Source of the DNA: Planctomycetota bacterium | GTDB lineage: Bacteria; Planctomycetota; Phycisphaerae; Phycisphaerales; UBA1924 | Direction: 5' to 3' | Assembly (NCBI GenBank): GCA_003696675.1 | Contig: RFGH01000074.1 | Span: 107,170 to 171,169 of the forward strand | Length of the DNA: 64,000 nucleotides | Shown: one piece after another, positions 1 through 64,000 of the stretch | How positions within the stretch are numbered: position 1 is the stretch's first letter | How the letters are laid out: every line of letters begins with the position of its first letter | The notes under the pieces: model-generated | The model's database searches: none | The model's input: the letters and a program-made list of their open reading frames with translations, nothing else | Told to the model about the DNA's origin: nothing | Translations under genes and position numbers: made by a program

Positions 1-782
1 AGTGAAGCCAGGCTACGCCGGACCATCAGATCCCCGGCCGATCCGTCCGCGTCATTCGGCATGGCGTCGAGAAATGCCGCCGCATCGCTCGAAGAGAGCG
101 TCGTTCGGCCGCACAAACGCTCGAAGAGATCGCTGATTCCTCGGGAAAACTGCCGCGTGTAGACCACTTGCCCGCCGATCGTCAAAACTCCGATCGTCGA
201 GGACCACCCCACCTGCACAACGGCGTGGACCGACTCGGGCTCCGCCGCGAGCAGAGGGCCGAAGGTACGGCAAAGGCCCCACTCCGCAAGATCGACACCG
301 ACGACCCTGAGCCCGATCGCTTCCAGGCTCGCGATGCGAGATTCGAGTTGCGTGCGATCGCAGGCGACAGCCACGCCCTGTTCACCACGCCCGCGGCTAG
401 GTAGATACCACGCCGCCAGTTCGAACGAACTCGGATCGCAACGTTTGGCTCGTCCGACCTCCGCCTTGGCGATCGCGTCAACCGGTGCCTTGCCGTCTCG
501 CGAAGGAAGGTCAATGAGATGTGTCGAGCATGCCTCGCGCGGGGCGGCGATGGTGACCCGATCACCGCTAAATCCACGCCGGAACAGCGTGCCAGCCAAA
601 GCCTCGACATCGATCGATGCGAGCTTGGTCCATGACTCGATCGGACCTCGGCGGGGGATGACCGCCGACCGGAAGATCTCGAACTGGTCGGGCGTGCCGA
701 TGACCTGGACCATTCGGATCTCGGCCGGAGAGAGATCCAGACCGATCGGCGAAACCCGGCGTGAGCTCGGCGGTCGTTTCAC
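1..782 (-). CDS. PilM-like actin-fold pilus assembly protein, partial (C-terminus off left edge)
   Basis: The minus-strand frame starting at a GTG at 782 stays open to base 1, giving about 260 residues with no stop, so the C-terminal part lies outside the window. The start overlaps the stop of the upstream GspF gene by four bases (GTGA), which fixes it and implies translational coupling. Near the N-terminus the stretch PIGLDLSPAEIRMVQVIG resembles the first phosphate-binding strand of PilM/GspL ATPases (GxDxG..xIKxVxL), and a second strand pair around residues 180-200 fits the same actin-like fold. PilM is the cytoplasmic partner that links the pilus ATPase/platform to PilN and PilO. Its place after GspE and GspF supports the call. 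Similarity is moderate, and a divergent GspL cytoplasmic domain is the alternative. Confidence 0.7.
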   Translation of the reverse strand, partial: MKRPPSSRRVSPIGLDLSPAEIRMVQVIGTPDQFEIFRSAVIPRRGPIESWTKLASIDVEALAGTLFRRGFSGDRVTIAAPREACSTHLIDLPSRDGKAPVDAIAKAEVGRAKRCDPSSFELAAWYLPSRGRGEQGVAVACDRTQLESRIASLEAIGLRVVGVDLAEWGLCRTFGPLLAAEPESVHAVVQVGWSSTIGVLTIGGQVVYTRQFSRGISDLFERLCGRTTLSSSDAAAFLDAMPNDADGSAGDLMVRRSLAS

Positions 783-2008
783 GCACCACCTCCGGCGCTG
801 GCGGTCAGATCAAACAGGGGAAGGAACATGCTGACCGCGACGAACGCGACCAGCCCGCCGAGCACAATCATGATGAGCGGCTCTAGAAGACTTGACAGTG
901 ACTTGACCGTCGACTGATTCTCCTCGTCCAGATAATCGGCGATATGCACAAAGACTTCCGAAAGCCGCCCGGACTGTTCCCCGTTTCGCACCGCTTGGGC
1001 CGCCGATGGAACAAATACCTTGGTCTCGATGAGGGCCATGCTCACCGGCTCACCCTTGGTGACGAGTTTTTCGGCTCTGTCCAGCATTTCGACGAAACGG
1101 TGATTCGAGGTTGATCGCCTGGTCAAATCGATCGCTTCGAGCATCGGGACCTTGGCGGCTAGCAGCGTGCCCATCAGGCGTGCGATCCGAGCCGTTCCGA
1201 ACGATCGAACAACATCGCCGACCTTGGGCAGAGCGAGCAAGATGTCATCCACGACCCGGCGTCCACCAGGCGTCCTGATGTACCAAACCACAGCCACGAT
1301 CGCCCCCGCACAGCACGGGACGACCACCATCCACCAGCTCATGACGCCTTCCGAGATCGCGACGAGCATCTTGGTGGTCGCCGGGAGAGGTGTATCAAGT
1401 GTCTCGAACAGACCGGAGAATCGCGGCAGAACAACGCCCAGCATCAGCCCAAGAACTATCAGGCAGATCGCGGTCAGCAGGATGGGATACGCCATCGCTC
1501 CAATAATGCTCGATCGAACCTGGGCCTCACGGCGAGTGAGCATCGCCAGCCGCTGGAGCATGGTGTCCAACTGGCCGGAGGACTCTCCGGCCGCCACCAA
1601 CGAGACAAACACGGAGTCGAAGACATCAGACCGATGCGCAAGCGCCTCTGCGAAGGAGTCGCCCTCTTCCAGCCCACGCCTCACGGCCGCTACCACAGAC
1701 CGCCAGCCGTCATTCGCGGCCTGCTTCTCGAGCGCGAAGATGGCATCCGCGATCGGTGTCCCGGTCGAGATCAGCACCGACAACTCTCGAGCAAAGAGCG
1801 CCACCTGTTTGCGACTGGCCCCGCGTGGGGAGCGTCTCTTTGCGGCCGCTGCGGCCCGCTCGGCCTTTGCTTCGTCGGCGGGCTTGAGGTCGGTCACAAA
1901 CACACCCTGACGCCGCAACTTTTCGACTGCTTCCTCGGGCGTGGACACCTTCACGACACCCTTTACAGGTTCGCCGCCCTTGTTGTACCCTGAGTAGGCG
2001 AAGCTCAT
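779..2008 (-). CDS. Type II secretion/type IV pilus platform protein, GspF/PilC family
   Basis: Inner-membrane platform protein of 409 residues, the usual size for GspF. The N-terminus (FAYSGYNKGGEPVKGVV) is the typical opening of the family. Two T2SSF repeats follow, each with the pattern in which a cytoplasmic four-helix bundle ends in a hydrophobic helix: SIIGAMAYPILLTAICLIVL near residue 165 and SLLEPLIMIVLGGLVAFVAV near the C-terminus, with a third membrane helix near residue 220. It couples the GspE ATPase to pseudopilin insertion. The ATG overlaps the stop of gspE by four bases (2005-2008) and the downstream pilM-like gene overlaps its own stop. It is clearly a different copy from the platform protein at 35693-36973. 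Confidence 0.93.
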   Translation of the reverse strand: MSFAYSGYNKGGEPVKGVVKVSTPEEAVEKLRRQGVFVTDLKPADEAKAERAAAAAKRRSPRGASRKQVALFARELSVLISTGTPIADAIFALEKQAANDGWRSVVAAVRRGLEEGDSFAEALAHRSDVFDSVFVSLVAAGESSGQLDTMLQRLAMLTRREAQVRSSIIGAMAYPILLTAICLIVLGLMLGVVLPRFSGLFETLDTPLPATTKMLVAISEGVMSWWMVVVPCCAGAIVAVVWYIRTPGGRRVVDDILLALPKVGDVVRSFGTARIARLMGTLLAAKVPMLEAIDLTRRSTSNHRFVEMLDRAEKLVTKGEPVSMALIETKVFVPSAAQAVRNGEQSGRLSEVFVHIADYLDEENQSTVKSLSSLLEPLIMIVLGGLVAFVAVSMFLPLFDLTASAGGGA

Positions 2009-3840
2009 GCCGCGTCCCTCGCTTTCGCCGCCGGTTTATCCCAGACTTGGGAATCAGGCTTGCCGGGTGCAGGCGATTCCTCGTCGTTATGGGTAACGCG
2101 GATAACTTCCTCGAGACTGGTGACCAAGTCGAGGGCGAGCCGAACCCCCTCCTCCCGGAGCGAGAGCTGACCGCATTGCCGGTGCTTCTCGCGAAGCTCA
2201 TGAGACGGCGCGCCTGCGTAGATCATCCGCCTGATCTCAGGGGTGACCTCCAGCAGCTCATAGATACCTACCCGACCCCGGAATCCGGTGTCGTGGCAAT
2301 CTCCGCATTCACCACCCTTGCGGAACGCTCGACCAGCCATGCCGGACAGACCAGCATCCTTAAGAACCTGCTCGGACGGGTAGTACTTCATGGTGCAGGA
2401 CGGGCAGATGGTCCTGGCCAGGCGCTGGGCCACGACACCGTTCAGTGCCGCGCTGAGCAGATACGGCTCCACGCCCATGTCGACCAGTCGGGCCACCGCA
2501 CCGGGCGCATCGTTGGTGTGCAGTGTCGCAAGCACACCGTGACCGGTCAGAGCGGCCTGCACCGCGACGCGCGCCGTCTCCTCGTCACGAATCTCGCCCA
2601 CCATGATGATGTCAGGGTCCTGACGGAGGATCGAGCGGAGCGTCCGGGCGAAGGTCAACCCGATCGCCTCATGCACCTGGATCTGATTGACCATGTCGAG
2701 CTGATACTCGACAGGATCCTCGACCGTCACGATGTTGTGCTCGGGACTGCGGAGCAGATCGAGCGCCGAGTACAGCGTCGTGGTCTTACCCGACCCCGTG
2801 GGACCGGTCACCAGCACCAGCCCGTGCGGCTGGCGGAGAATCCGCTTGAAGGTGTCCAGGGCCTCGGTGCGGAACCCCAAATCCTCCATGCGGACGTGGA
2901 GATTCTGCTTGTCCAGAATTCGGATCACCAGCTTCTCACCGAGCAGCGTCGGAATACTCGAGACACGCAGATCGATCTCGCGACCCTCGGCGACAATCCT
3001 CACACGCCCCTCTTGAGGAAGTCGCTTCTCGGCGATGTCCATCTTCCCGATGATTTTCACTCGCGATACGATCGCCGCATGGATGCCCGGTGGCGGCTTC
3101 ATCAGATCGCGCAGCGAGCCGTCGATACGATACCTGACCCGGGTCCCACGCCTGTCCGGTTCGATATGAATGTCGGACGCTTTGTCTTTGACGGCGGTCA
3201 GCAACGCCACATTGACAAGATTGACAATTGGCGAACCTTCGACCATCTGATCGAGATCCGTCGAAGGACCGTCATCGACACGCTCCCGCTCGACAACCTC
3301 GACATCGCTCTCGGTCAGGCTAGTCAGGAATGCGTCGACATCAACATCCCCGCCCGCATACTTCTTGATGAACTCAAGAATGTTCTGCTCGAGTGCAAGC
3401 ACGGGCCTGATCTCCATGCCCGTCAGCTCGCGGAGGCGGTCGATCGTCGGCAGACTCTGCGGCTCGGCCATCGCGACCGTCAGCGTGCCGTGAACTCGGA
3501 ACATCGGAATCGCGACCAGACGCTCGGCCTCCTCCGCGCCGATCAGCTGCAGTAGCGCCGGATCGATCAACCCGTGCCGCAACAAAACACCCTTGACCCC
3601 CAGACTCTTGGCCAGCGATCGAACAAGATTGGCCCCTGAGATCACGCCCTGCTCGACCAGCATCTCGCCAAGTTTCGAACCGGTCGATCGCTGCTCAGCC
3701 AGCGCCTTTGAAAGCTGATCCTCACTGATCAGCCCCTCGCTGAGCAGCACCTCCCCCACCATGCGGGGCCGGACCGACCGCCGCGACCGTGCCGCGGACG
3801 ACTCGCCGGATCCGGACTGGTCGGGGGGGGGTTGGGTCAC
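2005..3840 (-). CDS. Type II secretion/type IV pilus assembly ATPase, GspE/PilB family (copy 1)
   Basis: Cytoplasmic hexameric ATPase powering pseudopilus or pilus assembly, 611 residues. An MshEN-type N-terminal domain (MVGEVLLSEGLISEDQLSKA) is followed by the secretion ATPase core: Walker A GPTGSGKTTT, the Asp box, Walker B region IMVGEIRDEETA and the His box LATLHTNDAPG. Near the C-terminus two CxxC pairs (CPSC and CGDC) form the zinc-binding loop typical of GspE; the two other assembly ATPases in this window lack them. The start is GTG at 3840, overlapping the STAS gene stop by four bases (GTGA). It sits between a regulatory STAS protein and the platform gene, so regulation and the motor are co-translated. 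Confidence 0.95.
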   Translation of the reverse strand: MTQPPPDQSGSGESSAARSRRSVRPRMVGEVLLSEGLISEDQLSKALAEQRSTGSKLGEMLVEQGVISGANLVRSLAKSLGVKGVLLRHGLIDPALLQLIGAEEAERLVAIPMFRVHGTLTVAMAEPQSLPTIDRLRELTGMEIRPVLALEQNILEFIKKYAGGDVDVDAFLTSLTESDVEVVERERVDDGPSTDLDQMVEGSPIVNLVNVALLTAVKDKASDIHIEPDRRGTRVRYRIDGSLRDLMKPPPGIHAAIVSRVKIIGKMDIAEKRLPQEGRVRIVAEGREIDLRVSSIPTLLGEKLVIRILDKQNLHVRMEDLGFRTEALDTFKRILRQPHGLVLVTGPTGSGKTTTLYSALDLLRSPEHNIVTVEDPVEYQLDMVNQIQVHEAIGLTFARTLRSILRQDPDIIMVGEIRDEETARVAVQAALTGHGVLATLHTNDAPGAVARLVDMGVEPYLLSAALNGVVAQRLARTICPSCTMKYYPSEQVLKDAGLSGMAGRAFRKGGECGDCHDTGFRGRVGIYELLEVTPEIRRMIYAGAPSHELREKHRQCGQLSLREEGVRLALDLVTSLEEVIRVTHNDEESPAPGKPDSQVWDKPAAKARDAA

Positions 3841-4175
3841 AGGAAGCTCCTCACAGCGCTCTGCACATCCTCGTGCAGCGTGAACATCGGGAGGGTCTCC
3901 GTCACACTCAGAACCTCGCGCAGCGCCTCACCGATGCCGCACAGGCAAAGACTCCGCCCGCCGGCCGAGAGTTCAGAAGTCAGATCCACCAGTGCTTCAA
4001 GCCCATTGCTGTCGACGAACGGCATGTCAGAAACATCCATCACGAAGCGACCCAAGGTCCGACCGAGCGTCTCGAACCCCTCCTTGCGGAGCAGCTGAGC
4101 GTCAGCCTCGTTGCTGACTGCGCCACGCGGGCGAAGCACCGTGATGGCACCATGTTTGTGCTGTTCGATACGCAT
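3837..4175 (-). CDS. STAS-domain protein, anti-sigma-factor antagonist type
   Basis: A 112-residue single STAS domain. The reading frame extends further upstream, but I start at the ATG at 4175 because a GAGG ribosome-binding site lies just ahead of it and the longer form would overlap the kinase gene. The key loop reads FVDSNGLEALVDL, matching the DSxGL motif whose serine is phosphorylated in SpoIIAA/RsbV-type antagonists. The gene lies 10 bases after a membrane histidine kinase and overlaps the GspE ATPase gene by four bases, so it may tune that motor or act in partner switching. No cognate anti-sigma kinase (RsbW type) is visible in the window. Function within the operon is inferred. Confidence 0.85.
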   Translation of the reverse strand: MRIEQHKHGAITVLRPRGAVSNEADAQLLRKEGFETLGRTLGRFVMDVSDMPFVDSNGLEALVDLTSELSAGGRSLCLCGIGEALREVLSVTETLPMFTLHEDVQSAVRSFL

Positions 4176-4185
4176 CGGTGTTCCC

Positions 4186-6021
4186 TCAGGCAGCCCGGTT
4201 GGTGGCGGCCACGGACGCATCACCACACGGCAGTGTCAGCGTGAATGTGCTCCCGTGATCGATCTGGGACTCAACATGGATGTCACCTCCATGCAGACGG
4301 GCAATTTCACGAGCGAGGGCCAGTCCGAGTCCCGAACCCGTGACATGCGCGATCCGCCGATCCTGCGCGCGGTAGAAGCGATCGAAGATTCGCTCGCACT
4401 CGTCAGGGTCGATCCCGATCCCGGTGTCGGAGATCGCCACCGTCATCCCCCCCTGCTCAGGTGCATCCACTCTGACGGTCACCTTGCCGCCCGGCGGGGT
4501 GTACTTCAGCGCATTGCCGAGCAGATTGTGCAACGCTTGGCCCAGGCGATCCCGATCCGCTTGGATCACAGGCATCTTGGGCGGCAAATCAAAGAGCAGC
4601 TCGATCGACTTCTCCGCAGCCTGAGCCGCATAATCGTTGCGGAGATCTTCGAACAAGGCATCGGTACGAACATCGCCCGGCCTGATTTTCAATGATCCCG
4701 CCTCGATCTCCGCAACCGACAACATGTCCGACACGATCCGCTCCAAACGCCTCGACTCAGAGTTGATCACATTGAGTGCTTGCGCACGCATCTGCGGGTC
4801 GTCTTCCCCATCGTCCAAAGCCTGCTCGACATACAGTCGTATGTTCGTCAGCGGTGTCCGCAGCTCATGAGTCGCCTGCGCGATAAACGCGTTACGCGAG
4901 CGGTCCGAAAGTCGCTGCTGGGTAATGTCCTCAACAAACACACTCGCCAGTCGCCCGATCCCGGCATCGATCGATCGGACGGTAATCCGCAGCTCGGAGT
5001 CGGGCTCCTTGCCGGGCTCGCCACGGGCGATCTCGACTATCCGCCGTCCCTGAATCTCGCCAGCCAACGCCGAGCTGATGAGCGTTCGGACCGTGTCCTC
5101 GGCGAACATCGCGTTGATCTCGAGTCGCTTGTCGGCCGCCTTCGGAAGCCCTAGCAGCACGCAAGCCGCGCCGTTGCGGTAGAGAACACCGCCATCCGAG
5201 TCGACGATAATCAACCCCTGCGCCAGCCCGTCGCAAGCCTCTGCCAAGCCCGCCGAATCCGCGGAGTCCCCGCCGAGATGCTCGAGCACGGCACGCTCGG
5301 CAAGCTTCGCAAGTAGCTCACCCCGTTCGTCCATCAACCGGTTCCAAGCCTGGGCAACCGGACCGCAATCCTCGGCCACACGCAGAACCGCCGGATCGCG
5401 TTCGCCCGCGCTCGCGGCGTGGAGTGCCGATGCGACGATTTCGACCTCGCGGAACGCACCACGGTTCAGCCGAAAGATTGCAACGAGCCCGCCCGCGAAT
5501 ACCGCCGGAAAAATCAATGCCGGCACAAAGACCGAGGTGAACGGCCCCCGTGTGTCAGCCCGCGGCGTGACGACGACGACACCGGCACCGCGGGACGGTA
5601 CCACAAAGCTCGCCGAGGCTGATCCGCCCTCAGACCGATCCCCCACCATCGCCTCGCCCCAGGCTTCTGGAAGCGTCATCACCGTGATCTCGGTCGCATC
5701 GGTCGATGCGATCACCCCGAGCCCCGGCAGTTCCACGCGGCACTCGGCAACCCCGTCCAGTGAAGAAACATCGATCATCAGACGCCGGAGTCCCGCAACA
5801 TCCGACCCGCGAAGCAACATGTCGGCCTGGGCCGCGAGCAGATGGGCAAGGTCTTCTGCGGATCGCTGGGAGGCTTGCTGGGCGGACCTCGACAGCACCC
5901 GCCCGCCCCACAGGACGCTTGTGACGACGCACCCAACGCCCAACATCAGCACCACGGTAAGCAAGCCACGCTCGCCGCCGAACCGTGCCCTAAGACCTTT
6001 GAATACGCCCGCTCTGGTCAT
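4186..6021 (-). CDS. Membrane sensor histidine kinase with extracytoplasmic and PAS-like domains
   Basis: A 611-residue hybrid-free sensor kinase. Membrane helices lie at about residues 19-40 and 161-184, bounding a roughly 120-residue extracytoplasmic sensor domain. A HAMP-like linker and a PAS-like domain (DGLAQGLIIVDSDGGVLYRN) follow. The phospho-acceptor is His385 in THELRTPLTN; the ATPase domain has the N box (HNLLGNALKYTPPGG), DTGIGI and GSGLGLALAREI boxes. There is no receiver domain and no adjacent response regulator. The downstream neighbour, 10 bases away, is a STAS protein followed by GspE, so the signal may feed into the secretion motor. This resembles PhoR/ResE-type kinases; the ligand is unknown. 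Confidence 0.93.
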   Translation of the reverse strand: MTRAGVFKGLRARFGGERGLLTVVLMLGVGCVVTSVLWGGRVLSRSAQQASQRSAEDLAHLLAAQADMLLRGSDVAGLRRLMIDVSSLDGVAECRVELPGLGVIASTDATEITVMTLPEAWGEAMVGDRSEGGSASASFVVPSRGAGVVVVTPRADTRGPFTSVFVPALIFPAVFAGGLVAIFRLNRGAFREVEIVASALHAASAGERDPAVLRVAEDCGPVAQAWNRLMDERGELLAKLAERAVLEHLGGDSADSAGLAEACDGLAQGLIIVDSDGGVLYRNGAACVLLGLPKAADKRLEINAMFAEDTVRTLISSALAGEIQGRRIVEIARGEPGKEPDSELRITVRSIDAGIGRLASVFVEDITQQRLSDRSRNAFIAQATHELRTPLTNIRLYVEQALDDGEDDPQMRAQALNVINSESRRLERIVSDMLSVAEIEAGSLKIRPGDVRTDALFEDLRNDYAAQAAEKSIELLFDLPPKMPVIQADRDRLGQALHNLLGNALKYTPPGGKVTVRVDAPEQGGMTVAISDTGIGIDPDECERIFDRFYRAQDRRIAHVTGSGLGLALAREIARLHGGDIHVESQIDHGSTFTLTLPCGDASVAATNRAA

Positions 6022-6127
6022 CGTGGCCCCGATCGCGAGAAAACAAGGTTCCGGCGGGGCTATCGGTCATCAAACGCACCGGATGAACCCAGTTCGCGGA
6101 CTGCAAGAGTTATCGGACCGAACGAAA

Positions 6128-6152
6128 CGACCCCCGCTTTCGCAGGGGTCGC
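6128..6152 (-). terminator. Hairpin terminator after tRNA-Tyr
   Basis: An inverted repeat with a GC-rich stem (CGACCCC / GGGGGTCG on the minus strand) and a short loop, followed on the minus strand by TTTCG. It lies about 8 bases past the 3' end of tRNA-Tyr, the expected place for an intrinsic terminator. The U-run is short, so efficiency is uncertain. Confidence 0.65.
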
Positions 6153-6159
6153 AGTCGAG

Positions 6160-6241
6160 TGGGCGCGGCTGGATTCGAACCAGCGAAGGCATTGCCAGCA
6201 GATTTACAGTCTGCCCCCTTTGGCCACTTGGGTACACGCCC
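6160..6241 (-). tRNA. tRNA-Tyr (anticodon GTA)
   Basis: An 82-base class II tRNA on the minus strand. The acceptor stem GGGCGTG pairs with CGCGCCC (one G-T pair), with discriminator A. The anticodon stem GCAGA/TCTGC encloses loop CTGTAAA, giving anticodon GTA. A long variable arm follows, as expected for tyrosine tRNA, and the T loop is TTCGAAT. CCA is not encoded. Confidence 0.97.
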
Positions 6242-6524
6242 GAGGGTCCCGACGCCGAACCGCCGGGCTGCAACAGTATCCCACCGCACCCGGACCGGCA
6301 ACCCGGCACGCGAAGGGGCCAGTTTCCCCCCCGAGTGTGGGGTGAGACCCTACCCGAGCGTCGGGAACTGCACGCGGCACCCGAATACGGGAGCCAATGA
6401 GATGTTCCCCGCAAACTTTGAGCCTCATCCGCCCGATGGCGGGCACGAGATCCCCATGCCCCGACGCGACCGCCCCGGTGGACGGGGTCCGGACGCCCGG
6501 ACGAACACACACGGAGAACCCAAC

Positions 6525-7712
6525 ATGCTCACCCCCCGCTCCCTCCGCGCTCTCGCATCCCTGGCACTGCTGGCCGGCACTGCGTTCCCCGCATTGGCCG
6601 GCGACCCCGGCGTCTCGACGGACAAGATCCTGCTCGGCCAGGCATGCGCCCTCAAGGGCCAGGCCAGCTCCTTGGGCAAGGGGATGCGGGCGGGCCTCAA
6701 CGCGTACTTCAACCGGGTCAACAAAGCCGGCGGCATCAACGGCCGCATCATCGAGCTCAAGTCGCTGGACGACGGGTATGAGCCCGACCAGAGCAAAAAG
6801 GTCACCGAGGTCCTCATTGACAAGATTGGCGTTTTCTCGCTGATCGGCGCGGTGGGCACCCCCACCAGCAGCGTCACCGTTCCGATGGCGAAGGAAGCCG
6901 GCGTCCCCTTCATCGCCCCCTTCACCGGCGCGGGCTTCCTCCGTGATACCACCCAGAATAGCCATGTCGTCAATGTCCGCGCCAGCTATGACCAGGAGAT
7001 GGAACGGCTCGCCCAGTACCTCGTGGATCAGAACGGGCTCAAGAACATCGCCTGTTTCTATCAGAACGACGGCTACGGCAAGGTCGGTCTTGCGGGCATC
7101 GAAAAGGCCCTCGCCGCTCGCGGCATGAAGCTGGTCTCCACCGGCACCTACGAGCGGAACACGGTGGCGATCGCCAGCGGCCTGAACGATGTAGCAGCCG
7201 GGAACCCCGACGCCGTCGTCATGGTGGGCGCATACTCCGGCTGCGCCGAGTTTATCAAGGCCGCGAAGAGCCATGACTCGCTCAAGAATGCAGTGTTCTG
7301 CAACATCTCTTTCGTCGGGACGGACGCCCTTCAGAAGGCGCTTGGCTCGGCCGGCGAAGGCGTGATCATCTCGCAGGTCGTCCCCTTCCCCTGGGACACC
7401 TCACTCCCGATCGTGGCCGACTTCCACGAGGATATGAAGGCCGCCGGTGAAACTCAGGAGATCGGCTTCATCAGCCTAGAGGGCTACATCGCGGGCCGCA
7501 TGTTCTGTGACGCGCTCGCCAAGGCCGGTGCTGAGCCCACCCGCGAGGGGCTGCTCAACGCCTTCCACTCCATGAGCAGCGTCGACTACGGCGGCATCAC
7601 CCTGACCTTTGGCCAGGATGACAACCAGGGCCTGGATCAGGTGTTCCTGACCCGCCTGACCGCCACCGGCGTCGAGCCGATCGGTTCTGGCTTCGCGAAT
7701 GTCTCTGAGTGA
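6525..7712 (+). CDS. Periplasmic branched-chain amino-acid-type substrate-binding protein (LivK-like), orphan
   Basis: A 395-residue type I periplasmic binding protein (Peripla_BP_6 family). The start at 6525 follows a GGAG ribosome-binding site; a longer open frame runs back across tRNA-Tyr and is not real. A Sec signal peptide (LRALASLALLAGTAFPALAG) precedes the mature domain, which opens with the family hallmark ILLGQACALKGQASSLGKGM. No permease or ATPase gene of the Liv type is nearby. Instead a chemoreceptor gene follows 84 bases downstream on the same strand, so the protein may bind a ligand and present it to that receptor instead of serving transport. The ligand is not predictable from the sequence. 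Confidence 0.88.
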   Translation: MLTPRSLRALASLALLAGTAFPALAGDPGVSTDKILLGQACALKGQASSLGKGMRAGLNAYFNRVNKAGGINGRIIELKSLDDGYEPDQSKKVTEVLIDKIGVFSLIGAVGTPTSSVTVPMAKEAGVPFIAPFTGAGFLRDTTQNSHVVNVRASYDQEMERLAQYLVDQNGLKNIACFYQNDGYGKVGLAGIEKALAARGMKLVSTGTYERNTVAIASGLNDVAAGNPDAVVMVGAYSGCAEFIKAAKSHDSLKNAVFCNISFVGTDALQKALGSAGEGVIISQVVPFPWDTSLPIVADFHEDMKAAGETQEIGFISLEGYIAGRMFCDALAKAGAEPTREGLLNAFHSMSSVDYGGITLTFGQDDNQGLDQVFLTRLTATGVEPIGSGFANVSE

Positions 7713-7796
7713 CCAGCCTCTTCGAGGGGAGATGCTCGGAAGGGCATCCCCCCGCTTCATTCACCGTCTGTGCGACTCCGCGAGAGGGCATCGAGC

Positions 7797-9836
7797 ATGA
7801 TCCGATTCAGAAGTATCCAGACCAAGATCGCTCTACTGGCCGGCGGAAGCCTCGTGCTCACCGCGGGCATCATCGGCACCAGCTCATTTTTCATGCTCAA
7901 GAACTCCGCCAGCGAAGCCGCTTGGGCGGCTGTTCGTGGCGAGGCGGCGGAGCAGGCCGGCGAGATCGGCTCGACGCTCGGCCGCTCGCTCAGCACCGCC
8001 GAGTCGCTCGCCAACACCCTCGCAGGAGTCAAGGACCCCGAGATCGAGCTGGCGATGTCGCGCGAGTCGGCCTTGGCCGTGCTGCGATCCGTTCTGGCCA
8101 AAGACCCTGCTCTCCAGGGTGTCTACACCGCCTGGGAGCCGAACGCGTTCGACGATCTCGATCTGGCCTACGAGGGCGTCGACGGTCACGACGCCACGGG
8201 TCGTTTCATCCCGTACGCCTTCCGCGACGGGTCCGGCGGCATCGCCCTGCGTCCCATCGAGTCGGTTGACGGCACCTCGCTGACGCCGTCCGGCTTCCGC
8301 GCCGGCGAAGCGTATCTCGCCGCCCGTGAGACCATGGCCCCCGTCGTTCTGCCGCCCATGACCCCGCCGGGAAGCGATAAGCCGGTGGTTTCGATCGCGG
8401 CGCCGATCGCGGTCGGAGACACCTTCTACGGCATCGTTGGCATCGATCTGCCGCTGGCGTTCATCGAACAAACGATTGCCGCCGCACCAGAGCGCAACCC
8501 CGGCGCCGAAGCGATCGTGATCGCCCCTGGCGGCCGCATCGCAGGCTGGACCGACCATCCGAGTGTGTTCGGCAAGACGATCGAAGAATCCGACGAGACG
8601 CTTGCAAAGCTCTACGCGGACGCCGTGGAGCAGAAGCACGCAATCGCCGCCGACAACGGGTACATGAGCAGCCTCCAGGCCATCTCCCTGCCCGGCGTCG
8701 CCGAACCCTGGGTCGTCGGAACACGCATCCCGGAAGCCGCAGCACTCGCGGGTGTTACCAAAGCCCTCCGCACGCAGTTTCTTATGAGCGCCGGCCTGGT
8801 CGCATTCGGACTGGTCGCGGTCATTCTCGCGGCACGCTCCGTGGCCCGCCCCATCGGCTCGGCCGCCAACGCCCTCCGCGACATCGCACAGGGCGACGGG
8901 GACCTGACCCGCCGCCTGCCCGTAAGCGGGCAGGACGAACTGGCCGACCTCGCCTCCGCTTTCAACTCATTCGCGGAACGCATCCAGCTTCTGGTGGCGG
9001 ATGTTCGCTCCGTCATACAGACTGTGTCGGGCGTAGCGGGCCAGCTCGTCGAATCGAGCGAGGAAACCCTCCACGACATGGAGAACCAGCGGCAACAGTC
9101 GTTCCAGATCAGCGCAGCCATCGAAGAAATGGCCGCCTCGTTCAACGAAGTATCCGAGAAAGCCAGCCTCACACGCGAACGGTCGGCGCAGGCCGGCGAA
9201 CTGGCGGTGGCCGGCAGCGAAGCCGTCTCAAACACCGTCGCGAGCATCGACTCGATCCGCTCGACTGTCGGGGTAGCGATGGAGGCCGTCAATGAGCTCG
9301 GCCGCAGCAGCGATCAGATCGGTGAGATCATCGCGATGATCAATGACATTGCCGATCAGACCAATCTGCTCGCGCTCAACGCCGCGATCGAAGCGGCCCG
9401 CGCCGGCGAGCACGGCCGCGGCTTCGCAGTCGTCGCCGACGAAGTCCGCAAACTCGCCGAACGCACCCAAGCGGCCACAAGCCAGGTCGGAAGCGTCATC
9501 CAGACGATTCAGTCGAACACCTCGCAGGCCGTGGGATTGATGAAAGACAGCTCGGGACAGGTCGAATCCGGAGTCAATACAGCTCGCAGCGCCGGCAACA
9601 CCCTCGATCAAATCGTCAGCAGCAGCAGCGAGGTCGATTCGATGATTCAGGGCATCACCGCCACCTTCGCGGAGCAGGCCGCGGCCAGCCGCAGCGTCTC
9701 CGAGGCCATGGACCAGATCAGCAAGCTGACCGAGAAGACTACAGATCTGAGCAAGATCTCGGCCGAGCGATCGAGCGAACTGAGCAGCAGCGTCGAGCGT
9801 CTGCAGTCGCTGATCGGTGCGTTCCGTATCGATTGA
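7797..9836 (+). CDS. Methyl-accepting chemotaxis protein with Cache-type sensor domain
   Basis: A 679-residue chemoreceptor. I start at the ATG at 7797, which has a GAGAGGG box ahead of it. A first membrane helix (about residues 10-32) precedes a periplasmic dCache-like domain of about 300 residues, recognisable by [21 protein letters not shown], and a second helix ([19 protein letters not shown]). HAMP ([20 protein letters not shown]) and the signalling hairpin follow; its conserved tip reads [20 protein letters not shown]. There is no C-terminal CheR-binding pentapeptide. The neighbouring orphan binding protein may be its partner. No che genes are in the window. Confidence 0.94.
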
Positions 9837-9868
9837 GCACCGAGGGTCCGAGCTCCCACCACCACACC

Positions 9869-9907
9869 AAACGCCCCCGCAGCACGCGGGGGCGTTTGAT
9901 TTCTTTG
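9869..9907 (+). terminator. Intrinsic terminator after the chemoreceptor gene
   Basis: A perfect 12-base stem (AAACGCCCCCGC / GCGGGGGCGTTT) with a 5-base loop at 9869-9897, followed by a T-rich stretch (GATTTCTTT). It starts 33 bases after the chemoreceptor stop. The same hairpin lies just beyond the 3' end of tRNA-Thr on the other strand, so it may work in both directions. Confidence 0.9.
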
Positions 9908-9911
9908 AAAA

Positions 9912-9984
9912 AGCCGCCTGCCGGATTCGAACCGGCGACCTGCAGATTACAAATCAGCCGCTCTACCAGCTGAGCTAAGGCGGC
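9912..9984 (-). tRNA. tRNA-Thr (anticodon TGT)
   Basis: A 73-base tRNA on the minus strand with acceptor stem GCCGCCT/AGGCGGC and discriminator T. The D arm (GCTCAGCTGGTAGAGC) and T arm (GCCGG TTCGAAT CCGGC) are normal. The anticodon loop TTTGTAA gives TGT. The anticodon stem GCTGA/TCTGC has a T-T mismatch at its middle pair (29-41). CCA is not encoded. Confidence 0.93.
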
Positions 9985-9990
9985 GGGATG

Positions 9991-10018
9991 AAAAACGGCC
10001 CCGAATGCTCGGGGCCGT
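9991..10018 (-). terminator. Intrinsic terminator between tRNA-Val and tRNA-Thr
   Basis: Read on the minus strand, a perfect 10-base stem (ACGGCCCCGA / TCGGGGCCGT) with a 4-base loop is followed directly by five T residues. It sits three bases after tRNA-Val and a few bases ahead of tRNA-Thr, so tRNA-Thr must rely on read-through or on processing of a shared transcript. Confidence 0.9.
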
Positions 10019-10021
10019 AAG

Positions 10022-10095
10022 TGGGCGATACAGGGCTCGAACCTGTGACCTCCAGTGTGTCATACTGGCGCGCTAGCCAACTGCGCCAATCGCCC
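10022..10095 (-). tRNA. tRNA-Val (anticodon GAC)
   Basis: A 74-base tRNA on the minus strand. The acceptor stem GGGCGAT/ATCGCCC is perfect with discriminator A; anticodon stem CCAGT/ACTGG encloses loop ATGACAC, anticodon GAC; T arm ACAGG TTCGAGC CCTGT. CCA is not encoded. A good promoter lies just upstream. Confidence 0.97.
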
Positions 10096-10106
10096 GCAAG
10101 AGTTCC

Positions 10107-10134
10107 ATTGTATCCGCGTCCGGCCCGCCGACAA
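10107..10134 (-). promoter_or_regulatory. Sigma-70-type promoter of the tRNA-Val transcript
   Basis: On the minus strand a -35 box TTGTCG (10129-10134) and a -10 box TACAAT (10107-10112) are separated by 16 bases. A start site near 10100 would leave only a few leader bases before the tRNA 5' end at 10095, as is usual for tRNA genes. Confidence 0.65.
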
Positions 10135-10175
10135 CCCGACGGGTCTTACGCGACCAATAGGCCCGAGAATCTCGG

Positions 10176-10829
10176 TCAAGAGCCCCCCAAGATCACGATC
10201 TCGACCCGGCGGCTGTCCTGCTTGGTGCCCCGGGGTCGGGACGCTCCGAAGGTGGCCGAGTAGATGCGGTCATTCTCCACGCCCTTCGAGACCAGATAGG
10301 CCTCTACGGCCATGGCCCGCTCAGCCCCCAGACGCTCATTGGTCTTCCAGCCGGACTTCTTGATGGGGTCGGAGTCGGTGTGACCCTCGACGCGGATCTG
10401 GTTGTTGGCGTATTGCGAGCGGAGCACCTGCGCGATCTGGTCGAGCGAAGCCTTCGCCTGATTGCGGAGCGTCGCCTGCCCGGACGCGAACAGCACATCG
10501 CCGGCGACACCGACAACGATCTCGCCACCTGCACGCATGCCGACATCTACGCCAGCGATCCCCTCGAAGCCGCTCTGACGACCGGCCGGCTGGGCAAGCT
10601 GGCTGCTGAGCCGAGCGTTTTCTTCCCGCAGACGGGCGTTCTCCTGGGTAATCTGAGCGTTGCGATCGTTCGCCTGCTGCACATTGCCCTGCAGCGTTGC
10701 GATGCGTTCACGCAACTGGGTATTCTCGTCGATCGCGGCGTCATAGTCCGCCTGCGAAATCGACTTGCACCCGGTCAGACCGAGCACCCCGACCAGACCG
10801 ATTGCCAAAGCTGCCAGCCGCGTCTTCAT
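10176..10829 (-). CDS. OmpA-family peptidoglycan-associated lipoprotein
   Basis: A 217-residue envelope protein. The signal peptide ends in a lipobox (LGLTGC), so Cys21 is predicted to be lipidated. A coiled coil of about 45 residues rich in Glu, Gln and Asn follows (residues 33-80). The C-terminal OmpA domain has the peptidoglycan-binding signature: VLFASGQATL, the VEGHTDSDP loop, NERLGAERAMAVEAYL and FGASRP. These carry the Asp and Arg that grip diaminopimelate in this family. It therefore tethers the outer membrane to the wall, in the manner of Pal. It follows a GGAGG box; a TAGAAT element at 10876-10881 may be its -10. No tol genes are adjacent. Confidence 0.92.
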   Translation of the reverse strand: MKTRLAALAIGLVGVLGLTGCKSISQADYDAAIDENTQLRERIATLQGNVQQANDRNAQITQENARLREENARLSSQLAQPAGRQSGFEGIAGVDVGMRAGGEIVVGVAGDVLFASGQATLRNQAKASLDQIAQVLRSQYANNQIRVEGHTDSDPIKKSGWKTNERLGAERAMAVEAYLVSKGVENDRIYSATFGASRPRGTKQDSRRVEIVILGGS

Positions 10830-10895
10830 CCTTGCAACCTCCGCGTGAAATGCCGTGGGCGCCGTTGCCCGATGGATTCTAGGTTCTTCGCCCGC

Positions 10896-12299
10896 TCAGG
10901 GTAGATTCAACGGACCCGGGGACGAGAATAGGTGCCCGAGCCAGATCTCGATCACCGGCTTGAACACAAGCACGAGCAGTGTCGCGATCGCGAGGAACGG
11001 CCCGTAGGGCATCGCCCGATTCAGGCGTCCTCCCGCGAGGGCGGCGAGGATGGCCCACGCCACGCCGACAAAGGCCGCGCCGAAGAATGCGATGGTCGGG
11101 TCGATCCAACCAAGACAGGCCCCCACAGCCGCCATCAGGTGAACATCCCCCAGCCCCATCGCTTCCTTACCAAAGGCGAGAGTACCGCCTATCCGCACCG
11201 CCCAGACGAGCCCCCCCCCGATCAGGTATCCCATCAGAACGCCGCCGAGGACCGCGAGCCAGAGCGGAACCGCGTGTGCGGGAACGCCTTGGCCGTGGGC
11301 GTCGGGGACCATCGCCCCGCCAAGTTTGGAGCCCGCCCAGCCACCGATGAGTGTTCCGATCACGGCCGGCGCAAGAAAGGCGAGTTCCCGCACCATCTCG
11401 CGTCGGGCGTGGGGATACTGGACCCAGAGGTCGGTTGGAGAATCGTTCCTGTGAGCGGGATCGGACTGCGAGGTGGCGACCGACTCGATCGCGGCCGGGG
11501 TGTCCCTGCGAGCCAGTGTCTCGGATTCCCACTCGGCGTAGTCGGCAAAGCTGCGGGTGATCAGGCCCTTGGCCAGCAGAAGATTGGCGACGCCCAATCC
11601 GACAACCCCGCCGATGCCCATGCCCACAAATCGCCAGTTCTGCAGGCCGCCCGTAGCAAGCGTCCAAACCTCGCCGGGTGCGGTGTTCCAACGGAGCCGC
11701 TCGGCGGCCCACAACCCTGGCATGATCGGTTCGAGGGTTCCGAAGCGGTGCTCGAACCACAGGGCATGGCCCACATGGAGCACCAACGCCGCCGCGGCGG
11801 GGATCCAGGTCAGAATCAGCGGGATGGTGCATGTCCGCGCATCGATGATCGTCATCGCAACGAGGCAACCGATCATGGTCGCCAGCACAACAAAGGCGGG
11901 CCAAGTGCGGGCGGCGCCGTTGTGCGCCCATTCCGGGGCGATTGATCCGACGGGCACGCCCAGCACGGTGGTTTCGGGCGGCACCATGTACCAGAGCACG
12001 AAGGTCCCGCCGAAGAGCACGGCGACGATGGCCTCCACGATCGGGTACTCGGGACTGATCTTCGCCCGGCAGAACCGACACCGTCCGCGGAGGAAGATCC
12101 ATCCGAGGATGGGGATGTTCTCCCTCCAGGTCAGCTTGGTTCCGCAGGAAGGGCATCGTGAGGTGGGTGTGACCACATCGAGACCGCGGGGCATGCGGTA
12201 GACCAGCACATTGATCAGCGACCCCACGCAGGCACCGACCGCGAAGACAAACATCGCGGTGGTGATCATGGGCAGACGCATCATCAGCCAGTCGGGCAT
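10896..12299 (-). CDS. Prepilin peptidase (A24 family, GspO/PilD type) with enlarged middle
   Basis: A membrane aspartyl protease that cleaves and N-methylates type IV prepilins and pseudopilins, 467 residues against about 250-290 usually. The N-terminal methylase-type domain keeps both zinc cysteine pairs (CPSC and CRFC) around WRENIPILGWIFLRG. The first catalytic Asp is in MTIIDARTCTIP, the second in GLGDVHLMAAVGACLG. Between them an insertion of about 180 residues contains extra membrane helices and a charged loop (around ITRSFADYAEWESETLARR). It is the only processing enzyme in the window and so probably serves both pseudopilin loci. An AAGGG box precedes the ATG at 12299. Confidence 0.93.
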   Translation of the reverse strand: MPDWLMMRLPMITTAMFVFAVGACVGSLINVLVYRMPRGLDVVTPTSRCPSCGTKLTWRENIPILGWIFLRGRCRFCRAKISPEYPIVEAIVAVLFGGTFVLWYMVPPETTVLGVPVGSIAPEWAHNGAARTWPAFVVLATMIGCLVAMTIIDARTCTIPLILTWIPAAAALVLHVGHALWFEHRFGTLEPIMPGLWAAERLRWNTAPGEVWTLATGGLQNWRFVGMGIGGVVGLGVANLLLAKGLITRSFADYAEWESETLARRDTPAAIESVATSQSDPAHRNDSPTDLWVQYPHARREMVRELAFLAPAVIGTLIGGWAGSKLGGAMVPDAHGQGVPAHAVPLWLAVLGGVLMGYLIGGGLVWAVRIGGTLAFGKEAMGLGDVHLMAAVGACLGWIDPTIAFFGAAFVGVAWAILAALAGGRLNRAMPYGPFLAIATLLVLVFKPVIEIWLGHLFSSPGPLNLP

Positions 12300-12341
12300 G
12301 CGTTCCCTTCATCGGTTGTGTGACGCAGCCGGCTGGACTCC

Positions 12342-12581
12342 TCAGGCATCTTCGGGAGTCTGCCGCCGAAGCGTGTCCAGATCCATTGACTCGATCCGCT
12401 GCTCGGCACGGGTAAGAATCTCGCGGGCGCGGGCGATCAGCTTGAGTCCGCGTTCGTAGGCATCCAACGATTCCTCGAGACCCACCTCGCCCGATTCGAT
12501 CGATTCAACGATCTCCTCGAGCTGCTCGATGAGATCCTCATACCGTTCGGCCGGCGACTGGTTCGGGTTTTCGTCGGGCAT
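12342..12581 (-). CDS. xseB: Exodeoxyribonuclease VII small subunit
   Basis: A 79-residue helical protein with the XseB signature: YEDLIEQLEEIVESIESGEV followed by GLEESLDAYERGLKL and a second helix ending in RAEQRIESM. It forms the helical sheath on XseA in exonuclease VII, which degrades single-stranded DNA to oligonucleotides. It begins 21 bases after the xseA stop on the same strand, the usual arrangement. Confidence 0.95.
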   Translation of the reverse strand: MPDENPNQSPAERYEDLIEQLEEIVESIESGEVGLEESLDAYERGLKLIARAREILTRAEQRIESMDLDTLRRQTPEDA

Positions 12582-12602
12582 AAGCAGAGCGTAGCGATCC
12601 GC

Positions 12603-14147
12603 TCAGAAGAGATCCATCTGCGATCGATCCGAAGCGGCCTTCGGTCGCCCGCGGCGAGGCGGGGGCGGAGCGGCATCGCTTCCCTGGATCGATGGCCCCT
12701 GAGACCGCCCCGGCCAGCCGATGACTCGGGACCGCAGCCGCCCGGCGGCCAGGCGGGTGACGAGCTCGTCGCCATCCGACACCTGCGAAGGCTCGCGGAT
12801 GAGGGTGCCATCGGGCAAAGTTGTCACAGAGTAACCCCTCGCGAGAACCTGCTGCGGCCCGACCGCGTGGAGTTCCCGGTGCAGCGCGTCGATGGCGTTC
12901 TGGGCCTGGGCCAGCCGGGTCCGCGCGGATCGTTGGAGCCGGGCGGACATCCCCCGCAGGGCCTCCTCCCGTCTGGCATGCACAGCCGCGGGGCGGGCAC
13001 GCTCGATGGTGGTCGACACCCGATGCAAACGGCGTTCGGCGTGCCGCACGCGCTCGCGGATAGCGGCGACGAGCGACTTCGTGACCGACTCGAGGCGTGA
13101 ACGGTGCACCGCGACGCCGCGGGCTGGATCCCGCAGGGCGGGGCGACGGGCGATCTGGGTCAGGATCTCGCGGGCGTTGCGGACCGCTGCCCGGACCTCC
13201 GCACGCATGGTGTTCTGAATCGCCGTCAGCTGTTCCTCGAGCGCGACCGCGTCTGGGATCAGCCGCATCGCGGCCTGGGTCGGGGTGGCCGCACGCTCGT
13301 CGGCGACAAGTTCGGCCACGGTCACATCTGTCTCGTGCCCGATGGCGGCGACGATCGGGATTTCAGCGTCGTGGATCGCCTCTGCCACGACCATCTCGTT
13401 GAATGCCCATAGGTCTTCGAGCGAACCGCCCCCCCGCGTAACAAGCACCGCATCAACTCCGAACTCTTCGGCATGGTCCGAGATCAACCGGATGGCCTCG
13501 GCCACCTCCTTGGCCGCGTGGGGGCCCTGCACGCGGACATCGATCAGCAGCAACCCGACCATCGGGCAGCGGCGGCGGGCGGTATCAATGACATCGTGAA
13601 CCGCTGCCCCTTCTTTGCTGGTAATCACCGCGATGCGGCGGGGCATGTCTGGCAACGGTGACTTCACGCCGGGGTCGAGCCAGCCCCGCTCACGCAGCAG
13701 ATCCACCCTGGCTTTCAGCTCCCGCTCGAGCGATCCCTGCCCCACCGCCTCGAGCTGATCGACGATCAGGCTGATGCGTCCGCCGGGAGCGTAAAAGTCC
13801 AGCCTGCCGTGGGCGATCACTCGGTCGCCCTGCGCGGGAGACACAGAGCATCGCCTAGCGCTTGAAGCGAACAGCACCGCGCTGATCACCGCCCCTTCGT
13901 CCTTGAGCGAAAAGTACCAGTGCGTGCGATTGGAGACATTGGAGATTTCTCCAACCACCCGCACGCGGCCCGGCACGCCAACCTTGACGGCCGTATCGAT
14001 CCGGGCCGCGAGTTGAGACACCGTCCAGACCTGTGCGGCGTCGGCGTGCTGCGGGGGCGCAACCGAACCCGGCGGCTGCTCACCGCCGGGTCCGGCTCTC
14101 TTGCCTCGCTTGATGCGGTCGGGATCGAAGGGGAGCCGTCCAGTCAC
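12603..14147 (-). CDS. xseA: Exodeoxyribonuclease VII large subunit
   Basis: The 514-residue catalytic subunit of exonuclease VII. An N-terminal OB fold (residues about 37-130; VGEISNVSNRTHWYFSLKDE) binds single-stranded DNA. The catalytic domain follows, with RRIAVITSKEGAAVHDVI, RGGGSLEDLWAFNE and AIGHETDVTVAELVADERA, all standard for the family. A long coiled coil (about 290-420) contacts XseB, and a C-terminal segment has ARGYSVTTLPDG. The tail is extended and rich in Pro and Arg before ending in SQMDLF. It forms an operon with xseB downstream. The enzyme acts in mismatch repair and in removing ssDNA. Confidence 0.96.
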   Translation of the reverse strand: MTGRLPFDPDRIKRGKRAGPGGEQPPGSVAPPQHADAAQVWTVSQLAARIDTAVKVGVPGRVRVVGEISNVSNRTHWYFSLKDEGAVISAVLFASSARRCSVSPAQGDRVIAHGRLDFYAPGGRISLIVDQLEAVGQGSLERELKARVDLLRERGWLDPGVKSPLPDMPRRIAVITSKEGAAVHDVIDTARRRCPMVGLLLIDVRVQGPHAAKEVAEAIRLISDHAEEFGVDAVLVTRGGGSLEDLWAFNEMVVAEAIHDAEIPIVAAIGHETDVTVAELVADERAATPTQAAMRLIPDAVALEEQLTAIQNTMRAEVRAAVRNAREILTQIARRPALRDPARGVAVHRSRLESVTKSLVAAIRERVRHAERRLHRVSTTIERARPAAVHARREEALRGMSARLQRSARTRLAQAQNAIDALHRELHAVGPQQVLARGYSVTTLPDGTLIREPSQVSDGDELVTRLAAGRLRSRVIGWPGRSQGPSIQGSDAAPPPPRRGRPKAASDRSQMDLF

Positions 14148-14178
14148 GGACGGAGCCTATCGCCCCGACGACGGCTCG

Positions 14179-14922
14179 TCAGCGGCTGGCCACCTCGGTG
14201 GCGTTACGGCGTTCAACGGAAGCAACCACATCCGGGGCCGTGCCGAAGGGCAGCGAGATGCGGACCGGCTCATCGCCGCCGAGCATCGCAGCCGCCACGG
14301 CCGGCGCACGCCCGTCCTGGGGGGCATGGACCTGCTCCTTGGAGCGCCCGCGGGGCATGTCTTCGGGGATCTGGAACCAGCCTGCGGGCTCGGGCAGTGT
14401 CGCGCCCTGGGCGGGCGTCTCACCGGCGTTCGGGTTGCGGAACTCGCGGATCCCGGTGTAGCCGTTGGCCCGCAGCCATTCCTGGCGGGCCGATTCGAGC
14501 AGGCGGGTGAGTTCCTCGGCCCGCTCGATCCCGCGCCGGTTGTAGAGGGTCCGGTCGGTCTCGAGCGAAGTGCCTCGGGTCAGGCGACGCCACAGCTCGA
14601 TGTCTCCCTCGGGCAGCCGCTCGAAGGGGTCGATGGCGAACACCGCGTCGAACGCACGGACCAGGATCAGTTCGGGGGCGTTCTCGCCGCCGAGCCGCTG
14701 ACGCTCGGACGCGGCGGCGTTCCAGGTCGTCTGCCCGTCTTGGATCGCTCCGACGGTCTCGGCACGCTCGTTGGTATAGAACCGAACCTGATCGCGACGG
14801 ACGCCGTCGGTGTTGAACATCGCCGCACGGAGTTCGATGATCTCCGAAGCGGGGCGGATCTGGGTCACGGGCGCGGGGCCGATCGCGACGGAAGCGAGAG
14901 CGAGAATCGAGGCAACGAGCAT
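14179..14922 (-). CDS. Secreted protein of unknown function
   Basis: I do not recognise this 247-residue protein. The start is the second ATG of a closely spaced pair, at 14922, because an AAGGAG box lies six bases before it. A Sec signal (MLVASILALASVAIGPAPV) precedes a soluble, charged mature domain with several Arg/Glu-rich helices (around FYTNERAETVGAIQDG and RAEELTRLLESARQEWLRA). No lipobox, metal motif or later membrane helix is visible. It lies between xseA and a glycosyltransferase on the same strand, with about 180 bases upstream and 30 downstream, so it may be transcribed alone. It is probably periplasmic, and no function is assigned. Confidence 0.75.
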   Translation of the reverse strand: MLVASILALASVAIGPAPVTQIRPASEIIELRAAMFNTDGVRRDQVRFYTNERAETVGAIQDGQTTWNAAASERQRLGGENAPELILVRAFDAVFAIDPFERLPEGDIELWRRLTRGTSLETDRTLYNRRGIERAEELTRLLESARQEWLRANGYTGIREFRNPNAGETPAQGATLPEPAGWFQIPEDMPRGRSKEQVHAPQDGRAPAVAAAMLGGDEPVRISLPFGTAPDVVASVERRNATEVASR

Positions 14923-15070
14923 GGGCATCTCCTTTTCAGTTGGATGGCGAAAGGCGTGTTGGTGCGACGCCGTCCGCATTTCCCCGTGCTTGAATCAGTG
15001 TGCGCGAACACCGCCGGATCGCAACCGATCATGACGATCAGAACGGGGTTTCCGTGCAACCGGGGTTGAT

Positions 15071-15092
15071 CTCGGACGAAAGCACGCCCGAG
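15071..15092 (-). terminator. Hairpin after the glycosyltransferase gene, possible terminator
   Basis: On the minus strand an 8-base stem (CTCGGGCG / CGTCCGAG, one G-T pair) with a 6-base loop lies 15 bases past the glycosyltransferase stop. No T-run follows, so intrinsic termination is doubtful. Confidence 0.35.
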
Positions 15093-15106
15093 AACCGGTC
15101 CGGGGT

Positions 15107-16204
15107 TCAGTCTACAGCAGCTGGCATTGTGAGTGCTTCGCTGCCGGACAGCCAGGCGTATGCATCCACTAACGCGGCGATATGCGCCGAGGCCCGCCGC
15201 TGCTGGCGGACATGCTCCCGGGCCGAAAGACCGAGCGCGATCGATCCGGCCCGGTCCGCGAGCCGAGCGAGGATCGTTTCATGCCAGGACGCGGCGGCCA
15301 TGGACGCCGGGACCGCTGCGGTGACCTCATCGACGATGATGGAGACGAGTGGATCCGCGGCCGCGAGCACGACCAGCCCATGCGCCATCGCATCGAGGAG
15401 AAGCGTCCGTTGCTCGTGGTTGGCATCCGGATAAAGCAGAAGATCACAGCGGAGGACGAGGTCACGCCGGTCCTCAAGCCGATCGATCAGCGTGACCCGG
15501 TCGAGCACGCCCGCCCGATCGGCGATGGTCCAGAGACCGGCACGGCGCACCGCCGCCGCGGCGACGAAAAGCATCGTGTCCGGCGCTTCGGCCAGAACCC
15601 TGCATGCCCCCTCAAAGGCCAAGCGGCAACGCTCGGAATCGCGTCCCGAGCTGACAAAGACCATCGACGGAGCCTTGCCCTCGCGGAGCACCGGGGTGGG
15701 TCGGGGCGGGGCGTACGCCCCCCATGGCGTCAGACGCGTGGGAATGCCCACGCCCGCGGCGGCGAGGGACCGCTCCACCGGGCGATCCGGGGCGAAGCAT
15801 GCCAGGGCCGCCCCCGCGGGGTGTTTGAGCCCGGCGACACGATCAACCAGTCCACCTCGCCACACTTCGTACGCGATCGCGGCGTTGAACAGCCGTGCCA
15901 GCTCGCCAGCCATCGTCCACGCCGCACCACCGAATGCATGGACGACCTGCACGATTCCTTCGGGCGACTTGCCGGATCCGGCGATGGCTTCGGCCACCTG
16001 CTCGGCCCGCAGACGCTGCGTGAAGATCAGACCGCGGTCCGAGTATCGCACGGGATCGGAGACTGTCGCGAACGCGGCCGCCGTCTGCTTCGGCACCGCT
16101 AGGGTGACACGGACGCCCTCTCCCGTCAGCCCGGCCGCGATGCGTTCGAGCAAGGCACGCTCGTGTTCGGCGAACGGGGCGTCAGCCAGCAGGAGGACAT
16201 GCAT
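15107..16204 (-). CDS. GT-B fold glycosyltransferase (family 4-like)
   Basis: A 365-residue protein without membrane segments. The N-terminal Rossmann half (MHVLLLADAPFAEHERALLERIAAGL) has the sparse pattern of a GT4 acceptor domain. The C-terminal half has the donor-site pattern: VFVSSGRDSERCRLAFEG, VTLIDRLEDRRDLVLRCDLLLYP and LLDAMAHGLVVLAA, corresponding to the usual E-x7-E region. The classical EAxAxGxPV motif is altered (DAMAHGLVV), so donor specificity is unclear. It starts three bases after the stop of the upstream ABC ATPase gene and looks like the last gene of that transporter operon. Function with the transporter is not evident. Confidence 0.82.
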   Translation of the reverse strand: MHVLLLADAPFAEHERALLERIAAGLTGEGVRVTLAVPKQTAAAFATVSDPVRYSDRGLIFTQRLRAEQVAEAIAGSGKSPEGIVQVVHAFGGAAWTMAGELARLFNAAIAYEVWRGGLVDRVAGLKHPAGAALACFAPDRPVERSLAAAGVGIPTRLTPWGAYAPPRPTPVLREGKAPSMVFVSSGRDSERCRLAFEGACRVLAEAPDTMLFVAAAAVRRAGLWTIADRAGVLDRVTLIDRLEDRRDLVLRCDLLLYPDANHEQRTLLLDAMAHGLVVLAAADPLVSIIVDEVTAAVPASMAAASWHETILARLADRAGSIALGLSAREHVRQQRRASAHIAALVDAYAWLSGSEALTMPAAVD

Positions 16205-16207
16205 CGG

Positions 16208-17350
16208 TCAGCCTTGCTTTGCGTCCGAGACGCGGAAGTCGAGCTCCGGGGGCGGGGACGCGTCGTCCTTGACCGCTTCGGTGCGCCACACGCCCACCCA
16301 ATGGTTGGGGGCGACGAACTTGAGGCAGTAGTCTCCGGCAGGACCAGGCGCGGCCGCCAGATCTTTCGGCGGCTCGTTCCACGGCCACCAGGGCGTCACG
16401 CCCCGGTCCGCGCCTTCCAGCTTCTTGAACTCGGCCGGATTTTCGACGACTTCCTTGATCGTCACGAGCCGTTCACGGCGTTCATGGATCTTGGGGATGC
16501 TCTGGAGCAGCCCGCGTGTGTACGGATGCATCGGGTTGTCGAAAAGATCGTACACCGATGCGAACTCGACCACGCGTCCTGCGTACATGACGCAGACAAC
16601 ATCGGCGTTCTCGGCGACGACGCCGAGGTCGTGCGTGATCAGCATGACGGCCATGTCGCGGGTGGCCTTGAGATCCTTGAGCAGCTCGAGGATCTGCGCC
16701 TGGATGGTCACATCGAGTGCGGTGGTCGGCTCGTCGGCGAGGAGCAACCGGGGCTGGCACGCTAGCGCCATCGCGATCATGACGCGCTGACGCATGCCCC
16801 CCGAGAACTGGTGCGGGTAGGCCTTGAGGCGTCCGACCGGATCGGGGATGCCGACATCGGTCATGGCTTTGACGGCGATCTCGCGGGCTTCCTTGGCGGT
16901 GACATCCTGATGGAGCAGGATGGCCTCGAGAATCTGGTCGCCGACGGTGTAGACCGGATTGAGGCTGGTCATCGGCTCCTGGAAGATCATGGCGATCTCG
17001 TTGCCGCGGATCCGGCGCATCTCGGACTCGGAGAGTTCGAGCAGGTTCACCACCCGCCCGCCGTTCTCGTCGGACATGCGGTAAAGGATCTCGCCACGAT
17101 CGAAGCGTCCCGGAGGACGGGGGACCAGCTGCATCGATGACATGGCGGTGACGGACTTGCCGCAGCCCGACTCGCCCACCACGGCAAGCGTCTGCCGGGG
17201 GAAGACAGTCATGCGGACGCCGTCGACCGCCTGGATGCGCGGGCCAGAACCGTTGTCAAAGGACACAGCAAGGTCCTTGACCTGCATGATCGGCTGGCGG
17301 GCGGTGGCCTTGGCGGGCTGCTTGGGTTGGGTCATGGTTGCGTCGGTCAT
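16208..17350 (-). CDS. ABC transporter ATP-binding protein, peptide/nickel type (DppD/OppD)
   Basis: A 380-residue ATPase energising the importer encoded upstream. Walker A is GESGCGKS (about residue 60), the signature is [12 protein letters not shown] and Walker B with catalytic Glu is [12 protein letters not shown]. The C-terminal oligopeptide-transporter region is present ([14 protein letters not shown]), extended by about 60 residues. OppD-type importers normally pair two different ATPases (D and F); only this one is encoded here, so it may act as a homodimer or have a partner elsewhere. It starts 16 bases after the permease stop. Confidence 0.93.
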
Positions 17351-17366
17351 GCTGTTGATCCTCGCG

Positions 17367-19058
17367 TCAGACGCGGGCTTTCTTGAGCTTGGGATCGATG
17401 GCGTCGCGGAGGGCTTCGCCGATCAGGTTGTATGAAAGAGCGGTCAGGAAGATCGCCCCGCCGGGGAAGATCGCCAGCCACCACATGTAGCCGCCCGCAT
17501 CGCCGATGGCATTGGAGAGCAGCTTGCCCCAGCTCGCCTGATCGGCGGGACCAAGCCCGAGGAAGCTGAGTATGGCCTCGATGATGATGGCGGCCGCGAT
17601 GGTGAACGAGGTATCGACCAGGACGGGCGTCACGCCGTTGGGAAGCATGTGCTTGAACAAGATGGACCGAAGCGGCAGTCCAGCGGCTCGGGCCGCCTGA
17701 ACATAGTCCGCGTTGCGAAGCTTCATGAACTCGGCGCGGATGAACCGGGCGGCGCCGGTCCAGGAGAAGCACCCAATGATCGCCATCATGAAATAGATGT
17801 TCCGGGGCAGCACCCCCGCGGCGACAATCAGTACGAATAGCACCGGCACGGCCATGAAGATCTCGACGAAGCGGTAGAGCAGCAGGTCCACCCAACCGCC
17901 GAAATAGCCCATGATCGCACCGATCGTCACGCCGATCAGCACCGCGATACCGGTCGATACGAACCCGATGGAAATCGACAGGCGGCTGGCATGCAGCATC
18001 TGGCTGAGGACATCCTGCCCGAGCGTATCCGTGCCCATCAGGTGAACAGGAGCGTCGAACGCGAGCAGACGATCGCGCATCTCCAGCAGGTTGGTGATCC
18101 GGCCGGAGGCAACCTCAGACTCGATCTCGTCCACGATCGCGTCCGGAGGCATGGAGATCAGATCGACTACCGCACTGGATGCACGCCGAGCAGCCTCGAT
18201 CGCTTCCGGCAAGACTGACTGGAGCGCCAGTTCCTCATCGGAATAGACCGCCCGTCGGCCCGCCTGCGCCAGCAAGTCACGCTCAATCAGATCCCACCAG
18301 GCGTTCATGGGTGTCGCCATGGGCGGGCGGTTGAACATCACGGTTTCGCTCTGGTTGGGCGAGAAGGGGATCAGCGTGTACACCGCCTCGGCGGATTCGG
18401 TTGCTTCCGCGAGCCGATAATCAAAGGTCTGCAGTTGCGGCGACCACTTCCATCCGATGATCAGCCCGAACACCAGAGCCGCTCCGGCGACGAGCAGGAC
18501 GCGTCCGACACTGCGGTGCACCCAGATCGAAATGAAGAGAAACGGCAGAGCGCTGAGGGTGGCGATGACCGCCGATGCCAGCGGGATGAACAACGCGCCC
18601 GACCGGAGGTCGCGCATCCAGGGCGCGATGTCGCGCCCCGAGAACGAACTGGAAACAGCCGTCGCGATCACAACGGTCAGACCGGCCTGCACGCCGACGG
18701 CGATCGCCAAGCGCAGCCGATCGGCCATCGGCATGGCGCGGGCGAGCAGCAGGATGGCGACCGCGGAGATCGCCCAGGCCAGGATCGCGACATCGGACGC
18801 ACGCAGCGCAGCGATCAGAGGAGAGGATGCGCCCGAATCGCCCTCCCTGAACACCCAGGGGTGCCCCGAAGCGATCAAGGGTGCGAAGATCGCAAAGAAG
18901 CCAACGATCGCAATCCACGACAGCCCGAAGAGCGCCGCGGGACGCCGGATCACCTGCGACCACGCATCGGCCCAGAATCCCTTGGCAGGCTGGTGGCCGA
19001 TGCCCTGAGCCAACTGAACACCTGTGACGGCTTCGTGCTTTGTCTGTACACCGCTCAT
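17367..19058 (-). CDS. ABC transporter permease, DppC/OppC type, oversized
   Basis: A 563-residue membrane permease; OppC proteins are usually about 300. The N-terminal 200 residues add several hydrophobic helices (for example [19 protein letters not shown]) and a loop not in the family. The normal transport core follows [16 protein letters not shown], with the EAA coupling loop [20 protein letters not shown] and the ending [18 protein letters not shown]. It imports peptide- or glycoside-like substrates delivered by the binding protein upstream. Its ATG overlaps the OppB stop by four bases. Confidence 0.93.
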
Positions 19059-20578
19059 TCGTAGGAAATCCTCGGGTCGGCCATCGCGTACAGAATGTCG
19101 GCCAGCAGCAGGGCGAGCAGATTGACGGCCGAAACCATCAATGTGTTGGCCAGCAGGAGTTCACGGTCACGCTGGTTGATCGCTTCCAGGGTGAGCCGCC
19201 CCATGCCCGGAACGGTGAAGATCTGTTCGATGACGACCGAACCGGCAAGCATGGCCGGGAAGATTGACACGAACAGCGTGATCAGGGGAAGCAGCGAGTT
19301 GCAGAACACATGCCGCATCACGATGTCCTTGCTTGCCACGCCCTTGGCTTTGGCGGTCCGGACATAGTCCATGTTGAAGTTGTCAAGCATCGCGGCGCGG
19401 GTCTGCTTCGACAGCACCGCGAAACCACCGTAGACCAGGCACATCACAGGAAGCACCATGTGCCACAGGGTGTCGAGCACATACCCGCGGTGCCAGACGC
19501 CGTCGATCGTGGTCGGAAGCCAGGTGAATGTGTCGGCATTGGCGTCGTGCATGCCCGACACCGGGAACCAGCCAAGGTACTGGTTGTTTGCCAGGTATCC
19601 CACCGCGAGCACACCGGCGAGCGGGATCGGGAACGACCAGAGAGCGATGAAAGCCGCCCCGCTGAACCGGTCGAACACGCCTCCGGACCGCACCGCCGCC
19701 AGCAACCCGCACGGAATGGCGATGAAATAGATGATCGGCACCGCGATGAGATTGAGCAGCACCGTGACCGGCAAGGCCTCACGGATCAGATCGAGCACTG
19801 GCCGCGAGCGACTGAAGGCCACTCCGAAGTCAGGCCACGAAATCCAAAGCCCGGGGACAAGCCCGAAACCGGCCTGAGGGTAGGGCCGGGCCTCGAACAC
19901 CACCCGCAGCTTCTCGCGTTCCGTCAGGGCGTTGGCGTAGGCGTCCAGCATGGCCCGGCCGAGGGCCGCCAGCTCGTCTCGATTCGGGGCGTTCTCGAAG
20001 ACGCCCGCGGCTTCGATCTTGTCGTGCCGCAGCCGCCCCTTGTCGTTGCGTAAGCGGCTCAGCCCCTGCAGCTCTGCGGCCTTCTCGAGCGCCAGTTCAA
20101 ACGCGGTGCGGCTCTGGATCAGGCCCTGCCTCGCGTTGGCGTAGATGTTCGCCTGGCGTCGGTAAGTCCTCGACTTCTCTTCGGGCGTCGCGTCGGGCGC
20201 GAAGGCAAACGCGGGCGGCTCCTCGGCGGTTGGCAGCTGATCGGCGAACTTCTGCCACGCCGGCGGGGCCTTAACGGGCTTGGGCGAACGGACGAACTCG
20301 CCGGTCGGGTCGATCTGGTCGCGACTGCCGAACTTGATCGGGCTGACCCGCCCGAGCCACCGGACATACTGCACCAACGGCGGGTCGTCGAGCCCGTAGC
20401 GATCGTCCAGATACGCCTCACGAAGTGCCCGGCTGGTGGCCTCCATCTGACCGCCGGACGCCCGCATCGCGGCGCCGATGCCGCCCGGGCTCAGCGCGAT
20501 CAGCATGAACACGAGAAAGGTAATCCCGATCAGTGTCGGGATCATCAGCAGCAGTCGGCGGATGATGTACGCGATCAT
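19055..20578 (-). CDS. ABC transporter permease, DppB/OppB type, oversized
   Basis: A 507-residue permease compared with about 310-340 normally. The start is classical for OppB (MIAYIIRRLLLMIPTLIGIT), and the core has SLPVTVLLN-like and EAA elements: ALPVTVLLNLIAVPIIY and YVRTAKAKGVASKDIVMRHV, then the C-terminal pattern IEQIFTVPGMGRLTLEAI. Between the first helix and the core lies a hydrophilic insertion of about 200 residues, predicted to be outside the membrane (residues about 45-250), rich in Lys, Glu and Arg. It overlaps the following permease gene by four bases. Confidence 0.93.
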   Translation of the reverse strand: MIAYIIRRLLLMIPTLIGITFLVFMLIALSPGGIGAAMRASGGQMEATSRALREAYLDDRYGLDDPPLVQYVRWLGRVSPIKFGSRDQIDPTGEFVRSPKPVKAPPAWQKFADQLPTAEEPPAFAFAPDATPEEKSRTYRRQANIYANARQGLIQSRTAFELALEKAAELQGLSRLRNDKGRLRHDKIEAAGVFENAPNRDELAALGRAMLDAYANALTEREKLRVVFEARPYPQAGFGLVPGLWISWPDFGVAFSRSRPVLDLIREALPVTVLLNLIAVPIIYFIAIPCGLLAAVRSGGVFDRFSGAAFIALWSFPIPLAGVLAVGYLANNQYLGWFPVSGMHDANADTFTWLPTTIDGVWHRGYVLDTLWHMVLPVMCLVYGGFAVLSKQTRAAMLDNFNMDYVRTAKAKGVASKDIVMRHVFCNSLLPLITLFVSIFPAMLAGSVVIEQIFTVPGMGRLTLEAINQRDRELLLANTLMVSAVNLLALLLADILYAMADPRISYE

Positions 20579-20606
20579 GCGTGCCGGGCCTCCGGATCAG
20601 GAAAGA

Positions 20607-22484
20607 TCAGTTGGTCGGCACGGGCGCGAGGAAGTATTCGCGCTGCTCGAGTCCGGACGGATACGGATGGACATTTGCGAACCGCTTGCTGATGAAGCGA
20701 GTCCACGGCACCACTCGGACAAAGGTGTATGGCTGTTCCTCATGGATCAAGCGGTGCAACTCGTGGAACGCAGCCATGCGTTCCTCCGTATCCAGCGTCG
20801 CCTTGATCCGATCGATGATCGGGCCTTGACCCGCATCCCACTGGATGAAGTTGTGACCCTGATTCTGGATCGAATCCGGGTGCCAAATCTGCTTGGGATC
20901 GCTCTCGGGGGCGGATGCGGACCAGCCGAGCGTGATCGCGTCGAAGTCCCGGTTCTTCAAGATCTGATCATACTGCGACCAGTCCACGATGCGCGGGATG
21001 CAACGGATGCCGACGGAGGCGCACTGATCGATCAGGTACTTCTGCATCCGCTCGATGGTCTGACCACCGGATGCACGGGTGAACTCGAACACAAAGTCCT
21101 GCCCCCCTTCGTTTTCAAGGATTCCATCGCCGTTGCGATCGATCCAGCCGGCTTCAGCGAGGAGCGCCTTGGCGCGGGCGGGGTCGTACGGCAGGGGTTT
21201 GATGTCTGGATCAGCCGCGGGCGAGGGCGGGTTGTTCGGCCCCACCGCGACCTCGCCGATGCCCTGCCAGATGTCCCGGATCATCAACTCCCGGTCCAGC
21301 AGCATCGTCATGGCTTGTCGTACGCGCTTGTCGGCGAAGGGAGTCAGCTTGCCGTTGCGCGGGCCGCACTGCCAACCGATGAACGAATAGCCCGAACGCA
21401 TGTTCACCCACTTGAGCATGTAGGTGTTGTCCTCGAAGCCCGGCTCCCGCTCTTTTTCGGCAAACTGGGGCGAGCTTGGAAGGATCATGTCGGTCTCGCC
21501 GTTCTGGTATGCGACCAGCCGGGCGATGTCGTTGTCGATCGTGTAATAGCGGAGCTTCTCGAGCGCGGGCTTGGGTCCCCAATACTGTTCGTTCCGTACC
21601 AGAGTCACGACCTCACCGGGGGACCACTGATCGTCAGGATCGAGGTTCTCGATCTTGAACGGGCCTGAACCCATGATCAGACCCGTGGACTGATTGATCT
21701 GCGACGGGGTAAACCGCGTGTAGAAGTGCTTGGGCAGGATGTAGAACATCAGGGCCGATTGCAGGTTGTACGCATCGAGCGCCTTGAAGTGGATGTCGCA
21801 CACTTTGTCCGAGATCACCTCGATCCGATCGATCTGCGTCATGATCGATCGGAGCGATTCGGTTTCCAGCTCCGGGTTGTTGATGTAGTCATGGAAGGTC
21901 CAACGGACATCTTCGGCGGTGACCGGTTCTCCGTCGGAGAATCGGGCGTTGTCGCGGATCTTGACCCGGACCCACAGGCCATCGGGATCCTGCTGCCAAG
22001 CCTCGGCGAGCTGACCGCGCATCGTCAGCGACTTCGGATCCCAGGTCGCGAGCGACTCGCACACCTGATCGCCGATACGACGGCCGTACACATCCTCGGC
22101 CAGCACGGGGGTCAGCTTGGAAGGCTGGGCCTCGAACACCTCGGTGAAGGTTCCGCCGAGCCGGTAGCCCTCCTGGTCCCGTGGATCGTTCGCAAACGAC
22201 CATGGCTCCTGCCACTCGATCGGCACGCCCGCGACTGCCCAGGATTCGTCACGCGATTGTTGGGCGGCCCCACCGGAGCCTCGCTGCCCGGACACAACCA
22301 CGCCGCTCTCGAGCTTGGCTTCGAGCCGGGCGATCTGCTGTTCGATCGACCCGACCTTGTTCATGAGCGATTCGTTCTGCTTCCAGCGGCGGTCGTCCTG
22401 TCGCATGCTCATCAGCACAAAGACGCCGATGATCGAGACCAGCACCAGGAGCACGAAATCCTTGAGACCGAACTTGTTCTGCAT
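20607..22484 (-). CDS. ABC transporter substrate-binding protein, family 5 (peptide/nickel/oligosaccharide type)
   Basis: A 625-residue extracytoplasmic binding protein (SBP_bac_5). Instead of a lipobox it starts with an uncleaved-looking signal anchor (FVLLVLVSIIGVFVLMSM) followed by a short coiled coil (KVGSIEQQIARLEAKLESG). The binding domain shows the family pattern: a dead-end LAEAWQQDPDGLWVRVKIRDN, FSDGEPVTAEDVRWTFHDY and VRQAMTMLLDRELM. It lies directly upstream of the OppB-type permease (28 bases) and downstream of a second OppC-type permease, so it supplies this importer. The substrate could be a peptide or a glycoside; the sequence alone does not decide. Confidence 0.92.
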   Translation of the reverse strand: MQNKFGLKDFVLLVLVSIIGVFVLMSMRQDDRRWKQNESLMNKVGSIEQQIARLEAKLESGVVVSGQRGSGGAAQQSRDESWAVAGVPIEWQEPWSFANDPRDQEGYRLGGTFTEVFEAQPSKLTPVLAEDVYGRRIGDQVCESLATWDPKSLTMRGQLAEAWQQDPDGLWVRVKIRDNARFSDGEPVTAEDVRWTFHDYINNPELETESLRSIMTQIDRIEVISDKVCDIHFKALDAYNLQSALMFYILPKHFYTRFTPSQINQSTGLIMGSGPFKIENLDPDDQWSPGEVVTLVRNEQYWGPKPALEKLRYYTIDNDIARLVAYQNGETDMILPSSPQFAEKEREPGFEDNTYMLKWVNMRSGYSFIGWQCGPRNGKLTPFADKRVRQAMTMLLDRELMIRDIWQGIGEVAVGPNNPPSPAADPDIKPLPYDPARAKALLAEAGWIDRNGDGILENEGGQDFVFEFTRASGGQTIERMQKYLIDQCASVGIRCIPRIVDWSQYDQILKNRDFDAITLGWSASAPESDPKQIWHPDSIQNQGHNFIQWDAGQGPIIDRIKATLDTEERMAAFHELHRLIHEEQPYTFVRVVPWTRFISKRFANVHPYPSGLEQREYFLAPVPTN

Positions 22485-22536
22485 GCAACCCTCGCTCGAA
22501 CAACCCCCGAACCGGGGGCCATGGTCTCTACTCTAG

Positions 22537-23856
22537 TCAACGCCCGCGCTTGGGATCGAACGCTTCGCGCAGGCCCTCGCCGACAAAGTTCATCGCCAGC
22601 AGAGTCAGACCCAGCAACAGACACGGGAAGAACAGCAGCCACCAATGGCTGCGGACGGTGTTCAGTTCGCTCAACCCCTCGGCCGCCAGATTGCCCCAAC
22701 TCGGCAGGGGCGGCTTCACGCCGATACCAAGAAAACTCAGGAAACTCTCCTGAAGGATCGCCTGCGGCACCGCCAGCGTGGCATAGACGACGATGGGCCC
22801 GATCAGGTTGGGCAGCAGGTGCCGGAAAAAGATCCGTCGCGTCGGCGTGCCGATCGAACGCGCCGCTTCCACGAACGGCTGGTTCTTGAGGCTGAGCACC
22901 TGCCCCCGGATCACACGGGCCATGGTCAGCCAGCTCACGCCGCCGATCGCGAAAAGGAGCGTGCCGACATCAAGAGCGGTCCGGGTCCTTTGCGAGAGTT
23001 CCCGTCTGGGGTAGATCTCAGCGGCTGTGGTAGCCAGTTGGGTTTCCAAGTCGGGCGACTCCCGCAGGATGGCCCGGGCACGGGATCGGTCAATCTGCTG
23101 CCCCTGCTCGCCCCACTGCTCGACGATGCGTTGCTCCATCCAGCTCTGCTTGGCTTTCGAGCGGCTGACCCACTCGTCCACCAGCGCATCGCTGGCGACC
23201 GCAAGCAGCACCACCAGCAGGATGTACGGCAGCCCGTAGAGCACATCCACCGCCCGCATCATCACCGCGTCGATCTTGCCGCCTGCGTAGGCGGCCACCG
23301 CTCCGTAGATCGTGCCGATGCACACCGAGATCAGGGCGGCCGCGATGCCGATCGTCAGCGAGATCCCGCCGCCCGCGAGGAGGCGGACCGCGAGCGATCG
23401 CCCCAGCAGATCCGAGCCGAGAAAGAACGAGGGCCAGGCCTCTCTGAGCGGCTCGGGGGCCTCTTCGGGGGCGAGAGACAGCAGCTCCGTCGGCGTGAGC
23501 CCGGTCTCGGCGGCGATTGCCGCGAGCCGATCGTCGGACAGCGATGCCGTGGCGCGGGCTGAGTCACGCTCATCCATGCCCCACCAGCTGGGGGGCAGGC
23601 GGGCCTCACGCGGGGTGCCGCTGTCGTATCGGGGCAGGGCAGAGTCGCTCGGGGTACTCAGGGTCCAAGGCAAGGTGCCGAGACAGACCGCGAACATGAC
23701 GACCAGGAAGCCGAGCCCGATCAGTCCGGGGACCGATCGGGTCAGGGGATTGTCCCGAGTCCGGGGCGGCGCCATGACGGCCGGCACCGCGGCCGTGGCG
23801 GCGACGGGACAGGCCTCGGGCTGGACGGCTCGCGGTTCGGACACTGGGGCACACAT
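22537..23856 (-). CDS. Second DppC/OppC-type ABC transporter permease
   Basis: A 439-residue permease. A longer frame runs back through tRNA-Pro and is not real; I start at the ATG at 23856, although its ribosome-binding site is weak and a later ATG (MAPPRTRDNPL) is possible. An N-terminal helix (GLIGLGFLVVMFAVCLG) and a hydrophilic loop naming the DLLGRSLAVRLLAGGGISLT entry motif are followed by the core with EAA loop FVEAARSIGTPTRRIFFRHL and the ending GEGLREAFDPK. An insertion of about 100 residues (around EQWGEQGQQIDRSRARAIL) interrupts the core. Together with the OppC-type gene at 17367-19058 the operon carries two OppC partners for one OppB. Confidence 0.9.
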   Translation of the reverse strand: MCAPVSEPRAVQPEACPVAATAAVPAVMAPPRTRDNPLTRSVPGLIGLGFLVVMFAVCLGTLPWTLSTPSDSALPRYDSGTPREARLPPSWWGMDERDSARATASLSDDRLAAIAAETGLTPTELLSLAPEEAPEPLREAWPSFFLGSDLLGRSLAVRLLAGGGISLTIGIAAALISVCIGTIYGAVAAYAGGKIDAVMMRAVDVLYGLPYILLVVLLAVASDALVDEWVSRSKAKQSWMEQRIVEQWGEQGQQIDRSRARAILRESPDLETQLATTAAEIYPRRELSQRTRTALDVGTLLFAIGGVSWLTMARVIRGQVLSLKNQPFVEAARSIGTPTRRIFFRHLLPNLIGPIVVYATLAVPQAILQESFLSFLGIGVKPPLPSWGNLAAEGLSELNTVRSHWWLLFFPCLLLGLTLLAMNFVGEGLREAFDPKRGR

Positions 23857-23930
23857 TACCCGCTTCGGGCGGGTGAATGGGGACCGCGCGCTGGACAATC
23901 GGCTGACAGGAAATGGTCCGGAATCGTTCG

Positions 23931-23959
23931 AAAAAAGAACGGCCCCGAGGGGGCCGTTC
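23931..23959 (-). terminator. Intrinsic terminator after tRNA-Pro
   Basis: On the minus strand a perfect 10-base stem (GAACGGCCCC / GGGGCCGTTC) with a 3-base loop is followed by six T residues. It begins 4 bases after the tRNA 3' end and separates the tRNA from the permease gene downstream. Confidence 0.93.
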
Positions 23960-23962
23960 CAG

Positions 23963-24036
<74 letters not shown>

Positions 24037-24086
24037 CCGCTCGGACGGAGAGTGTATCCGGTGCGGGCGGGCCGCGGCCCGGAGGG

Positions 24087-27000
24087 TCAGAGCGGCACCT
24101 CCCGGAACAGGACGATGCGGGGCTGATCGCCCGGCTCGACCACATTGGAGCGGTCGATCACCATCAGGTACCGCTTCTGGAACGAGGGGACCAGCGGGTC
24201 GTTCTCGCGGAGGGTGGCGACATCGCTCTCGCGGTAGCCCTGAAGCAGCATCCACACCGCGAAGAAATCGGATCTCGTTGTCGTGAGATTCATGATGCCC
24301 GCGGCCATCGCGAGCCGCTCGGCATAGTCGTCCACCACATTGCCGGACCGCCCGTTATTGAACTGCGGGCTGAGGCTGACGGCGTTCTCGCCCGAACCGG
24401 CGACGCCGAGGTTCTTGCCGTCACGGGCGTAGAAATCGGCCGAGAGGTGCGGCATGTCGGCGATGTTGGGGAAGTCGCTCCTGAGTGCGTCGGTATCGAT
24501 CGAGGCCATGAGCACCTCGCCGAGCGAGCCGAAGCCCGGCGCACCGCGGAGGGCGTCCACGCCGCTGACCTGGGTGCGGGGCAAGGAGACATCCTGGCCC
24601 GGCAGCACGGGGATCTCGGTGTAGAGATTGTCCAGGAACGCCCGCTGGACATCGGGATTGTTGAACGCCGGGGCGTAGGAGAGCGCGAGGCGTGCGCCGG
24701 GGGAGTCCACGGAGGTATCCGAACGCACGCGGGGACGGGCGACGGTGCGGTCGCGGTAGGCCGTGAGTGTGGCGGCGACATCGGGGTTGTTCACAGCACT
24801 GGTGGCATTCAACCAGTCGAGATTGGGCACCCCGAGGTCCGCGTCGGTCACCAGGCCCGTGTAGGTGCCGCTGAAGACATTGGCGCCCCACCATTCGGTC
24901 TTGAGGGTCGGATCGGAGATGGTGCGGTACATCTGGGCGCTGGGGGTCAGGCCGGGCAGGGTGCGGAGCACATCGAGCGGTGCGGTGTTGATGTTGATCA
25001 GGCCCATGACGGGGCTGGTCAGTCGCCACTGCTCGTTGTCCTGCTCGCCCGGGTACTTCGGGGGGTCGATGGGGGCGACGGCGTCGAGCACGCCGAGCGC
25101 GAGCGGGACGCCAGTTCCGCGCCGCGCGTCGTCATCTGGCACTACTGGATCAGAAAGCCGTGTCGTGAACCTCACTTTTCCATTTGGCCCGATTTCGTCG
25201 GGAGCGAAGCCCAAGTTCAGGAAGGGGACATAGTCATCGAACCGGAGGCGCAGGTCATCGAGGACATACTCGGGGTCCTGGCCGGTGATGGTGCGGGCGG
25301 CATCGAACCAGACGATGTCGGGGTTGGCGTCGGTCAGCGGGTTGGCGGCGGTGAAGTTCTCGAAGCCGAGCGCGATGGCGAATGCTTCGGAGAGGGTCAT
25401 CCACTCGTCGTCGTAGACCTCGTAGTTGGCCCGGGGGTCGCGGGGGTTGGCGGTGAGGTTGGGGGAATAGGCCGGGCCGATGCCCATGGCGAGCAGGGCG
25501 TCGGTGACGCGGGCCGCGTCGAGGTCCTTGCGGAGGAAGACTTCCGGGCGGAGTTCGTCGGCCTGGTTGTCGAACAGGTTGCGCCCGGTGGCGTTGTCGG
25601 CGAGGGGAGCGGGATCGAATCGGCCCAGCGGGTCATCGGTCGCGGAGGTCGGTCCGGGGTCGTTGTCGTTCTTGCGGCGCGGGTGCGTCGCCACGGTCTG
25701 GACGACGGGCAACTGGTTCATTCCCTTGAGCCAGAACGAACGGAGCGTGCGCTCGGCGTCGTACTCGACCGTGTTGAGCATGCCGACCACGCCGTTGTAC
25801 CCGTTCAGGGGATCGGTGGGATCACAGAGTTCGAGCAGGTCGAGGATCTCGGGATCATCGGGGATGATGGTGCTGTTGTCGATCCGTTCGATCAGCGACT
25901 GCGGATCGCGGCGGGATGCGAGCAGATACGAGTCGATCTTGCCGACATTTTTGTCTGCTTCGATCTCGTCGTTGCCGGACAGGGTACGGGCCGTGTCCTT
26001 ACGGCGGACGCTGGCCCAGCGGGCGAAGGTGATGCCGGTGTTGTCGTTGCGGATATTGAGGATGTCGCTTCCTGCGTTGCAGGGGTTGTTGACCGGGGCG
26101 AAGGCTTCCGGGAAGCTGACCGAGTTCTCGATCTCGTTATCGGCGTCCGACCAAAGAGCGTTGGCGAGGTAGTTGTCGCTGTCGGTCGCGCCGAGGTACA
26201 TACGGTCCACGAGGATGTCGTTCTGGACGAGGTTCTCGCGGATCTGGCCTGCGCGGCGGCGGAGCCGATCGGGGACTTCCTCTATCCCGTTGACCGTGTG
26301 CTTGCGCCACAGGCGGACGAGCCCGGGCTTGGCGGTGCGGCCCGTGAGACCGAAGTCCGCCGCGGGGTCGCCGGAGGTGCCGATGAAGTCCACAAAAGAG
26401 GCGGGGCGTGCGAGCGTGCCCTCGCCCTCCACCAGTTCGCCGGTACGCGGGTCGAAGGGGTGGATGCGGACGGGGAAGCTCATGCCGCCGCGGCGCGAGC
26501 GGAACTGGCGACGCTCCAGCCACTCCTGCGCTGGGCCGGTCCAACCCTTGCTGTCATAGCCGTCGGGCAGACCGTCGCCGTCGGCGTCGTTGTCGTCCGG
26601 ATTGGTGATGGTGAGAAGCTGATACTCGTCGTCGACCGGGCCACCCTCCCAGATGAGTTGCTTCCAGCGCTCCTCGAGACCGCCCCAGGCGGGCTGATCG
26701 TCCATGCGGGTGTGTGCGGTGATGTAAAAGACCCGCGATTCACCGGGGCCGAGGACAACATTGCGGTATTCGAGCTCCAGATACGAGTCATCGATCGATG
26801 CGAGCGGGATCTGCTGGCCGTTCGGGTTCACATTCGGGCCGCCGCCGAGCGCGTAGTCGTTGTTGGCACGGTAATCGATGCCGCCGTTGGTGAGCGGCGG
26901 GAGGTATTCGCGGAACTCGCCGAGTTTGAAGAAGCGGCCGTTGTACTCGATGTAGTAGTTGAACTCGAGGTTGTTGTCGGGGTCGAAGTAGTCGCGTGCG

Positions 27001-30000
27001 TTCTCGCCGCGACGCCACATGATCCCGCCGGGCCCGGTGCCGCCTCCGAGGACGATGTCCTCGTCCCACGGGTTGGTGAGCTGGATGGCGATCACCTGCG
27101 TCATCATGTCCGGGTTGGTGTGGGTGCGCGCCGAGTTGATCGTGATCTGCTCGAGCGAGTCACCCTGCAGAATCGGGCGGATGCCCGGACGGATGGATCT
27201 CGGCTCGGGTCCGGAATCATCGTCACCGCCCGCGTTGACGGACGCGTCCGTATAGATCGAGAACGCCGCGACCTCGGTGATGATCGGGGTCGGCTCGACG
27301 CCATAGACATTGACCATGCGGCGACCGTCGGGAAGCCGGTTGGTCGGGAGGACTCGTTCGTTGTTGTTGTTCGCGGCTTCCGGGCCCGCGTCGGGGTCGA
27401 GGAGGCTATCGAGCAGGCCGGGGTAAAGCAGCGCTTCGGCGGAGTTGGACAGGTTGAAGTCGCCGATGTTGCTGATCGCGTCGAGCTGGGTTCGGACGGT
27501 GTCGATGAGGTTCCGAACCACCGGCGCGTTGTCGAGCACCATGGTGGCGATGGTCGGGACGGTATCGGCGTCGAACATGTCCTTGGCGTTGACGGCGGCG
27601 TGGGCGGCGACGCGGAGGGCGAGTTCCGGGCCGCGATGGCCATAGAACAGGGTGGCGTAGGCCGAATCGCGGGCCAGGGAGAGATCGGTGGCCCAGACAT
27701 TGTTGAGGATGCCCGCGGGCAGCCCGTCGACGCCGCTGCCGCGCTTGGGGCGGAAGGACTCGAGTTCGCCGGCGAGAGCGCCGTAGTAGACGCTGAACGC
27801 CTCGGCACCACTGGCGCCGAGCGCCGAGATGGGCACGGCGGCGTCATCGATGGTCAGTTTGCGGGCGACCGACTCGTTGTTGCCGCGGAACGTGCCGCCG
27901 GCGACGATGCCGGGGCGGAGCTTGACAGCCCCGCTGAGCGTGGTCAAACGGGTCCGCGGCGACATGGCGAGCAGCGCCATCGTCTCGGGAGACATCTGGC
28001 CGCTGACCTCGGTGCCACGGTTGGGGTTGAAGCGGTTGACCAGGACTTCGCCGTGGGCGTCGCGATCGAGGGTGAGCGGGCGGGTGGAAAGCAGCGGGCT
28101 GTAGCGCTCGTCGCCCGTGCCGCCGTCGAAGCGGAAACGCCCGCCCATGGCGATCTCGAGCCGGCTGGTGACCTCGGGGTCGTTGACGCCGTGGAAGGTG
28201 AGCAGCTCGGCGAGGTCATCGAGCCCGAAGAGCCCGGCGCCGAAGTAGCGGGCTTCGGGCGCGGTCGGGGCGATGCCGTCGAGCGCGAGCGTGCCCGCCT
28301 CGCCCAGGCGGAGCGGGTTGAGCGAGCCGACCCGGCGGTAAACATCGGCCTTGCGCTCCGCCAGATCGTTGAAAGCGTCGGCGGTGTCTCCGTCGCGCTG
28401 CAGGGGGCTGCCCTCGGGCAGGTGGTACGGGTCGTTGGACGCCGCCGGCGGGACCGACAGCGCGCCGCGGTAGGCGCGGGGCAGCGGCGCGTTGAGTTCA
28501 ATCGATCGGCGGACGGCCGCGGCCGCGTAGCGACCGATGACCAGGCTGTTGGGGAACTCGGGCTGGGTGGCGCTGGGGGCGTTCGGGAAGTTGTTCTGGC
28601 CAGGGACGCCAGGGTCGAGGGGGGTGACGGGCATGAAGTCAAGAGGCACGCCGCGGTTCTCGAAGTCGGCGGCGTAGCGGGAGTAGTCCGAATCGGGCCA
28701 GAGCGAGGGGATGTTGGGCACACCGGCGTCGCGACGCTCGCGGCGCAGGTCGGCGAAAGACAGCGGGTAGGGCTGGCGGTTGCCGACGACCGCGCGGAGC
28801 GAGAGATTGTTGGCGCTGATGTCCTGACGGGTGAGCAGGCGTCGGAGATCGACCTCGGCCGGGGTCAGGCCCATCGGGTGGTCTTCGGTCGGCGGGGTCA
28901 GGCTGTCGATGGCGGTGTTGACATTGACCATGGCCGACAGGTCGACGGCGCGGACGGCCGCGAAGACGCGCATGTCGCCGCCCGGGTAGAGCGTCTGGAT
29001 GTCACCACGAGGGCCTGAGTCGGTGCCCACCGGATCGCGGGCCTCGGTCAGCTCGAACCATCGGGAATCGGCGAGGCCGTCGCCGTCGGCGTCGCCCCAC
29101 TGGTAGGGCGGGTAATCCGGGTCGGACCAGTCGGACACATCGCCGTTGCGGTTATAGGTGACGAAGGTCTGGTTGAGGGGGATTACCGCGTAGCGCTGGA
29201 ACATGGTCCACACGGCGGGCGTGTTGCGGATGTCGTCGGCGGAGAATCCGGGCGGAAGGATCGGGAAGGCCTCGCCCGGCAGCCAGATGCCGTCGGCGGT
29301 TGGATCGAACGACCGGACGACGAGCCGGTTGTTGATGTTGTCAAGATTGAAGAGCGAGAGCCCCTCGCTCATGCGCCGCACCTGGGGCCCGCCGGGGTTG
29401 TTGGTCACGCCCCAGCCCGGCTCGCTGTCGAAGCCGCCGATCGCCGCTCCGCCGAATGCTGACTGCGGGCGCAGGTTGAACAGGTTGACCGGGCGCCCGT
29501 CGCGGGCGAAGTTGCTGATCTGGTACCAGTCCCGATCGTCGAGATAGCGGCGATACTGAGCCAGTTCGGGGTCCGGGGTGGACTCGGCGGCGAGCGGGAA
29601 GGCGCCGGCGATGCCCGGGGGCGGGCCGATGTAGGTCGGGCGCAGCGATGCCAGCCACGGATCGGAGGGCACGCGGGGGTCGAAGCGGTCCGCGGCGGGG
29701 CGGGGATAGGGATTGCCCCCCCAAGGGAAGAACCATTCCGAGGGGTTGGCCGACTCGGAACGGACGCTCCAGTCGGTGTAGGGCATGTCGGTGGACTCGC
29801 GCCGGGGAACCTGGTAGGTCAGGTTGGCGTCGGCGTATTGGAGGGTGGCGTCGAGCCGATCGCGCCCGATGACCTCGGCGACATGGGCCGCGTAGACCTC
29901 GGCGTAGTCGTCCTGGGCAGCGCGGACCTTCACGGTGTCGGCGGCGCGGGTGTCGGCGCGTCCGATGGCGATGTAGATCGCAGCGAACACGGAGATGAGG

Positions 30001-30095
30001 GCCAGGGTTCCGATCACGATCACCAGCGCCGATCCGCGCCGGAGCGTGGGGCCCCGTCCGTTGCGTCCCCGGGAGTTGTTCATCAAGCGTCGCAT
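24087..30095 (-). CDS. Giant GspK-like minor pseudopilin / pilus-tip protein
   Basis: About 2002 residues, six to seven times the size of ordinary GspK. I start at the ATG at 30095 (GGAG six bases before; a 6-base GC hairpin lies just ahead of it). The N-terminus is prepilin-like: a basic stretch with LRRGSALVIVIGTLALISV, a cleavable Gly followed by a hydrophobic helix. Near residue 1700 the GspK hallmark appears: GLININTAPLDVLRTLPG, the helix-hairpin-helix-like segment of the family. Calcium-loop-like sequences lie near residues 335 (DADGDGLADS) and 1170 (DNDADGDGLPDGYD). The rest is low in Cys, rich in Asp, Asn, Pro and Arg, and unlike anything I recognise. It is the last gene of the pseudopilin series and, by analogy with GspK, would cap the pseudopilus tip. 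The size is supported by one uninterrupted frame. Confidence 0.85.
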   Translation of the reverse strand: MRRLMNNSRGRNGRGPTLRRGSALVIVIGTLALISVFAAIYIAIGRADTRAADTVKVRAAQDDYAEVYAAHVAEVIGRDRLDATLQYADANLTYQVPRRESTDMPYTDWSVRSESANPSEWFFPWGGNPYPRPAADRFDPRVPSDPWLASLRPTYIGPPPGIAGAFPLAAESTPDPELAQYRRYLDDRDWYQISNFARDGRPVNLFNLRPQSAFGGAAIGGFDSEPGWGVTNNPGGPQVRRMSEGLSLFNLDNINNRLVVRSFDPTADGIWLPGEAFPILPPGFSADDIRNTPAVWTMFQRYAVIPLNQTFVTYNRNGDVSDWSDPDYPPYQWGDADGDGLADSRWFELTEARDPVGTDSGPRGDIQTLYPGGDMRVFAAVRAVDLSAMVNVNTAIDSLTPPTEDHPMGLTPAEVDLRRLLTRQDISANNLSLRAVVGNRQPYPLSFADLRRERRDAGVPNIPSLWPDSDYSRYAADFENRGVPLDFMPVTPLDPGVPGQNNFPNAPSATQPEFPNSLVIGRYAAAAVRRSIELNAPLPRAYRGALSVPPAASNDPYHLPEGSPLQRDGDTADAFNDLAERKADVYRRVGSLNPLRLGEAGTLALDGIAPTAPEARYFGAGLFGLDDLAELLTFHGVNDPEVTSRLEIAMGGRFRFDGGTGDERYSPLLSTRPLTLDRDAHGEVLVNRFNPNRGTEVSGQMSPETMALLAMSPRTRLTTLSGAVKLRPGIVAGGTFRGNNESVARKLTIDDAAVPISALGASGAEAFSVYYGALAGELESFRPKRGSGVDGLPAGILNNVWATDLSLARDSAYATLFYGHRGPELALRVAAHAAVNAKDMFDADTVPTIATMVLDNAPVVRNLIDTVRTQLDAISNIGDFNLSNSAEALLYPGLLDSLLDPDAGPEAANNNNERVLPTNRLPDGRRMVNVYGVEPTPIITEVAAFSIYTDASVNAGGDDDSGPEPRSIRPGIRPILQGDSLEQITINSARTHTNPDMMTQVIAIQLTNPWDEDIVLGGGTGPGGIMWRRGENARDYFDPDNNLEFNYYIEYNGRFFKLGEFREYLPPLTNGGIDYRANNDYALGGGPNVNPNGQQIPLASIDDSYLELEYRNVVLGPGESRVFYITAHTRMDDQPAWGGLEERWKQLIWEGGPVDDEYQLLTITNPDDNDADGDGLPDGYDSKGWTGPAQEWLERRQFRSRRGGMSFPVRIHPFDPRTGELVEGEGTLARPASFVDFIGTSGDPAADFGLTGRTAKPGLVRLWRKHTVNGIEEVPDRLRRRAGQIRENLVQNDILVDRMYLGATDSDNYLANALWSDADNEIENSVSFPEAFAPVNNPCNAGSDILNIRNDNTGITFARWASVRRKDTARTLSGNDEIEADKNVGKIDSYLLASRRDPQSLIERIDNSTIIPDDPEILDLLELCDPTDPLNGYNGVVGMLNTVEYDAERTLRSFWLKGMNQLPVVQTVATHPRRKNDNDPGPTSATDDPLGRFDPAPLADNATGRNLFDNQADELRPEVFLRKDLDAARVTDALLAMGIGPAYSPNLTANPRDPRANYEVYDDEWMTLSEAFAIALGFENFTAANPLTDANPDIVWFDAARTITGQDPEYVLDDLRLRFDDYVPFLNLGFAPDEIGPNGKVRFTTRLSDPVVPDDDARRGTGVPLALGVLDAVAPIDPPKYPGEQDNEQWRLTSPVMGLININTAPLDVLRTLPGLTPSAQMYRTISDPTLKTEWWGANVFSGTYTGLVTDADLGVPNLDWLNATSAVNNPDVAATLTAYRDRTVARPRVRSDTSVDSPGARLALSYAPAFNNPDVQRAFLDNLYTEIPVLPGQDVSLPRTQVSGVDALRGAPGFGSLGEVLMASIDTDALRSDFPNIADMPHLSADFYARDGKNLGVAGSGENAVSLSPQFNNGRSGNVVDDYAERLAMAAGIMNLTTTRSDFFAVWMLLQGYRESDVATLRENDPLVPSFQKRYLMVIDRSNVVEPGDQPRIVLFREVPL

Positions 30096-30251
30096 CGTTC
30101 GCTCCATGCCCGCCCGTGCGGGCCTCTGTTCGCACCGTACTTCTCGCTCGCCCGGCCGGTCCCCGCCCGCAGGTGCCGCGGACGCCGTCGCCGTGCTTTC
30201 ATCTCCCACACTTTCGTCCCCGACGGGCCGGTCTCACCGACCCCGCCGGGA

Positions 30252-32102
30252 TCAGCCCCGCTCGCCCGGGACCTGGAACACGAACTGGAAGGTCCGCTCG
30301 GTGCTCAGGTCTTCGGGGTCGGCCAGGGACATCGTGATCCGGATGAACTTGGGCCAGGGCACGCGGACATCGTCGCTCTGGTTGTTGGGCGTGCCGTTGG
30401 GATCGACAAATCCGAAGACCGCGAAGTCCGGATCAAACCAGTTGGTGTTGGGGAGCCCGGACGCCATCACACGCTCGAAAGTCGGCTGGCCCGGCTGTAA
30501 AGGCAGTGTGCCGGGATACCGCTCGATGTCCGGGTCGGCGAGGTGATCGGTGGAGTCCACCACACCGTCGTTGTTCGTATCGCGCGTCGCTCTTGGCAGG
30601 CCGTACCACCGCATCTGCTTGAAGTCCGGATCGCCGATCGCCAGCGTGGGATCGACATAGCCGTAGGTCCATTCGACGATGAACTCGGTGACGCGCGGCA
30701 CGAAGACCTGCGAGCCGAGCATCTCCTGGTTTGCTTCGGCGATGGCCCGCCCGAGCCGTCCGGCGTCGTTGTTCGGAAACTCCGAGCCCTCGAATACCAG
30801 GCGTGTCGGACCATCCTCATAGCGCACGCCCGCGAGGTAGACCGGGCGGTTGAGATCCCGGGTGTCCCACAGGCTGGGCATCGAATCGAGCGCCCACGCC
30901 CGCAGGAAGCGGTACTGCGTGCGGATGTTGAGATTGACCGCGTCTGCCTGCCCGATGCCGAAGGTCGGATCGAGCCAGTCGGCGGCGAAGGCGTCGGCGG
31001 TGGCGTTCGGGTTACTCACCCTTCCCGGTGCGAAGGGGTTGTATGTGCGTGGGAACGCATAGTCATTCGGTGTTCGACCAGCGGCCGCGAGTGAGCGGAT
31101 CTGATTGTTGATCGAAGCGATTGTGCCGATCGCAACATCAACCACCCCACTCACGCGATAGCTCGGCCATGTCCATGAAAGCGGCAAACTCGGTGCTCCG
31201 ACAAGCCCCGAACCGAATAGATCATGTACTCGCCAACGGCTTGCACCATCAGGACCGGGAAGTCCGCGTCCCGGGCGGGGGGCTCCGCCTCCGAACGCAG
31301 TATCAGCAGACCACCCAAGACTGTTAAATAGGCTGCGCGATGCGGGCTGAAAACCGATTTGTCGCTGCGTGTCTCTCAGGAAGAAACTCTCGTTCAGAAA
31401 CTCGGACTGCCGATTCAGCAGTCCAAAGACTTCCTGCGGAGTTTGCCGCGTGGGTTCTGGACTAGCCAGAAGGGTGACCTGCCGAAGCAGCGACCAATCA
31501 CGCGCAAACTCGTTCGGATTGCCAACACGCCCCGACGGCATACCAAGGAGTGCAAAGTCATTCGCGCTGGTGCGCGTCACTCCTCTATTCGAGTCGTGAG
31601 GAGCCGGATTAAAAAACAGATTCAGGTAACTATCTGGATCCGTCACCAAGTCGGCCGGACGCTTCTGACCGATCCCGTAATACACCGCGGCCTCGTTCGA
31701 GGTCGCCTGCACGCCGCTGACCAGCGGAGGTCGCATGCTCGTGAAATCGCCACGGGCGAAGAACATCAGTTCGTCGGCGCGGCGGGGGCGGCCGTCGCGA
31801 TCGCGGGTGGACAGGCGGCTGTTGATCACCTGCCCGAACTCGTCAGACGCGTACCGCTGGGCGATGACCATGTAGCCGTCGCGGGTCAGACGCTCGAGAT
31901 CGGCGCGGATCTGGTTCTCGATGCGCTGGGCGGCGCTGTTGATGGCGCTGGCCCGGCGCCCCTCGCTCACGGCGCTGCCGATCGATCCGAAGATCACGCT
32001 CAGCCCGATCGAGACCAACGCCAGCACGCCGATGGCGATCAGCAACTCGACGATCGTGAAGCCGCCTCGGCGGACGCGGATTGTCGCGGTCGTTCCGCTC
32101 AT
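30252..32102 (-). CDS. GspJ/PulJ-like minor pseudopilin, oversized
   Basis: About 616 residues; GspJ is usually near 200. The ATG at 32102 is preceded by GGAG. The prepilin signature is clear: RRGG|FTIVELLIAIGVLALVS, with Glu at position +5 of the mature helix. A helix follows with the J-type pattern AINSAAQRIENQIRADLERL. The large C-terminal part contains an EF-hand-like loop (DTNNDGVVDSTD) and is otherwise unfamiliar. It lies seven bases after the I-type pseudopilin gene. In known systems GspJ joins GspI and GspK in the tip complex, which agrees with the gene order here. Confidence 0.86.
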   Translation of the reverse strand: MSGTTATIRVRRGGFTIVELLIAIGVLALVSIGLSVIFGSIGSAVSEGRRASAINSAAQRIENQIRADLERLTRDGYMVIAQRYASDEFGQVINSRLSTRDRDGRPRRADELMFFARGDFTSMRPPLVSGVQATSNEAAVYYGIGQKRPADLVTDPDSYLNLFFNPAPHDSNRGVTRTSANDFALLGMPSGRVGNPNEFARDWSLLRQVTLLASPEPTRQTPQEVFGLLNRQSEFLNESFFLRDTQRQIGFQPASRSLFNSLGWSADTAFGGGAPRPGRGLPGPDGASRWRVHDLFGSGLVGAPSLPLSWTWPSYRVSGVVDVAIGTIASINNQIRSLAAAGRTPNDYAFPRTYNPFAPGRVSNPNATADAFAADWLDPTFGIGQADAVNLNIRTQYRFLRAWALDSMPSLWDTRDLNRPVYLAGVRYEDGPTRLVFEGSEFPNNDAGRLGRAIAEANQEMLGSQVFVPRVTEFIVEWTYGYVDPTLAIGDPDFKQMRWYGLPRATRDTNNDGVVDSTDHLADPDIERYPGTLPLQPGQPTFERVMASGLPNTNWFDPDFAVFGFVDPNGTPNNQSDDVRVPWPKFIRITMSLADPEDLSTERTFQFVFQVPGERG

Positions 32103-32109
32103 GCCGGGC

Positions 32110-33243
32110 TTACTCCTTCTCCAGCGTGTAGACGCCCACGGCCACGGGCACATTCGGGGTGAACAGGGCCTGCTTAACCCATGTCGTCCGCTGCCAGGCC
32201 TCAGGGTTGCGGTTGCTGACCCGCCGGCCCTCGCTGGCATTCTCGCGGCGGAACGGGGGTTCGACGATCACGGCCCGTTCGGCGATCTGACGCTGCGGAT
32301 CTCCGTCTTCGACTTCTGGCAGCCCCACCACCGTGCGCACCACGCCGGTGTTGTCGACGATCTTCTGGCCGACCTGGCGGAAGAAATCGAGGGTGGTGTC
32401 GAACTCAGTGTCATCCGAATCTTCCAGCACAAGCCAGTTCAGGCGGTCCTCATAGACCGACACCTCGGCGACAAGCGGGATCGGATAGAAACGCCCGTTC
32501 GTCCGCCCGTCGTCGGTCACCAGCCGACCGGTCGCACCGTCGAGCGCCAGCGGCAGCACGGGACGATTGATATTGGGCGGACTGTTGTCATCGGTCAGCA
32601 CATCCGAGAGCGTGTAGCCCCGGGGAACACGGATGCGCTCGTCGATCCGGCGCACGAAGATCGCGACCTGGGCGGCATCGCCCGAAACACGCCGCACCAC
32701 GGGGTCCCAGACATACTTCGGATCGGTGCCCGAATCGGGCAGCGGATACAGCCTCGCCTGCACGGGCAGAATCAGCCCGGCGTTGACGCCGGACGCCAAT
32801 AGATCGGCCCGCCACACACCTCTTGCAAGATCGCTATTGGGATCAACGCTTCGCACATCAAAGCCGGGCAGAGGTGCCCCAAACGGAGGAAGCTGCATAC
32901 TCGTCGATTCCAGCAACGACGGCGCCATCCACGCGAAGGATCGGTCGTTCGATCCGATCTGCACCGGACGCACGCCACCAGCGCCGCCGGCGAGGTTGGC
33001 CGGGATGCCGAGCCTGAGCCGCCCGTTGTTGTCCAAGGCCCACAGCCCCGAAAGATCCACGACGCCCGTACCCGAGGTCAGCATCTCGAAACCGAAGTCG
33101 GCGACATCGGCCCCGCGTATCGCGTCGAACGCGGCACGCTGCTGCGCGATCACCACGGGGAACACCGCGCCCAACCCGAGCAAGCCCAGCGCGAGCACCA
33201 GCACGGCGATGAGCACCTCGATCAGCGAGAAGCCCCGTCTCAT
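32110..33243 (-). CDS. GspI/PilV-like minor pseudopilin
   Basis: A 377-residue protein with a textbook type IV prepilin start: MRRG|FSLIEVLIAVLVLALGLLG, Glu at +5, cleavage after Gly4. The helix continues LGAVFPVVIAQQRAAFDAI, typical of GspI/PilV proteins that contact GspJ. The C-terminal domain (about 340 residues) is larger than the usual 100. The ATG overlaps the stop of the H-type gene by four bases (33240-33243), so the pseudopilins are translated as a coupled set. Confidence 0.87.
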   Translation of the reverse strand: MRRGFSLIEVLIAVLVLALGLLGLGAVFPVVIAQQRAAFDAIRGADVADFGFEMLTSGTGVVDLSGLWALDNNGRLRLGIPANLAGGAGGVRPVQIGSNDRSFAWMAPSLLESTSMQLPPFGAPLPGFDVRSVDPNSDLARGVWRADLLASGVNAGLILPVQARLYPLPDSGTDPKYVWDPVVRRVSGDAAQVAIFVRRIDERIRVPRGYTLSDVLTDDNSPPNINRPVLPLALDGATGRLVTDDGRTNGRFYPIPLVAEVSVYEDRLNWLVLEDSDDTEFDTTLDFFRQVGQKIVDNTGVVRTVVGLPEVEDGDPQRQIAERAVIVEPPFRRENASEGRRVSNRNPEAWQRTTWVKQALFTPNVPVAVGVYTLEKE

Positions 33244-34529
33244 CGCAGCACCTCCGTCAGTTCACCCGTCAGGGGACGGATCAGATACAGCCGGGCCTGC
33301 GGCTCGTCGGGTTGCAGATCACCGGGCAGATCCTCGGGATCGCCGCCGATCCGGCCATCAAGATTCGTATCGCCCTCGATCCAACTGTTGATGTTCCGAC
33401 GAATCGTGTCAGGGTCAAAGCCATCACGGAAGAGGGTCTCGTCAAAGCGGATCACCGCGTCAGTGCCCGCAGCGTCGGGCGCGATGTCGTCGTAAATCGT
33501 CCCCGTGCCCGCGTTCAGGCCCCGCGCTCCCAGTGCCTGGGCCAGGCGACGCTCGTCATACACCGCGATACGGGTGACTGGTTTGAGGAGTACCGTGTCG
33601 TTCGAGTCGATGCCGATGTACTCGGCTCGCCCGGAGTCGCCCGTTGAACGGTAGGGTGGCGGCAGAGGCACGCCCGTACTGGGGTTGAATGGCGCGGCAG
33701 AGAGAATCGATCGCGTCCATTGAACGAGGTCCGCAGCCCGATCCGGACGCAAACGGAGCTGGTCGACATTCGGTCGCTCACCGCCCGGGCGGTTTTCCGT
33801 GCTCGGCCGCGGGTCCACAAGCAGCGCAAGTCCCCGATTGCTGCTCAGTCCGCCGGTGCGTGCATCGAAGCGGATCATGAACGACTGCCGAGCCGTCGCA
33901 TTCACTCCCCATCGCCCCTGCGGGATCGAAGTCGTCTGTTGATCGATCGGGAAGAAGCCGCTCTCAGGAAACAACCAGTTTCGTTCATTACGGGAATCGA
34001 TATCGCTACCCACCGTCTCGCTGTTGTACCAACGCGGTATCGGCCGCGGACGACCCGGCACCATCTCGAGAGTAGATCCTGACGGGGCATAGCCTCGCAC
34101 ATGCCAGTTTCGCGGCATCTCGATCGGTGGCACATCCTGCACCGGGGCGAACACATCCATCGTGAGCGAGCCATTGTCCGCCAGGTTGTCCGGTTGGAGC
34201 GACTGACGGTATGAACCCACCCGCACCGCCGGCACGATCCGCATCGGGCCGCCGGCGTCGAACAGGAACACCACCGCCCCATCGTCCCCGCCGGACGAAC
34301 GCAGCGCGAGATCCCGAGCCGACGCCACCGCCGACTCGACCGAGTTGAACGCCAGCGACCGCTCGGACGAATACACCAACGCGCGGAAGGACGGCACCGC
34401 GATCGTCAGAACGATCACGATGATCGCGATGACCACCAGCAGCTCCACCACGGTGAAGGCGCGGTCACGCGTGCGCCGGGCCCATCCGGCCGCGGCAAGG
34501 AAGTTCGGGTTGGCGGTGTGCGTCGTCAT
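33240..34529 (-). CDS. GspH/FimT-like minor pseudopilin
   Basis: About 429 residues. I start at the ATG at 34529, which overlaps the preceding stop (TGATG). A leader of 24 residues ends in Ala where Gly is usual, followed by FTVVELLVVIAIIVIVLTI with Glu at +5. The next segment, VPSFRALVYSSERSLAFNSVESAVASARDLAL, matches the GspH/FimT family. The C-terminal domain is enlarged and has a dockerin-like loop (GDTNLDGRIGGDPEDL). Prepilin peptidases are known to accept Ala at -1, so processing is plausible. Confidence 0.86.
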   Translation of the reverse strand: MTTHTANPNFLAAAGWARRTRDRAFTVVELLVVIAIIVIVLTIAVPSFRALVYSSERSLAFNSVESAVASARDLALRSSGGDDGAVVFLFDAGGPMRIVPAVRVGSYRQSLQPDNLADNGSLTMDVFAPVQDVPPIEMPRNWHVRGYAPSGSTLEMVPGRPRPIPRWYNSETVGSDIDSRNERNWLFPESGFFPIDQQTTSIPQGRWGVNATARQSFMIRFDARTGGLSSNRGLALLVDPRPSTENRPGGERPNVDQLRLRPDRAADLVQWTRSILSAAPFNPSTGVPLPPPYRSTGDSGRAEYIGIDSNDTVLLKPVTRIAVYDERRLAQALGARGLNAGTGTIYDDIAPDAAGTDAVIRFDETLFRDGFDPDTIRRNINSWIEGDTNLDGRIGGDPEDLPGDLQPDEPQARLYLIRPLTGELTEVLR

Positions 34530-35677
34530 CAGTTGCCAAGCCCCACAATGTTGTCGTCCCACGCCGATTTGCGCATCGCCGCCTGACCGTCGAGCGAGGT
34601 CGGCACCGGCTCACGCAGCACGCGGGCGATCTCGTCGATCGGCTCGTTGCCGAAGAGCTTGTTCGGCCCCGCGCTCACGATGGCGTAACGGGCGCCGCGG
34701 AGCTCGGCGTTGTCTCCCGTCAACCCGCCCGGGAGTGTGCGGGCGTTGGCGGGGTCGTTCCGTATCGCCGCCATCGCGACCGGATCGATCAGCACCGGCG
34801 GGATGTTCAGATCCAGCGTGGTCTCGGTGACCAGCCGCCGCCCGACATACCGCCCCCGCTCCCAGCGGTAGTAGCGGTACGCACGCCCCCACGGATCGAC
34901 ATAAGCCGCGTGCGAATCCGGCGGCGTCACATTGGTGGGCGCGGTCTCCCCGTGCTCGGCATATTCGGCGGGCTCAAAGTATCCGAACACGAGCTTCAGG
35001 GAGGACTTCTCGCCGTCGATCACCGGGTCGTACCGATCGCGTGCCGGTGTGCCCCGCCAGACACCCTCCCAGTTCCCGTCGGCCCGCGGACGCGCCATAC
35101 CCGGACCCTGCACGCCGTCGAGCAGCACCCCCCCAACCCCGCCGAGGTAGTACGGCAGACTGAACTTCGAATAACGAAGATCATCCCAGGCCTCGTCGTC
35201 GTTCCATGCCGGCCCGCCGGGCACGAGCTCGATCTGATCCGCGCCCCTCCCGGAGCGGCGACGGAAGAAGTCCAGATCCTCGCCCTCCGACCACACCACC
35301 AGCTGTTCCCAGCGAAAACCCGTCGTAACTCGCTCCGCCAGCGGACCGTCGTCGATCTGGGGCTCCACCTGGGCGATGAAGGGGCGTCGGGCGTTGTCGC
35401 CCTGCGAGATCACTTCACCGTCATGCACCAGCGGGGGCAGGAAGCCGAACTGATCCTCGAACTGACGAACGCCCAGCACCAACGCATCCACACCCCGCTC
35501 GGCCGTGAGCACACGCGCACGCACCGTCGCCCGGGCGATGCCGCTCAGGAGCAACGCGGCGAGCAGCGCGATGATCACGATCGAGACCAGGATCTCGATC
35601 AGCGAGAACGCTCTCGCGTGCCGGCTCTGGATGTGGGGCGCGTATCGGCGCACTTGATTGCCCTCCATCAGGCTCAT
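34529..35677 (-). CDS. GspG-like major pseudopilin, oversized
   Basis: A 382-residue protein; GspG is normally about 140. The prepilin motif is RHARA|FSLIEILVSIVIIALLAALL, again with Ala at -1 and Glu at +5. GspG-type features in the C-terminal half are YVDPWGRAYRYYRWE and ARYAIVSAGPNKLFGN. A large insertion around residues 100-230 separates them from the helix. Several starts are possible (ATG at 35677 or 35668, or a GTG with a GGAGG box a few codons later); all keep the leader. It follows the platform gene by 15 bases. Confidence 0.87.
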   Translation of the reverse strand: MSLMEGNQVRRYAPHIQSRHARAFSLIEILVSIVIIALLAALLLSGIARATVRARVLTAERGVDALVLGVRQFEDQFGFLPPLVHDGEVISQGDNARRPFIAQVEPQIDDGPLAERVTTGFRWEQLVVWSEGEDLDFFRRRSGRGADQIELVPGGPAWNDDEAWDDLRYSKFSLPYYLGGVGGVLLDGVQGPGMARPRADGNWEGVWRGTPARDRYDPVIDGEKSSLKLVFGYFEPAEYAEHGETAPTNVTPPDSHAAYVDPWGRAYRYYRWERGRYVGRRLVTETTLDLNIPPVLIDPVAMAAIRNDPANARTLPGGLTGDNAELRGARYAIVSAGPNKLFGNEPIDEIARVLREPVPTSLDGQAAMRKSAWDDNIVGLGN

Positions 35678-35692
35678 CGCGGTCCCCGCGGA

Positions 35693-36973
35693 CTACTGGA
35701 GCGATTCGATCATCTTGATCATCGGAAGGAACATCGCCACCACGATCGTGCCGACCATGCCGCCGAGCACGACGACCATGAGCGGCTCGAGCAGCGACAC
35801 CAGGGACTCGACCGCGACATCGACTTCCTCGTCGTAGTTGTCCGCGATCTTCATCAGCATCGCGTCCATGTCGCCGGTCTCCTCGCCCACATCGATCATG
35901 TTGACCACGATCGCGTCGCAGGTCTTGGATTCACGCAGCGGCCCCGCGAAGCTCTCGCCTTCGCGGATCGAATCGTGGACCTTCTTGAGCGCCTTCTCGT
36001 ACACATAGTTGCCGCTCGTCTCGCCGGTGATCGTCACCGCTTCGAGAATCGGCACGCCGGCGCCGATCAGCGTTCCAAGGGTCCGGGTGAACCGCGCGAT
36101 GACCGTCTTGCGGATGAGCTTTCCGAAGATCGGGGTCCACAGAAGCAGCGTGTCGATGACCGCCTTGCCCGGCGGGGTCTTGCGGATCAGCTTGTAGCAG
36201 ATCCAGATGATCGGCCCACCGAGCACGACCCACACGGCGCCGGGGATGTCCTGGCCCGGACGCGTGCCCGCCATCCAGCTCGACGCGTCGACCAGCCAGA
36301 TCGTCAGCCCGGGCAGCTCCACCTCGAAGTCCGCGAAGATCTCTTTGAACTTCGGGATGATGAACACCATGATGAAGGTCAGGATCGCCACCGCGATCGT
36401 GATGACCACAATCGGATACACGAGCGCGCCCTTGATCTTGCGCTTCAGACGCTCGCTCTTCTCCATGAACTCGGCCAGGCGTTGCAGGATCAGGTCCAGC
36501 ACGCCGCCGATCTCGCCCGCATTCACCATCTTCACATAAAGGTGGTTGAACGCCTTGGGGAACTTGCCCATGGCCTCGGACAGCGAGCTGCCGCCCTCCA
36601 CCTCTTCGCACACCCCCGAGAGCACCGTCTTCATCTTGCCCGGCTTCTGCTGGCTCTCGAGAATCTGCAGCGACCGCAGCAGCGGCAGGCCCGCGTCCTG
36701 CAGCGTCGAGAGCTGGCGGGTGAAGAGCGTCAGGTGCTTGGGCTTGACGCGCCCGAAGCTGATCCCGCCGCCCTTCTTCTTCTTTTTCTTGCTCGCGCTC
36801 TCCGCCGCCGCGCCCTTGGTCTTGGCCTTCTTTTCCTTCTGCGGCTGGACGGAAGTCGGGAAATACCCCTGCGACTTGATCTTCTGCAGCGCTTCTTCGC
36901 TGCTGGCCGCCTCGATCGTGCCCTTCTGCGTCTTGCCCGACGCGTTCAAAGCCTGGTACACAAAGGTTGGCAT
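35693..36973 (-). CDS. pilC: Type IV pilus/type II secretion platform protein PilC/GspF (copy 2)
   Basis: A 426-residue platform protein. The start is the ATG at 36973, preceded by GAGGAG; a longer frame exists but lacks a ribosome-binding site. The N-terminal segment FVYQALNASGKTQKGTIEA and the two T2SSF repeats (LFTRQLSTLQDAGLPLLRSL, then FTRTLGTLIGAGVPILEAV) are characteristic, as are the three membrane helices, including IVVITIAVAILTFIMVFIIP and the C-terminal EPLMVVVLGGMVGTIVVAMF. A Lys/Ala-rich linker with six consecutive lysines joins the short N-terminal domain to the core. It recruits the PilB and PilT motors encoded next to it. Confidence 0.95.
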   Translation of the reverse strand: MPTFVYQALNASGKTQKGTIEAASSEEALQKIKSQGYFPTSVQPQKEKKAKTKGAAAESASKKKKKKGGGISFGRVKPKHLTLFTRQLSTLQDAGLPLLRSLQILESQQKPGKMKTVLSGVCEEVEGGSSLSEAMGKFPKAFNHLYVKMVNAGEIGGVLDLILQRLAEFMEKSERLKRKIKGALVYPIVVITIAVAILTFIMVFIIPKFKEIFADFEVELPGLTIWLVDASSWMAGTRPGQDIPGAVWVVLGGPIIWICYKLIRKTPPGKAVIDTLLLWTPIFGKLIRKTVIARFTRTLGTLIGAGVPILEAVTITGETSGNYVYEKALKKVHDSIREGESFAGPLRESKTCDAIVVNMIDVGEETGDMDAMLMKIADNYDEEVDVAVESLVSLLEPLMVVVLGGMVGTIVVAMFLPMIKMIESLQ

Positions 36974-37040
36974 CCCGAACTCCTCGCGCCCCGCACGGGG
37001 CGATTGATCCTGCTTGCTCCGCCACGCCTTGGCGGGCGTT

Positions 37041-38768
37041 TCATTCCTCGCCCAGCGTCTCGCGAACAACCTCGTCGATCGAGGTCAGCCCCTCATAGAT
37101 CGCCAGCAGGCCGCACTCACGCAGGCTCCGCATGCCCTTCTTTCGCGCGTTCGCGCGGAGAACGGCCGTGCTCGCTTCCTTCATGATCAGCTCACGCATC
37201 TCGTCGTCCATCGTCATGATCTCGAACAACGCCATGCGGCCCTTGTACCCGCCGCCAACCCGGTTCGACGCGCCGGGGCGGTAGAACTGCTTGCCCGCCA
37301 CATCCGCCGGAGTCAGATTGAGCTCCATCAGCTCCTGCTCGCTTGGGATATAGGCCTCCCGGGTCTCCGGATTGAGTTTGCGGACCAGCCGCTGGGCCAC
37401 GATGCCCTCGAGCGTCGCGGTCAGCAGGAACGGCTCAACACCGAGATCCACCAGGCGGATGATCGAACTCGGGGCGTCGTTGGTGTGGAGCGTCGAAAGC
37501 ACAAGGTGGCCCGTCAGCGACGCCTGCACCGCGATCTGCGCGGTCTCAAGGTCGCGGATCTCGCCGACCAGAATGACATCCGGATCCTGGCGGAGGAAAG
37601 ACCGCAGCGCCGCGGCGAAGGTCAGTCCCACCTCGGGATTCACCTGCACCTGGCAAAGCCCGTCGATGTCATACTCGACCGGGTCCTCGGCTGTGAGGAT
37701 CTTCGTCTCGATGTCGTTCAGCTCGGCCAACGCCGCATACAGCGTCGTCGTCTTGCCTGACCCCGTCGGACCCGTCACGATCACGATGCCATTGGGCTTC
37801 TCGATCAGCCCGTGGAACTTCTCAAGATCGTCCGGGCGGAAACCCACCCGATCCAGCGAGAGCTCGACATTGCCCCGGTCGAGCACGCGCATCACGCACG
37901 ACTCGCCGTAGATCGTCGGCAGGATCGCCACACGCAGATCCACCGGGTTGCCACCGACCGTCAGCTCGATACGCCCGTCCTGGGGCAGACGCCGCTCGGC
38001 GATGTCGAGGTTCGCCATGACCTTCACGCGGCTGGTGATCGCCGGGCCAAGGTGCTTGGGCGGCGGCACCATCTCGTACAGCACGCCGTCGATGCGGTAC
38101 CGCATCTTGAACTCGTTCTCGAACGGCTCGAAGTGGATGTCCGATGCCCGATCCTTGATCGCCTGCAGCAGCACGAGGTTGAGCAGCCGGATGACCTGAT
38201 TGTCATCAGCCAACTCAAGCTGCGCATCGAGCGAGATGGCATCACCCGCCCCACCCAACGCCTGCACCCTCTCGTTCGAGGCCAGGGCGCCCATCACATC
38301 CGCGACCGACTCTTCCTTGGCAAAGTGCTTGGCGATCAGCGCGTCGATCTGGGATGCCGGAGCAACCACCGCCTCGACCTTGGCCCCGAGCAACAGACGC
38401 AGGTCGTCCACCGCCTGAAACTTGGTCGCGTCCTTGATCGCTACCTTCAACTGCTTGCGAGCAGGGTCCCACTTGATCGGCACCACCTGATACGCCCGGG
38501 CGTTCTCCGCCGGGATGGACTCGATGGTGGCGTCATCAAGGTTGATCTTGCTGAGATCAACAAACTCCATGCCCGCCTGACCCGCCAGGGCCCGGTCCAC
38601 ATCGAGCTGGGTGCAATACCCTAGCTCGACGAGCAACTGCCCAAGCAGCACCTTCGTGGTACGCCCCTTCTGAACCTGCAAGGCCTCGTGCACCTGTTCG
38701 CGCGTGACCACGCCGAGCTTCGTCAGAACGCGGCCAATCTTGCGACCTTTCAGTTCCGAGACATCCAT
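37041..38768 (-). CDS. Type IV pilus assembly ATPase PilB/GspE family (copy 2)
   Basis: A 575-residue hexameric ATPase. The MshEN domain opens LKGRKIGRVLTKLGVVTREQ. The core has Walker A GPTGSGKTTT, VILVGEIRDLETA and LSTLHTNDAPSS. It lacks the two CxxC pairs of GspE copy 1 and ends with the PilB-type loop GGYKGRMALFEIM. It is followed 67 bases later by pilC on the same strand and preceded by pilT 212 bases upstream. It most likely drives extension of the pilus or pseudopilus built from the G-K set. Confidence 0.95.
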   Translation of the reverse strand: MDVSELKGRKIGRVLTKLGVVTREQVHEALQVQKGRTTKVLLGQLLVELGYCTQLDVDRALAGQAGMEFVDLSKINLDDATIESIPAENARAYQVVPIKWDPARKQLKVAIKDATKFQAVDDLRLLLGAKVEAVVAPASQIDALIAKHFAKEESVADVMGALASNERVQALGGAGDAISLDAQLELADDNQVIRLLNLVLLQAIKDRASDIHFEPFENEFKMRYRIDGVLYEMVPPPKHLGPAITSRVKVMANLDIAERRLPQDGRIELTVGGNPVDLRVAILPTIYGESCVMRVLDRGNVELSLDRVGFRPDDLEKFHGLIEKPNGIVIVTGPTGSGKTTTLYAALAELNDIETKILTAEDPVEYDIDGLCQVQVNPEVGLTFAAALRSFLRQDPDVILVGEIRDLETAQIAVQASLTGHLVLSTLHTNDAPSSIIRLVDLGVEPFLLTATLEGIVAQRLVRKLNPETREAYIPSEQELMELNLTPADVAGKQFYRPGASNRVGGGYKGRMALFEIMTMDDEMRELIMKEASTAVLRANARKKGMRSLRECGLLAIYEGLTSIDEVVRETLGEE

Positions 38769-38905
38769 CCAGCAACCTCACGATCCGTTCCGGACACCCG
38801 AGCAAGGGGCCGAGGGTCACAGCCCGGCTGGAACATGTTCGCAGCCCAAGCCCGACGGTTCGAGCCAACAAACGCCCCTTGAAGCAAATAGAGCGATGCG
38901 ACACG

Positions 38906-38920
38906 ATGAAAACAGTTCAT
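38906..38920. repeat. Short inverted repeat in the pilT-pilB gap
   Basis: A perfect 5-base inverted repeat (ATGAA AACAG TTCAT) in the most AT-rich part of the 212-base space between pilT and pilB copy 2. It could be an operator or simply part of a promoter region; a TTGACA hexamer overlaps the pilT stop further upstream, with only a poor -10 candidate. Confidence 0.3.
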
Positions 38921-38980
38921 TTATGCTACCAAGGCCATGCGCAGGACCCTGCGTGACAACAGGCTGCACGCTTCCCGATG

Positions 38981-40105
38981 TCAATCCACATCCTTTGTCG
39001 CATCTGGATCGTCCAGCTCCGGACGACCCACAACCCCGCCCGCCTGATGCACCCGGGCCATCAGATCGGCCGGGTTCTTGCCCTTGTCGATCATCTCCTC
39101 GGCCGAGATCATGCCCCGCGAATACAGCGACCAGAGGTGATCGTCCAGCAGCTGCATGCCGAACTTCTTTCCCGTCTGGATCGCCGAGTCGATACGGAAG
39201 GTCTTGTTGTCTCGGATCAGGTTCGCGATCGCCGGGGTGATCACCAGGAACTCGTAGGCGGCCACCATACCCTTGGTATCGATCCGTCCGAGGAGCACCT
39301 GGGAGAGCACCGCGATCAGGGCGGTCGAGAGCTGGACGCGGATCTGGTTCTGCTGGGTCACCGGGAAGGCGTCGACCAGGCGGTCGATCGTCTTCGCCGC
39401 CCCCGTCGTGTGGAGCGTTCCGAAAACCAAGTGGCCCGTTTCGGCAGCACGGACCGCGGCCTCGATCGTCTCGAGGTCTCGCATCTCACCGACCAGGATC
39501 ACATCCGGGTCCTGACGGAGGGCACGGCGGAGGGCCTCGGCGAAGCTGGGCACATCGTTGCCAACCTCACGCTGGTTCACGATGGACTTCTTGTGGGGGT
39601 GGTAGTACTCGATCGGGTCTTCCATAGTAATGATGTGCCGATCGAGCGTCTGGTTCACATGGTCGAGCATGGTCGCAAGGGAGGTCGTCTTTCCGGAACC
39701 GGTCGGGCCGGTCACCAGAAAAAGCCCACGCGGACGACGGATCAGGCTCCGACACATCTCCGGCAGCCCGATCTGCTCGAAAGTCAGCAGACGGTTGGGG
39801 ATCTGACGAAGCACGATCGCCAAATCGCCCTTCTGGCGGAACACGGAAACACGGAATCGCGCGGCATCGCCGTAGGCGAAGCCGAAGTCCGTGCCGCCCT
39901 CTTCCTGCAACTCCTGCTGATTCCGCTCGGGGGTGATCGCTTTCATCAGCGACACCATGTCGTCGGAGTCGAGCACCTTGGTCTGCAGGTTTCGAAGCCC
40001 GCCGTTGAGCCGGATGGTCGGCTGCCGCCCCACCGTGAGGTGGAGGTCGGAACCGCCGGTCTTGACCACGGTGTCGAGCAGTCGGTCGATCTGAACGGTG
40101 GACAT
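38981..40105 (-). CDS. pilT: Type IV pilus retraction ATPase PilT
   Basis: A 374-residue ATPase that powers pilus retraction and twitching. The N-terminal PAS-like domain begins IDRLLDTVVKTGGSDLHLTVG, standard for PilT. Core motifs are Walker A GPTGSGKTTS, the Asp box IITMEDPIEY, VILVGEMRDLETI and the His box GTLHTTGAAKTIDR. The C-terminal AIRNLIRE retraction motif is replaced by the related sequence AIANLIRDNKTFRIDS. Its presence suggests that at least one of the systems here is a true retractable type IV pilus and not only a secretion system. It lies between two PilB genes. Confidence 0.95.
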   Translation of the reverse strand: MSTVQIDRLLDTVVKTGGSDLHLTVGRQPTIRLNGGLRNLQTKVLDSDDMVSLMKAITPERNQQELQEEGGTDFGFAYGDAARFRVSVFRQKGDLAIVLRQIPNRLLTFEQIGLPEMCRSLIRRPRGLFLVTGPTGSGKTTSLATMLDHVNQTLDRHIITMEDPIEYYHPHKKSIVNQREVGNDVPSFAEALRRALRQDPDVILVGEMRDLETIEAAVRAAETGHLVFGTLHTTGAAKTIDRLVDAFPVTQQNQIRVQLSTALIAVLSQVLLGRIDTKGMVAAYEFLVITPAIANLIRDNKTFRIDSAIQTGKKFGMQLLDDHLWSLYSRGMISAEEMIDKGKNPADLMARVHQAGGVVGRPELDDPDATKDVD

Positions 40106-40169
40106 CTCGTGCCTTTCCCGATGTGTCTTTCAATGCTCCGGACCGGCGGGTGTCGGTCCGGAAAGTTCC

Positions 40170-41891
40170 TTAGTGACCGCCGCCGTCGGCTTGGCTCACG
40201 CGGGCGATCTCTTCGGGCGTCGTCACCCCGTTGAGCACCTTGATCCGCCCATCGGCGTGCAGCGGACGCATGCCCGAAGCCAGGGCCGCCCGGCGTAGCT
40301 CGGCGACGGGCGCGAGCTTGAACGCCAGTTCCCGCAGTTCCGAGTTCATGATCATCATCTCGTAGATGCCCTTCCGCCCCTTATACCCGCCCGGGGCGGC
40401 ATCGCAGGGCACGGGCTTGTAAACCTTGCCCAGCGCATCTTTCAGCTTCAGATCGATCAGGCTCAGGTACTTGGGATCCAGATCTTCTTCACTCGCCAAC
40501 TGCTTGGATCCGTCGTACAGAACACGGATCAGCCGCTGGGCCATGACCGCCTGAATCGACGAAGCCACGAGGAACGGTTTGATGCCCATGTCGATCAGGC
40601 GGGTGATCGCGCTGGGCGCGTCGTTGGTGTGGAGCGTGGAGAACACCAGGTGGCCGGTCAGCGCCGCTTGGATCGCGATCTCGCCGACCTCACGGTCGCG
40701 GATCTCACCGACCAGGATGATGTTGGGTGCCTGACGCAGCATCGAACGCAGAATCGCCGGGAAGGTCAGCCCGATGCTCTCACGCACCTGACACTGATTG
40801 ATCCCCTCGAAGTTGTACTCCACCGGGTCCTCGGCCGTGATGATCTTGCGGTCGGGGCGGTTGAGCACATCGAGCGCCGAATACAGCGTCGTGGTCTTGC
40901 CCGAGCCGGTGGGCCCAGTGACCAGGAAGATCCCGTTGGGACGCCGGATGATCCGGTTGAAAGTCTCGAGGTTGTCCGGCTCGAAACCCAAATTTTCCAA
41001 GCCGATCCGCACCGCGTCCGGACGCAGAATACGAAGCACAACCGATTCGCCGTGGTACGCCGGGCACGCGGACACGCGGAAGTCGATCTGCACCCCGTCG
41101 ATGGGCAGCTTGATGCGTCCGTCCTGCGGAATGCGCTTCTCCGCGATGTTCATGCCCGCCATCAGCTTGATGCGCGAGAGCACCGAGTTCTGCATGCGCT
41201 TGGGCAGGTTGTCGCGTTCGATGCAGACGCCGTCGATGCGGTAGCGCAAGCGGACACGATCGCCCATCGGTTCGATGTGGATGTCGCTCGTCCGCATCCG
41301 CAGCGCTTCTTCGAGAATTCGGTTGCACAGCTTGACGACCGGCGAATCCTCGCTCGACACATCGATCGAGCGGTCCATCGAACGGTCCACCGACCGGTCG
41401 ATGGTGCGGTCGATGGAGTCGGTCACCAGCGACTCGGTCGGCTGCCTGGGCCCGCCGGCCGAACCACCCCCCTCGATAAATCCACGGATCTGACTCTTGG
41501 GTGCGATCCGAGGCTCGATTTCCATGTTGAGCCTGAAGCGCAGGTTGTCCAGCAGCTCTAGATCCATCGGATCATGAATCAGCAGCTGCATCTTGCCCCC
41601 GGACTTGCCCAGCGGCAGAACCAGGAACTTCTTGATGATGTTCGCGTCCAGGGCGGACTGGTCGATCTTGTCCCGGGCGCCGGGGGCATCGAGATCGAAG
41701 TACTCCAGCCCGTACTGCTCGGCCAAAGCCTTGGCGATCTGCTTCTCGGTCGCCAGCCCCAGCTCGATGGCTGCCTCGCCGATCCGCTTGCCGGTCGCTT
41801 TCCCGTGCTTCAGGGCCCGGTCCGCCTGCTCGGCGTTCATCACACTCGAGCCCACCAGGATTTGGCCCAGTTTCTTGCGCATCCTCGCCAT
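40170..41891 (-). CDS. Type IV pilus assembly ATPase PilB/GspE family (copy 3), with tetrapeptide repeat
   Basis: A 573-residue assembly ATPase, started at the ATG at 41891 (AGGAGG lies a little far upstream). The MshEN domain (LGQILVGSSVMNAEQADRAL) is joined to the core by a linker containing the repeat SIDRTIDRSVDRSMDRSID (coded at about 41356-41424). The core has Walker A GPTGSGKTTTLYSALD, VGEIRDREVGEIAIQAAL and FSTLHTNDAPSA. Like copy 2 it has no CxxC zinc pairs. It is the first gene of the pilus locus and is divergent from coaB. Confidence 0.94.
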   Translation of the reverse strand: MARMRKKLGQILVGSSVMNAEQADRALKHGKATGKRIGEAAIELGLATEKQIAKALAEQYGLEYFDLDAPGARDKIDQSALDANIIKKFLVLPLGKSGGKMQLLIHDPMDLELLDNLRFRLNMEIEPRIAPKSQIRGFIEGGGSAGGPRQPTESLVTDSIDRTIDRSVDRSMDRSIDVSSEDSPVVKLCNRILEEALRMRTSDIHIEPMGDRVRLRYRIDGVCIERDNLPKRMQNSVLSRIKLMAGMNIAEKRIPQDGRIKLPIDGVQIDFRVSACPAYHGESVVLRILRPDAVRIGLENLGFEPDNLETFNRIIRRPNGIFLVTGPTGSGKTTTLYSALDVLNRPDRKIITAEDPVEYNFEGINQCQVRESIGLTFPAILRSMLRQAPNIILVGEIRDREVGEIAIQAALTGHLVFSTLHTNDAPSAITRLIDMGIKPFLVASSIQAVMAQRLIRVLYDGSKQLASEEDLDPKYLSLIDLKLKDALGKVYKPVPCDAAPGGYKGRKGIYEMMIMNSELRELAFKLAPVAELRRAALASGMRPLHADGRIKVLNGVTTPEEIARVSQADGGGH

Positions 41892-42033
41892 GCCGGGGTC
41901 GAGCCTCCTGCTGGGGTTGAAACCGCCCCGGTTTCGGGCCGGGCGGCAATGGTAGGGACCGGGAGGAGTCCGGGGGTGGGTTCGCACGGCGCACGCCGAC
42001 GGCGGGCGACGATCACCCGCGAGGGTCCATACG

Positions 42034-42807
42034 ATGATTTCCCAGCCTCTGTTCCTCCGCCCGGAACACCCCGGGCTCGGCGATCAGGACCCGCGCGTGA
42101 CAGATCCCGCACCGAATCTCCATATCCTTATTACCGCCGGCCCGACCTACGAACCAATCGACGCCGTCCGGTTCCTCGGTAACCGCTCCTCGGGCCGGCT
42201 CGGCAGTGCCTTGGCCGACGAGGCCGCCCGGCGCGGGATGACCGTAACCCTGCTCCTCGGTCCCAACGCCGTTGCACCAACCAACCCCCGGGTCCAAGTC
42301 GTGCGGTTCCGATCCACCGCAGACTTGCAAAGCCTGCTCGCCGAGCACCTGCCCCACTGCTCGGTGCTCGTCATGGCGGCGGCGGTGGCGGACTACCGCC
42401 CCGTCCTGGACGAGATCGATCCGAATGGAAAACGCCGTCGCGAGCCGGGAGGCATGACCCTGACACTGGAAGCCACCCCCGACCTCCTGGCCGGATGCTC
42501 CCGCCAGGCCCGCCCAGATCAACTGCTGGTCGGCTTCGCGCTCGAGCCTGCGGCCGAGCTGCTCGACTCCGCCCGTCGGAAACTTTCCCGCAAATCCATC
42601 GACCTGATCGTCGCCAACCCCCTCGAGACCATGGACAGCGATGCCATCGCGGCGACACTAGTCGGCAACCCCAGTCGTGGCATGGACTTGGAGATTTCGA
42701 CCGGCGGACCGATCCCCAAAGGCGAGTTCGCCGGCTGGCTGCTCGACCGCATCACCCCGCTGGCCGAGCGGCGCGTCCGCCAGGAGCAGACCCATGGCAA
42801 GGCGTGA
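42034..42807 (+). CDS. coaB: Phosphopantothenate-cysteine ligase, stand-alone CoaB
   Basis: A 257-residue enzyme of coenzyme A synthesis that joins cysteine to 4'-phosphopantothenate. The N-terminal signature ITAGPTYEPIDAVRFLGNRS followed by SGRLGSALADEAARRG is the nucleotide/dimer motif of the CoaB half of Dfp, and LVMAAAVADYRP and DLIVANPL complete it. Most bacteria fuse CoaC and CoaB; here the flavin-dependent decarboxylase part is absent, so CoaC must be encoded elsewhere. The ATG at 42034 has a GAGGG box; a GTG at 42097 is an alternative. It overlaps the next gene by 14 bases. Confidence 0.93.
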   Translation: MISQPLFLRPEHPGLGDQDPRVTDPAPNLHILITAGPTYEPIDAVRFLGNRSSGRLGSALADEAARRGMTVTLLLGPNAVAPTNPRVQVVRFRSTADLQSLLAEHLPHCSVLVMAAAVADYRPVLDEIDPNGKRRREPGGMTLTLEATPDLLAGCSRQARPDQLLVGFALEPAAELLDSARRKLSRKSIDLIVANPLETMDSDAIAATLVGNPSRGMDLEISTGGPIPKGEFAGWLLDRITPLAERRVRQEQTHGKA

Positions 42808-44479
42808 GTTCGGGCCCCGCGATCAGCAGGGCGGGCATCGTGGCGGCCGCATGGGCGGCGGACGCGGCGGAGACGGCGACCGCCGTCCGTCCAGGCCGCG
42901 CGGCGGCGGATTCGGTGGTGGGCGGCCCGGACCGGGCGGGCCGCGCGGCGGATTTGGCGGCGGCCGCGGCGGACCACCCCGAGGACCCGACGGGCCGGGT
43001 GGACCCCGTTTCGGGGGTGGTCGGCCCCAGCCCCGCAAGCCGGCCGGGCCTCGCCCCGATGTAGTGTACCAGGACCGCGATGTGGTCGTGGTGAACAAGC
43101 CGGCAGGCCTTCCGACGCGTGGGCGGGGAAAATCCCTGGCCGCGCTGGTCAACGACCACCTCATGAGTCGGCGTCAGCGGGTGCGGGCGATCCACTGGCT
43201 GGACGATGTCGCATCCGGGGTGGCCGCGTTCGTGCCGGTAACCGAAGACGACGACATCAGGGACCCGATCCGGTCCTCGACGACCTATATAGCCCTGATT
43301 GAGGGGGTGCTGGACACCGGCGAAGCGCCCGAGCGGACCATCACCGCGCCGGTGCCGGGGTTGGAGGGCAAGACCGCCGCCCCGGTGACCTCGGTGCGGG
43401 TGCTGGCAAGAGGGCCGGACTCGACATTGGTCCGGGTGCGGGCACGCCCGGACGCGCCGGGGCAGGTCCGCCTGCACCTGGCCTCTATCGGTCACCGGGT
43501 GGTCGGGGATGTCGAGCACGGGTCGACCCGCGACGATGTCCGCCAGGTCGCGCTGCACGCCGAAGAGATCCGGTTCCGTCACCCCGGGACGGGGCTGACC
43601 GAGAAGTACCGGTGCCCGCCGCCCGCATCCTTTTATAGAGCGGTCGGGGCTGAGCCTCCGGCCCACGCGGTGGAGCCGGAGCAGAAGGCCAGAGCCGCCG
43701 AGCAGGGCTGGGACCCGGTCGCGGGCTGGTACGACGACCTCATCGCCAACCGCGGGTCGGATCATCACCAACGGACGGTGCTGCCGGGGGTCGAGCGGCT
43801 GCTCAACCTTCAGCCGGGCGAACGATTCCTGGATGTCGCGTGCGGACAGGGCGTGCTGTGCGCACGGGCTGCCGAGCGGGGCGATCTGGCGGCGATCGTC
43901 GGCGTGGACGCCTCGCCCGCGTTGATCGAAGCCGGGACCAAGGCCCTCGGCGATCGGGCGAAGATGCTGGTCGGCGACGCTCGGAGGCTGGGCGAGTTGG
44001 GTCTGGAGCCCTTCGACGCGGCCGCGTGCGTGCTAGCGCTGATGAACATCGACGATGTGCAGGCGGTGTGCGCACAGGTCGCGTCATTGCTCAAGCCCGG
44101 CGGGCGGTTCGTGGGCGTGGTGCTGCACCCGGCGTTCCGGTCGCCGCAGGCCACGGCGTGGGGCTGGACCGTGGACGGGCGGACGGGGGTGCCGGTGCAG
44201 TTCCGTCGGGTGGACAAGTACCTGTCCGAGCGGAGCGTGGAGATCGTGATGAACCCCGGGGCGGTCGCCTCGGGCGAGGCGGCAGTCACCACGACCACGG
44301 TGCACCGCCCAATCGGGGCGTATGTGGCGGCGCTGTCGTCGGCCGGGCTGCTGGTGGACGCAATGGAGGAGTGGGCCAGCGACCGGACCAGCCAGCGCGG
44401 GCCGCGGGCCGATGCGGAAAATATGGCGCGGGCGGAAATCCCGATGTTCCTAGCGTTCCGGGCGGTGAAGCCGGGCTGA
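42794..44479 (+). CDS. RGG-rich fusion of RluA-like pseudouridine synthase and SAM-dependent methyltransferase
   Basis: A 561-residue fusion. Residues 1-87 are low-complexity Gly/Arg/Pro with RGG-type repeats. Residues about 90-275 match the RluA pseudouridine-synthase family: VVYQDRDVVVVNKPAGLPT, then AIHWLDDVASGVAAFVPV at the place of the HRLDxxTSG active site (Asp kept, Arg replaced by Trp), then TTYIALIEG and VRLHLASIGHRVVGD. Residues about 300-561 are a class I methyltransferase: FLDVACGQGVLCARAAERG (SAM motif I), ACVLALMNIDD and LLKPGGRFVGVVL. Either domain could modify RNA; the combination suggests sequential modification of one target. The start at 42794 overlaps coaB and drops an upstream extension. 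Target and activity are unknown. Confidence 0.85.
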   Translation: MARREFGPRDQQGGHRGGRMGGGRGGDGDRRPSRPRGGGFGGGRPGPGGPRGGFGGGRGGPPRGPDGPGGPRFGGGRPQPRKPAGPRPDVVYQDRDVVVVNKPAGLPTRGRGKSLAALVNDHLMSRRQRVRAIHWLDDVASGVAAFVPVTEDDDIRDPIRSSTTYIALIEGVLDTGEAPERTITAPVPGLEGKTAAPVTSVRVLARGPDSTLVRVRARPDAPGQVRLHLASIGHRVVGDVEHGSTRDDVRQVALHAEEIRFRHPGTGLTEKYRCPPPASFYRAVGAEPPAHAVEPEQKARAAEQGWDPVAGWYDDLIANRGSDHHQRTVLPGVERLLNLQPGERFLDVACGQGVLCARAAERGDLAAIVGVDASPALIEAGTKALGDRAKMLVGDARRLGELGLEPFDAAACVLALMNIDDVQAVCAQVASLLKPGGRFVGVVLHPAFRSPQATAWGWTVDGRTGVPVQFRRVDKYLSERSVEIVMNPGAVASGEAAVTTTTVHRPIGAYVAALSSAGLLVDAMEEWASDRTSQRGPRADAENMARAEIPMFLAFRAVKPG

Positions 44480-44490
44480 GGCGACGGGCG

Positions 44491-44496
44491 TATACT
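44491..44496 (+). promoter_or_regulatory. -10 element of the tRNA-Gly promoter
   Basis: TATACT (one mismatch to TATAAT) lies 9 bases before the tRNA 5' end, which puts the start site a few bases ahead of the tRNA. No convincing -35 box precedes it. Confidence 0.55.
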
Positions 44497-44505
44497 GGGC
44501 CTGAC

Positions 44506-44577
44506 GCGGGTGTAGCTCAATGGTAGAGCGTCAGCCTTCCAAGCTGAATGTTGACGGTTCGAGTCCGTTCACCCGCT
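44506..44577 (+). tRNA. tRNA-Gly (anticodon TCC)
   Basis: A 72-base tRNA: acceptor stem GCGGGTG/CACCCGC with discriminator T, D arm GCTC AATGGTA GAGC, anticodon stem TCAGC/GCTGA with loop CTTCCAA (TCC), T arm GACGG TTCGAGT CCGTT. CCA is not encoded. Confidence 0.97.
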
Positions 44578-44580
44578 TTG

Positions 44581-44606
44581 AGCCGCGATGGAAGTCGCGG
44601 CTTTTT
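44581..44606 (+). terminator. Intrinsic terminator after tRNA-Gly
   Basis: A perfect 8-base stem (AGCCGCGA / TCGCGGCT) with a 6-base loop is followed by five T residues at 44602-44606. It abuts the stop codon of the convergent galactokinase gene and so insulates the two transcripts. Confidence 0.92.
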
Positions 44607-45736
44607 CATGGTGTTATGCCTGTGACCTTTGCTCGCAGCGCGACGGCGTGTTGCGAGCGTTGTGACCGTATCAACAGCGATCGATCGACCAACTTCGTAT
44701 CAATCGCAGCGATGACGCATCCCCCGAAGCCGCCTCCGCTCATGCGTGCGCCGAGCACGCCTTTCGTGGATTGGAGTGCTTCGACCAGGCTGTCGACCTC
44801 GGGGCACGAAACCTGGTAGACATCGCGGAGCGAGGCGTGCGATGTGCTGAGCAGGCGGCCGAAGGCGGGCAGGTCGCATGCCCGGAGCGCGGCGATGGCG
44901 TCGAGGGTGCGGCGGTGTTCGCTGGTGACATGGCGGGCGGCCCGAGCGGCCTGAGAGTCGAGAGTGGAAAGATCGGACGCGTCGGCGTGGGCGAGGTAGG
45001 TCGCGCCGAGTGCAAGGCTGGCGCGCTCGCACCAGCGGCGGCGCTCGGCGTAGGCCCCGTCGGCCAGCGCATGGCGGACGCCGCTGTCGATGACGAGCAG
45101 CTCGAGCCTTTCCGGCAGCGGCACATGCGTGTGGGTCTCCGCGGCGCAGTCGAAGGCGAGGGCCGAGCCGGGGCGGGCGAGGACGGCGGCGGCCTGGTCC
45201 ATCAGGCCGCAGGGAACGCCGGCGAAGGCGTGCTCGGCGGACTGGCAGAGGCGTGCGAGATTGAGCCCGTCGATTGGGATATTGCAGGTATGGGCGGCCG
45301 CTCGGGCGATCGCAACCTCCATCGCGGCCGAGCTGGAGAGCCCCGCGCCGGGCGGGACATCGGAGTGGATATAGACGCGGCAGCCAGCGAGGGCGTCAAG
45401 CGGGGCGATGCCGGCCAGTCCGGCCAGCACGCCCGCGGCGTAGGACGCCCACGAGCCGACCGGGAACGGGTCGCCTGGAATCAGCGGGCGGTCGAGCGGG
45501 ATGGACGCAGTGCGATCGTCAAGGGTCGTGCTGATGAGGCAGGCGTCGGGCGTGGTCTGTTTCGGAAAGACCGCGGCGTGGCAGCAGAGGTCGAGGGCCA
45601 CGGGCAGGACGGTGCCTCCGCAGTAGTCGATGTGGTCGCCGATGAGATTGACGCGTCCGGGGGCGCGGGCGGAGGCGACAGGCTCGACGCCGTATCGTGA
45701 GCGGGCTGCGGCGAGGAATGACGGGTCGGCGGTCAT
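44606..45736 (-). CDS. galK: Galactokinase (GHMP family)
   Basis: A 376-residue kinase phosphorylating galactose at C1, the entry step of the Leloir pathway. The galactokinase signature appears at residues 25-41 as APGRVNLIGDHIDYCGG (Asp replaces the usual Glu in GEH), the GHMP ATP-binding motif as PPGAGLSSSAAMEVAIA, and the third motif as GARMSGGGFGGCVIA. LCQSAEHAFAGVPCGLMDQ contains the catalytic Asp. It overlaps the apbE gene by four bases (45733-45736). No galT or galE is adjacent, so the link to the neighbouring sugar genes is by position only. A related GHMP kinase with another sugar substrate is possible. Confidence 0.9.
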   Translation of the reverse strand: MTADPSFLAAARSRYGVEPVASARAPGRVNLIGDHIDYCGGTVLPVALDLCCHAAVFPKQTTPDACLISTTLDDRTASIPLDRPLIPGDPFPVGSWASYAAGVLAGLAGIAPLDALAGCRVYIHSDVPPGAGLSSSAAMEVAIARAAAHTCNIPIDGLNLARLCQSAEHAFAGVPCGLMDQAAAVLARPGSALAFDCAAETHTHVPLPERLELLVIDSGVRHALADGAYAERRRWCERASLALGATYLAHADASDLSTLDSQAARAARHVTSEHRRTLDAIAALRACDLPAFGRLLSTSHASLRDVYQVSCPEVDSLVEALQSTKGVLGARMSGGGFGGCVIAAIDTKLVDRSLLIRSQRSQHAVALRAKVTGITP

Positions 45737-46731
45737 GGGGTGTCCGCAGTGCTGACTTCGATGATTGCTTCCGGAAAGCGGGCGCGGAGATCCGGCAAGC
45801 CCTCGGGTCCGAGCACGCAGGCGGCGCTGGCGAGGGAGTCGGCGAGCCAGCCCTCGGGGGCGATGACGGTGGCTGCGACACGGCGCTCGATGCCGAAGCC
45901 CCTGCGTGGATCGAGGATGTGCGAGTAGCGATGGCCGCCGATATCGATGAATCGTTCGAGATCGCCCGATGTGGCAACGGCGGCGTTGGCGAGTCGGACG
46001 GTGCGCGCGCCGGCGACGCCGTCGCGGATCTCGACGGACCAGGCGTCGGTGCCGGGCGGTGGATCGCCCGCGCGGAGATCACCGCCAAAGTCGATGAGCG
46101 CGATGGGCAGGGCGTAATGGGTCAAAACGGCGAGGGCCTCGTCGGCGGCAAGCCCCTTGCCGATGCCGCCGAAGTCGAGACCCATGCCGACGACAGCCAA
46201 ACGGACGCGTTGGGCGTCGGAATTGAGTTCGATGTGGCGGTATCCGGAGCGGGTACGGGCTTCGGCGATGGTCTCGGGCGGTGGAAGGGCGCCGTCGCTA
46301 CGGGCCTTTCGCCAGAGTTTCGTGAGCGGCCCCATGGCCGGGTCGAACGCCCCATCTGTCTTCCGAGCAATATCGAGCGATTTGGCGAGGGCCTGCGCGA
46401 GATCCGGTGAGACCGTGTGCCACTCGCGGGGCGGAAGTCGTGTCAGTCGGGCGGCTTCGGAGTTTGGGTCGTAGTCGCTGAGGGCTTGTTCGAGCCGGTG
46501 GACGCGGTCAAAGGCGGCGGCGCAGGCTGCGGCCGCGGCGGGCTCGGAGGGGGCGTAGACCACGATGCGGCACTTTGAGCCCATAAGGACCCTTGCGTAT
46601 TCGTGGCGTGTCAAGGTAGGCTGGGCCTCCCCCGGGGCTGCGTTTCTCGCTGCCCGCGTCGGGGCGCATGACGGGACGAAGACGAGCAACAGCCCGAGGG
46701 ACAGGATGGCCGCGATTTGTTTGAAGTGCAT
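45733..46731 (-). CDS. apbE: FAD:protein FMN transferase lipoprotein (ApbE, copy 1)
   Basis: A 332-residue periplasmic lipoprotein that covalently attaches FMN to Thr/Ser of redox proteins. The start at 46731 gives a signal peptide ending in a lipobox (FVPSC, Cys22). Family motifs are intact: MGSKCRIVVYAP, KTDGAFDPAMGPL, LDFGGIGKGLAADEA, IDFGGDLRAG, AVATSGDLERFI and YSHILDPRRG. No flavin acceptor protein with a clear [S/T]xAT flavinylation site was seen in the window. Its 5' end overlaps the divergent FGE-like gene by 26 bases. Translation is coupled to galK. Confidence 0.92.
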   Translation of the reverse strand: MHFKQIAAILSLGLLLVFVPSCAPTRAARNAAPGEAQPTLTRHEYARVLMGSKCRIVVYAPSEPAAAAACAAAFDRVHRLEQALSDYDPNSEAARLTRLPPREWHTVSPDLAQALAKSLDIARKTDGAFDPAMGPLTKLWRKARSDGALPPPETIAEARTRSGYRHIELNSDAQRVRLAVVGMGLDFGGIGKGLAADEALAVLTHYALPIALIDFGGDLRAGDPPPGTDAWSVEIRDGVAGARTVRLANAAVATSGDLERFIDIGGHRYSHILDPRRGFGIERRVAATVIAPEGWLADSLASAACVLGPEGLPDLRARFPEAIIEVSTADTP

Positions 46732-47500
46732 GGCGTTCGGGGCCTTGGGTGTGGTGTGCTCGGCGGGCGCGTCCCAGCCCAGCGTAGCCGAAACAGTGAC
46801 GCGGACCATCCGTGTGCCAAACACGACGGTTGAGTTCACGATGATCCGGGTGCCCGGGGACGCCGGGGATGACCAGGAACCGGTCAGGGACCTATGGGTG
46901 CTGACGACCGAGGTGCCGTGGGAGTTGTACGACATCTATGTGTATGAGCTGGATCGCCCCGAGGGGGGCGATGCGGACGCCATCGCCCGCCCCAGCAAGC
47001 CGTATGTGCCGCCGGACCGGGGCTTCGGGCACGAAGGCTACCCCGCGATCAGCATGACCCGTGCGGCGGCGGAGGGGTTTTGCGACTGGCTGAGCCGCGC
47101 GATCGGGGTGTCATTCCGTCTACCCAGTGCATCGGAGTGGACGCATCTGGCGGGATCTGCGTCGGCGGTCGATGCCGAGGCGTGGACCAGCGCCAACAGC
47201 GAGCACAAGAGCCAGCCGGTGGCAAAGAAGCAGCCCAACGAATATGGGTTGTACGACACGGTCGGCAATGTGGCCGAGTGGGTCATGACGGACGGTCGGC
47301 GGCCGGTCGCGATGGGCGGAAGTTGGCGGGACGACCCGTCGTCGTGCACGGCAACTTCGATGCAGCAGCAGGACCGGAGCTGGAACGCGAGCGATCCACA
47401 GATCCCTAAGAGCAAGTGGTGGTTGGCCGACTGCAGCTGGGTCGGCTTCCGATTCGTCAGTGAGCAGGACCCGGCGGGTGAGGTGCACGATGACGAGTGA
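46706..47500 (+). CDS. Exported formylglycine-generating-enzyme-like (FGE-sulfatase/SUMF1) domain protein
   Basis: A 264-residue protein with a GAGGG box ahead of the ATG at 46706 and a Sec-type signal (MAFGALGVVCSAGASQPSVA inside it). The mature part is an FGE-sulfatase (C-type-lectin-like) fold: PVxxxISM..AEGFCDWLS is represented by YPAISMTRAAAEGFCDWLSR, then FRLPSASEWTHLAGSA, NEYGLYDTVGNVAEWV, MGGSWRDDPSSC and VGFRFV. Many such proteins are not formylglycine synthases but binding or regulatory proteins, and whether the catalytic Cys pair is complete cannot be settled by eye. It overlaps the next gene by 11 bases, so it belongs to the sugar operon. Confidence 0.85.
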   Translation: MAAICLKCMAFGALGVVCSAGASQPSVAETVTRTIRVPNTTVEFTMIRVPGDAGDDQEPVRDLWVLTTEVPWELYDIYVYELDRPEGGDADAIARPSKPYVPPDRGFGHEGYPAISMTRAAAEGFCDWLSRAIGVSFRLPSASEWTHLAGSASAVDAEAWTSANSEHKSQPVAKKQPNEYGLYDTVGNVAEWVMTDGRRPVAMGGSWRDDPSSCTATSMQQQDRSWNASDPQIPKSKWWLADCSWVGFRFVSEQDPAGEVHDDE

Positions 47501-48818
47501 ACGGAGCTGGTCGCGGCGTGAGTTCAATGCTGCGAGCCTGATGATCGGGGTCGGCGCGATTTTCGGATCGAGAGCCTTCGCGAAACGAACGGTGCCCGTC
47601 CGGGCCGACGGCTCGTTGCTGAAGGTTGGGGTGATCGGCTGCGGCGGACGCGGCACTGGCGCGGTGATCCAATCGCTGATGGCCGACGAGGGCAGCGTGC
47701 TGTGGTCTATGGGCGATCTGTTTCCGGAGCGGCTGGCACCTTGCCTGGAATATGTCCGGGGAACGGTGGCGGAAGACGCGGACGATCCCGGGACGGCGGT
47801 TGCGCACAAGATCCGGGTGGACGAGGACCGGAAGTTCAGCGGGTTTGACTGCTATCAGCAGGTGATCGATTCGGGCGTGGATGTGGTGATCCTGACCACG
47901 CCGCCGGCGTTTCGGCCGGAGCATCTGCGGGCGGCGGTTGAGGCCGGCAAGCACACATTCTGTGAGAAGCCTGTGGCCGTGGACGGCGCCGGTGTTCGAT
48001 CGGTCATCGAGTCGGCCCGGATTGCGAAGGAGAAGCGGCTGTCGCTGATGTCCGGCTTCTGCTGGCGGTATCAGGATCAGGTGACGGAGTGTCTGGAGCG
48101 GGTGCGGACGGGGGGCATCGGTGCGATCCGCGCGATCCAGACCACCTACAACACGACGGGATGGGTGGTCCCGAACCCGCGCAAGCCGGGCTGGAGCGAC
48201 GCGGAGTTCATGGCGCGGAACTGGCAGTATTTCACGCCGCTCTCGGGAGATCACATCGTCGAACAGGCGGTGCACGCGATCGATTGGCAGTCATGGGCGA
48301 TGGGGGATGCGCCGCCATTGAAGTGCTGGGGTGTGGGCGGGCGGCAGGCGCGGCCGGACACGCCGGAGACCGGCAATGTGTTCGATCACTTCTCGATCGT
48401 GTACGAGTATGCCGGGGGTGTGCGGGCGCACCACATGTGTCGACACTGGCCGGGCACGCCGTCGGACAACTCGGCGATGTTCCTCGGGAGCGACGGCATC
48501 TGCACGATGCAGCCGTGGCAGCAGTCGCACACCATCGAGGGTGCCACTCCCTGGCGGGGCACGGCCAAGTCCAACGACATGTACCAGCGCGAGCACGATG
48601 TGCTGTTCCGCGCGATCCGGGCTGGAGAGCCCGTGAACGACGGGGTTCGCATGGCACACTCGACGCTGCTGGCGGTGATGGGCCGCAAAGCCGCGTACAC
48701 GGGCCAGACCGTGACCTGGGAAGACGCGTTGAACGCTCAGGACGGGCTGAACGACGAGCCATGGGCATTCGGACCACGGCAGATCCCGATGGTCGCCAAG
48801 CCAGGAAAGCAGGCCTGA
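47490..48818 (+). CDS. Tat-exported Gfo/Idh/MocA oxidoreductase (1)
   Basis: A 443-residue NAD(P)-dependent oxidoreductase. The twin-arginine signal SRREFN (Arg9-Arg10) and a following hydrophobic stretch predict export in folded, cofactor-bound form. The Rossmann fold reads LKVGVIGCGGRGTGAVI; the catalytic EKP is at 159-161 (CEKPVAVD), and the second motif GDHIVEQAVHAIDW carries the conserved Asp and His. It is a close paralogue of the product of 49742-51019 (shared DRKF, GFD, YQQ and FRPEH-like blocks). The gene starts inside the FGE-like gene and lies two bases before a TIM-barrel gene. It probably oxidises a sugar hydroxyl, perhaps at C3. Confidence 0.93.
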   Translation: MTSERSWSRREFNAASLMIGVGAIFGSRAFAKRTVPVRADGSLLKVGVIGCGGRGTGAVIQSLMADEGSVLWSMGDLFPERLAPCLEYVRGTVAEDADDPGTAVAHKIRVDEDRKFSGFDCYQQVIDSGVDVVILTTPPAFRPEHLRAAVEAGKHTFCEKPVAVDGAGVRSVIESARIAKEKRLSLMSGFCWRYQDQVTECLERVRTGGIGAIRAIQTTYNTTGWVVPNPRKPGWSDAEFMARNWQYFTPLSGDHIVEQAVHAIDWQSWAMGDAPPLKCWGVGGRQARPDTPETGNVFDHFSIVYEYAGGVRAHHMCRHWPGTPSDNSAMFLGSDGICTMQPWQQSHTIEGATPWRGTAKSNDMYQREHDVLFRAIRAGEPVNDGVRMAHSTLLAVMGRKAAYTGQTVTWEDALNAQDGLNDEPWAFGPRQIPMVAKPGKQA

Positions 48819-48819
48819 T

Positions 48820-49731
48820 ATGACGGGGTTTGATCGCAGGACCTTCATGGGTCTGACCATCGCCGGTGCGGCGGGCTTGGCGTTGGGCAACGGAGTGTCG
48901 ACCATCCGACGCGACCCATGGATCCGCAAGGCACTCAAAGTCGGGATGATCGCTGGCGGGGAAACCCTCGCTGAAAAGTTCGCGATCGCCCGCGATGCCG
49001 GGTTCGACGGGATCGAGCTGGACAGCCCGGGTCCGATCGACAGGCCCGCTGTTCTAAGAGCGATGGAAGCCTCCGGATTGTCGGTGCCGGGCGTGGTGCT
49101 TTCAACGCACTGGAGCAAGCCGTTCAACCACCCTGACGCGGGCGTCCGGGCGGAAGCCGACGCGGCCCTCGAGATTGCGTTGCGCGACTGCAAATCGGTC
49201 GGGGGGACGAGCGTGCTTGTCGTGCCCGCGGTCGTGAACCAGTCGATGCCATACGCCGACGCGTACAGGCTCTCGCAGGAGGCCATGCGTCGGGCGGTCC
49301 CGCTGGCGGGCGAACTCGGCGTCTCGATCGCGTTCGAGAATGTGTGGAATAACTTTCTGCTCAGCCCGCTCGAGGCGGCCCGGTACTGCGACGAGCTGAA
49401 CGATGGTCTCGAGAAGCCGGTATTCGGCTGGCACTTCGACATCGGAAACATCGTCAACTACGGCTGGCCCGAGCAGTGGATCGAGACACTTGGCGAACGG
49501 ATTCTGAAACTGGATGTGAAGGATTTCAGCCGAACAAAGCGGAACGAGGAAGGACTGTGGAAAGGATTCGGCGTGGAGATCGGGGACGGAGAATGCGGAT
49601 GGGAGCGGGTCCGCGCCTCCCTGAACAAAGTCGGCTACCGCGGCTGGGCCGCGGCCGAGGTCGGGGGCGGGGATCTGGAACGACTGACCGACATCGCCCG
49701 GCGGATGGATCGGGTGTTTGACCAGGCCTGA
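48820..49731 (+). CDS. Tat-exported sugar phosphate isomerase/epimerase-like TIM-barrel protein (1)
   Basis: A 303-residue protein starting with a short Tat signal (FDRRTFMGLTIAGAAGLALG). The barrel (xylose-isomerase-like, AP endonuclease 2 superfamily) shows DAGFDGIELDSPGPIDRPA, a metal-type Glu in VSIAFENVWNNF, and the histidine/aspartate pair in FGWHFDIGNIV and ILKLDVKDFS, which fit a divalent-metal site. Substrates of exported members are not phosphorylated sugars; isomerase, epimerase or lyase chemistry on a keto-sugar is plausible. It begins two bases after the oxidoreductase gene. Confidence 0.9.
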   Translation: MTGFDRRTFMGLTIAGAAGLALGNGVSTIRRDPWIRKALKVGMIAGGETLAEKFAIARDAGFDGIELDSPGPIDRPAVLRAMEASGLSVPGVVLSTHWSKPFNHPDAGVRAEADAALEIALRDCKSVGGTSVLVVPAVVNQSMPYADAYRLSQEAMRRAVPLAGELGVSIAFENVWNNFLLSPLEAARYCDELNDGLEKPVFGWHFDIGNIVNYGWPEQWIETLGERILKLDVKDFSRTKRNEEGLWKGFGVEIGDGECGWERVRASLNKVGYRGWAAAEVGGGDLERLTDIARRMDRVFDQA

Positions 49732-49741
49732 GGAGCACCGA

Positions 49742-51019
49742 ATGAGCGACTGGACACGAAGAGACTTCATCCGCACCGCTGCCGGGACGGGCATCGCCGC
49801 GACGGTGCTGCCATCGTTCGCATCGGGCTGGACCAACGGCGGAATGGACACGGTACGCATCGGCGTGATCGGCTGCGGCGGACGCGGCACCGGGGCGGCA
49901 TACAACGCATTGGAGGCCCATCCTTCGACCCGGATCGTCGCCATGGCCGATCTTTTTGAGGATCGGCTGAACGGATCGCTCGGCTGGCTGAGTGAATCGG
50001 AGGACTTCGCCGGGCGGATCGATGTGGGCGATCGTAAGTTTGTGGGATTCGACGCGTACCAGCAACTTCTGACACAGAAGGACATCGATCTGGTGATCTT
50101 GGCAACGCCGCCCGGATTTAGACCGATGCACTTCGAGGCTGCCGTCAATGCCGGCAAGCATGTGTTCATGGAGAAGCCTGTCGCCGTCGATCCCGCGGGC
50201 GTTCGAACGGTCATCGCCGCGGCGGAACGGGCGAAGGCCCAGAAGCTCTCCGTGGTCGCGGGCACGCAGCGACGGCACGAGCCATGCTATCGAGAAGCTA
50301 TACAACGGCTGCGGAACGGGGACATCGGCGAGGTGGTCTCCGCACGGTGCGCTTGGAATCAGGGCGGGCTCTGGGTGCATGAACGCAAGCCGGAGTACAG
50401 CGATATGGAATGGCAGTGCCGCAACTGGCTGTACTTCTGCTGGCTCTCGGGCGACCACATCTGCGAGCAGCACATCCACAACCTCGATGTCGTCAACTGG
50501 GCTTTGGGCGCTCACCCCACCAGCGCCTACGGTATGGGCGGGCGTCAGGTGCGGACCGATGCGAAATACGGGAACATCTTCGATCACTTCGCGATCGAGT
50601 ACGAATACCCAGACGGAAGGCAGGCTCTGAGTTTCTGCCGGCAGCAGGACGGCACGGATGGGCGAGTCGAAGAGACGATCTTCGGAACGAAAGGTTCGCT
50701 GACAACACGCCCGGGATACGCTGCGATCGGCAACGGTTCATCGTGGCGGTTCTCCGGCGACAACGGGAACCCGTATGTGCATGAGCATGCGAACCTGCTC
50801 GCATCGGTCCGTGGCGACGGACCGTACCTGAACGAGGGCGTCCGTGTCGCGGAATCCACTCTGACGGCAATCATGGGCCGCATGAGCGCGTACACCGGCA
50901 AGCGGGTGACCTGGGAACAGGCGATGAACTCGTCGCTGGATCTCTCGCCCCCGGATTACGCCTTTGGCGATCTGCCGATCCGTCCGGTCCCCGAACCCGG
51001 GCGGACCCCGTTGATCTGA
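49742..51019 (+). CDS. Tat-exported Gfo/Idh/MocA oxidoreductase (2)
   Basis: A 425-residue oxidoreductase; the ATG at 49742 has a GAGGAG box. The signal has Arg6-Arg7 in WTRRDFIRTAAGTG. The nucleotide loop is IGVIGCGGRGTGAAYN, the catalytic EKP is at 144-146 (MEKPVAVD), and GDHICEQHIHNLDVVNW supplies the conserved Asp and His. It repeats much of the sequence of the oxidoreductase at 47490-48818, pointing to a tandem duplication with a TIM-barrel gene between the copies. The gene follows the first TIM-barrel gene with 10 bases between. It presumably oxidises a related but different sugar or position. Confidence 0.93.
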   Translation: MSDWTRRDFIRTAAGTGIAATVLPSFASGWTNGGMDTVRIGVIGCGGRGTGAAYNALEAHPSTRIVAMADLFEDRLNGSLGWLSESEDFAGRIDVGDRKFVGFDAYQQLLTQKDIDLVILATPPGFRPMHFEAAVNAGKHVFMEKPVAVDPAGVRTVIAAAERAKAQKLSVVAGTQRRHEPCYREAIQRLRNGDIGEVVSARCAWNQGGLWVHERKPEYSDMEWQCRNWLYFCWLSGDHICEQHIHNLDVVNWALGAHPTSAYGMGGRQVRTDAKYGNIFDHFAIEYEYPDGRQALSFCRQQDGTDGRVEETIFGTKGSLTTRPGYAAIGNGSSWRFSGDNGNPYVHEHANLLASVRGDGPYLNEGVRVAESTLTAIMGRMSAYTGKRVTWEQAMNSSLDLSPPDYAFGDLPIRPVPEPGRTPLI

Positions 51020-51047
51020 ATCCCGACCTTCACCGCAGGAGTAATCA

Positions 51048-51971
51048 ATGGACCGACGGAGTTTCATGGCGAGCGCTGGCGTGGCCGGGCTGGCGGCAAC
51101 CGCCGCGCTGGGCAAAGGCGAGGCGTCCTCTGGTGCGAGCATGGTGACCCGCGGCGAAGCATTCTCGATGAAGTTTGCTCCACACTTTGGCATGTTCCGC
51201 CATCACGCGGGCGACGACCCCGTCGCTCAACTGGAGTTTGCGGCGGACGAGGGATTCACCGCGTGGGAAGACAACGGCATGGGCGGTCGTTCGATCGAGG
51301 AGCAGGAACGCATCGCCAAAGCCATGGATCGGCTCGGCATGACAATGGGCGTATTCGTGCTCAACATGGGCACCGCCTGGGGCCCCCACTTCTCGCGGAA
51401 CAACGCGGACGATCGGGCGAAGTTTCTCGACGAAGCCCGGGCCGCCGTGGAGGTGGCCAAGCGGGTCAACGCGACCTGGACCACGGTCGTGCTGGGCACA
51501 CGAGAGCCCCGTATTCCGCTGGCCTATCAGACGGCCTACGCGGTCGAGTCGCTCCGCCGGGCCTGCGACATCCTTGAACCACACGGCATCGTGATGGTGC
51601 TCGAGCCACTCAACCCACGCGATCACCCGAATATGCTCTTGGCCGAGATGGGTCACGCGTTCCAGATCTGCCACGCGGTGAATAGCCCGTCCTGCAAGAT
51701 CCTGTGCGACCTCTATCACCAACAGGCCACCGAAGGCAATCTTGTGGATAACTTCGAGCGGTCGTGGGATCAGGTGGCGTACTTTCAAATCGGTGACAAC
51801 CCCGGGCGCTGCGAACCGACCACGGGTGAGATCGACTATCGAAACATCTTTACTCGCATCAAGCGTAAGGGATTCACCGGTGTTCTTGGGATGGAACACG
51901 GCAACTCGATGCCGGGCAAAGCTGGAGAACGCGCCGTCATCGACGCATACCGGGCCTGCGACCCGCGATAG
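51048..51971 (+). CDS. Tat-exported hydroxypyruvate-isomerase-like TIM-barrel protein (2)
   Basis: A 307-residue protein with a minimal Tat signal at the extreme N-terminus (MDRRSFMASAGVAGLAATAA). The barrel belongs to the Hyi branch: FAPHFGMFRHHAGDDPVAQL, EFAADEGFTAWEDNG, LEPLNPRDHPN (metal Glu), ILCDLYHQQATEGNL and FQIGDNPGRCEPTTGEIDY. It differs in these blocks from the product of 48820-49731, so the two TIM-barrel proteins belong to different subfamilies and the gene set alternates enzyme types. It should act in the periplasm. The function may be isomerisation or elimination of keto-sugars. Confidence 0.91.
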   Translation: MDRRSFMASAGVAGLAATAALGKGEASSGASMVTRGEAFSMKFAPHFGMFRHHAGDDPVAQLEFAADEGFTAWEDNGMGGRSIEEQERIAKAMDRLGMTMGVFVLNMGTAWGPHFSRNNADDRAKFLDEARAAVEVAKRVNATWTTVVLGTREPRIPLAYQTAYAVESLRRACDILEPHGIVMVLEPLNPRDHPNMLLAEMGHAFQICHAVNSPSCKILCDLYHQQATEGNLVDNFERSWDQVAYFQIGDNPGRCEPTTGEIDYRNIFTRIKRKGFTGVLGMEHGNSMPGKAGERAVIDAYRACDPR

Positions 51972-52009
51972 ACTCTGCGTCACACCGAAACACACACCGG
52001 GAGAAACGC

Positions 52010-53209
52010 ATGCGCATCCGCCGAGCACTCGCCGCACTCGCTCTTACTGCTTCTGCCGTGTTTGTCGGGGAGGCCCAGGCTTCCGACGACGGCTTCGTCG
52101 ACCTCTTCAACGGCAAGGATCTCTCCGGCTGGACGACCGCGGGTGAAGAAGGCTCGTGGGGCGTTCGGGGCGGCGAACTTGTCACGCTCAAGCCCGGCAA
52201 GGGCTGGTGGCTCCGCACCGACCGGATGTACCGCGACTTTGAGCTCACGCTCGATTTCTGGATGCCCGAGGGCGGCAACTCCGGAGTGGGACTCCGAGGC
52301 TCGTCCGGCGGCGATCCGGCGTTCACCGGATTCGAGGTGCAAATCCTCGACACCGCCGGTCAGGACCCGGATGTGCACAACTGCGGCGCTGTCTATGAGG
52401 CCATCGCTCCCAGCGAGATGGCTGTCTACCCGGCCGGGCGATGGAACACCTATCGCATCCGACTCGTTGGTGATGTTTTGGATGTCTGGCTCAACGGACG
52501 GCACATCCATGATCGCCAGCGGCTCGATGACCGCGGCTACTTCCGCCAGGAAGCCAACAAGCTCCCCCTGAACACCCGGGCCACGACCGGCTACATCGCC
52601 CTGCAGGACCACGGCCACCCCTTCCGTTTTCGCAACATCCGCATCAAGGACCTCTCGCCCGATCCCGAGCCCCAGGGCATGAAGCCGCTCATCACTGGCA
52701 TGGGAAGCGACGGTCAGCCCGAAGGCTGGTTCGCCGAAGACAATACCGAATGGACCATCGAGGACGGCGGCACGCTGGTCGGGCGAAATGGGCCCGGCCA
52801 CCTATTCACCGACGCGACCTTCCGAGACTTCGAGATGCGGGCGCTCGTAAAAGTCAACGAGCGGGGTAACTCAGGCATGTACTTCCGAGTGAAGCCCAAT
52901 CCTGATCCGAACAACCCTTGGCCGATCGGTTACGAGGCTCAGATCGACCAGCACGACCCCAAGAACTTTACCGGCTGCATCTACAATGCGGCCTGGCCGA
53001 CCTATATCAAAGGGCCGATCACCCGCGACAACGCCTGGTTCGACTACCGCATCCGCGTGGAAGGTGACCACATCCGCACTTGGATCAATGGCGTGCCGAT
53101 GGTGAATACCTTCCTCGATACCTATGACGCCGGACACTTGGCTGTGCAGGGACACCACGACACCAATGTCATCATGTACAAAGACATCCGCGTCCTGCCG
53201 CTGAACTGA
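52010..53209 (+). CDS. Secreted double-domain DUF1080 (3-keto-disaccharide hydrolase-type) protein
   Basis: A 399-residue secreted protein with a Sec signal (residues 1-25, ending AQASDD). Two DUF1080 beta-jelly-roll domains follow: the first opens FVDLFNGKDLSGWTTAGE and has GNSGVGLRGSSGG and VQILDTAGQDPDVHNCGAVYE; the second has GNSGMYFRVKPNPDPNN and YEAQIDQHDPKNFTGCIYN. Both keep the Glu/Asp-containing EVQI(L)D and EAQID strands typical of the family. Some family members act on 3-keto-glycosides. It starts 38 bases after the second TIM-barrel gene and its stop abuts the stop of the convergent oxidoreductase gene. Confidence 0.92.
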   Translation: MRIRRALAALALTASAVFVGEAQASDDGFVDLFNGKDLSGWTTAGEEGSWGVRGGELVTLKPGKGWWLRTDRMYRDFELTLDFWMPEGGNSGVGLRGSSGGDPAFTGFEVQILDTAGQDPDVHNCGAVYEAIAPSEMAVYPAGRWNTYRIRLVGDVLDVWLNGRHIHDRQRLDDRGYFRQEANKLPLNTRATTGYIALQDHGHPFRFRNIRIKDLSPDPEPQGMKPLITGMGSDGQPEGWFAEDNTEWTIEDGGTLVGRNGPGHLFTDATFRDFEMRALVKVNERGNSGMYFRVKPNPDPNNPWPIGYEAQIDQHDPKNFTGCIYNAAWPTYIKGPITRDNAWFDYRIRVEGDHIRTWINGVPMVNTFLDTYDAGHLAVQGHHDTNVIMYKDIRVLPLN

Positions 53210-54352
53210 TCAGACGGGCGTCCACGCCGAGTTGTTCTGCGCGCTGCGGACGCAGGCCTCGACAAAGCGAACACCCAGCAGACCGTCCTCGGCGGTCGGC
53301 ACTTCGCTCGCCATCGGGCCCGGCTCGCGGCTGTCGCGTTTGGATTCGATTGCCTCGATCACCCCGAGGTACAGGTTGGCGAACGCCTCAATAAACCCCT
53401 CCGGATGCCCGCTAGGCAACCTCGTCGCGTGACCCGCCCGCTCGGACAGACGGTCGCTACCGCGGGAGAGGACGGTCTTCGAGCCGTCGAGCGCCGTCAG
53501 CGTGAGCCGCTCGGGCTGTTCCTGCCGCCAGATCAGCCCGCCGGTCTCGCCGTATACCCGCAGCGACAGCCCGTTGGCCTCACCGACACACACCTGCGAA
53601 CAGGTCAGCGATCCCTTGGCCCCGTCGGACAATCGCAGCAGCACGCTCGCGTCGTCGTCCAGAACACGACCTCGCCCGAAGCTCGTCAGCTCGGCGCACA
53701 CCGTCTCGACTTCGAGCCCGGTGACGAATCGCAGCAGTTGTTCGGCATGGGTTCCGATGTCCCCCAGAGACCCGCCGATTCCGGCGCGGGCCGGGTCCGT
53801 CCGCCACGACGCCTGCTTCTGCCCGCTGGTTTCCAGTTCGGTGGCCAGCCATCCCTGGTGGTACTCGGCGTATACCTTACGGATACGACCGAACATCCCA
53901 CCGCGCACCAGCTCCGCCGCATGGCGGACCATCGGGTAGCCCGAGTAGTTGTATGTGACTGCACACACCAAGCCCTTCGAAGACGCGAGGTCTCTCAGCT
54001 CGGACGCCTGATCGCTCGTGATGGTGAACGGCTTGTCGCAGACAACATGAAGCCCCGCCTCCAGGCACGCCTTCGTCGCGGGGTAGTGTGTGTCGTTCGG
54101 CGTCACGATCACGACGAAGTCGGCCGGATCCGACCGCGCCGACTCCTCGCGGGCGAGTTCCTCGAATGATCCGTACACGCGATCCGAAGCGACGCCCAGC
54201 TCGTAACCGGACTGTCGGGACCGTTCCGGCGTTGAGGAAAACGCCCCGGCGACCAGTTCGGCCCGCCCGTCCAGATTGAGGGCCTTGCGGTGGACCGCTC
54301 CGATGAACGAACCCGTGCCGCCACCGATCATCGCATAGGTTAGACGCTTCAT
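53210..54352 (-). CDS. Cytoplasmic Gfo/Idh/MocA oxidoreductase (3)
   Basis: A 380-residue oxidoreductase without any export signal, so it acts in the cytoplasm. The fold begins [18 protein letters not shown], the catalytic motif is DKP (Asp106-Lys107-Pro108, CDKPFTIT) and [17 protein letters not shown] carries the conserved Asp and His. It resembles inositol- and sugar-dehydrogenase-like members. Its start overlaps the stop of the isomerase gene upstream by four bases. The pair is transcribed opposite to the Tat set and may handle the product after import. Confidence 0.92.
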
Positions 54353-55353
54353 GCCTCGTCCTTCTCGAACGCCGAATCGAATGCACGCCCGGCCGGGGCG
54401 AAGTCGAGGGCGCGGACGAACTCAACCGCCTCGGCCGCACCGTGCTCGCGGTCCATGGCGCTGTCCTCCCATTCCACGCTCAGCGGGCCCTGGTAGTTGA
54501 TCCGGTTTAAAGCCCGGATGATGCCCTCGAAATCCACATCGCCCCGCCCCGGGGATCGGAAGTCCCAGCCCCGCCGGTGGTCGCCGAAGGACAGATGCCC
54601 GCCGAGGATGGAGTTGCTCCCGTCCAAGCGCGTGACCGCGTCCTTGATGTGGGCGTGGAAGATCCGCTCGGGGAACCGGTCGATAAGGCGGACCGGATCA
54701 ACCCCCTGCCAGAGCAGATGAGATGGATCGAAGTTGATACCGAACGCCGGGTGGTCGTCGACAGCCGCGAGGGCCCGCTCCATCGTGTGGATGTCGTAGG
54801 CGATCTCGGTCGGGTGCACTTCGAGGGCGAAGCAAACCCCGTGCTGCTGGAATGCGTCGAGGATGGGCCTCCACCGGTCCGCGAAGGCGCGATAGCCCGC
54901 GTCGATTTCCTCCTGGCTCGTCGGGGGAAAGAAATACAGCTTGTGCCACACCGGGGAGCCGGTGAATCCGTTGACGACGCACAGCCCCATCCGCTTTGCG
55001 GCTTCCGCGGTATCGATCATCTCCTGCGCCGCCCGCTCCTGGACACCGTCCGGCCTGCCGTCGCCCCAGACCCTCGCCGGCACGATGGACTTGTGCCGGG
55101 TGTCGATCGGGTCGGACACGGCCTGACCGACCAGGTGATTCGAGATCGCCCAGCATTTGAGTCCATGCCGGGCCAGCAGATCTTGGCGTCCCTGGCAATA
55201 GCTGTCCTCACTCAATGCCCGGTCGACCTCGAAATGGTCCCCCCAACAGGCGAGTTCGAGCCCGTCGTACCCCCAATCCGCGGCCTTCTCGGCGAGAACC
55301 TCCAGCGGCAGATCGGCCCACTGGCCGGTGAAGAGCGTGACGGGTCGGGGCAT
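54349..55353 (-). CDS. Cytoplasmic sugar phosphate isomerase/epimerase-like TIM-barrel protein (3)
   Basis: A 334-residue TIM-barrel protein without a signal; the ATG at 55353 has a GGAG box and a slightly longer frame does not. Metal-site blocks are [32 protein letters not shown] and [15 protein letters not shown], and [14 protein letters not shown] completes the family pattern. It closely resembles IolE/IolI-type or 2-keto-inositol/keto-sugar isomerases. It overlaps the oxidoreductase gene and faces, divergently, the MFS transporter gene across about 120 bases. Confidence 0.92.
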
Positions 55354-55475
55354 GGGATGGCTCCGAATCAATTTCGGTACGGATGGGGCAAGTCCCGGTC
55401 GCCAATGGCAACCGGTTTCCAGTATGCTGGCCGTTCACGGTTCTCGTGTCAACGACCCGCAGGCAGGATACACCA

Positions 55476-56756
55476 ATGGGCGAACAAGGCCAACGATCCG
55501 GGGCGACCATCGCCGCCCAACTCTCCGTGATGATGTTTCTGCAGTTCTTCCTGTGGGGGGCGTGGTATGTCACGATGGGCCCCTACATGAACGAGGTCGG
55601 GATGGCCTCGGCGATCAAATGGGCGTACACAGTCGGGCCGATCGCTGCCATTGCCTCGCCGTTCTTTCTGGGCATGATTGCCGACCGGTTCTTTGCCACC
55701 GAGCGTGTGCTCGGTGTGATGCACTTTCTCGGCGGGCTGTGCCTGTTTCTCGCACCGACGGCCGCGAAGCAATCATCGACGCTGTTCGTCGTGATGATCC
55801 TGGCCCACATGCTCTGCTACATGCCGACACTCGGGCTGACCAGTTCACTGGCGATGCACAACATGACCGACTCGGAGAAGCAGTTCCCGCTGATCCGCGT
55901 GTTCGGCACGATCGGGTGGATCGCCGCCAACTGGGTGATCTCGTACCTCGCATTCGACAAGTCACCCAACACGTTCTATGTCGCAGGGGGATCGGCCCTG
56001 CTGCTCGGTTTCTTCAGCTTCACCCTTCCGCACACGCCCGCACCAGCGAACGGAAAGCCGTTCTCGGCCCGAGACGCTCTCGGACTGGACTCGCTCGTCC
56101 TCCTGAAGAACCCCTCATTCGCGGTATTCAGTCTCTGCGCTTTCCTGATTTGTATTCCGCTCGCGGCGTATTACGCCTACGCGGGCCAGTATGTCGGCGA
56201 GTCGGGCTTCGACAAGATCGCCAGCACCATGTCCTTCGGACAAATGTCCGAGATCTTCTTTATGCTCGTGATGCCCCTCTGCTTCGCGCGGCTCGGCGTC
56301 AAGTGGATGCTCGCGGTCGGCATGCTCGCCTGGGTCGTTCGCTACGGCCTCTTCGCCGGAGCGGCGGATGATCAGGTCAAATGGATGGTGCTCGGCGGCG
56401 TCATCCTCCACGGCATCTGCTACGACTTCTTCTTCGTCACCGGTCAGATCTATGTCGACAACAAAGCCGGCCCGAAAATCCGCGGGCAGGCCCAGGGCTT
56501 CTTCGTCCTGATCACCCAAGGAGTGGGCATGCTGATCGGCGCCCAGCTGATCGGCTACCTCGTCGCGTGGAAAACCACCACCGTCGGAGAAGTCTCCACC
56601 ATCGACTGGAAATCCGTCTGGATGTACCCCGCTGCCTTCGCCCTGGCCATCCTCGTCGTCTTCGTCCTCCTGTTCCGAGACAAGGGCATGAAACAGGCCA
56701 CAGTTCCCGAGGCTCCGCCCGCGCCCGCAGCACCCGGAGAGACCATTTCTTCTTGA
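55476..56756 (+). CDS. MFS transporter, nucleoside:H+ symporter (NupG) family
   Basis: A 426-residue protein with about 12 hydrophobic helices, started at the ATG at 55476. The N-terminal segment LSVMMFLQFFLWGAWYVTMG and the inner loop GVMHFLGGLCLFLAP resemble the nucleoside-H+ symporter family (Nuc_H_symport), and GTIGWIAANWVISYL matches it too. Family members in planctomycetes often sit in sugar loci, so the substrate could be a sugar or keto-sugar derived from the periplasmic enzymes. The promoter must lie in the short divergent space shared with the isomerase gene. Confidence 0.88.
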   Translation: MGEQGQRSGATIAAQLSVMMFLQFFLWGAWYVTMGPYMNEVGMASAIKWAYTVGPIAAIASPFFLGMIADRFFATERVLGVMHFLGGLCLFLAPTAAKQSSTLFVVMILAHMLCYMPTLGLTSSLAMHNMTDSEKQFPLIRVFGTIGWIAANWVISYLAFDKSPNTFYVAGGSALLLGFFSFTLPHTPAPANGKPFSARDALGLDSLVLLKNPSFAVFSLCAFLICIPLAAYYAYAGQYVGESGFDKIASTMSFGQMSEIFFMLVMPLCFARLGVKWMLAVGMLAWVVRYGLFAGAADDQVKWMVLGGVILHGICYDFFFVTGQIYVDNKAGPKIRGQAQGFFVLITQGVGMLIGAQLIGYLVAWKTTTVGEVSTIDWKSVWMYPAAFALAILVVFVLLFRDKGMKQATVPEAPPAPAAPGETISS

Positions 56757-56850
56757 ACTGCGGATCAGCCGCGCGGTAGGTTGTCCGTCCCGCATCCACA
56801 CCCACACCACCCGGCCACGAGACCCGGCCGATCCACGAGGAGATCACCCC

Positions 56851-58194
56851 ATGACTGACCACACCCCCACTCCACCCGCGGCCAGCCCCACCCGCCGCCA
56901 GTTTCTCGGCGCCACCGCCTTGGCCGGTGCCGCGGCCGTCCTCGGCTCGGCCGGCTCAGCCGCCAACGCCCGCACCACAACCCGCCTGCTCCCGACGGTC
57001 AGCAGCGCCCGCGTCCGTGCTCCCGGCAAGAGCGAGACCATCCGCATGGCCGTCATCGGCACCGGCGGCATGGGTACAGGCCACGCGCACGCCTTCATGA
57101 ACTTCGCGCAGCGTGAGATGGAAAATGTCCAGGTCGTTGCGTTGGCCGATGTCTGCGACGAGCGCCGCCAGAACTGCCTGAATGCCTGTCTTGAGAAGCA
57201 GCCCGGTGTCGATGTCCAGAGCACCCGCGACTACCGCGAGGTCCTCCAGCGGGACGACATCCATGGCGTCCTGATCGCATCGCCGGAACACTGGCACGCC
57301 CAGCACGCGATCGATGCGCTGACCGCCGGCAAGGATGTCTATTGCGAGAAGCCGATGACCCTGCGTCTCGATCAGGCCATGCAGGTTCGCAAGGCGGTGC
57401 TTGATCACCCCGAGCAGATCTTCCAGATCGGCACGCAGATGATCATGCTGCCAAAGTACCAGGAGGCCCGCAAGGCGATCAAGGCTGGCAAGATCGGTAC
57501 GCCCATCTGGTCCCAGACCTCGTACTGCCGCAACACGCCCAGCGGCGAGTGGAACTACTACGGCATCAACCCCGACTGGAAGCCCGGGGAAAACCTCGAC
57601 TGGAACGCCTGGCTCGGCCATCTCGGACCGCGCGAGTGGGACCCGAAGGTCTACGCCCGTTGGCGCCGCTATCGCGACTTCTCCACCGGCATCATCGGCG
57701 ACCTCTTGGTCCATGTGATGACGCCCATGATCTTCGCTCTCGACGCCGGCTGGCCCACCAAGGTCGCCGCAACCGCGACGCACATGGTCGATCACGACAT
57801 GGAGAACCATGACCAGATCAATATGAATGTCGTCTTTGAAACCGGCCACACCATGGTCGTCGCCGGCTCCACCAACAACGAGGTCGGCTTGGAGACCATG
57901 ATCCGCGGCAATATGGCCAACATGTACCTCAACGGTCGGCATGTCGATATCCGCCCCGAGCGCGTCTATGTCGACGATGTCGACCGCGAGGAGATCACCT
58001 GCCCGGACATCGGCAATGATCAGGACCAGCTCCGTCTCAACTGGCTGTCCTGCATGCGCACCCGCGAGCCCGCCGCGTCGAATATCGACCTCGCCAGCAA
58101 GGTCATGGTCGCCGTCGACCTCGCGACCCGATCGGCCTGGGACGGCCACACCTATACCTTCGACCCGGCCACCATGCAGGCCAAGCAGGTCTGA
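56851..58194 (+). CDS. Tat-exported Gfo/Idh/MocA oxidoreductase (4)
   Basis: A 447-residue oxidoreductase. The Tat signal is SPTRRQFLGATALAGAAAVL (Arg15-Arg16). The Rossmann loop reads IRMAVIGTGGMGTGHAHAF, the catalytic EKP is at 166-168 (CEKPMTLR), and the second site is GIIGDLLVHVMTPMIFAL. A Trp/Tyr-rich insertion (SGEWNYYGINPDWKPGENLD) marks a planctomycete-type subfamily. It lies 94 bases after the MFS gene and two bases before a second ApbE gene. A redox role in the periplasm, with the NAD(P) held tightly, is expected. Confidence 0.92.
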   Translation: MTDHTPTPPAASPTRRQFLGATALAGAAAVLGSAGSAANARTTTRLLPTVSSARVRAPGKSETIRMAVIGTGGMGTGHAHAFMNFAQREMENVQVVALADVCDERRQNCLNACLEKQPGVDVQSTRDYREVLQRDDIHGVLIASPEHWHAQHAIDALTAGKDVYCEKPMTLRLDQAMQVRKAVLDHPEQIFQIGTQMIMLPKYQEARKAIKAGKIGTPIWSQTSYCRNTPSGEWNYYGINPDWKPGENLDWNAWLGHLGPREWDPKVYARWRRYRDFSTGIIGDLLVHVMTPMIFALDAGWPTKVAATATHMVDHDMENHDQINMNVVFETGHTMVVAGSTNNEVGLETMIRGNMANMYLNGRHVDIRPERVYVDDVDREEITCPDIGNDQDQLRLNWLSCMRTREPAASNIDLASKVMVAVDLATRSAWDGHTYTFDPATMQAKQV

Positions 58195-58196
58195 CC

Positions 58197-59132
58197 GTGT
58201 CAGCAGACGCCGGACCGGTCATGCGAGCGTTTGACGCCATGGGCACGCGCTTCGAGTGCGTGCTCGTGGCGTTCTCACGCGCGATGCAGCCGTTCGAGCC
58301 GGTCGCTATCGCCGAAGAGATCGAGCTGCTCATCAAGGACTGGCACGCCCGACTCTCCGTATTCGATGAGACATCGTGCGTCTCAGTGATCAACCGCATC
58401 GCCGCCGACACGCCCGTCACCATCGACCGAGAGCTGCTCGCCCTGATCCGGCGCTGCCTGCACGCCGCTCGCATGACGGACGGGGCGTTCGACATCTCGC
58501 TGGGCTCGCTCATGCAAGCCCACGGCTTCCGGCCCACACCCGCAGAGACAGCACCCGCCCGCTTCGGCTGGCGTTCGGTCCGCCTGGACGAACACGCCAG
58601 CACTATCCGATTCACCCAGCCCGGCATCCGGCTGGACTTCGGCGGTGTCGCCAAGGGCTTCGCGCTCGATCTGGCCAGGAACGAACTCCGCGCGCAGGGC
58701 CTTGTGTCCGGGCTGCTCCACGGCGGGACTTCATCCGTCGTCGGCATCGGGCTCAGCCCCGACGGCCGACCGTGGCGTGTCCGGGCTACGCCGGACGACC
58801 CGTCCGCCCCGGTCGTCGACCTGACGGATCTGGCAATGTCCGTTTCCGCCCCCACCGGCCGAATGGCCAACGGCAAAGGCCACATCATGGACGGTCGGTC
58901 GGCGTCGCCTTCGAGCGGTTGCCTGGCCGCCTGCGTGGTCGGTCCCTCGGCCGAGGTATGCGAGGTCTGGTCCACCACGCTCGTTGTCGAGCCGGCCCTC
59001 CTCGATGCACTCCCACCCGGATTCCAGGCATCCATCCGTCGCGACGACCTTTGGTCGTCGAGCGGACAGCCCGTTCCTTTCGATCCCTCTCCCTCCATTT
59101 GTTCAGAGGTCCACGAACATGTCCGAGTTTGA
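58197..59132 (+). CDS. Degenerate ApbE-family protein (copy 2)
   Basis: A 311-residue ApbE-family protein starting at GTG 58197, two bases past the upstream stop (an ATG at 58221 is possible). It has no signal peptide or lipobox. Recognisable parts are MGTRFECVLVA, MTDGAFDISLGSL and LDFGGVAKGFALD. The later flavin and metal motifs are changed: LIDxGGDI is LLHGGTSSV, ATSGxxER is SVSAPTGR and HIIDPRTG is HIMDGRSA. FMN transfer may therefore be lost or altered. Its end overlaps the next oxidoreductase gene by 14 bases. Confidence 0.85.
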   Translation: MSADAGPVMRAFDAMGTRFECVLVAFSRAMQPFEPVAIAEEIELLIKDWHARLSVFDETSCVSVINRIAADTPVTIDRELLALIRRCLHAARMTDGAFDISLGSLMQAHGFRPTPAETAPARFGWRSVRLDEHASTIRFTQPGIRLDFGGVAKGFALDLARNELRAQGLVSGLLHGGTSSVVGIGLSPDGRPWRVRATPDDPSAPVVDLTDLAMSVSAPTGRMANGKGHIMDGRSASPSSGCLAACVVGPSAEVCEVWSTTLVVEPALLDALPPGFQASIRRDDLWSSSGQPVPFDPSPSICSEVHEHVRV

Positions 59133-60345
59133 TCGCCGCGATTTCCTCGCCATGGCCGCCGGTTCGGCCGCCGCATTCGCCTTCGTCCCCTCCGCCCTCG
59201 GATCGAGGGTGTGGACCCATGCGGACGCCCTGCGCATCGGCGTGGTCGGCGCCGGCCGCCAGGGCCGCGCCGCGGTCGGCGAGTTGACCAAGATCGACGG
59301 AGTCACCGTCACGGGCATCTGCGACACCGACGAACGCCGGCTCGCGTCGGGACTCCGCCGCTCCTCGGGAGCCAAGGGCTTCTCTACCGTCGATGCGATG
59401 CTCAAGTCCAACGACATCGACGCAGTGGTTGTCGCCACGCCGACGCATACCCACAAGGAAGTGGCCCTCGCCGCGTTGGCCGCGGGCAAGCACATCTATT
59501 GCGAGTGCCCGCTGGCCCACACCCGCGCCGACTGCTCGGCCATCGCTCAGGCGGCCCGCGGAGCGGGCGCGGTGGCTGCCGGAGGGTTCCAAGGCCGCTC
59601 CAACCCTGTCTACCAGCTCGCACGCGGCTTCTTCAAGTCCGATTCGGTCCGGGACATGGTCACGCTCCGTGCACAGAACAACGAGAAGACCAGCTGGGTC
59701 TCCCCGGCATCGGACCCGGCACGGTACAACGAGCTCAACTGGAAACTCGACCCGGCGGTCTCGCTCGGGCTTGCAGGCGAGCTCGGAGCCCAGCAGTTCG
59801 ATGTCTTCCACTGGTACACCGACCGCTACCCGGTGCGTGTGATCGGCCGCGGCAGCATCCGCGCTTGGGAGGACGGGCGAAAGGTCCCGGACACGATCAG
59901 CCTGATGCTCGAGTTCGACAACGGCGCCGTGCTCCAGTACGCCGCGACCATCGGTAACTCCTACGAAGGCGCCGCTGAGTACTTCTACGGCACCAATGCC
60001 GCCATCAAACTGGGCTGGTCCCACGGATGGATGTTCAAGGAATCCGACGCACCAACCCAAGGCTGGGAGGTCTACGCCAACCGCCAGCAGTTCCACAACG
60101 ACGAAGGCATCACCCTGATCGCCGGCGCGACCAAACTCGCCGAACAGGGCAAGCTCAAGGACGGCGTCGGACTGCCCCACCCCTCGCTCTATTACGCCTT
60201 GGCGGACTGGATCAACGCGATCGGCTCCGGCGGAACGCCCGCGTGCTCGATGGATGAAGCCGCCCGCGCCACCGTGGTGGGCATCGCCGCAAACGAAGCC
60301 GTGATGACCTCCAAGCCCGTCGATATCGACCTGAGCACCCTCTAA
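59119..60345 (+). CDS. Tat-exported Gfo/Idh/MocA-family protein (5) without the catalytic lysine
   Basis: A 408-residue protein started at the ATG at 59119. The Tat signal is FDRRDFLAMAAGSAAAFAF (Arg6-Arg7) and the nucleotide loop LRIGVVGAGRQGRAAVG. The usual EKP is ECP here (Glu129-Cys130-Pro131; IYCECPLAH), and the region aligned with GELGSHQID reads GELGAQQFD, with Gln225 in place of the His. The fold and the C-terminal beta sheet seem whole. The protein may be a non-catalytic binder or use another chemistry. It overlaps the degenerate ApbE gene. Confidence 0.9.
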   Translation: MSEFDRRDFLAMAAGSAAAFAFVPSALGSRVWTHADALRIGVVGAGRQGRAAVGELTKIDGVTVTGICDTDERRLASGLRRSSGAKGFSTVDAMLKSNDIDAVVVATPTHTHKEVALAALAAGKHIYCECPLAHTRADCSAIAQAARGAGAVAAGGFQGRSNPVYQLARGFFKSDSVRDMVTLRAQNNEKTSWVSPASDPARYNELNWKLDPAVSLGLAGELGAQQFDVFHWYTDRYPVRVIGRGSIRAWEDGRKVPDTISLMLEFDNGAVLQYAATIGNSYEGAAEYFYGTNAAIKLGWSHGWMFKESDAPTQGWEVYANRQQFHNDEGITLIAGATKLAEQGKLKDGVGLPHPSLYYALADWINAIGSGGTPACSMDEAARATVVGIAANEAVMTSKPVDIDLSTL

Positions 60346-60361
60346 GGACGCCGCTTCACTC

Positions 60362-61126
60362 ATGCCACGACTCACATCGCTCCACCCGTTCACGCGGCTC
60401 GGCATCGCCCTGCTTGTGATCACATTGCTCGGCGGCTACGCCGTCTCCGGGCTGCACCTGCAGTGGCACTACTCCAACCGGGACGGCATCGAGGGCATGA
60501 CCCTGGATGACATCCGGGGCCATTACCACGGCGTGCAGTCTCCCTCGCCGCTGATCGCCGCCCTGGAATCGGGCCACCCCGAGAATCTGCCCGATCCTGA
60601 GCGAAACGCGCTCCTCGAGTGGCTCCGGTCCGGCACCAACCTTTCCGAGGGCTACGACGATCTCGACCTTGGTGACATGGCCCCGGCCGAGATCATCGCG
60701 GTCAACTGCCTGAGCTGCCACAGCCGATCGGCATCGGGCCCGGACGCATACGCCCAACTCCCGCTGGAGTACTGGGACGACATCCAGCCAATCGCCTACG
60801 CCAAGGACATCCAGCCGACGAGCGAGGAAATCCTCGCCATGAGCCAGCACACCCACGCGCCGACCATGGCGGTGATCCTGATCGTTCTTGCCCTGCTCGG
60901 TGCGATGACCCGCACCCCCAAAGCCCTCACAGGGCTGATCGTCTTTGTCGGCTCCGCCGGACTGCTCGCGGATATGGCGGGATGGTGGCTGGCGCGAAGC
61001 AACGACGCCTGGGTGTACGCGATCGTCGCGGGCGGCTTCTGCTACGCGGCGGCCACGACGCTGGTCGGCATCTTCGTGGTGCTCGATTGCCTGATCCCGG
61101 CTCGCCGTCCCGTGGCCGACGACTGA
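60362..61126 (+). CDS. Membrane protein with a c-type haem motif
   Basis: A 254-residue protein of unknown family. A membrane helix at about residues 12-31 is followed by an extracytoplasmic domain with a single CLSCH haem-binding motif (Cys116, Cys119, His120), and three further helices lie at about 166-245 (TMAVILIVLALLGAM and following). The domain is periplasmic if the first helix is an anchor or signal. It is separated by 16 bases from the oxidoreductase gene and ends 8 bases before the convergent membrane-protein gene. It could carry electrons from the periplasmic oxidoreductases to the respiratory chain; that is inference. Confidence 0.85.
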   Translation: MPRLTSLHPFTRLGIALLVITLLGGYAVSGLHLQWHYSNRDGIEGMTLDDIRGHYHGVQSPSPLIAALESGHPENLPDPERNALLEWLRSGTNLSEGYDDLDLGDMAPAEIIAVNCLSCHSRSASGPDAYAQLPLEYWDDIQPIAYAKDIQPTSEEILAMSQHTHAPTMAVILIVLALLGAMTRTPKALTGLIVFVGSAGLLADMAGWWLARSNDAWVYAIVAGGFCYAAATTLVGIFVVLDCLIPARRPVADD

Positions 61127-61134
61127 CCACCGTG

Positions 61135-62373
61135 TCAGCCCGGCTCACGCTCACGGAACAACACCGGCAACGCCAACGCGATGATCATCCCAGGGGCCAA
61201 CCAGATCCCCTGCCGCTCGATCATGCCCATCCAGAAGAACGGTGCGGCCAGAACACACGCCCCGACCCATCCGGCGTGACTCGAACGGCGACGACGCGGG
61301 ATCATCCGTCCCCACACATACACCGGGAACACGAGCCCGTAGGCCGCCATGAACAGGCGATAGCCGATCTCACCGGCAGAGAGCCCGGCGTGCGGCATCA
61401 GGTTCGGCGCCGCCATGCCCGCCAGACCCGCACCGATACACGCAACCAGCGCCGTCGATACGCCGAAGGGGTCCGACCACAGCATCCGCCCGCGTTCTTC
61501 TGAGCTCACCGGACCAACGCCGGGGCTGGTCAACCGCTCCGCGTGAACGCGAACAGTGAAAATCCATTGCGCGAAGATGTGCAGCAACACGGCCGCTCCG
61601 GCCCACGGGGCGGCGGTCGGTTCCGCACGACCCTCGAGCACCGCCAGCACCGGCCCGGTGTACACCACGGTCAGCCCGATCATCACCGGAAACAGCACCC
61701 AGAAGCCGAAGCCGAACGCCACCCGTCCTCCGCGGCCCCCATCCGTGGACCGCCGGGCAAGCAGAAAGGTCAGATCAAGATACGGACAGAGCATGAAACC
61801 GAACACGCATACCGGCATCAACCACAACGCGGACCCCGGATGCGTCGGCGGATCAATCATGGCAGCGGTGCCCGGCCCCAAGGCACCGGGCGAACTCAGC
61901 ACCGAGACGAGCACCCCCAGCCCCACGAGCCACAACAGCAAAGCCGCCCGTGGGCCGGCGCCACGCCGCAACACACGCCCAAGAGAGATGGCCCACGCCA
62001 CGCCCACCGCGAGCGATCCCATGATCCAGGTATCCGGGATGGGGAACACCTGCCGCAAGAACGACCCGACCCATGCGAGCCAGTACACATGAAACGCCAA
62101 GGTGACGATCGAAAAAGCCTTCGTCATCGGGCCGTGCTCACGAACGATGCGCTCGGCCGCTTCCGGGCTTCGGAGCACGAACCCCATCGCTCCCGCCCCG
62201 ATCACATTGGGCAGAAAGAAAACCAGATACCCCATCCATCCAGCGTCACGCATCAGCAACGCCGGCAGGAACATCCCGATGCACCATGTCCAAGAGCATG
62301 CGAGGAACGCGGCCCATAGGATCGGCGGATGCTTCAGTATCGCCTTATCGTGTGGTGAGGGGCTGTCTGCCAT
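61135..62373 (-). CDS. Twelve-helix integral membrane protein of unknown function
   Basis: A 412-residue protein with about 12 hydrophobic segments (for example PPILWAAFLACSWTWCIGMF and GIWLAPGMIIALALPVLF). The ATG at 62373 is preferred to a longer frame. No transporter signature, binding motif or soluble domain is evident; the central loop has a short charged stretch (RRSTDGGRGGRVAFGFGF). It starts 31 bases after the hotdog-like gene and is convergent with the haem protein gene. I cannot assign a substrate. Confidence 0.85.
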   Translation of the reverse strand: MADSPSPHDKAILKHPPILWAAFLACSWTWCIGMFLPALLMRDAGWMGYLVFFLPNVIGAGAMGFVLRSPEAAERIVREHGPMTKAFSIVTLAFHVYWLAWVGSFLRQVFPIPDTWIMGSLAVGVAWAISLGRVLRRGAGPRAALLLWLVGLGVLVSVLSSPGALGPGTAAMIDPPTHPGSALWLMPVCVFGFMLCPYLDLTFLLARRSTDGGRGGRVAFGFGFWVLFPVMIGLTVVYTGPVLAVLEGRAEPTAAPWAGAAVLLHIFAQWIFTVRVHAERLTSPGVGPVSSEERGRMLWSDPFGVSTALVACIGAGLAGMAAPNLMPHAGLSAGEIGYRLFMAAYGLVFPVYVWGRMIPRRRRSSHAGWVGACVLAAPFFWMGMIERQGIWLAPGMIIALALPVLFREREPG

Positions 62374-62404
62374 GCCGGTGCGGGGTCCATGCGGGCGAGA
62401 GCGG

Positions 62405-63130
62405 CTACGCACCCCGATAGGTGCGTCCCTTGCTCTTCTGGTGCTGCTTGGGGGTCACATGGAATGTGGCGGTGCACCGACCCACCCGCTTCTCTCGGCC
62501 GCCGAGCCGTTCCTTGAGCGACCGCTCGCCCTTCGGCTTCCTCCGGGTCTTTTGCCGTTCGGCCTTGGCGTAGCTCGGCACCAGCTGCACGACCTCCATG
62601 TCGAGCGTGATGTTGAACTCCTGGCCAGTGGCGATCAGCGCCTTGATGTCTTCACGCGGGGTGATCCGGTACTCGGCCGGTCCGAAGCAGGGCCGCTTGA
62701 AGGTGTACTCCAGGTGCTTGCACACCACGGTGTAATCACCGCCGACATAGCCGAACACATAGGACCCGCCGGCAATCTCGGAGTTGCCTAGGAGCGCCGC
62801 GCCTGCCATCGCGTTGTACCAGTTGCGATTGAACCGTCGGAAGGGAAGCACGGCACGGAAGGTCGTGTCGTCGACCTTCTTCATCTGGATGCCCGACTTG
62901 GCCGCATAGGGCAGCCAGATCATCGAGCAGACCTTGTGCCAGAAGTTGTTCCGCGTGCTCAGCCGACTGACGAAGGCATCGATGCGATCCATCATCGAGG
63001 GCTTGGCAGGACGCGGACGCTTGATCGGGGGATCACCCTTCGGGGTCGCACCACCCCCGTGCTCCCCAACCGGGGCAGGCTGCGCGGGCGTCTCGGTCTC
63101 GGGCTGGATGGTGTCGGTGGCTTGATCCAC
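62405..63130 (-). CDS. Hotdog-like (DUF4442-type) protein
   Basis: A 241-residue protein starting at GTG 63130. After a disordered Pro/Thr-rich stretch (residues 1-45) a domain of about 120 residues has the hotdog pattern seen in DUF4442/thioesterase-like proteins: FNRNWYNAMAGAALLGNSEI and GGSYVFGYVGGDYTVVCKHL, then CFGPAEYRITPRED. The C-terminus is Lys/Arg-rich (residues 200-241), possibly for nucleic acid binding. The catalytic residues are not identifiable, so activity is unproven. It lies 30 bases after the kinase gene and belongs to the same transcript. Confidence 0.7.
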   Translation of the reverse strand: MDQATDTIQPETETPAQPAPVGEHGGGATPKGDPPIKRPRPAKPSMMDRIDAFVSRLSTRNNFWHKVCSMIWLPYAAKSGIQMKKVDDTTFRAVLPFRRFNRNWYNAMAGAALLGNSEIAGGSYVFGYVGGDYTVVCKHLEYTFKRPCFGPAEYRITPREDIKALIATGQEFNITLDMEVVQLVPSYAKAERQKTRRKPKGERSLKERLGGREKRVGRCTATFHVTPKQHQKSKGRTYRGA

Positions 63131-63160
63131 GGTCCCGCATCGTAGGGACGCTCGGGCGGT

Positions 63161-64000
63161 TCAGCCCGCCGGAGAGTCCTCGGAGGGGGCGAGCGGCAAG
63201 GTCAGGTAGAAATCTGAACCTACCCCGGGGGTGGAGTGGACCTCAAGCCGCCCGCCATGGGCTTCGGCGATGCGCCGGGCGGTGGGCAACCCCAGCCCGG
63301 TCCCCCCGGCCCGGGTCGTGTAGTACGGGCGGAAGATCTTCTCAATCGCGTCCTGGTCAAGCCCCGGCCCTGTGTCGATCACATGCAGCCGGGCCGAATC
63401 CACCCCATGATCATCGCAACGCTCGGCACGCAGAATGAGATCCCTGGATTCGATGTCCGGCCGCTCCATCACGGCAACCGCGTTGAGCATCAGGTTGAGC
63501 ATGGCCTGCTTGACATGAGGGCCGTCGATCGTCGCTTGAAGCGGTTCCCGCGGCCGCTCGATACGCAACCGGACCCCAGAAGCCCTGGCCTGCGGGTCGA
63601 AGAAGTCGCCCAGTTCCTCGAGCAGGGTCCCGATATCGACCGGTCCCGGCGCCAGCCTCAACTCGCCCGCGTACTCGAGGAAGTCACTCAGGATTCCGCG
63701 AAGCCGCTCGGTCTCCTGACGCAACGCGGCGACCCGCCGCGTCAGCCGGCCCTTCTCCTGATCTCCGATCTCGAGGTCTGAGATGGCCTCCTGCAAAAGC
63801 TGGGCATTCAGCCCGATCGTCGAGAGCGGGTTCTTGATTTCGTGAGCGAGGCCGCCAGTCATGGAGCCGATCTCGGCGAGCCGCTCGGCCGAGCGTGCCC
63901 GACGCTCCGCCACCCGGACCCGTGCCACCGCCCGACGCACGATCACCCGCGATGCGACAACGCCCAGCCCGGCACCGAGCAACAGCCCCGCTCCCAATCC
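63161..64000 (-). CDS. NtrB-like sensor histidine kinase, partial (N-terminus off right edge)
   Basis: The frame is open to the right edge (first internal candidate a TTG at 63997), so the true start is likely outside. A hydrophobic segment (LLLGAGLGVVASRVIV) precedes the dimerisation domain with His in GGLAHEIKNPLSTIG. The ATPase domain has the N box LMLNAVAVMERPD, DTGPGL, a short lid and GGTGLGLPTARRI. It resembles NtrB/ZraS-type kinases acting on sigma-54 regulators. No response regulator is in the window. The hotdog-like gene follows 30 bases later. Confidence 0.9.
   Translation of the reverse strand, partial: GLGAGLLLGAGLGVVASRVIVRRAVARVRVAERRARSAERLAEIGSMTGGLAHEIKNPLSTIGLNAQLLQEAISDLEIGDQEKGRLTRRVAALRQETERLRGILSDFLEYAGELRLAPGPVDIGTLLEELGDFFDPQARASGVRLRIERPREPLQATIDGPHVKQAMLNLMLNAVAVMERPDIESRDLILRAERCDDHGVDSARLHVIDTGPGLDQDAIEKIFRPYYTTRAGGTGLGLPTARRIAEAHGGRLEVHSTPGVGSDFYLTLPLAPSEDSPAG

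Follow-up and report, generated by a model that had tools for sequence, protein, structure and literature searches.

A two-module planctomycetal locus that may direct oxidative sugar or glycoside breakdown on both sides of the inner membrane

A 3-keto-glycoside route outside the cytoplasm has been described before, both from the BT2156-BT2160 cluster of Bacteroides thetaiotaomicron and from the LacABC plus DUF1080 system. The former, a disaccharide/glucosinolate cluster, encodes the periplasmic glycoside 3-dehydrogenase BT2158 (PMC11300592) and BT2157, a characterised 3-ketotrehalose hydrolase of the DUF1080 family (PMC9007349), as well as a dehydrogenase of another family, BT_2159. In the lactose route of Caulobacter, 3-oxidation by LacABC is periplasmic, DUF1080 hydrolysis is proposed to be periplasmic also, and a transporter, two epimerases and a reductase are encoded nearby (PMC9007349). 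Additionally, the lgdA-B1-B2-C levoglucosan operon and the Agrobacterium GlycDH operon encode four-enzyme sets, each with two Gfo-type dehydrogenases and two TIM-barrel enzymes, for oxidation, elimination, hydration and reduction (PMC7676230, PMC10628242); these enzymes are not reported to be exported, and the four-enzyme set includes no FGE, ApbE or DUF1080 protein.

Here, a locus of approximately 15 kb with likenesses to each of these systems was analysed, situated at 45.7-61.1 kb of the window (the whole 64,000-nucleotide stretch of planctomycetal DNA that was analysed) and comprising two modules. Module A is made up of ApbE1, an FAD:protein FMN transferase-like lipoprotein (45733..46731, minus strand; PF02424, 7.5e-67; lipobox VPSC), followed on the plus strand by an FGE-like protein (46706..47500; PF03781, 2e-13), the Gfo/Idh/MocA dehydrogenase Gfo1 (47490..48818), the xylose-isomerase-like, UlaE-like TIM barrel TIM1 (48820..49731), Gfo2 (49742..51019), a Gfo1 paralogue with 44% identity, and TIM2 (51048..51971), which resembles hydroxypyruvate isomerase and tagatose 3-epimerase. 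Module B starts with a secreted protein that carries a pair of DUF1080 (3-keto-disaccharide hydrolase) domains (52010..53209, plus strand; PF06439, 1.1e-83). Next are a signal-less, cytoplasmic Gfo/Idh/MocA dehydrogenase (53210..54352, minus strand), for which the best NCBIfam model is levoglucosan dehydrogenase, far below cut-off, and a similarly signal-less IolE-like TIM barrel (54349..55353, minus strand), the genes of which overlap by 4 bp. The remainder of module B, all on the plus strand, encodes an MFS importer of the Nuc_H_symport family (55476..56756; PF03825, 2.3e-108), the Tat-type dehydrogenase Gfo3 (56851..58194), ApbE2, a divergent ApbE-family protein with no signal peptide (58197..59132), the Tat-type Gfo/Idh/MocA protein Gfo4 (59119..60345), and a hydrophobic protein that has a single CxxCH haem-binding motif and matches nothing in Pfam (60362..61126), a gene for which also follows Gfo4 in two related loci (L131 and L132). 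A galactokinase-like GHMP kinase gene (44606..45736, minus strand; PF10509, PF00288 and PF08544) shares 4 bp with the end of ApbE1, although it is uncertain whether it forms part of the locus.

Around 13 kb of the locus contains five of the nine Gfo domains above cut-off in the genome, three of its six TIM barrels, both of its ApbE genes and its only DUF1080 protein. The preliminary description had confined the system to six genes at 46706-53209. All six were found, running in one direction from the FGE-like gene to the DUF1080 gene with gaps of 1, 10, 28 and 38 bp and one overlap of 11 bp, but the interval is too narrow and covers only one side of the locus, to which ApbE1 and the genes at 53210-61126 also belong. 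The B. thetaiotaomicron cluster is not known to contain a counterpart of ApbE, the FGE-like protein or the Tat-type quartet.

Gfo1, TIM1, Gfo2 and TIM2 contain the twin-arginine motifs SRREF, DRRTF, TRRDF and DRRSF, one per protein and each ahead of a moderately hydrophobic stretch, bearing out the Tat signals originally ascribed to them. A twin-arginine motif of the form RRx-hydrophobic precedes the catalytic domain in 54/57 relatives of Gfo1, 125/130 of Gfo2, 31/34 of TIM1 and 26/28 of TIM2 (236/249 in total), and in none of five relatives of the neighbouring cytoplasmic Gfo. With TatC encoded in the genome, all four enzymes are predicted to be Tat substrates. The FGE-like and DUF1080 proteins have Sec-type N-termini, in agreement, for the latter, with the Sec secretion previously proposed, and the two DUF1080 domains are evident from the match to PF06439 (280.3 bits versus a gathering score of 26.8). 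The idea that the whole route lies outside the cytoplasmic membrane fared less well, since the DUF1080 stop codon is immediately followed by the signal-less Gfo/TIM pair (53210-55353), and this pair in turn by the MFS importer; judged from these gene products, the route is probably not wholly extracytoplasmic.

On balance, the locus is probably a system for oxidative breakdown of sugars or glycosides, with its steps divided between the two sides of the inner membrane. The periplasm would house the module A proteins plus the double DUF1080 protein, Gfo3 and Gfo4 of module B. There, Tat-exported Gfo enzymes, folded and already loaded with NAD, would oxidise the glycoside at C3, for which Gfo3 appears the best single candidate, and the divalent-metal TIM barrels and the DUF1080 protein would cleave the activated bond via elimination and hydration. 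The (3-keto) sugar released in this way may then enter through the MFS carrier, with finishing reactions in the cytoplasm conducted by the signal-less Gfo/TIM pair; from the galactokinase encoded alongside, galactose might be one of the products. In this division of labour the MFS and cytoplasmic Gfo/TIM proteins resemble the transporter, epimerases and reductase near the Caulobacter genes, although in that organism oxidation is performed by membrane-bound LacABC, and PF13618 (Gluconate_2-dh3) is absent from the present genome, ruling out a LacABC dehydrogenase encoded elsewhere within it.

The active sites of both module A dehydrogenases appear intact, with the Rossmann motif GCGGRG, the catalytic K and the E/H pair all present; residues K160/E258/H262 of Gfo1 and K145/E242/H246 of Gfo2 are invariant in alignments of 47 and 39 rows, respectively. 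D76 of Gfo1 is conserved, and because an Asp follows the second beta-strand the cofactor of both Gfo1 and Gfo2 is predicted to be NAD as opposed to NADP. The same residue distinguishes them from the Zymomonas glucose-fructose and Caulobacter aldose-aldose oxidoreductases, which are also Gfo/Idh/MocA proteins and match structurally (Z 33), with identities of only ∼18-23%. The Zymomonas enzyme binds NADP tightly, recycles it internally and is exported by Tat. Since cytoplasmic enzymes cannot recycle exported NADH, the exported dehydrogenases of the present locus might similarly regenerate bound cofactor internally, or might alternatively donate electrons to a carrier, flavin or haem, whose maturation would be the task of the ApbE protein found with each module.

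Closed cofactor cycling within a single active site forms the basis of a different interpretation, namely that each of Gfo1, Gfo2 and perhaps also Gfo4 is an oxidoreductive glycosidase complete in itself, like those of GH109/GH188, and would oxidise, eliminate, hydrate and re-reduce with bound NAD+, requiring neither an electron acceptor nor a partner enzyme and leaving the TIM barrels to act on the released sugars. Such a cycle is compatible with export, the Gfo1 model has its closest structural counterparts in the NAD-dependent glycoside hydrolases 8qc5 and 8qc2 (Z 35.7-35.5), and Gfo4 matches GH109 enzyme 6t2b at 7e-8 while lacking the catalytic Lys of the dehydrogenase EKP motif (ECP here, EAP in L131 and L132). 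However, oxidoreductive glycosidases and levoglucosan dehydrogenase are tied as best matches to the Gfo1 model (Z 35.7-35.1), DgpA likewise being within Z 1 of the top, at just 15-21% identity; moreover, TIM barrels are often encoded beside Gfo1/Gfo2, and the presence of ApbE would be left without a reason. This interpretation is considered unlikely.

Returning to the proposed split pathway, Gfo3, which is outside the six-gene interval, is closest in sequence among the Gfo proteins of the locus to solved glycoside-dehydrogenase structures (8tdf/8tdh, 1e-17) and nearest to the BT_2158 family. The overall likeness to the B. thetaiotaomicron cluster, in which Gfo dehydrogenases and DUF1080 similarly make up an extracytoplasmic route, does not extend to the curated models, as no protein of the locus reaches the BT_2158 or BT_2159 equivalog cut-offs. 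Gfo3 is the best match to the BT_2158 glycoside 3-dehydrogenase model (NF058561), with 105.7 bits against a cut-off of 750, and the cytoplasmic Gfo is the best match to levoglucosan dehydrogenase (NF052479), with 102 bits against 650. Gfo1 and Gfo2 both score highest against inositol 2-dehydrogenase, again far below cut-off, and assignment of the locus proteins as BT2158/BT2159, levoglucosan or inositol dehydrogenases was accordingly rejected. Since no equivalog cut-off was reached for any model, both the reaction and its regiochemistry are proposed from family resemblance. A further resemblance is to the lgd operon, with its Gfo-type dehydrogenases and TIM-barrel enzymes of the sugar phosphate isomerase/epimerase family, although the levoglucosan dehydrogenase cut-off is missed here.

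Metal-binding sites of the E-D-(H/Q)-E type are intact or nearly so in the exported TIM barrels, as predicted from alignments. Ligands E186/D221/Q247/E283 of TIM2 are invariant in 16 sequences, as are E173/D207/E280 of TIM1 in 25, among which the third ligand (D232 here) is D in 19 and H in six. TIM2 matches D-tagatose 3-epimerase and the 3-keto-D-glucoside 4-epimerase 6wn6, and the cytoplasmic TIM barrel matches IolE, far below cut-off. Together with the inositol 2-dehydrogenase scores of Gfo1 and Gfo2, these matches could feasibly reflect epimerisation or degradation of a sugar or cyclitol with no glycosidic cleavage, in which oxidation by one Gfo is followed by the action of a TIM barrel, either as an epimerase of the keto sugar, in the manner of a 3-keto-glucoside 4-epimerase, or as an inosose dehydratase, and then by reduction by a second Gfo. 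This seems rather improbable, however, given that all of the supporting models are far under cut-off, and that the DUF1080 protein, which matches 8tda/8rr2, and the LacA/LacC-type genes of relatives indicate glycosides.

These LacA/LacC-type genes came to light from the genomic context of module A relatives. In a Rhodothermales genome (L147), an operon-like series comprises genes for GMC, Gluconate_2-dh3, TIM, cytoplasmic Gfo and TIM, FGE, Gfo, ApbE, Gfo, TIM1, TIM and TIM2, and a similar series that includes MFS is present in the cultured Sphingobacterium paucimobilis HER1398 (L171). The GMC oxidoreductase and Gluconate_2-dh3 are the Pfam families of the LacA/LacC-type glucoside 3-dehydrogenase, and sharing of an operon with them supports a 3-keto-sugar role for the core, and with it the tie to the 3-keto-glycoside route proposed at the outset. 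PF13618 was detected in 2/61 genomes searched, and its absence from the present genome means that the link is via relatives only.

The alternation of Gfo and TIM genes, by comparison, did not hold as the defining unit of module A. TIM1, TIM2 and DUF1080 are variable and many homologous loci lack them, so the central task of the module may be something other than bond cleavage, whereas ApbE, the FGE-like protein and a Tat-type Gfo are constant and occur in that order in 42/60 loci, with three orientations of ApbE. This triad also occurs in other Planctomycetota, Acidobacteria, Fimbriimonadaceae (Armatimonadota), Rhodothermales and Sphingobacterium, and no further neighbour was common to more than seven loci in either neighbour search. 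Within module B, the cytoplasmic Gfo/TIM pair lies within 10 kb of a DUF1080 gene in 16/23 relatives having both. In most relatives the two modules are distant from one another or fall on different contigs, with DUF1080 near Gfo1 in 4/17 genomes, and taken with the frequent lack of TIM barrels from module A this could mean that they are functionally unrelated; DUF1080, the cytoplasmic pair, MFS and Gfo3 would then constitute the 3-keto-glycoside system, and module A would serve, for example, in electron transfer or envelope modification. This is deemed very unlikely, since the modules form a single series in L147 and are adjacent here, in L064 and in L070.

ApbE1 retains the TSGD...H..DP active-site signature, which is conserved in 68 sequences, and ApbE occurs in 40/40 relatives with the Gfo1/2 family compared with 4/21 without it (Fisher test, uncorrected for phylogeny). 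The known FMN_bind and NqrB/RnfD acceptors (PF04205 and PF03116) are absent from this genome and from all 37 genomes of family f1 searched. No full DxxSGAT-type flavinylation motif was found in the proteins of the locus, only SGA[ST] lacking the Asp pattern at the front in the TIM2 signal region (SSGAS) and the MFS N-terminus (RSGATI), plus a weak SGGT in Gfo4, and the corresponding DNA pattern was no commoner genome-wide than in a reversed control (51 versus 49). The FGE-like protein has the formylglycine/C-type-lectin fold (human FGE, Z 17.7). Despite this agreement in fold, a role as a sulfatase-maturating enzyme was rejected because the invariant catalytic Cys pair was not found; the family shows no invariant or nearly invariant Cys, and no invariant His, in 61 sequences.

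A tentative and somewhat doubtful possibility is that ApbE, the FGE-like protein and the Tat-type Gfo constitute an undescribed exported sugar-dehydrogenase system, in which ApbE would attach FMN covalently to a new acceptor, such as the FGE-like subunit or a Gfo, and the flavin would re-oxidise Gfo-held NADH, with haem proteins and the respiratory chain as recipients of the electrons. Retention of the triad across phyla in several orientations, the tracking of Gfo genes by ApbE where known acceptors are absent, and the fusion of a di-haem cytochrome region to two FGE-like homologues of verrucomicrobial origin speak for such a system; the lack of a canonical flavinylation motif in the triad speaks against it. 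No description of an ApbE-FGE-Gfo cluster was found in the literature searched, although supplementary tables of ApbE surveys may list it uncommented.

Exported NAD-dependent dehydrogenases pose the question of how NADH is re-oxidised where no soluble NAD pool exists, and the grouping of a dehydrogenase, a flavin transferase and a lectin-fold protein, in genomes with no known client for the transferase, opens this question to direct testing and could bring to light a previously unrecognised class of flavinylated protein. With this locus, planctomycetes join the bacteria in which glycosides are expected to be broken down oxidatively instead of by hydrolysis. The type of pathway is a known one, but here its division between periplasm and cytoplasm is suggested, and the exported dehydrogenases are consistently paired with a flavin-attaching enzyme.

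All six genes of the tightly packed operon proposed in the preliminary description (46706-53209, on contig C147 of a 3.28 Mb genome that is 92% complete) were found as described, with minimal spacing: an overlap of 11 bp, then gaps of 1, 10, 28 and 38 bp. On the basis of a Gfo2 scan, whose nearest named matches are Phycisphaerales/Phycisphaerae MAGs, the host almost certainly belongs to this group of planctomycetes. The assignment of Tat signals to both Gfo/Idh/MocA proteins (Gfo1, 47490-48818; Gfo2, 49742-51019) and both TIM barrels (TIM1, 48820-49731; TIM2, 51048-51971) was likewise borne out by a twin-arginine signal on all four; the genome encodes TatC, and the FGE-like and DUF1080 (52010-53209) proteins have Sec-type N-termini. 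Since the RRx-hydrophobic motif ahead of the catalytic domain is kept in relatives of Gfo1 (54/57), Gfo2 (125/130), TIM1 (31/34) and TIM2 (26/28), the Tat-type signals represent a selected feature.

The locus, however, extends past this interval on both sides. Upstream of, and divergent from, the FGE-like gene is ApbE1 (45733-46731, minus strand), a lipoprotein flavin transferase gene whose end overlaps by 4 bp a galactokinase-like gene (44606-45736), the latter a possible hint at galactose as a product. The predicted starts of ApbE1 and the FGE-like gene overlap by 26 bp (46706-46731), or share CATG if the FGE-like protein starts at Met9, leaving no promoter space between them; one of the two starts is probably wrong. 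Directly past the DUF1080 stop codon, on the opposite strand, are a Gfo (53210-54352) and a TIM barrel (54349-55353) without signals, followed by an MFS importer (55476-56756), Gfo3 (Tat; 56851-58194), the signal-less ApbE2, Gfo4 (Tat) and a hydrophobic, membrane-type protein with one CxxCH and no Pfam match (60362-61126). The last, which is also found behind Gfo4 in the related loci L131 and L132 (40% identity), possibly represents a new haem protein family. Of the genome's nine Gfo domains above the cut-off the locus holds five, and of its six TIM barrels three; both ApbE genes and the single DUF1080 protein also lie here. Because the locus includes a cytoplasmic Gfo/TIM pair together with the importer, the proposal that the whole route lies outside the membrane is unlikely. 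The original observation is confirmed, and its interpretation partly supported.

When 121 related genomes were searched with Gfo1, its family turned up in 68, mostly as two, usually adjacent, paralogues. Among the 60 loci then read, FGE-like and Gfo genes co-occur in 49, and are joined by ApbE in 42, while TIM1, TIM2 and DUF1080 are variable. ApbE may be divergent upstream or convergent downstream, or, as in L100 and L101, it may close the same operon; this variety points to function as opposed to inherited gene order. The main partner of the DUF1080 gene is the cytoplasmic pair: the two lie within 10 kb of each other in 16 of the 23 genomes that have both, against 4/17 for DUF1080 and Gfo1. 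Module A was accordingly defined as ApbE1-FGE-Gfo1-TIM1-Gfo2-TIM2 and module B as the remainder. The two adjoin in the host genome and in loci L064 and L070, and form a single series in L147.

The functions given here for the locus enzymes are inferences. The catalytic Lys and acidic/His pair are retained in Gfo1 and Gfo2, where NAD is the cofactor predicted by an Asp that follows the second strand. For the Gfo1 model (pLDDT 91.9), the match to oxidoreductive glycosidases is as good as that to levoglucosan dehydrogenase (Z between 35.7 and 35.1, at rmsd 2.7-2.9 over 327-333 residues), such that a dehydrogenase and a self-contained NAD-dependent glycosidase are not separable by fold alone. The TIM2 site, E-D-Q-E, is invariant; that of TIM1 is E-D-(D/H)-E. 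Gfo3 is the nearest of the locus Gfo proteins to characterised glycoside dehydrogenases (BT_2158 family, 105.7 bits; PDB 8tdf and 8tdh, 1e-17), the two structures belonging to 2024 work on the gut metagenome, concerned with glycosidases that act by oxidation, elimination and hydration. In Gfo4 (59119-60345) the catalytic Lys is lost, being replaced by Cys (ECP) here and by Ala (EAP) in L131 and L132; a dehydrogenase role cannot be assumed, and the protein may be a non-dehydrogenase or GH109-like enzyme. The combination of two oxidoreductases with two isomerase/epimerase-like proteins is that of the levoglucosan and Agrobacterium GlycDH operons, in which it carries out oxidation, elimination, hydration and reduction (PMC7676230; PMC10628242).

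ApbE is present in 40/40 genomes with the Gfo1/2 family versus 4/21 without (n = 61; Fisher 1e-11, a value that ignores phylogeny). Three of these four (G001, G003 and G022) have the module B cytoplasmic TIM, with ApbE within 10 kb of it in G001 and G022. FMN_bind occurs in 6/61 genomes and NqrB/RnfD in 8/61, with neither in the searched genomes of the host's own family, and none of the locus proteins scanned has D-x-x-[ST]-G-A-[ST], the motif recognised by ApbE (PMC12052999), in full. Hence an apparently intact ApbE, which follows the exported Gfo genes, is without a known client in the host genome. Clusters of apbE lacking known electron-transfer partners have been described (PMC11334425); no description of an ApbE-FGE-Gfo cluster was found in the literature searched. 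ApbE2 (58197-59132), encoded between two Tat-Gfo genes, has no signal peptide and altered GGD and SGD motifs, and may be degenerate or, alternatively, load a Tat substrate prior to its export.

The FGE-like fold resembles a Treponema variable lectin-like protein, PvdO and FGE (Z 22.1-17.7). The homologues compared have no invariant Cys or His, which rules out FGE itself and makes an EgtB-type iron enzyme improbable; the protein likely serves in binding or as a scaffold. Two homologues from verrucomicrobial MAGs (L161:2370-4157 and L167:6355-8178) carry an N-terminal di-haem region with two CxxCH motifs, identified as PSCyt1 in L161, and these fusions hint at a link between the family and electron transfer.

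The strongest evidence that the genes would handle 3-keto sugars is their sharing of series with GMC and Gluconate_2-dh3 genes. LacA and LacC, subunits of the glucoside/lactose 3-dehydrogenase, belong to these two families. LacABC and a DUF1080 partner have been described (PMC9007349). In L147, from a Rhodothermales MAG (L147:100-13027), twelve co-directional genes join these to both modules, in the order GMC oxidoreductase, Gluconate_2-dh3, Tat TIM barrel, cytoplasmic Gfo, cytoplasmic TIM, FGE-like, Tat-Gfo, ApbE, Tat-Gfo, TIM1, TIM barrel and TIM2; the cytoplasmic Gfo and TIM are 52% and 62% identical to their counterparts in the window, and the series offers a good model system. The series in L171 (Sphingobacterium paucimobilis HER1398) comprises FGE-like, Tat-Gfo, ApbE, TIM2, MFS, GMC, Tat-Gfo and Gluconate_2-dh3. 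This kind of pathway is already known, its extracytoplasmic form included; what is new is the conserved core of ApbE, FGE-like and Tat-Gfo proteins, the distribution of this core across phyla and the split layout of the locus.
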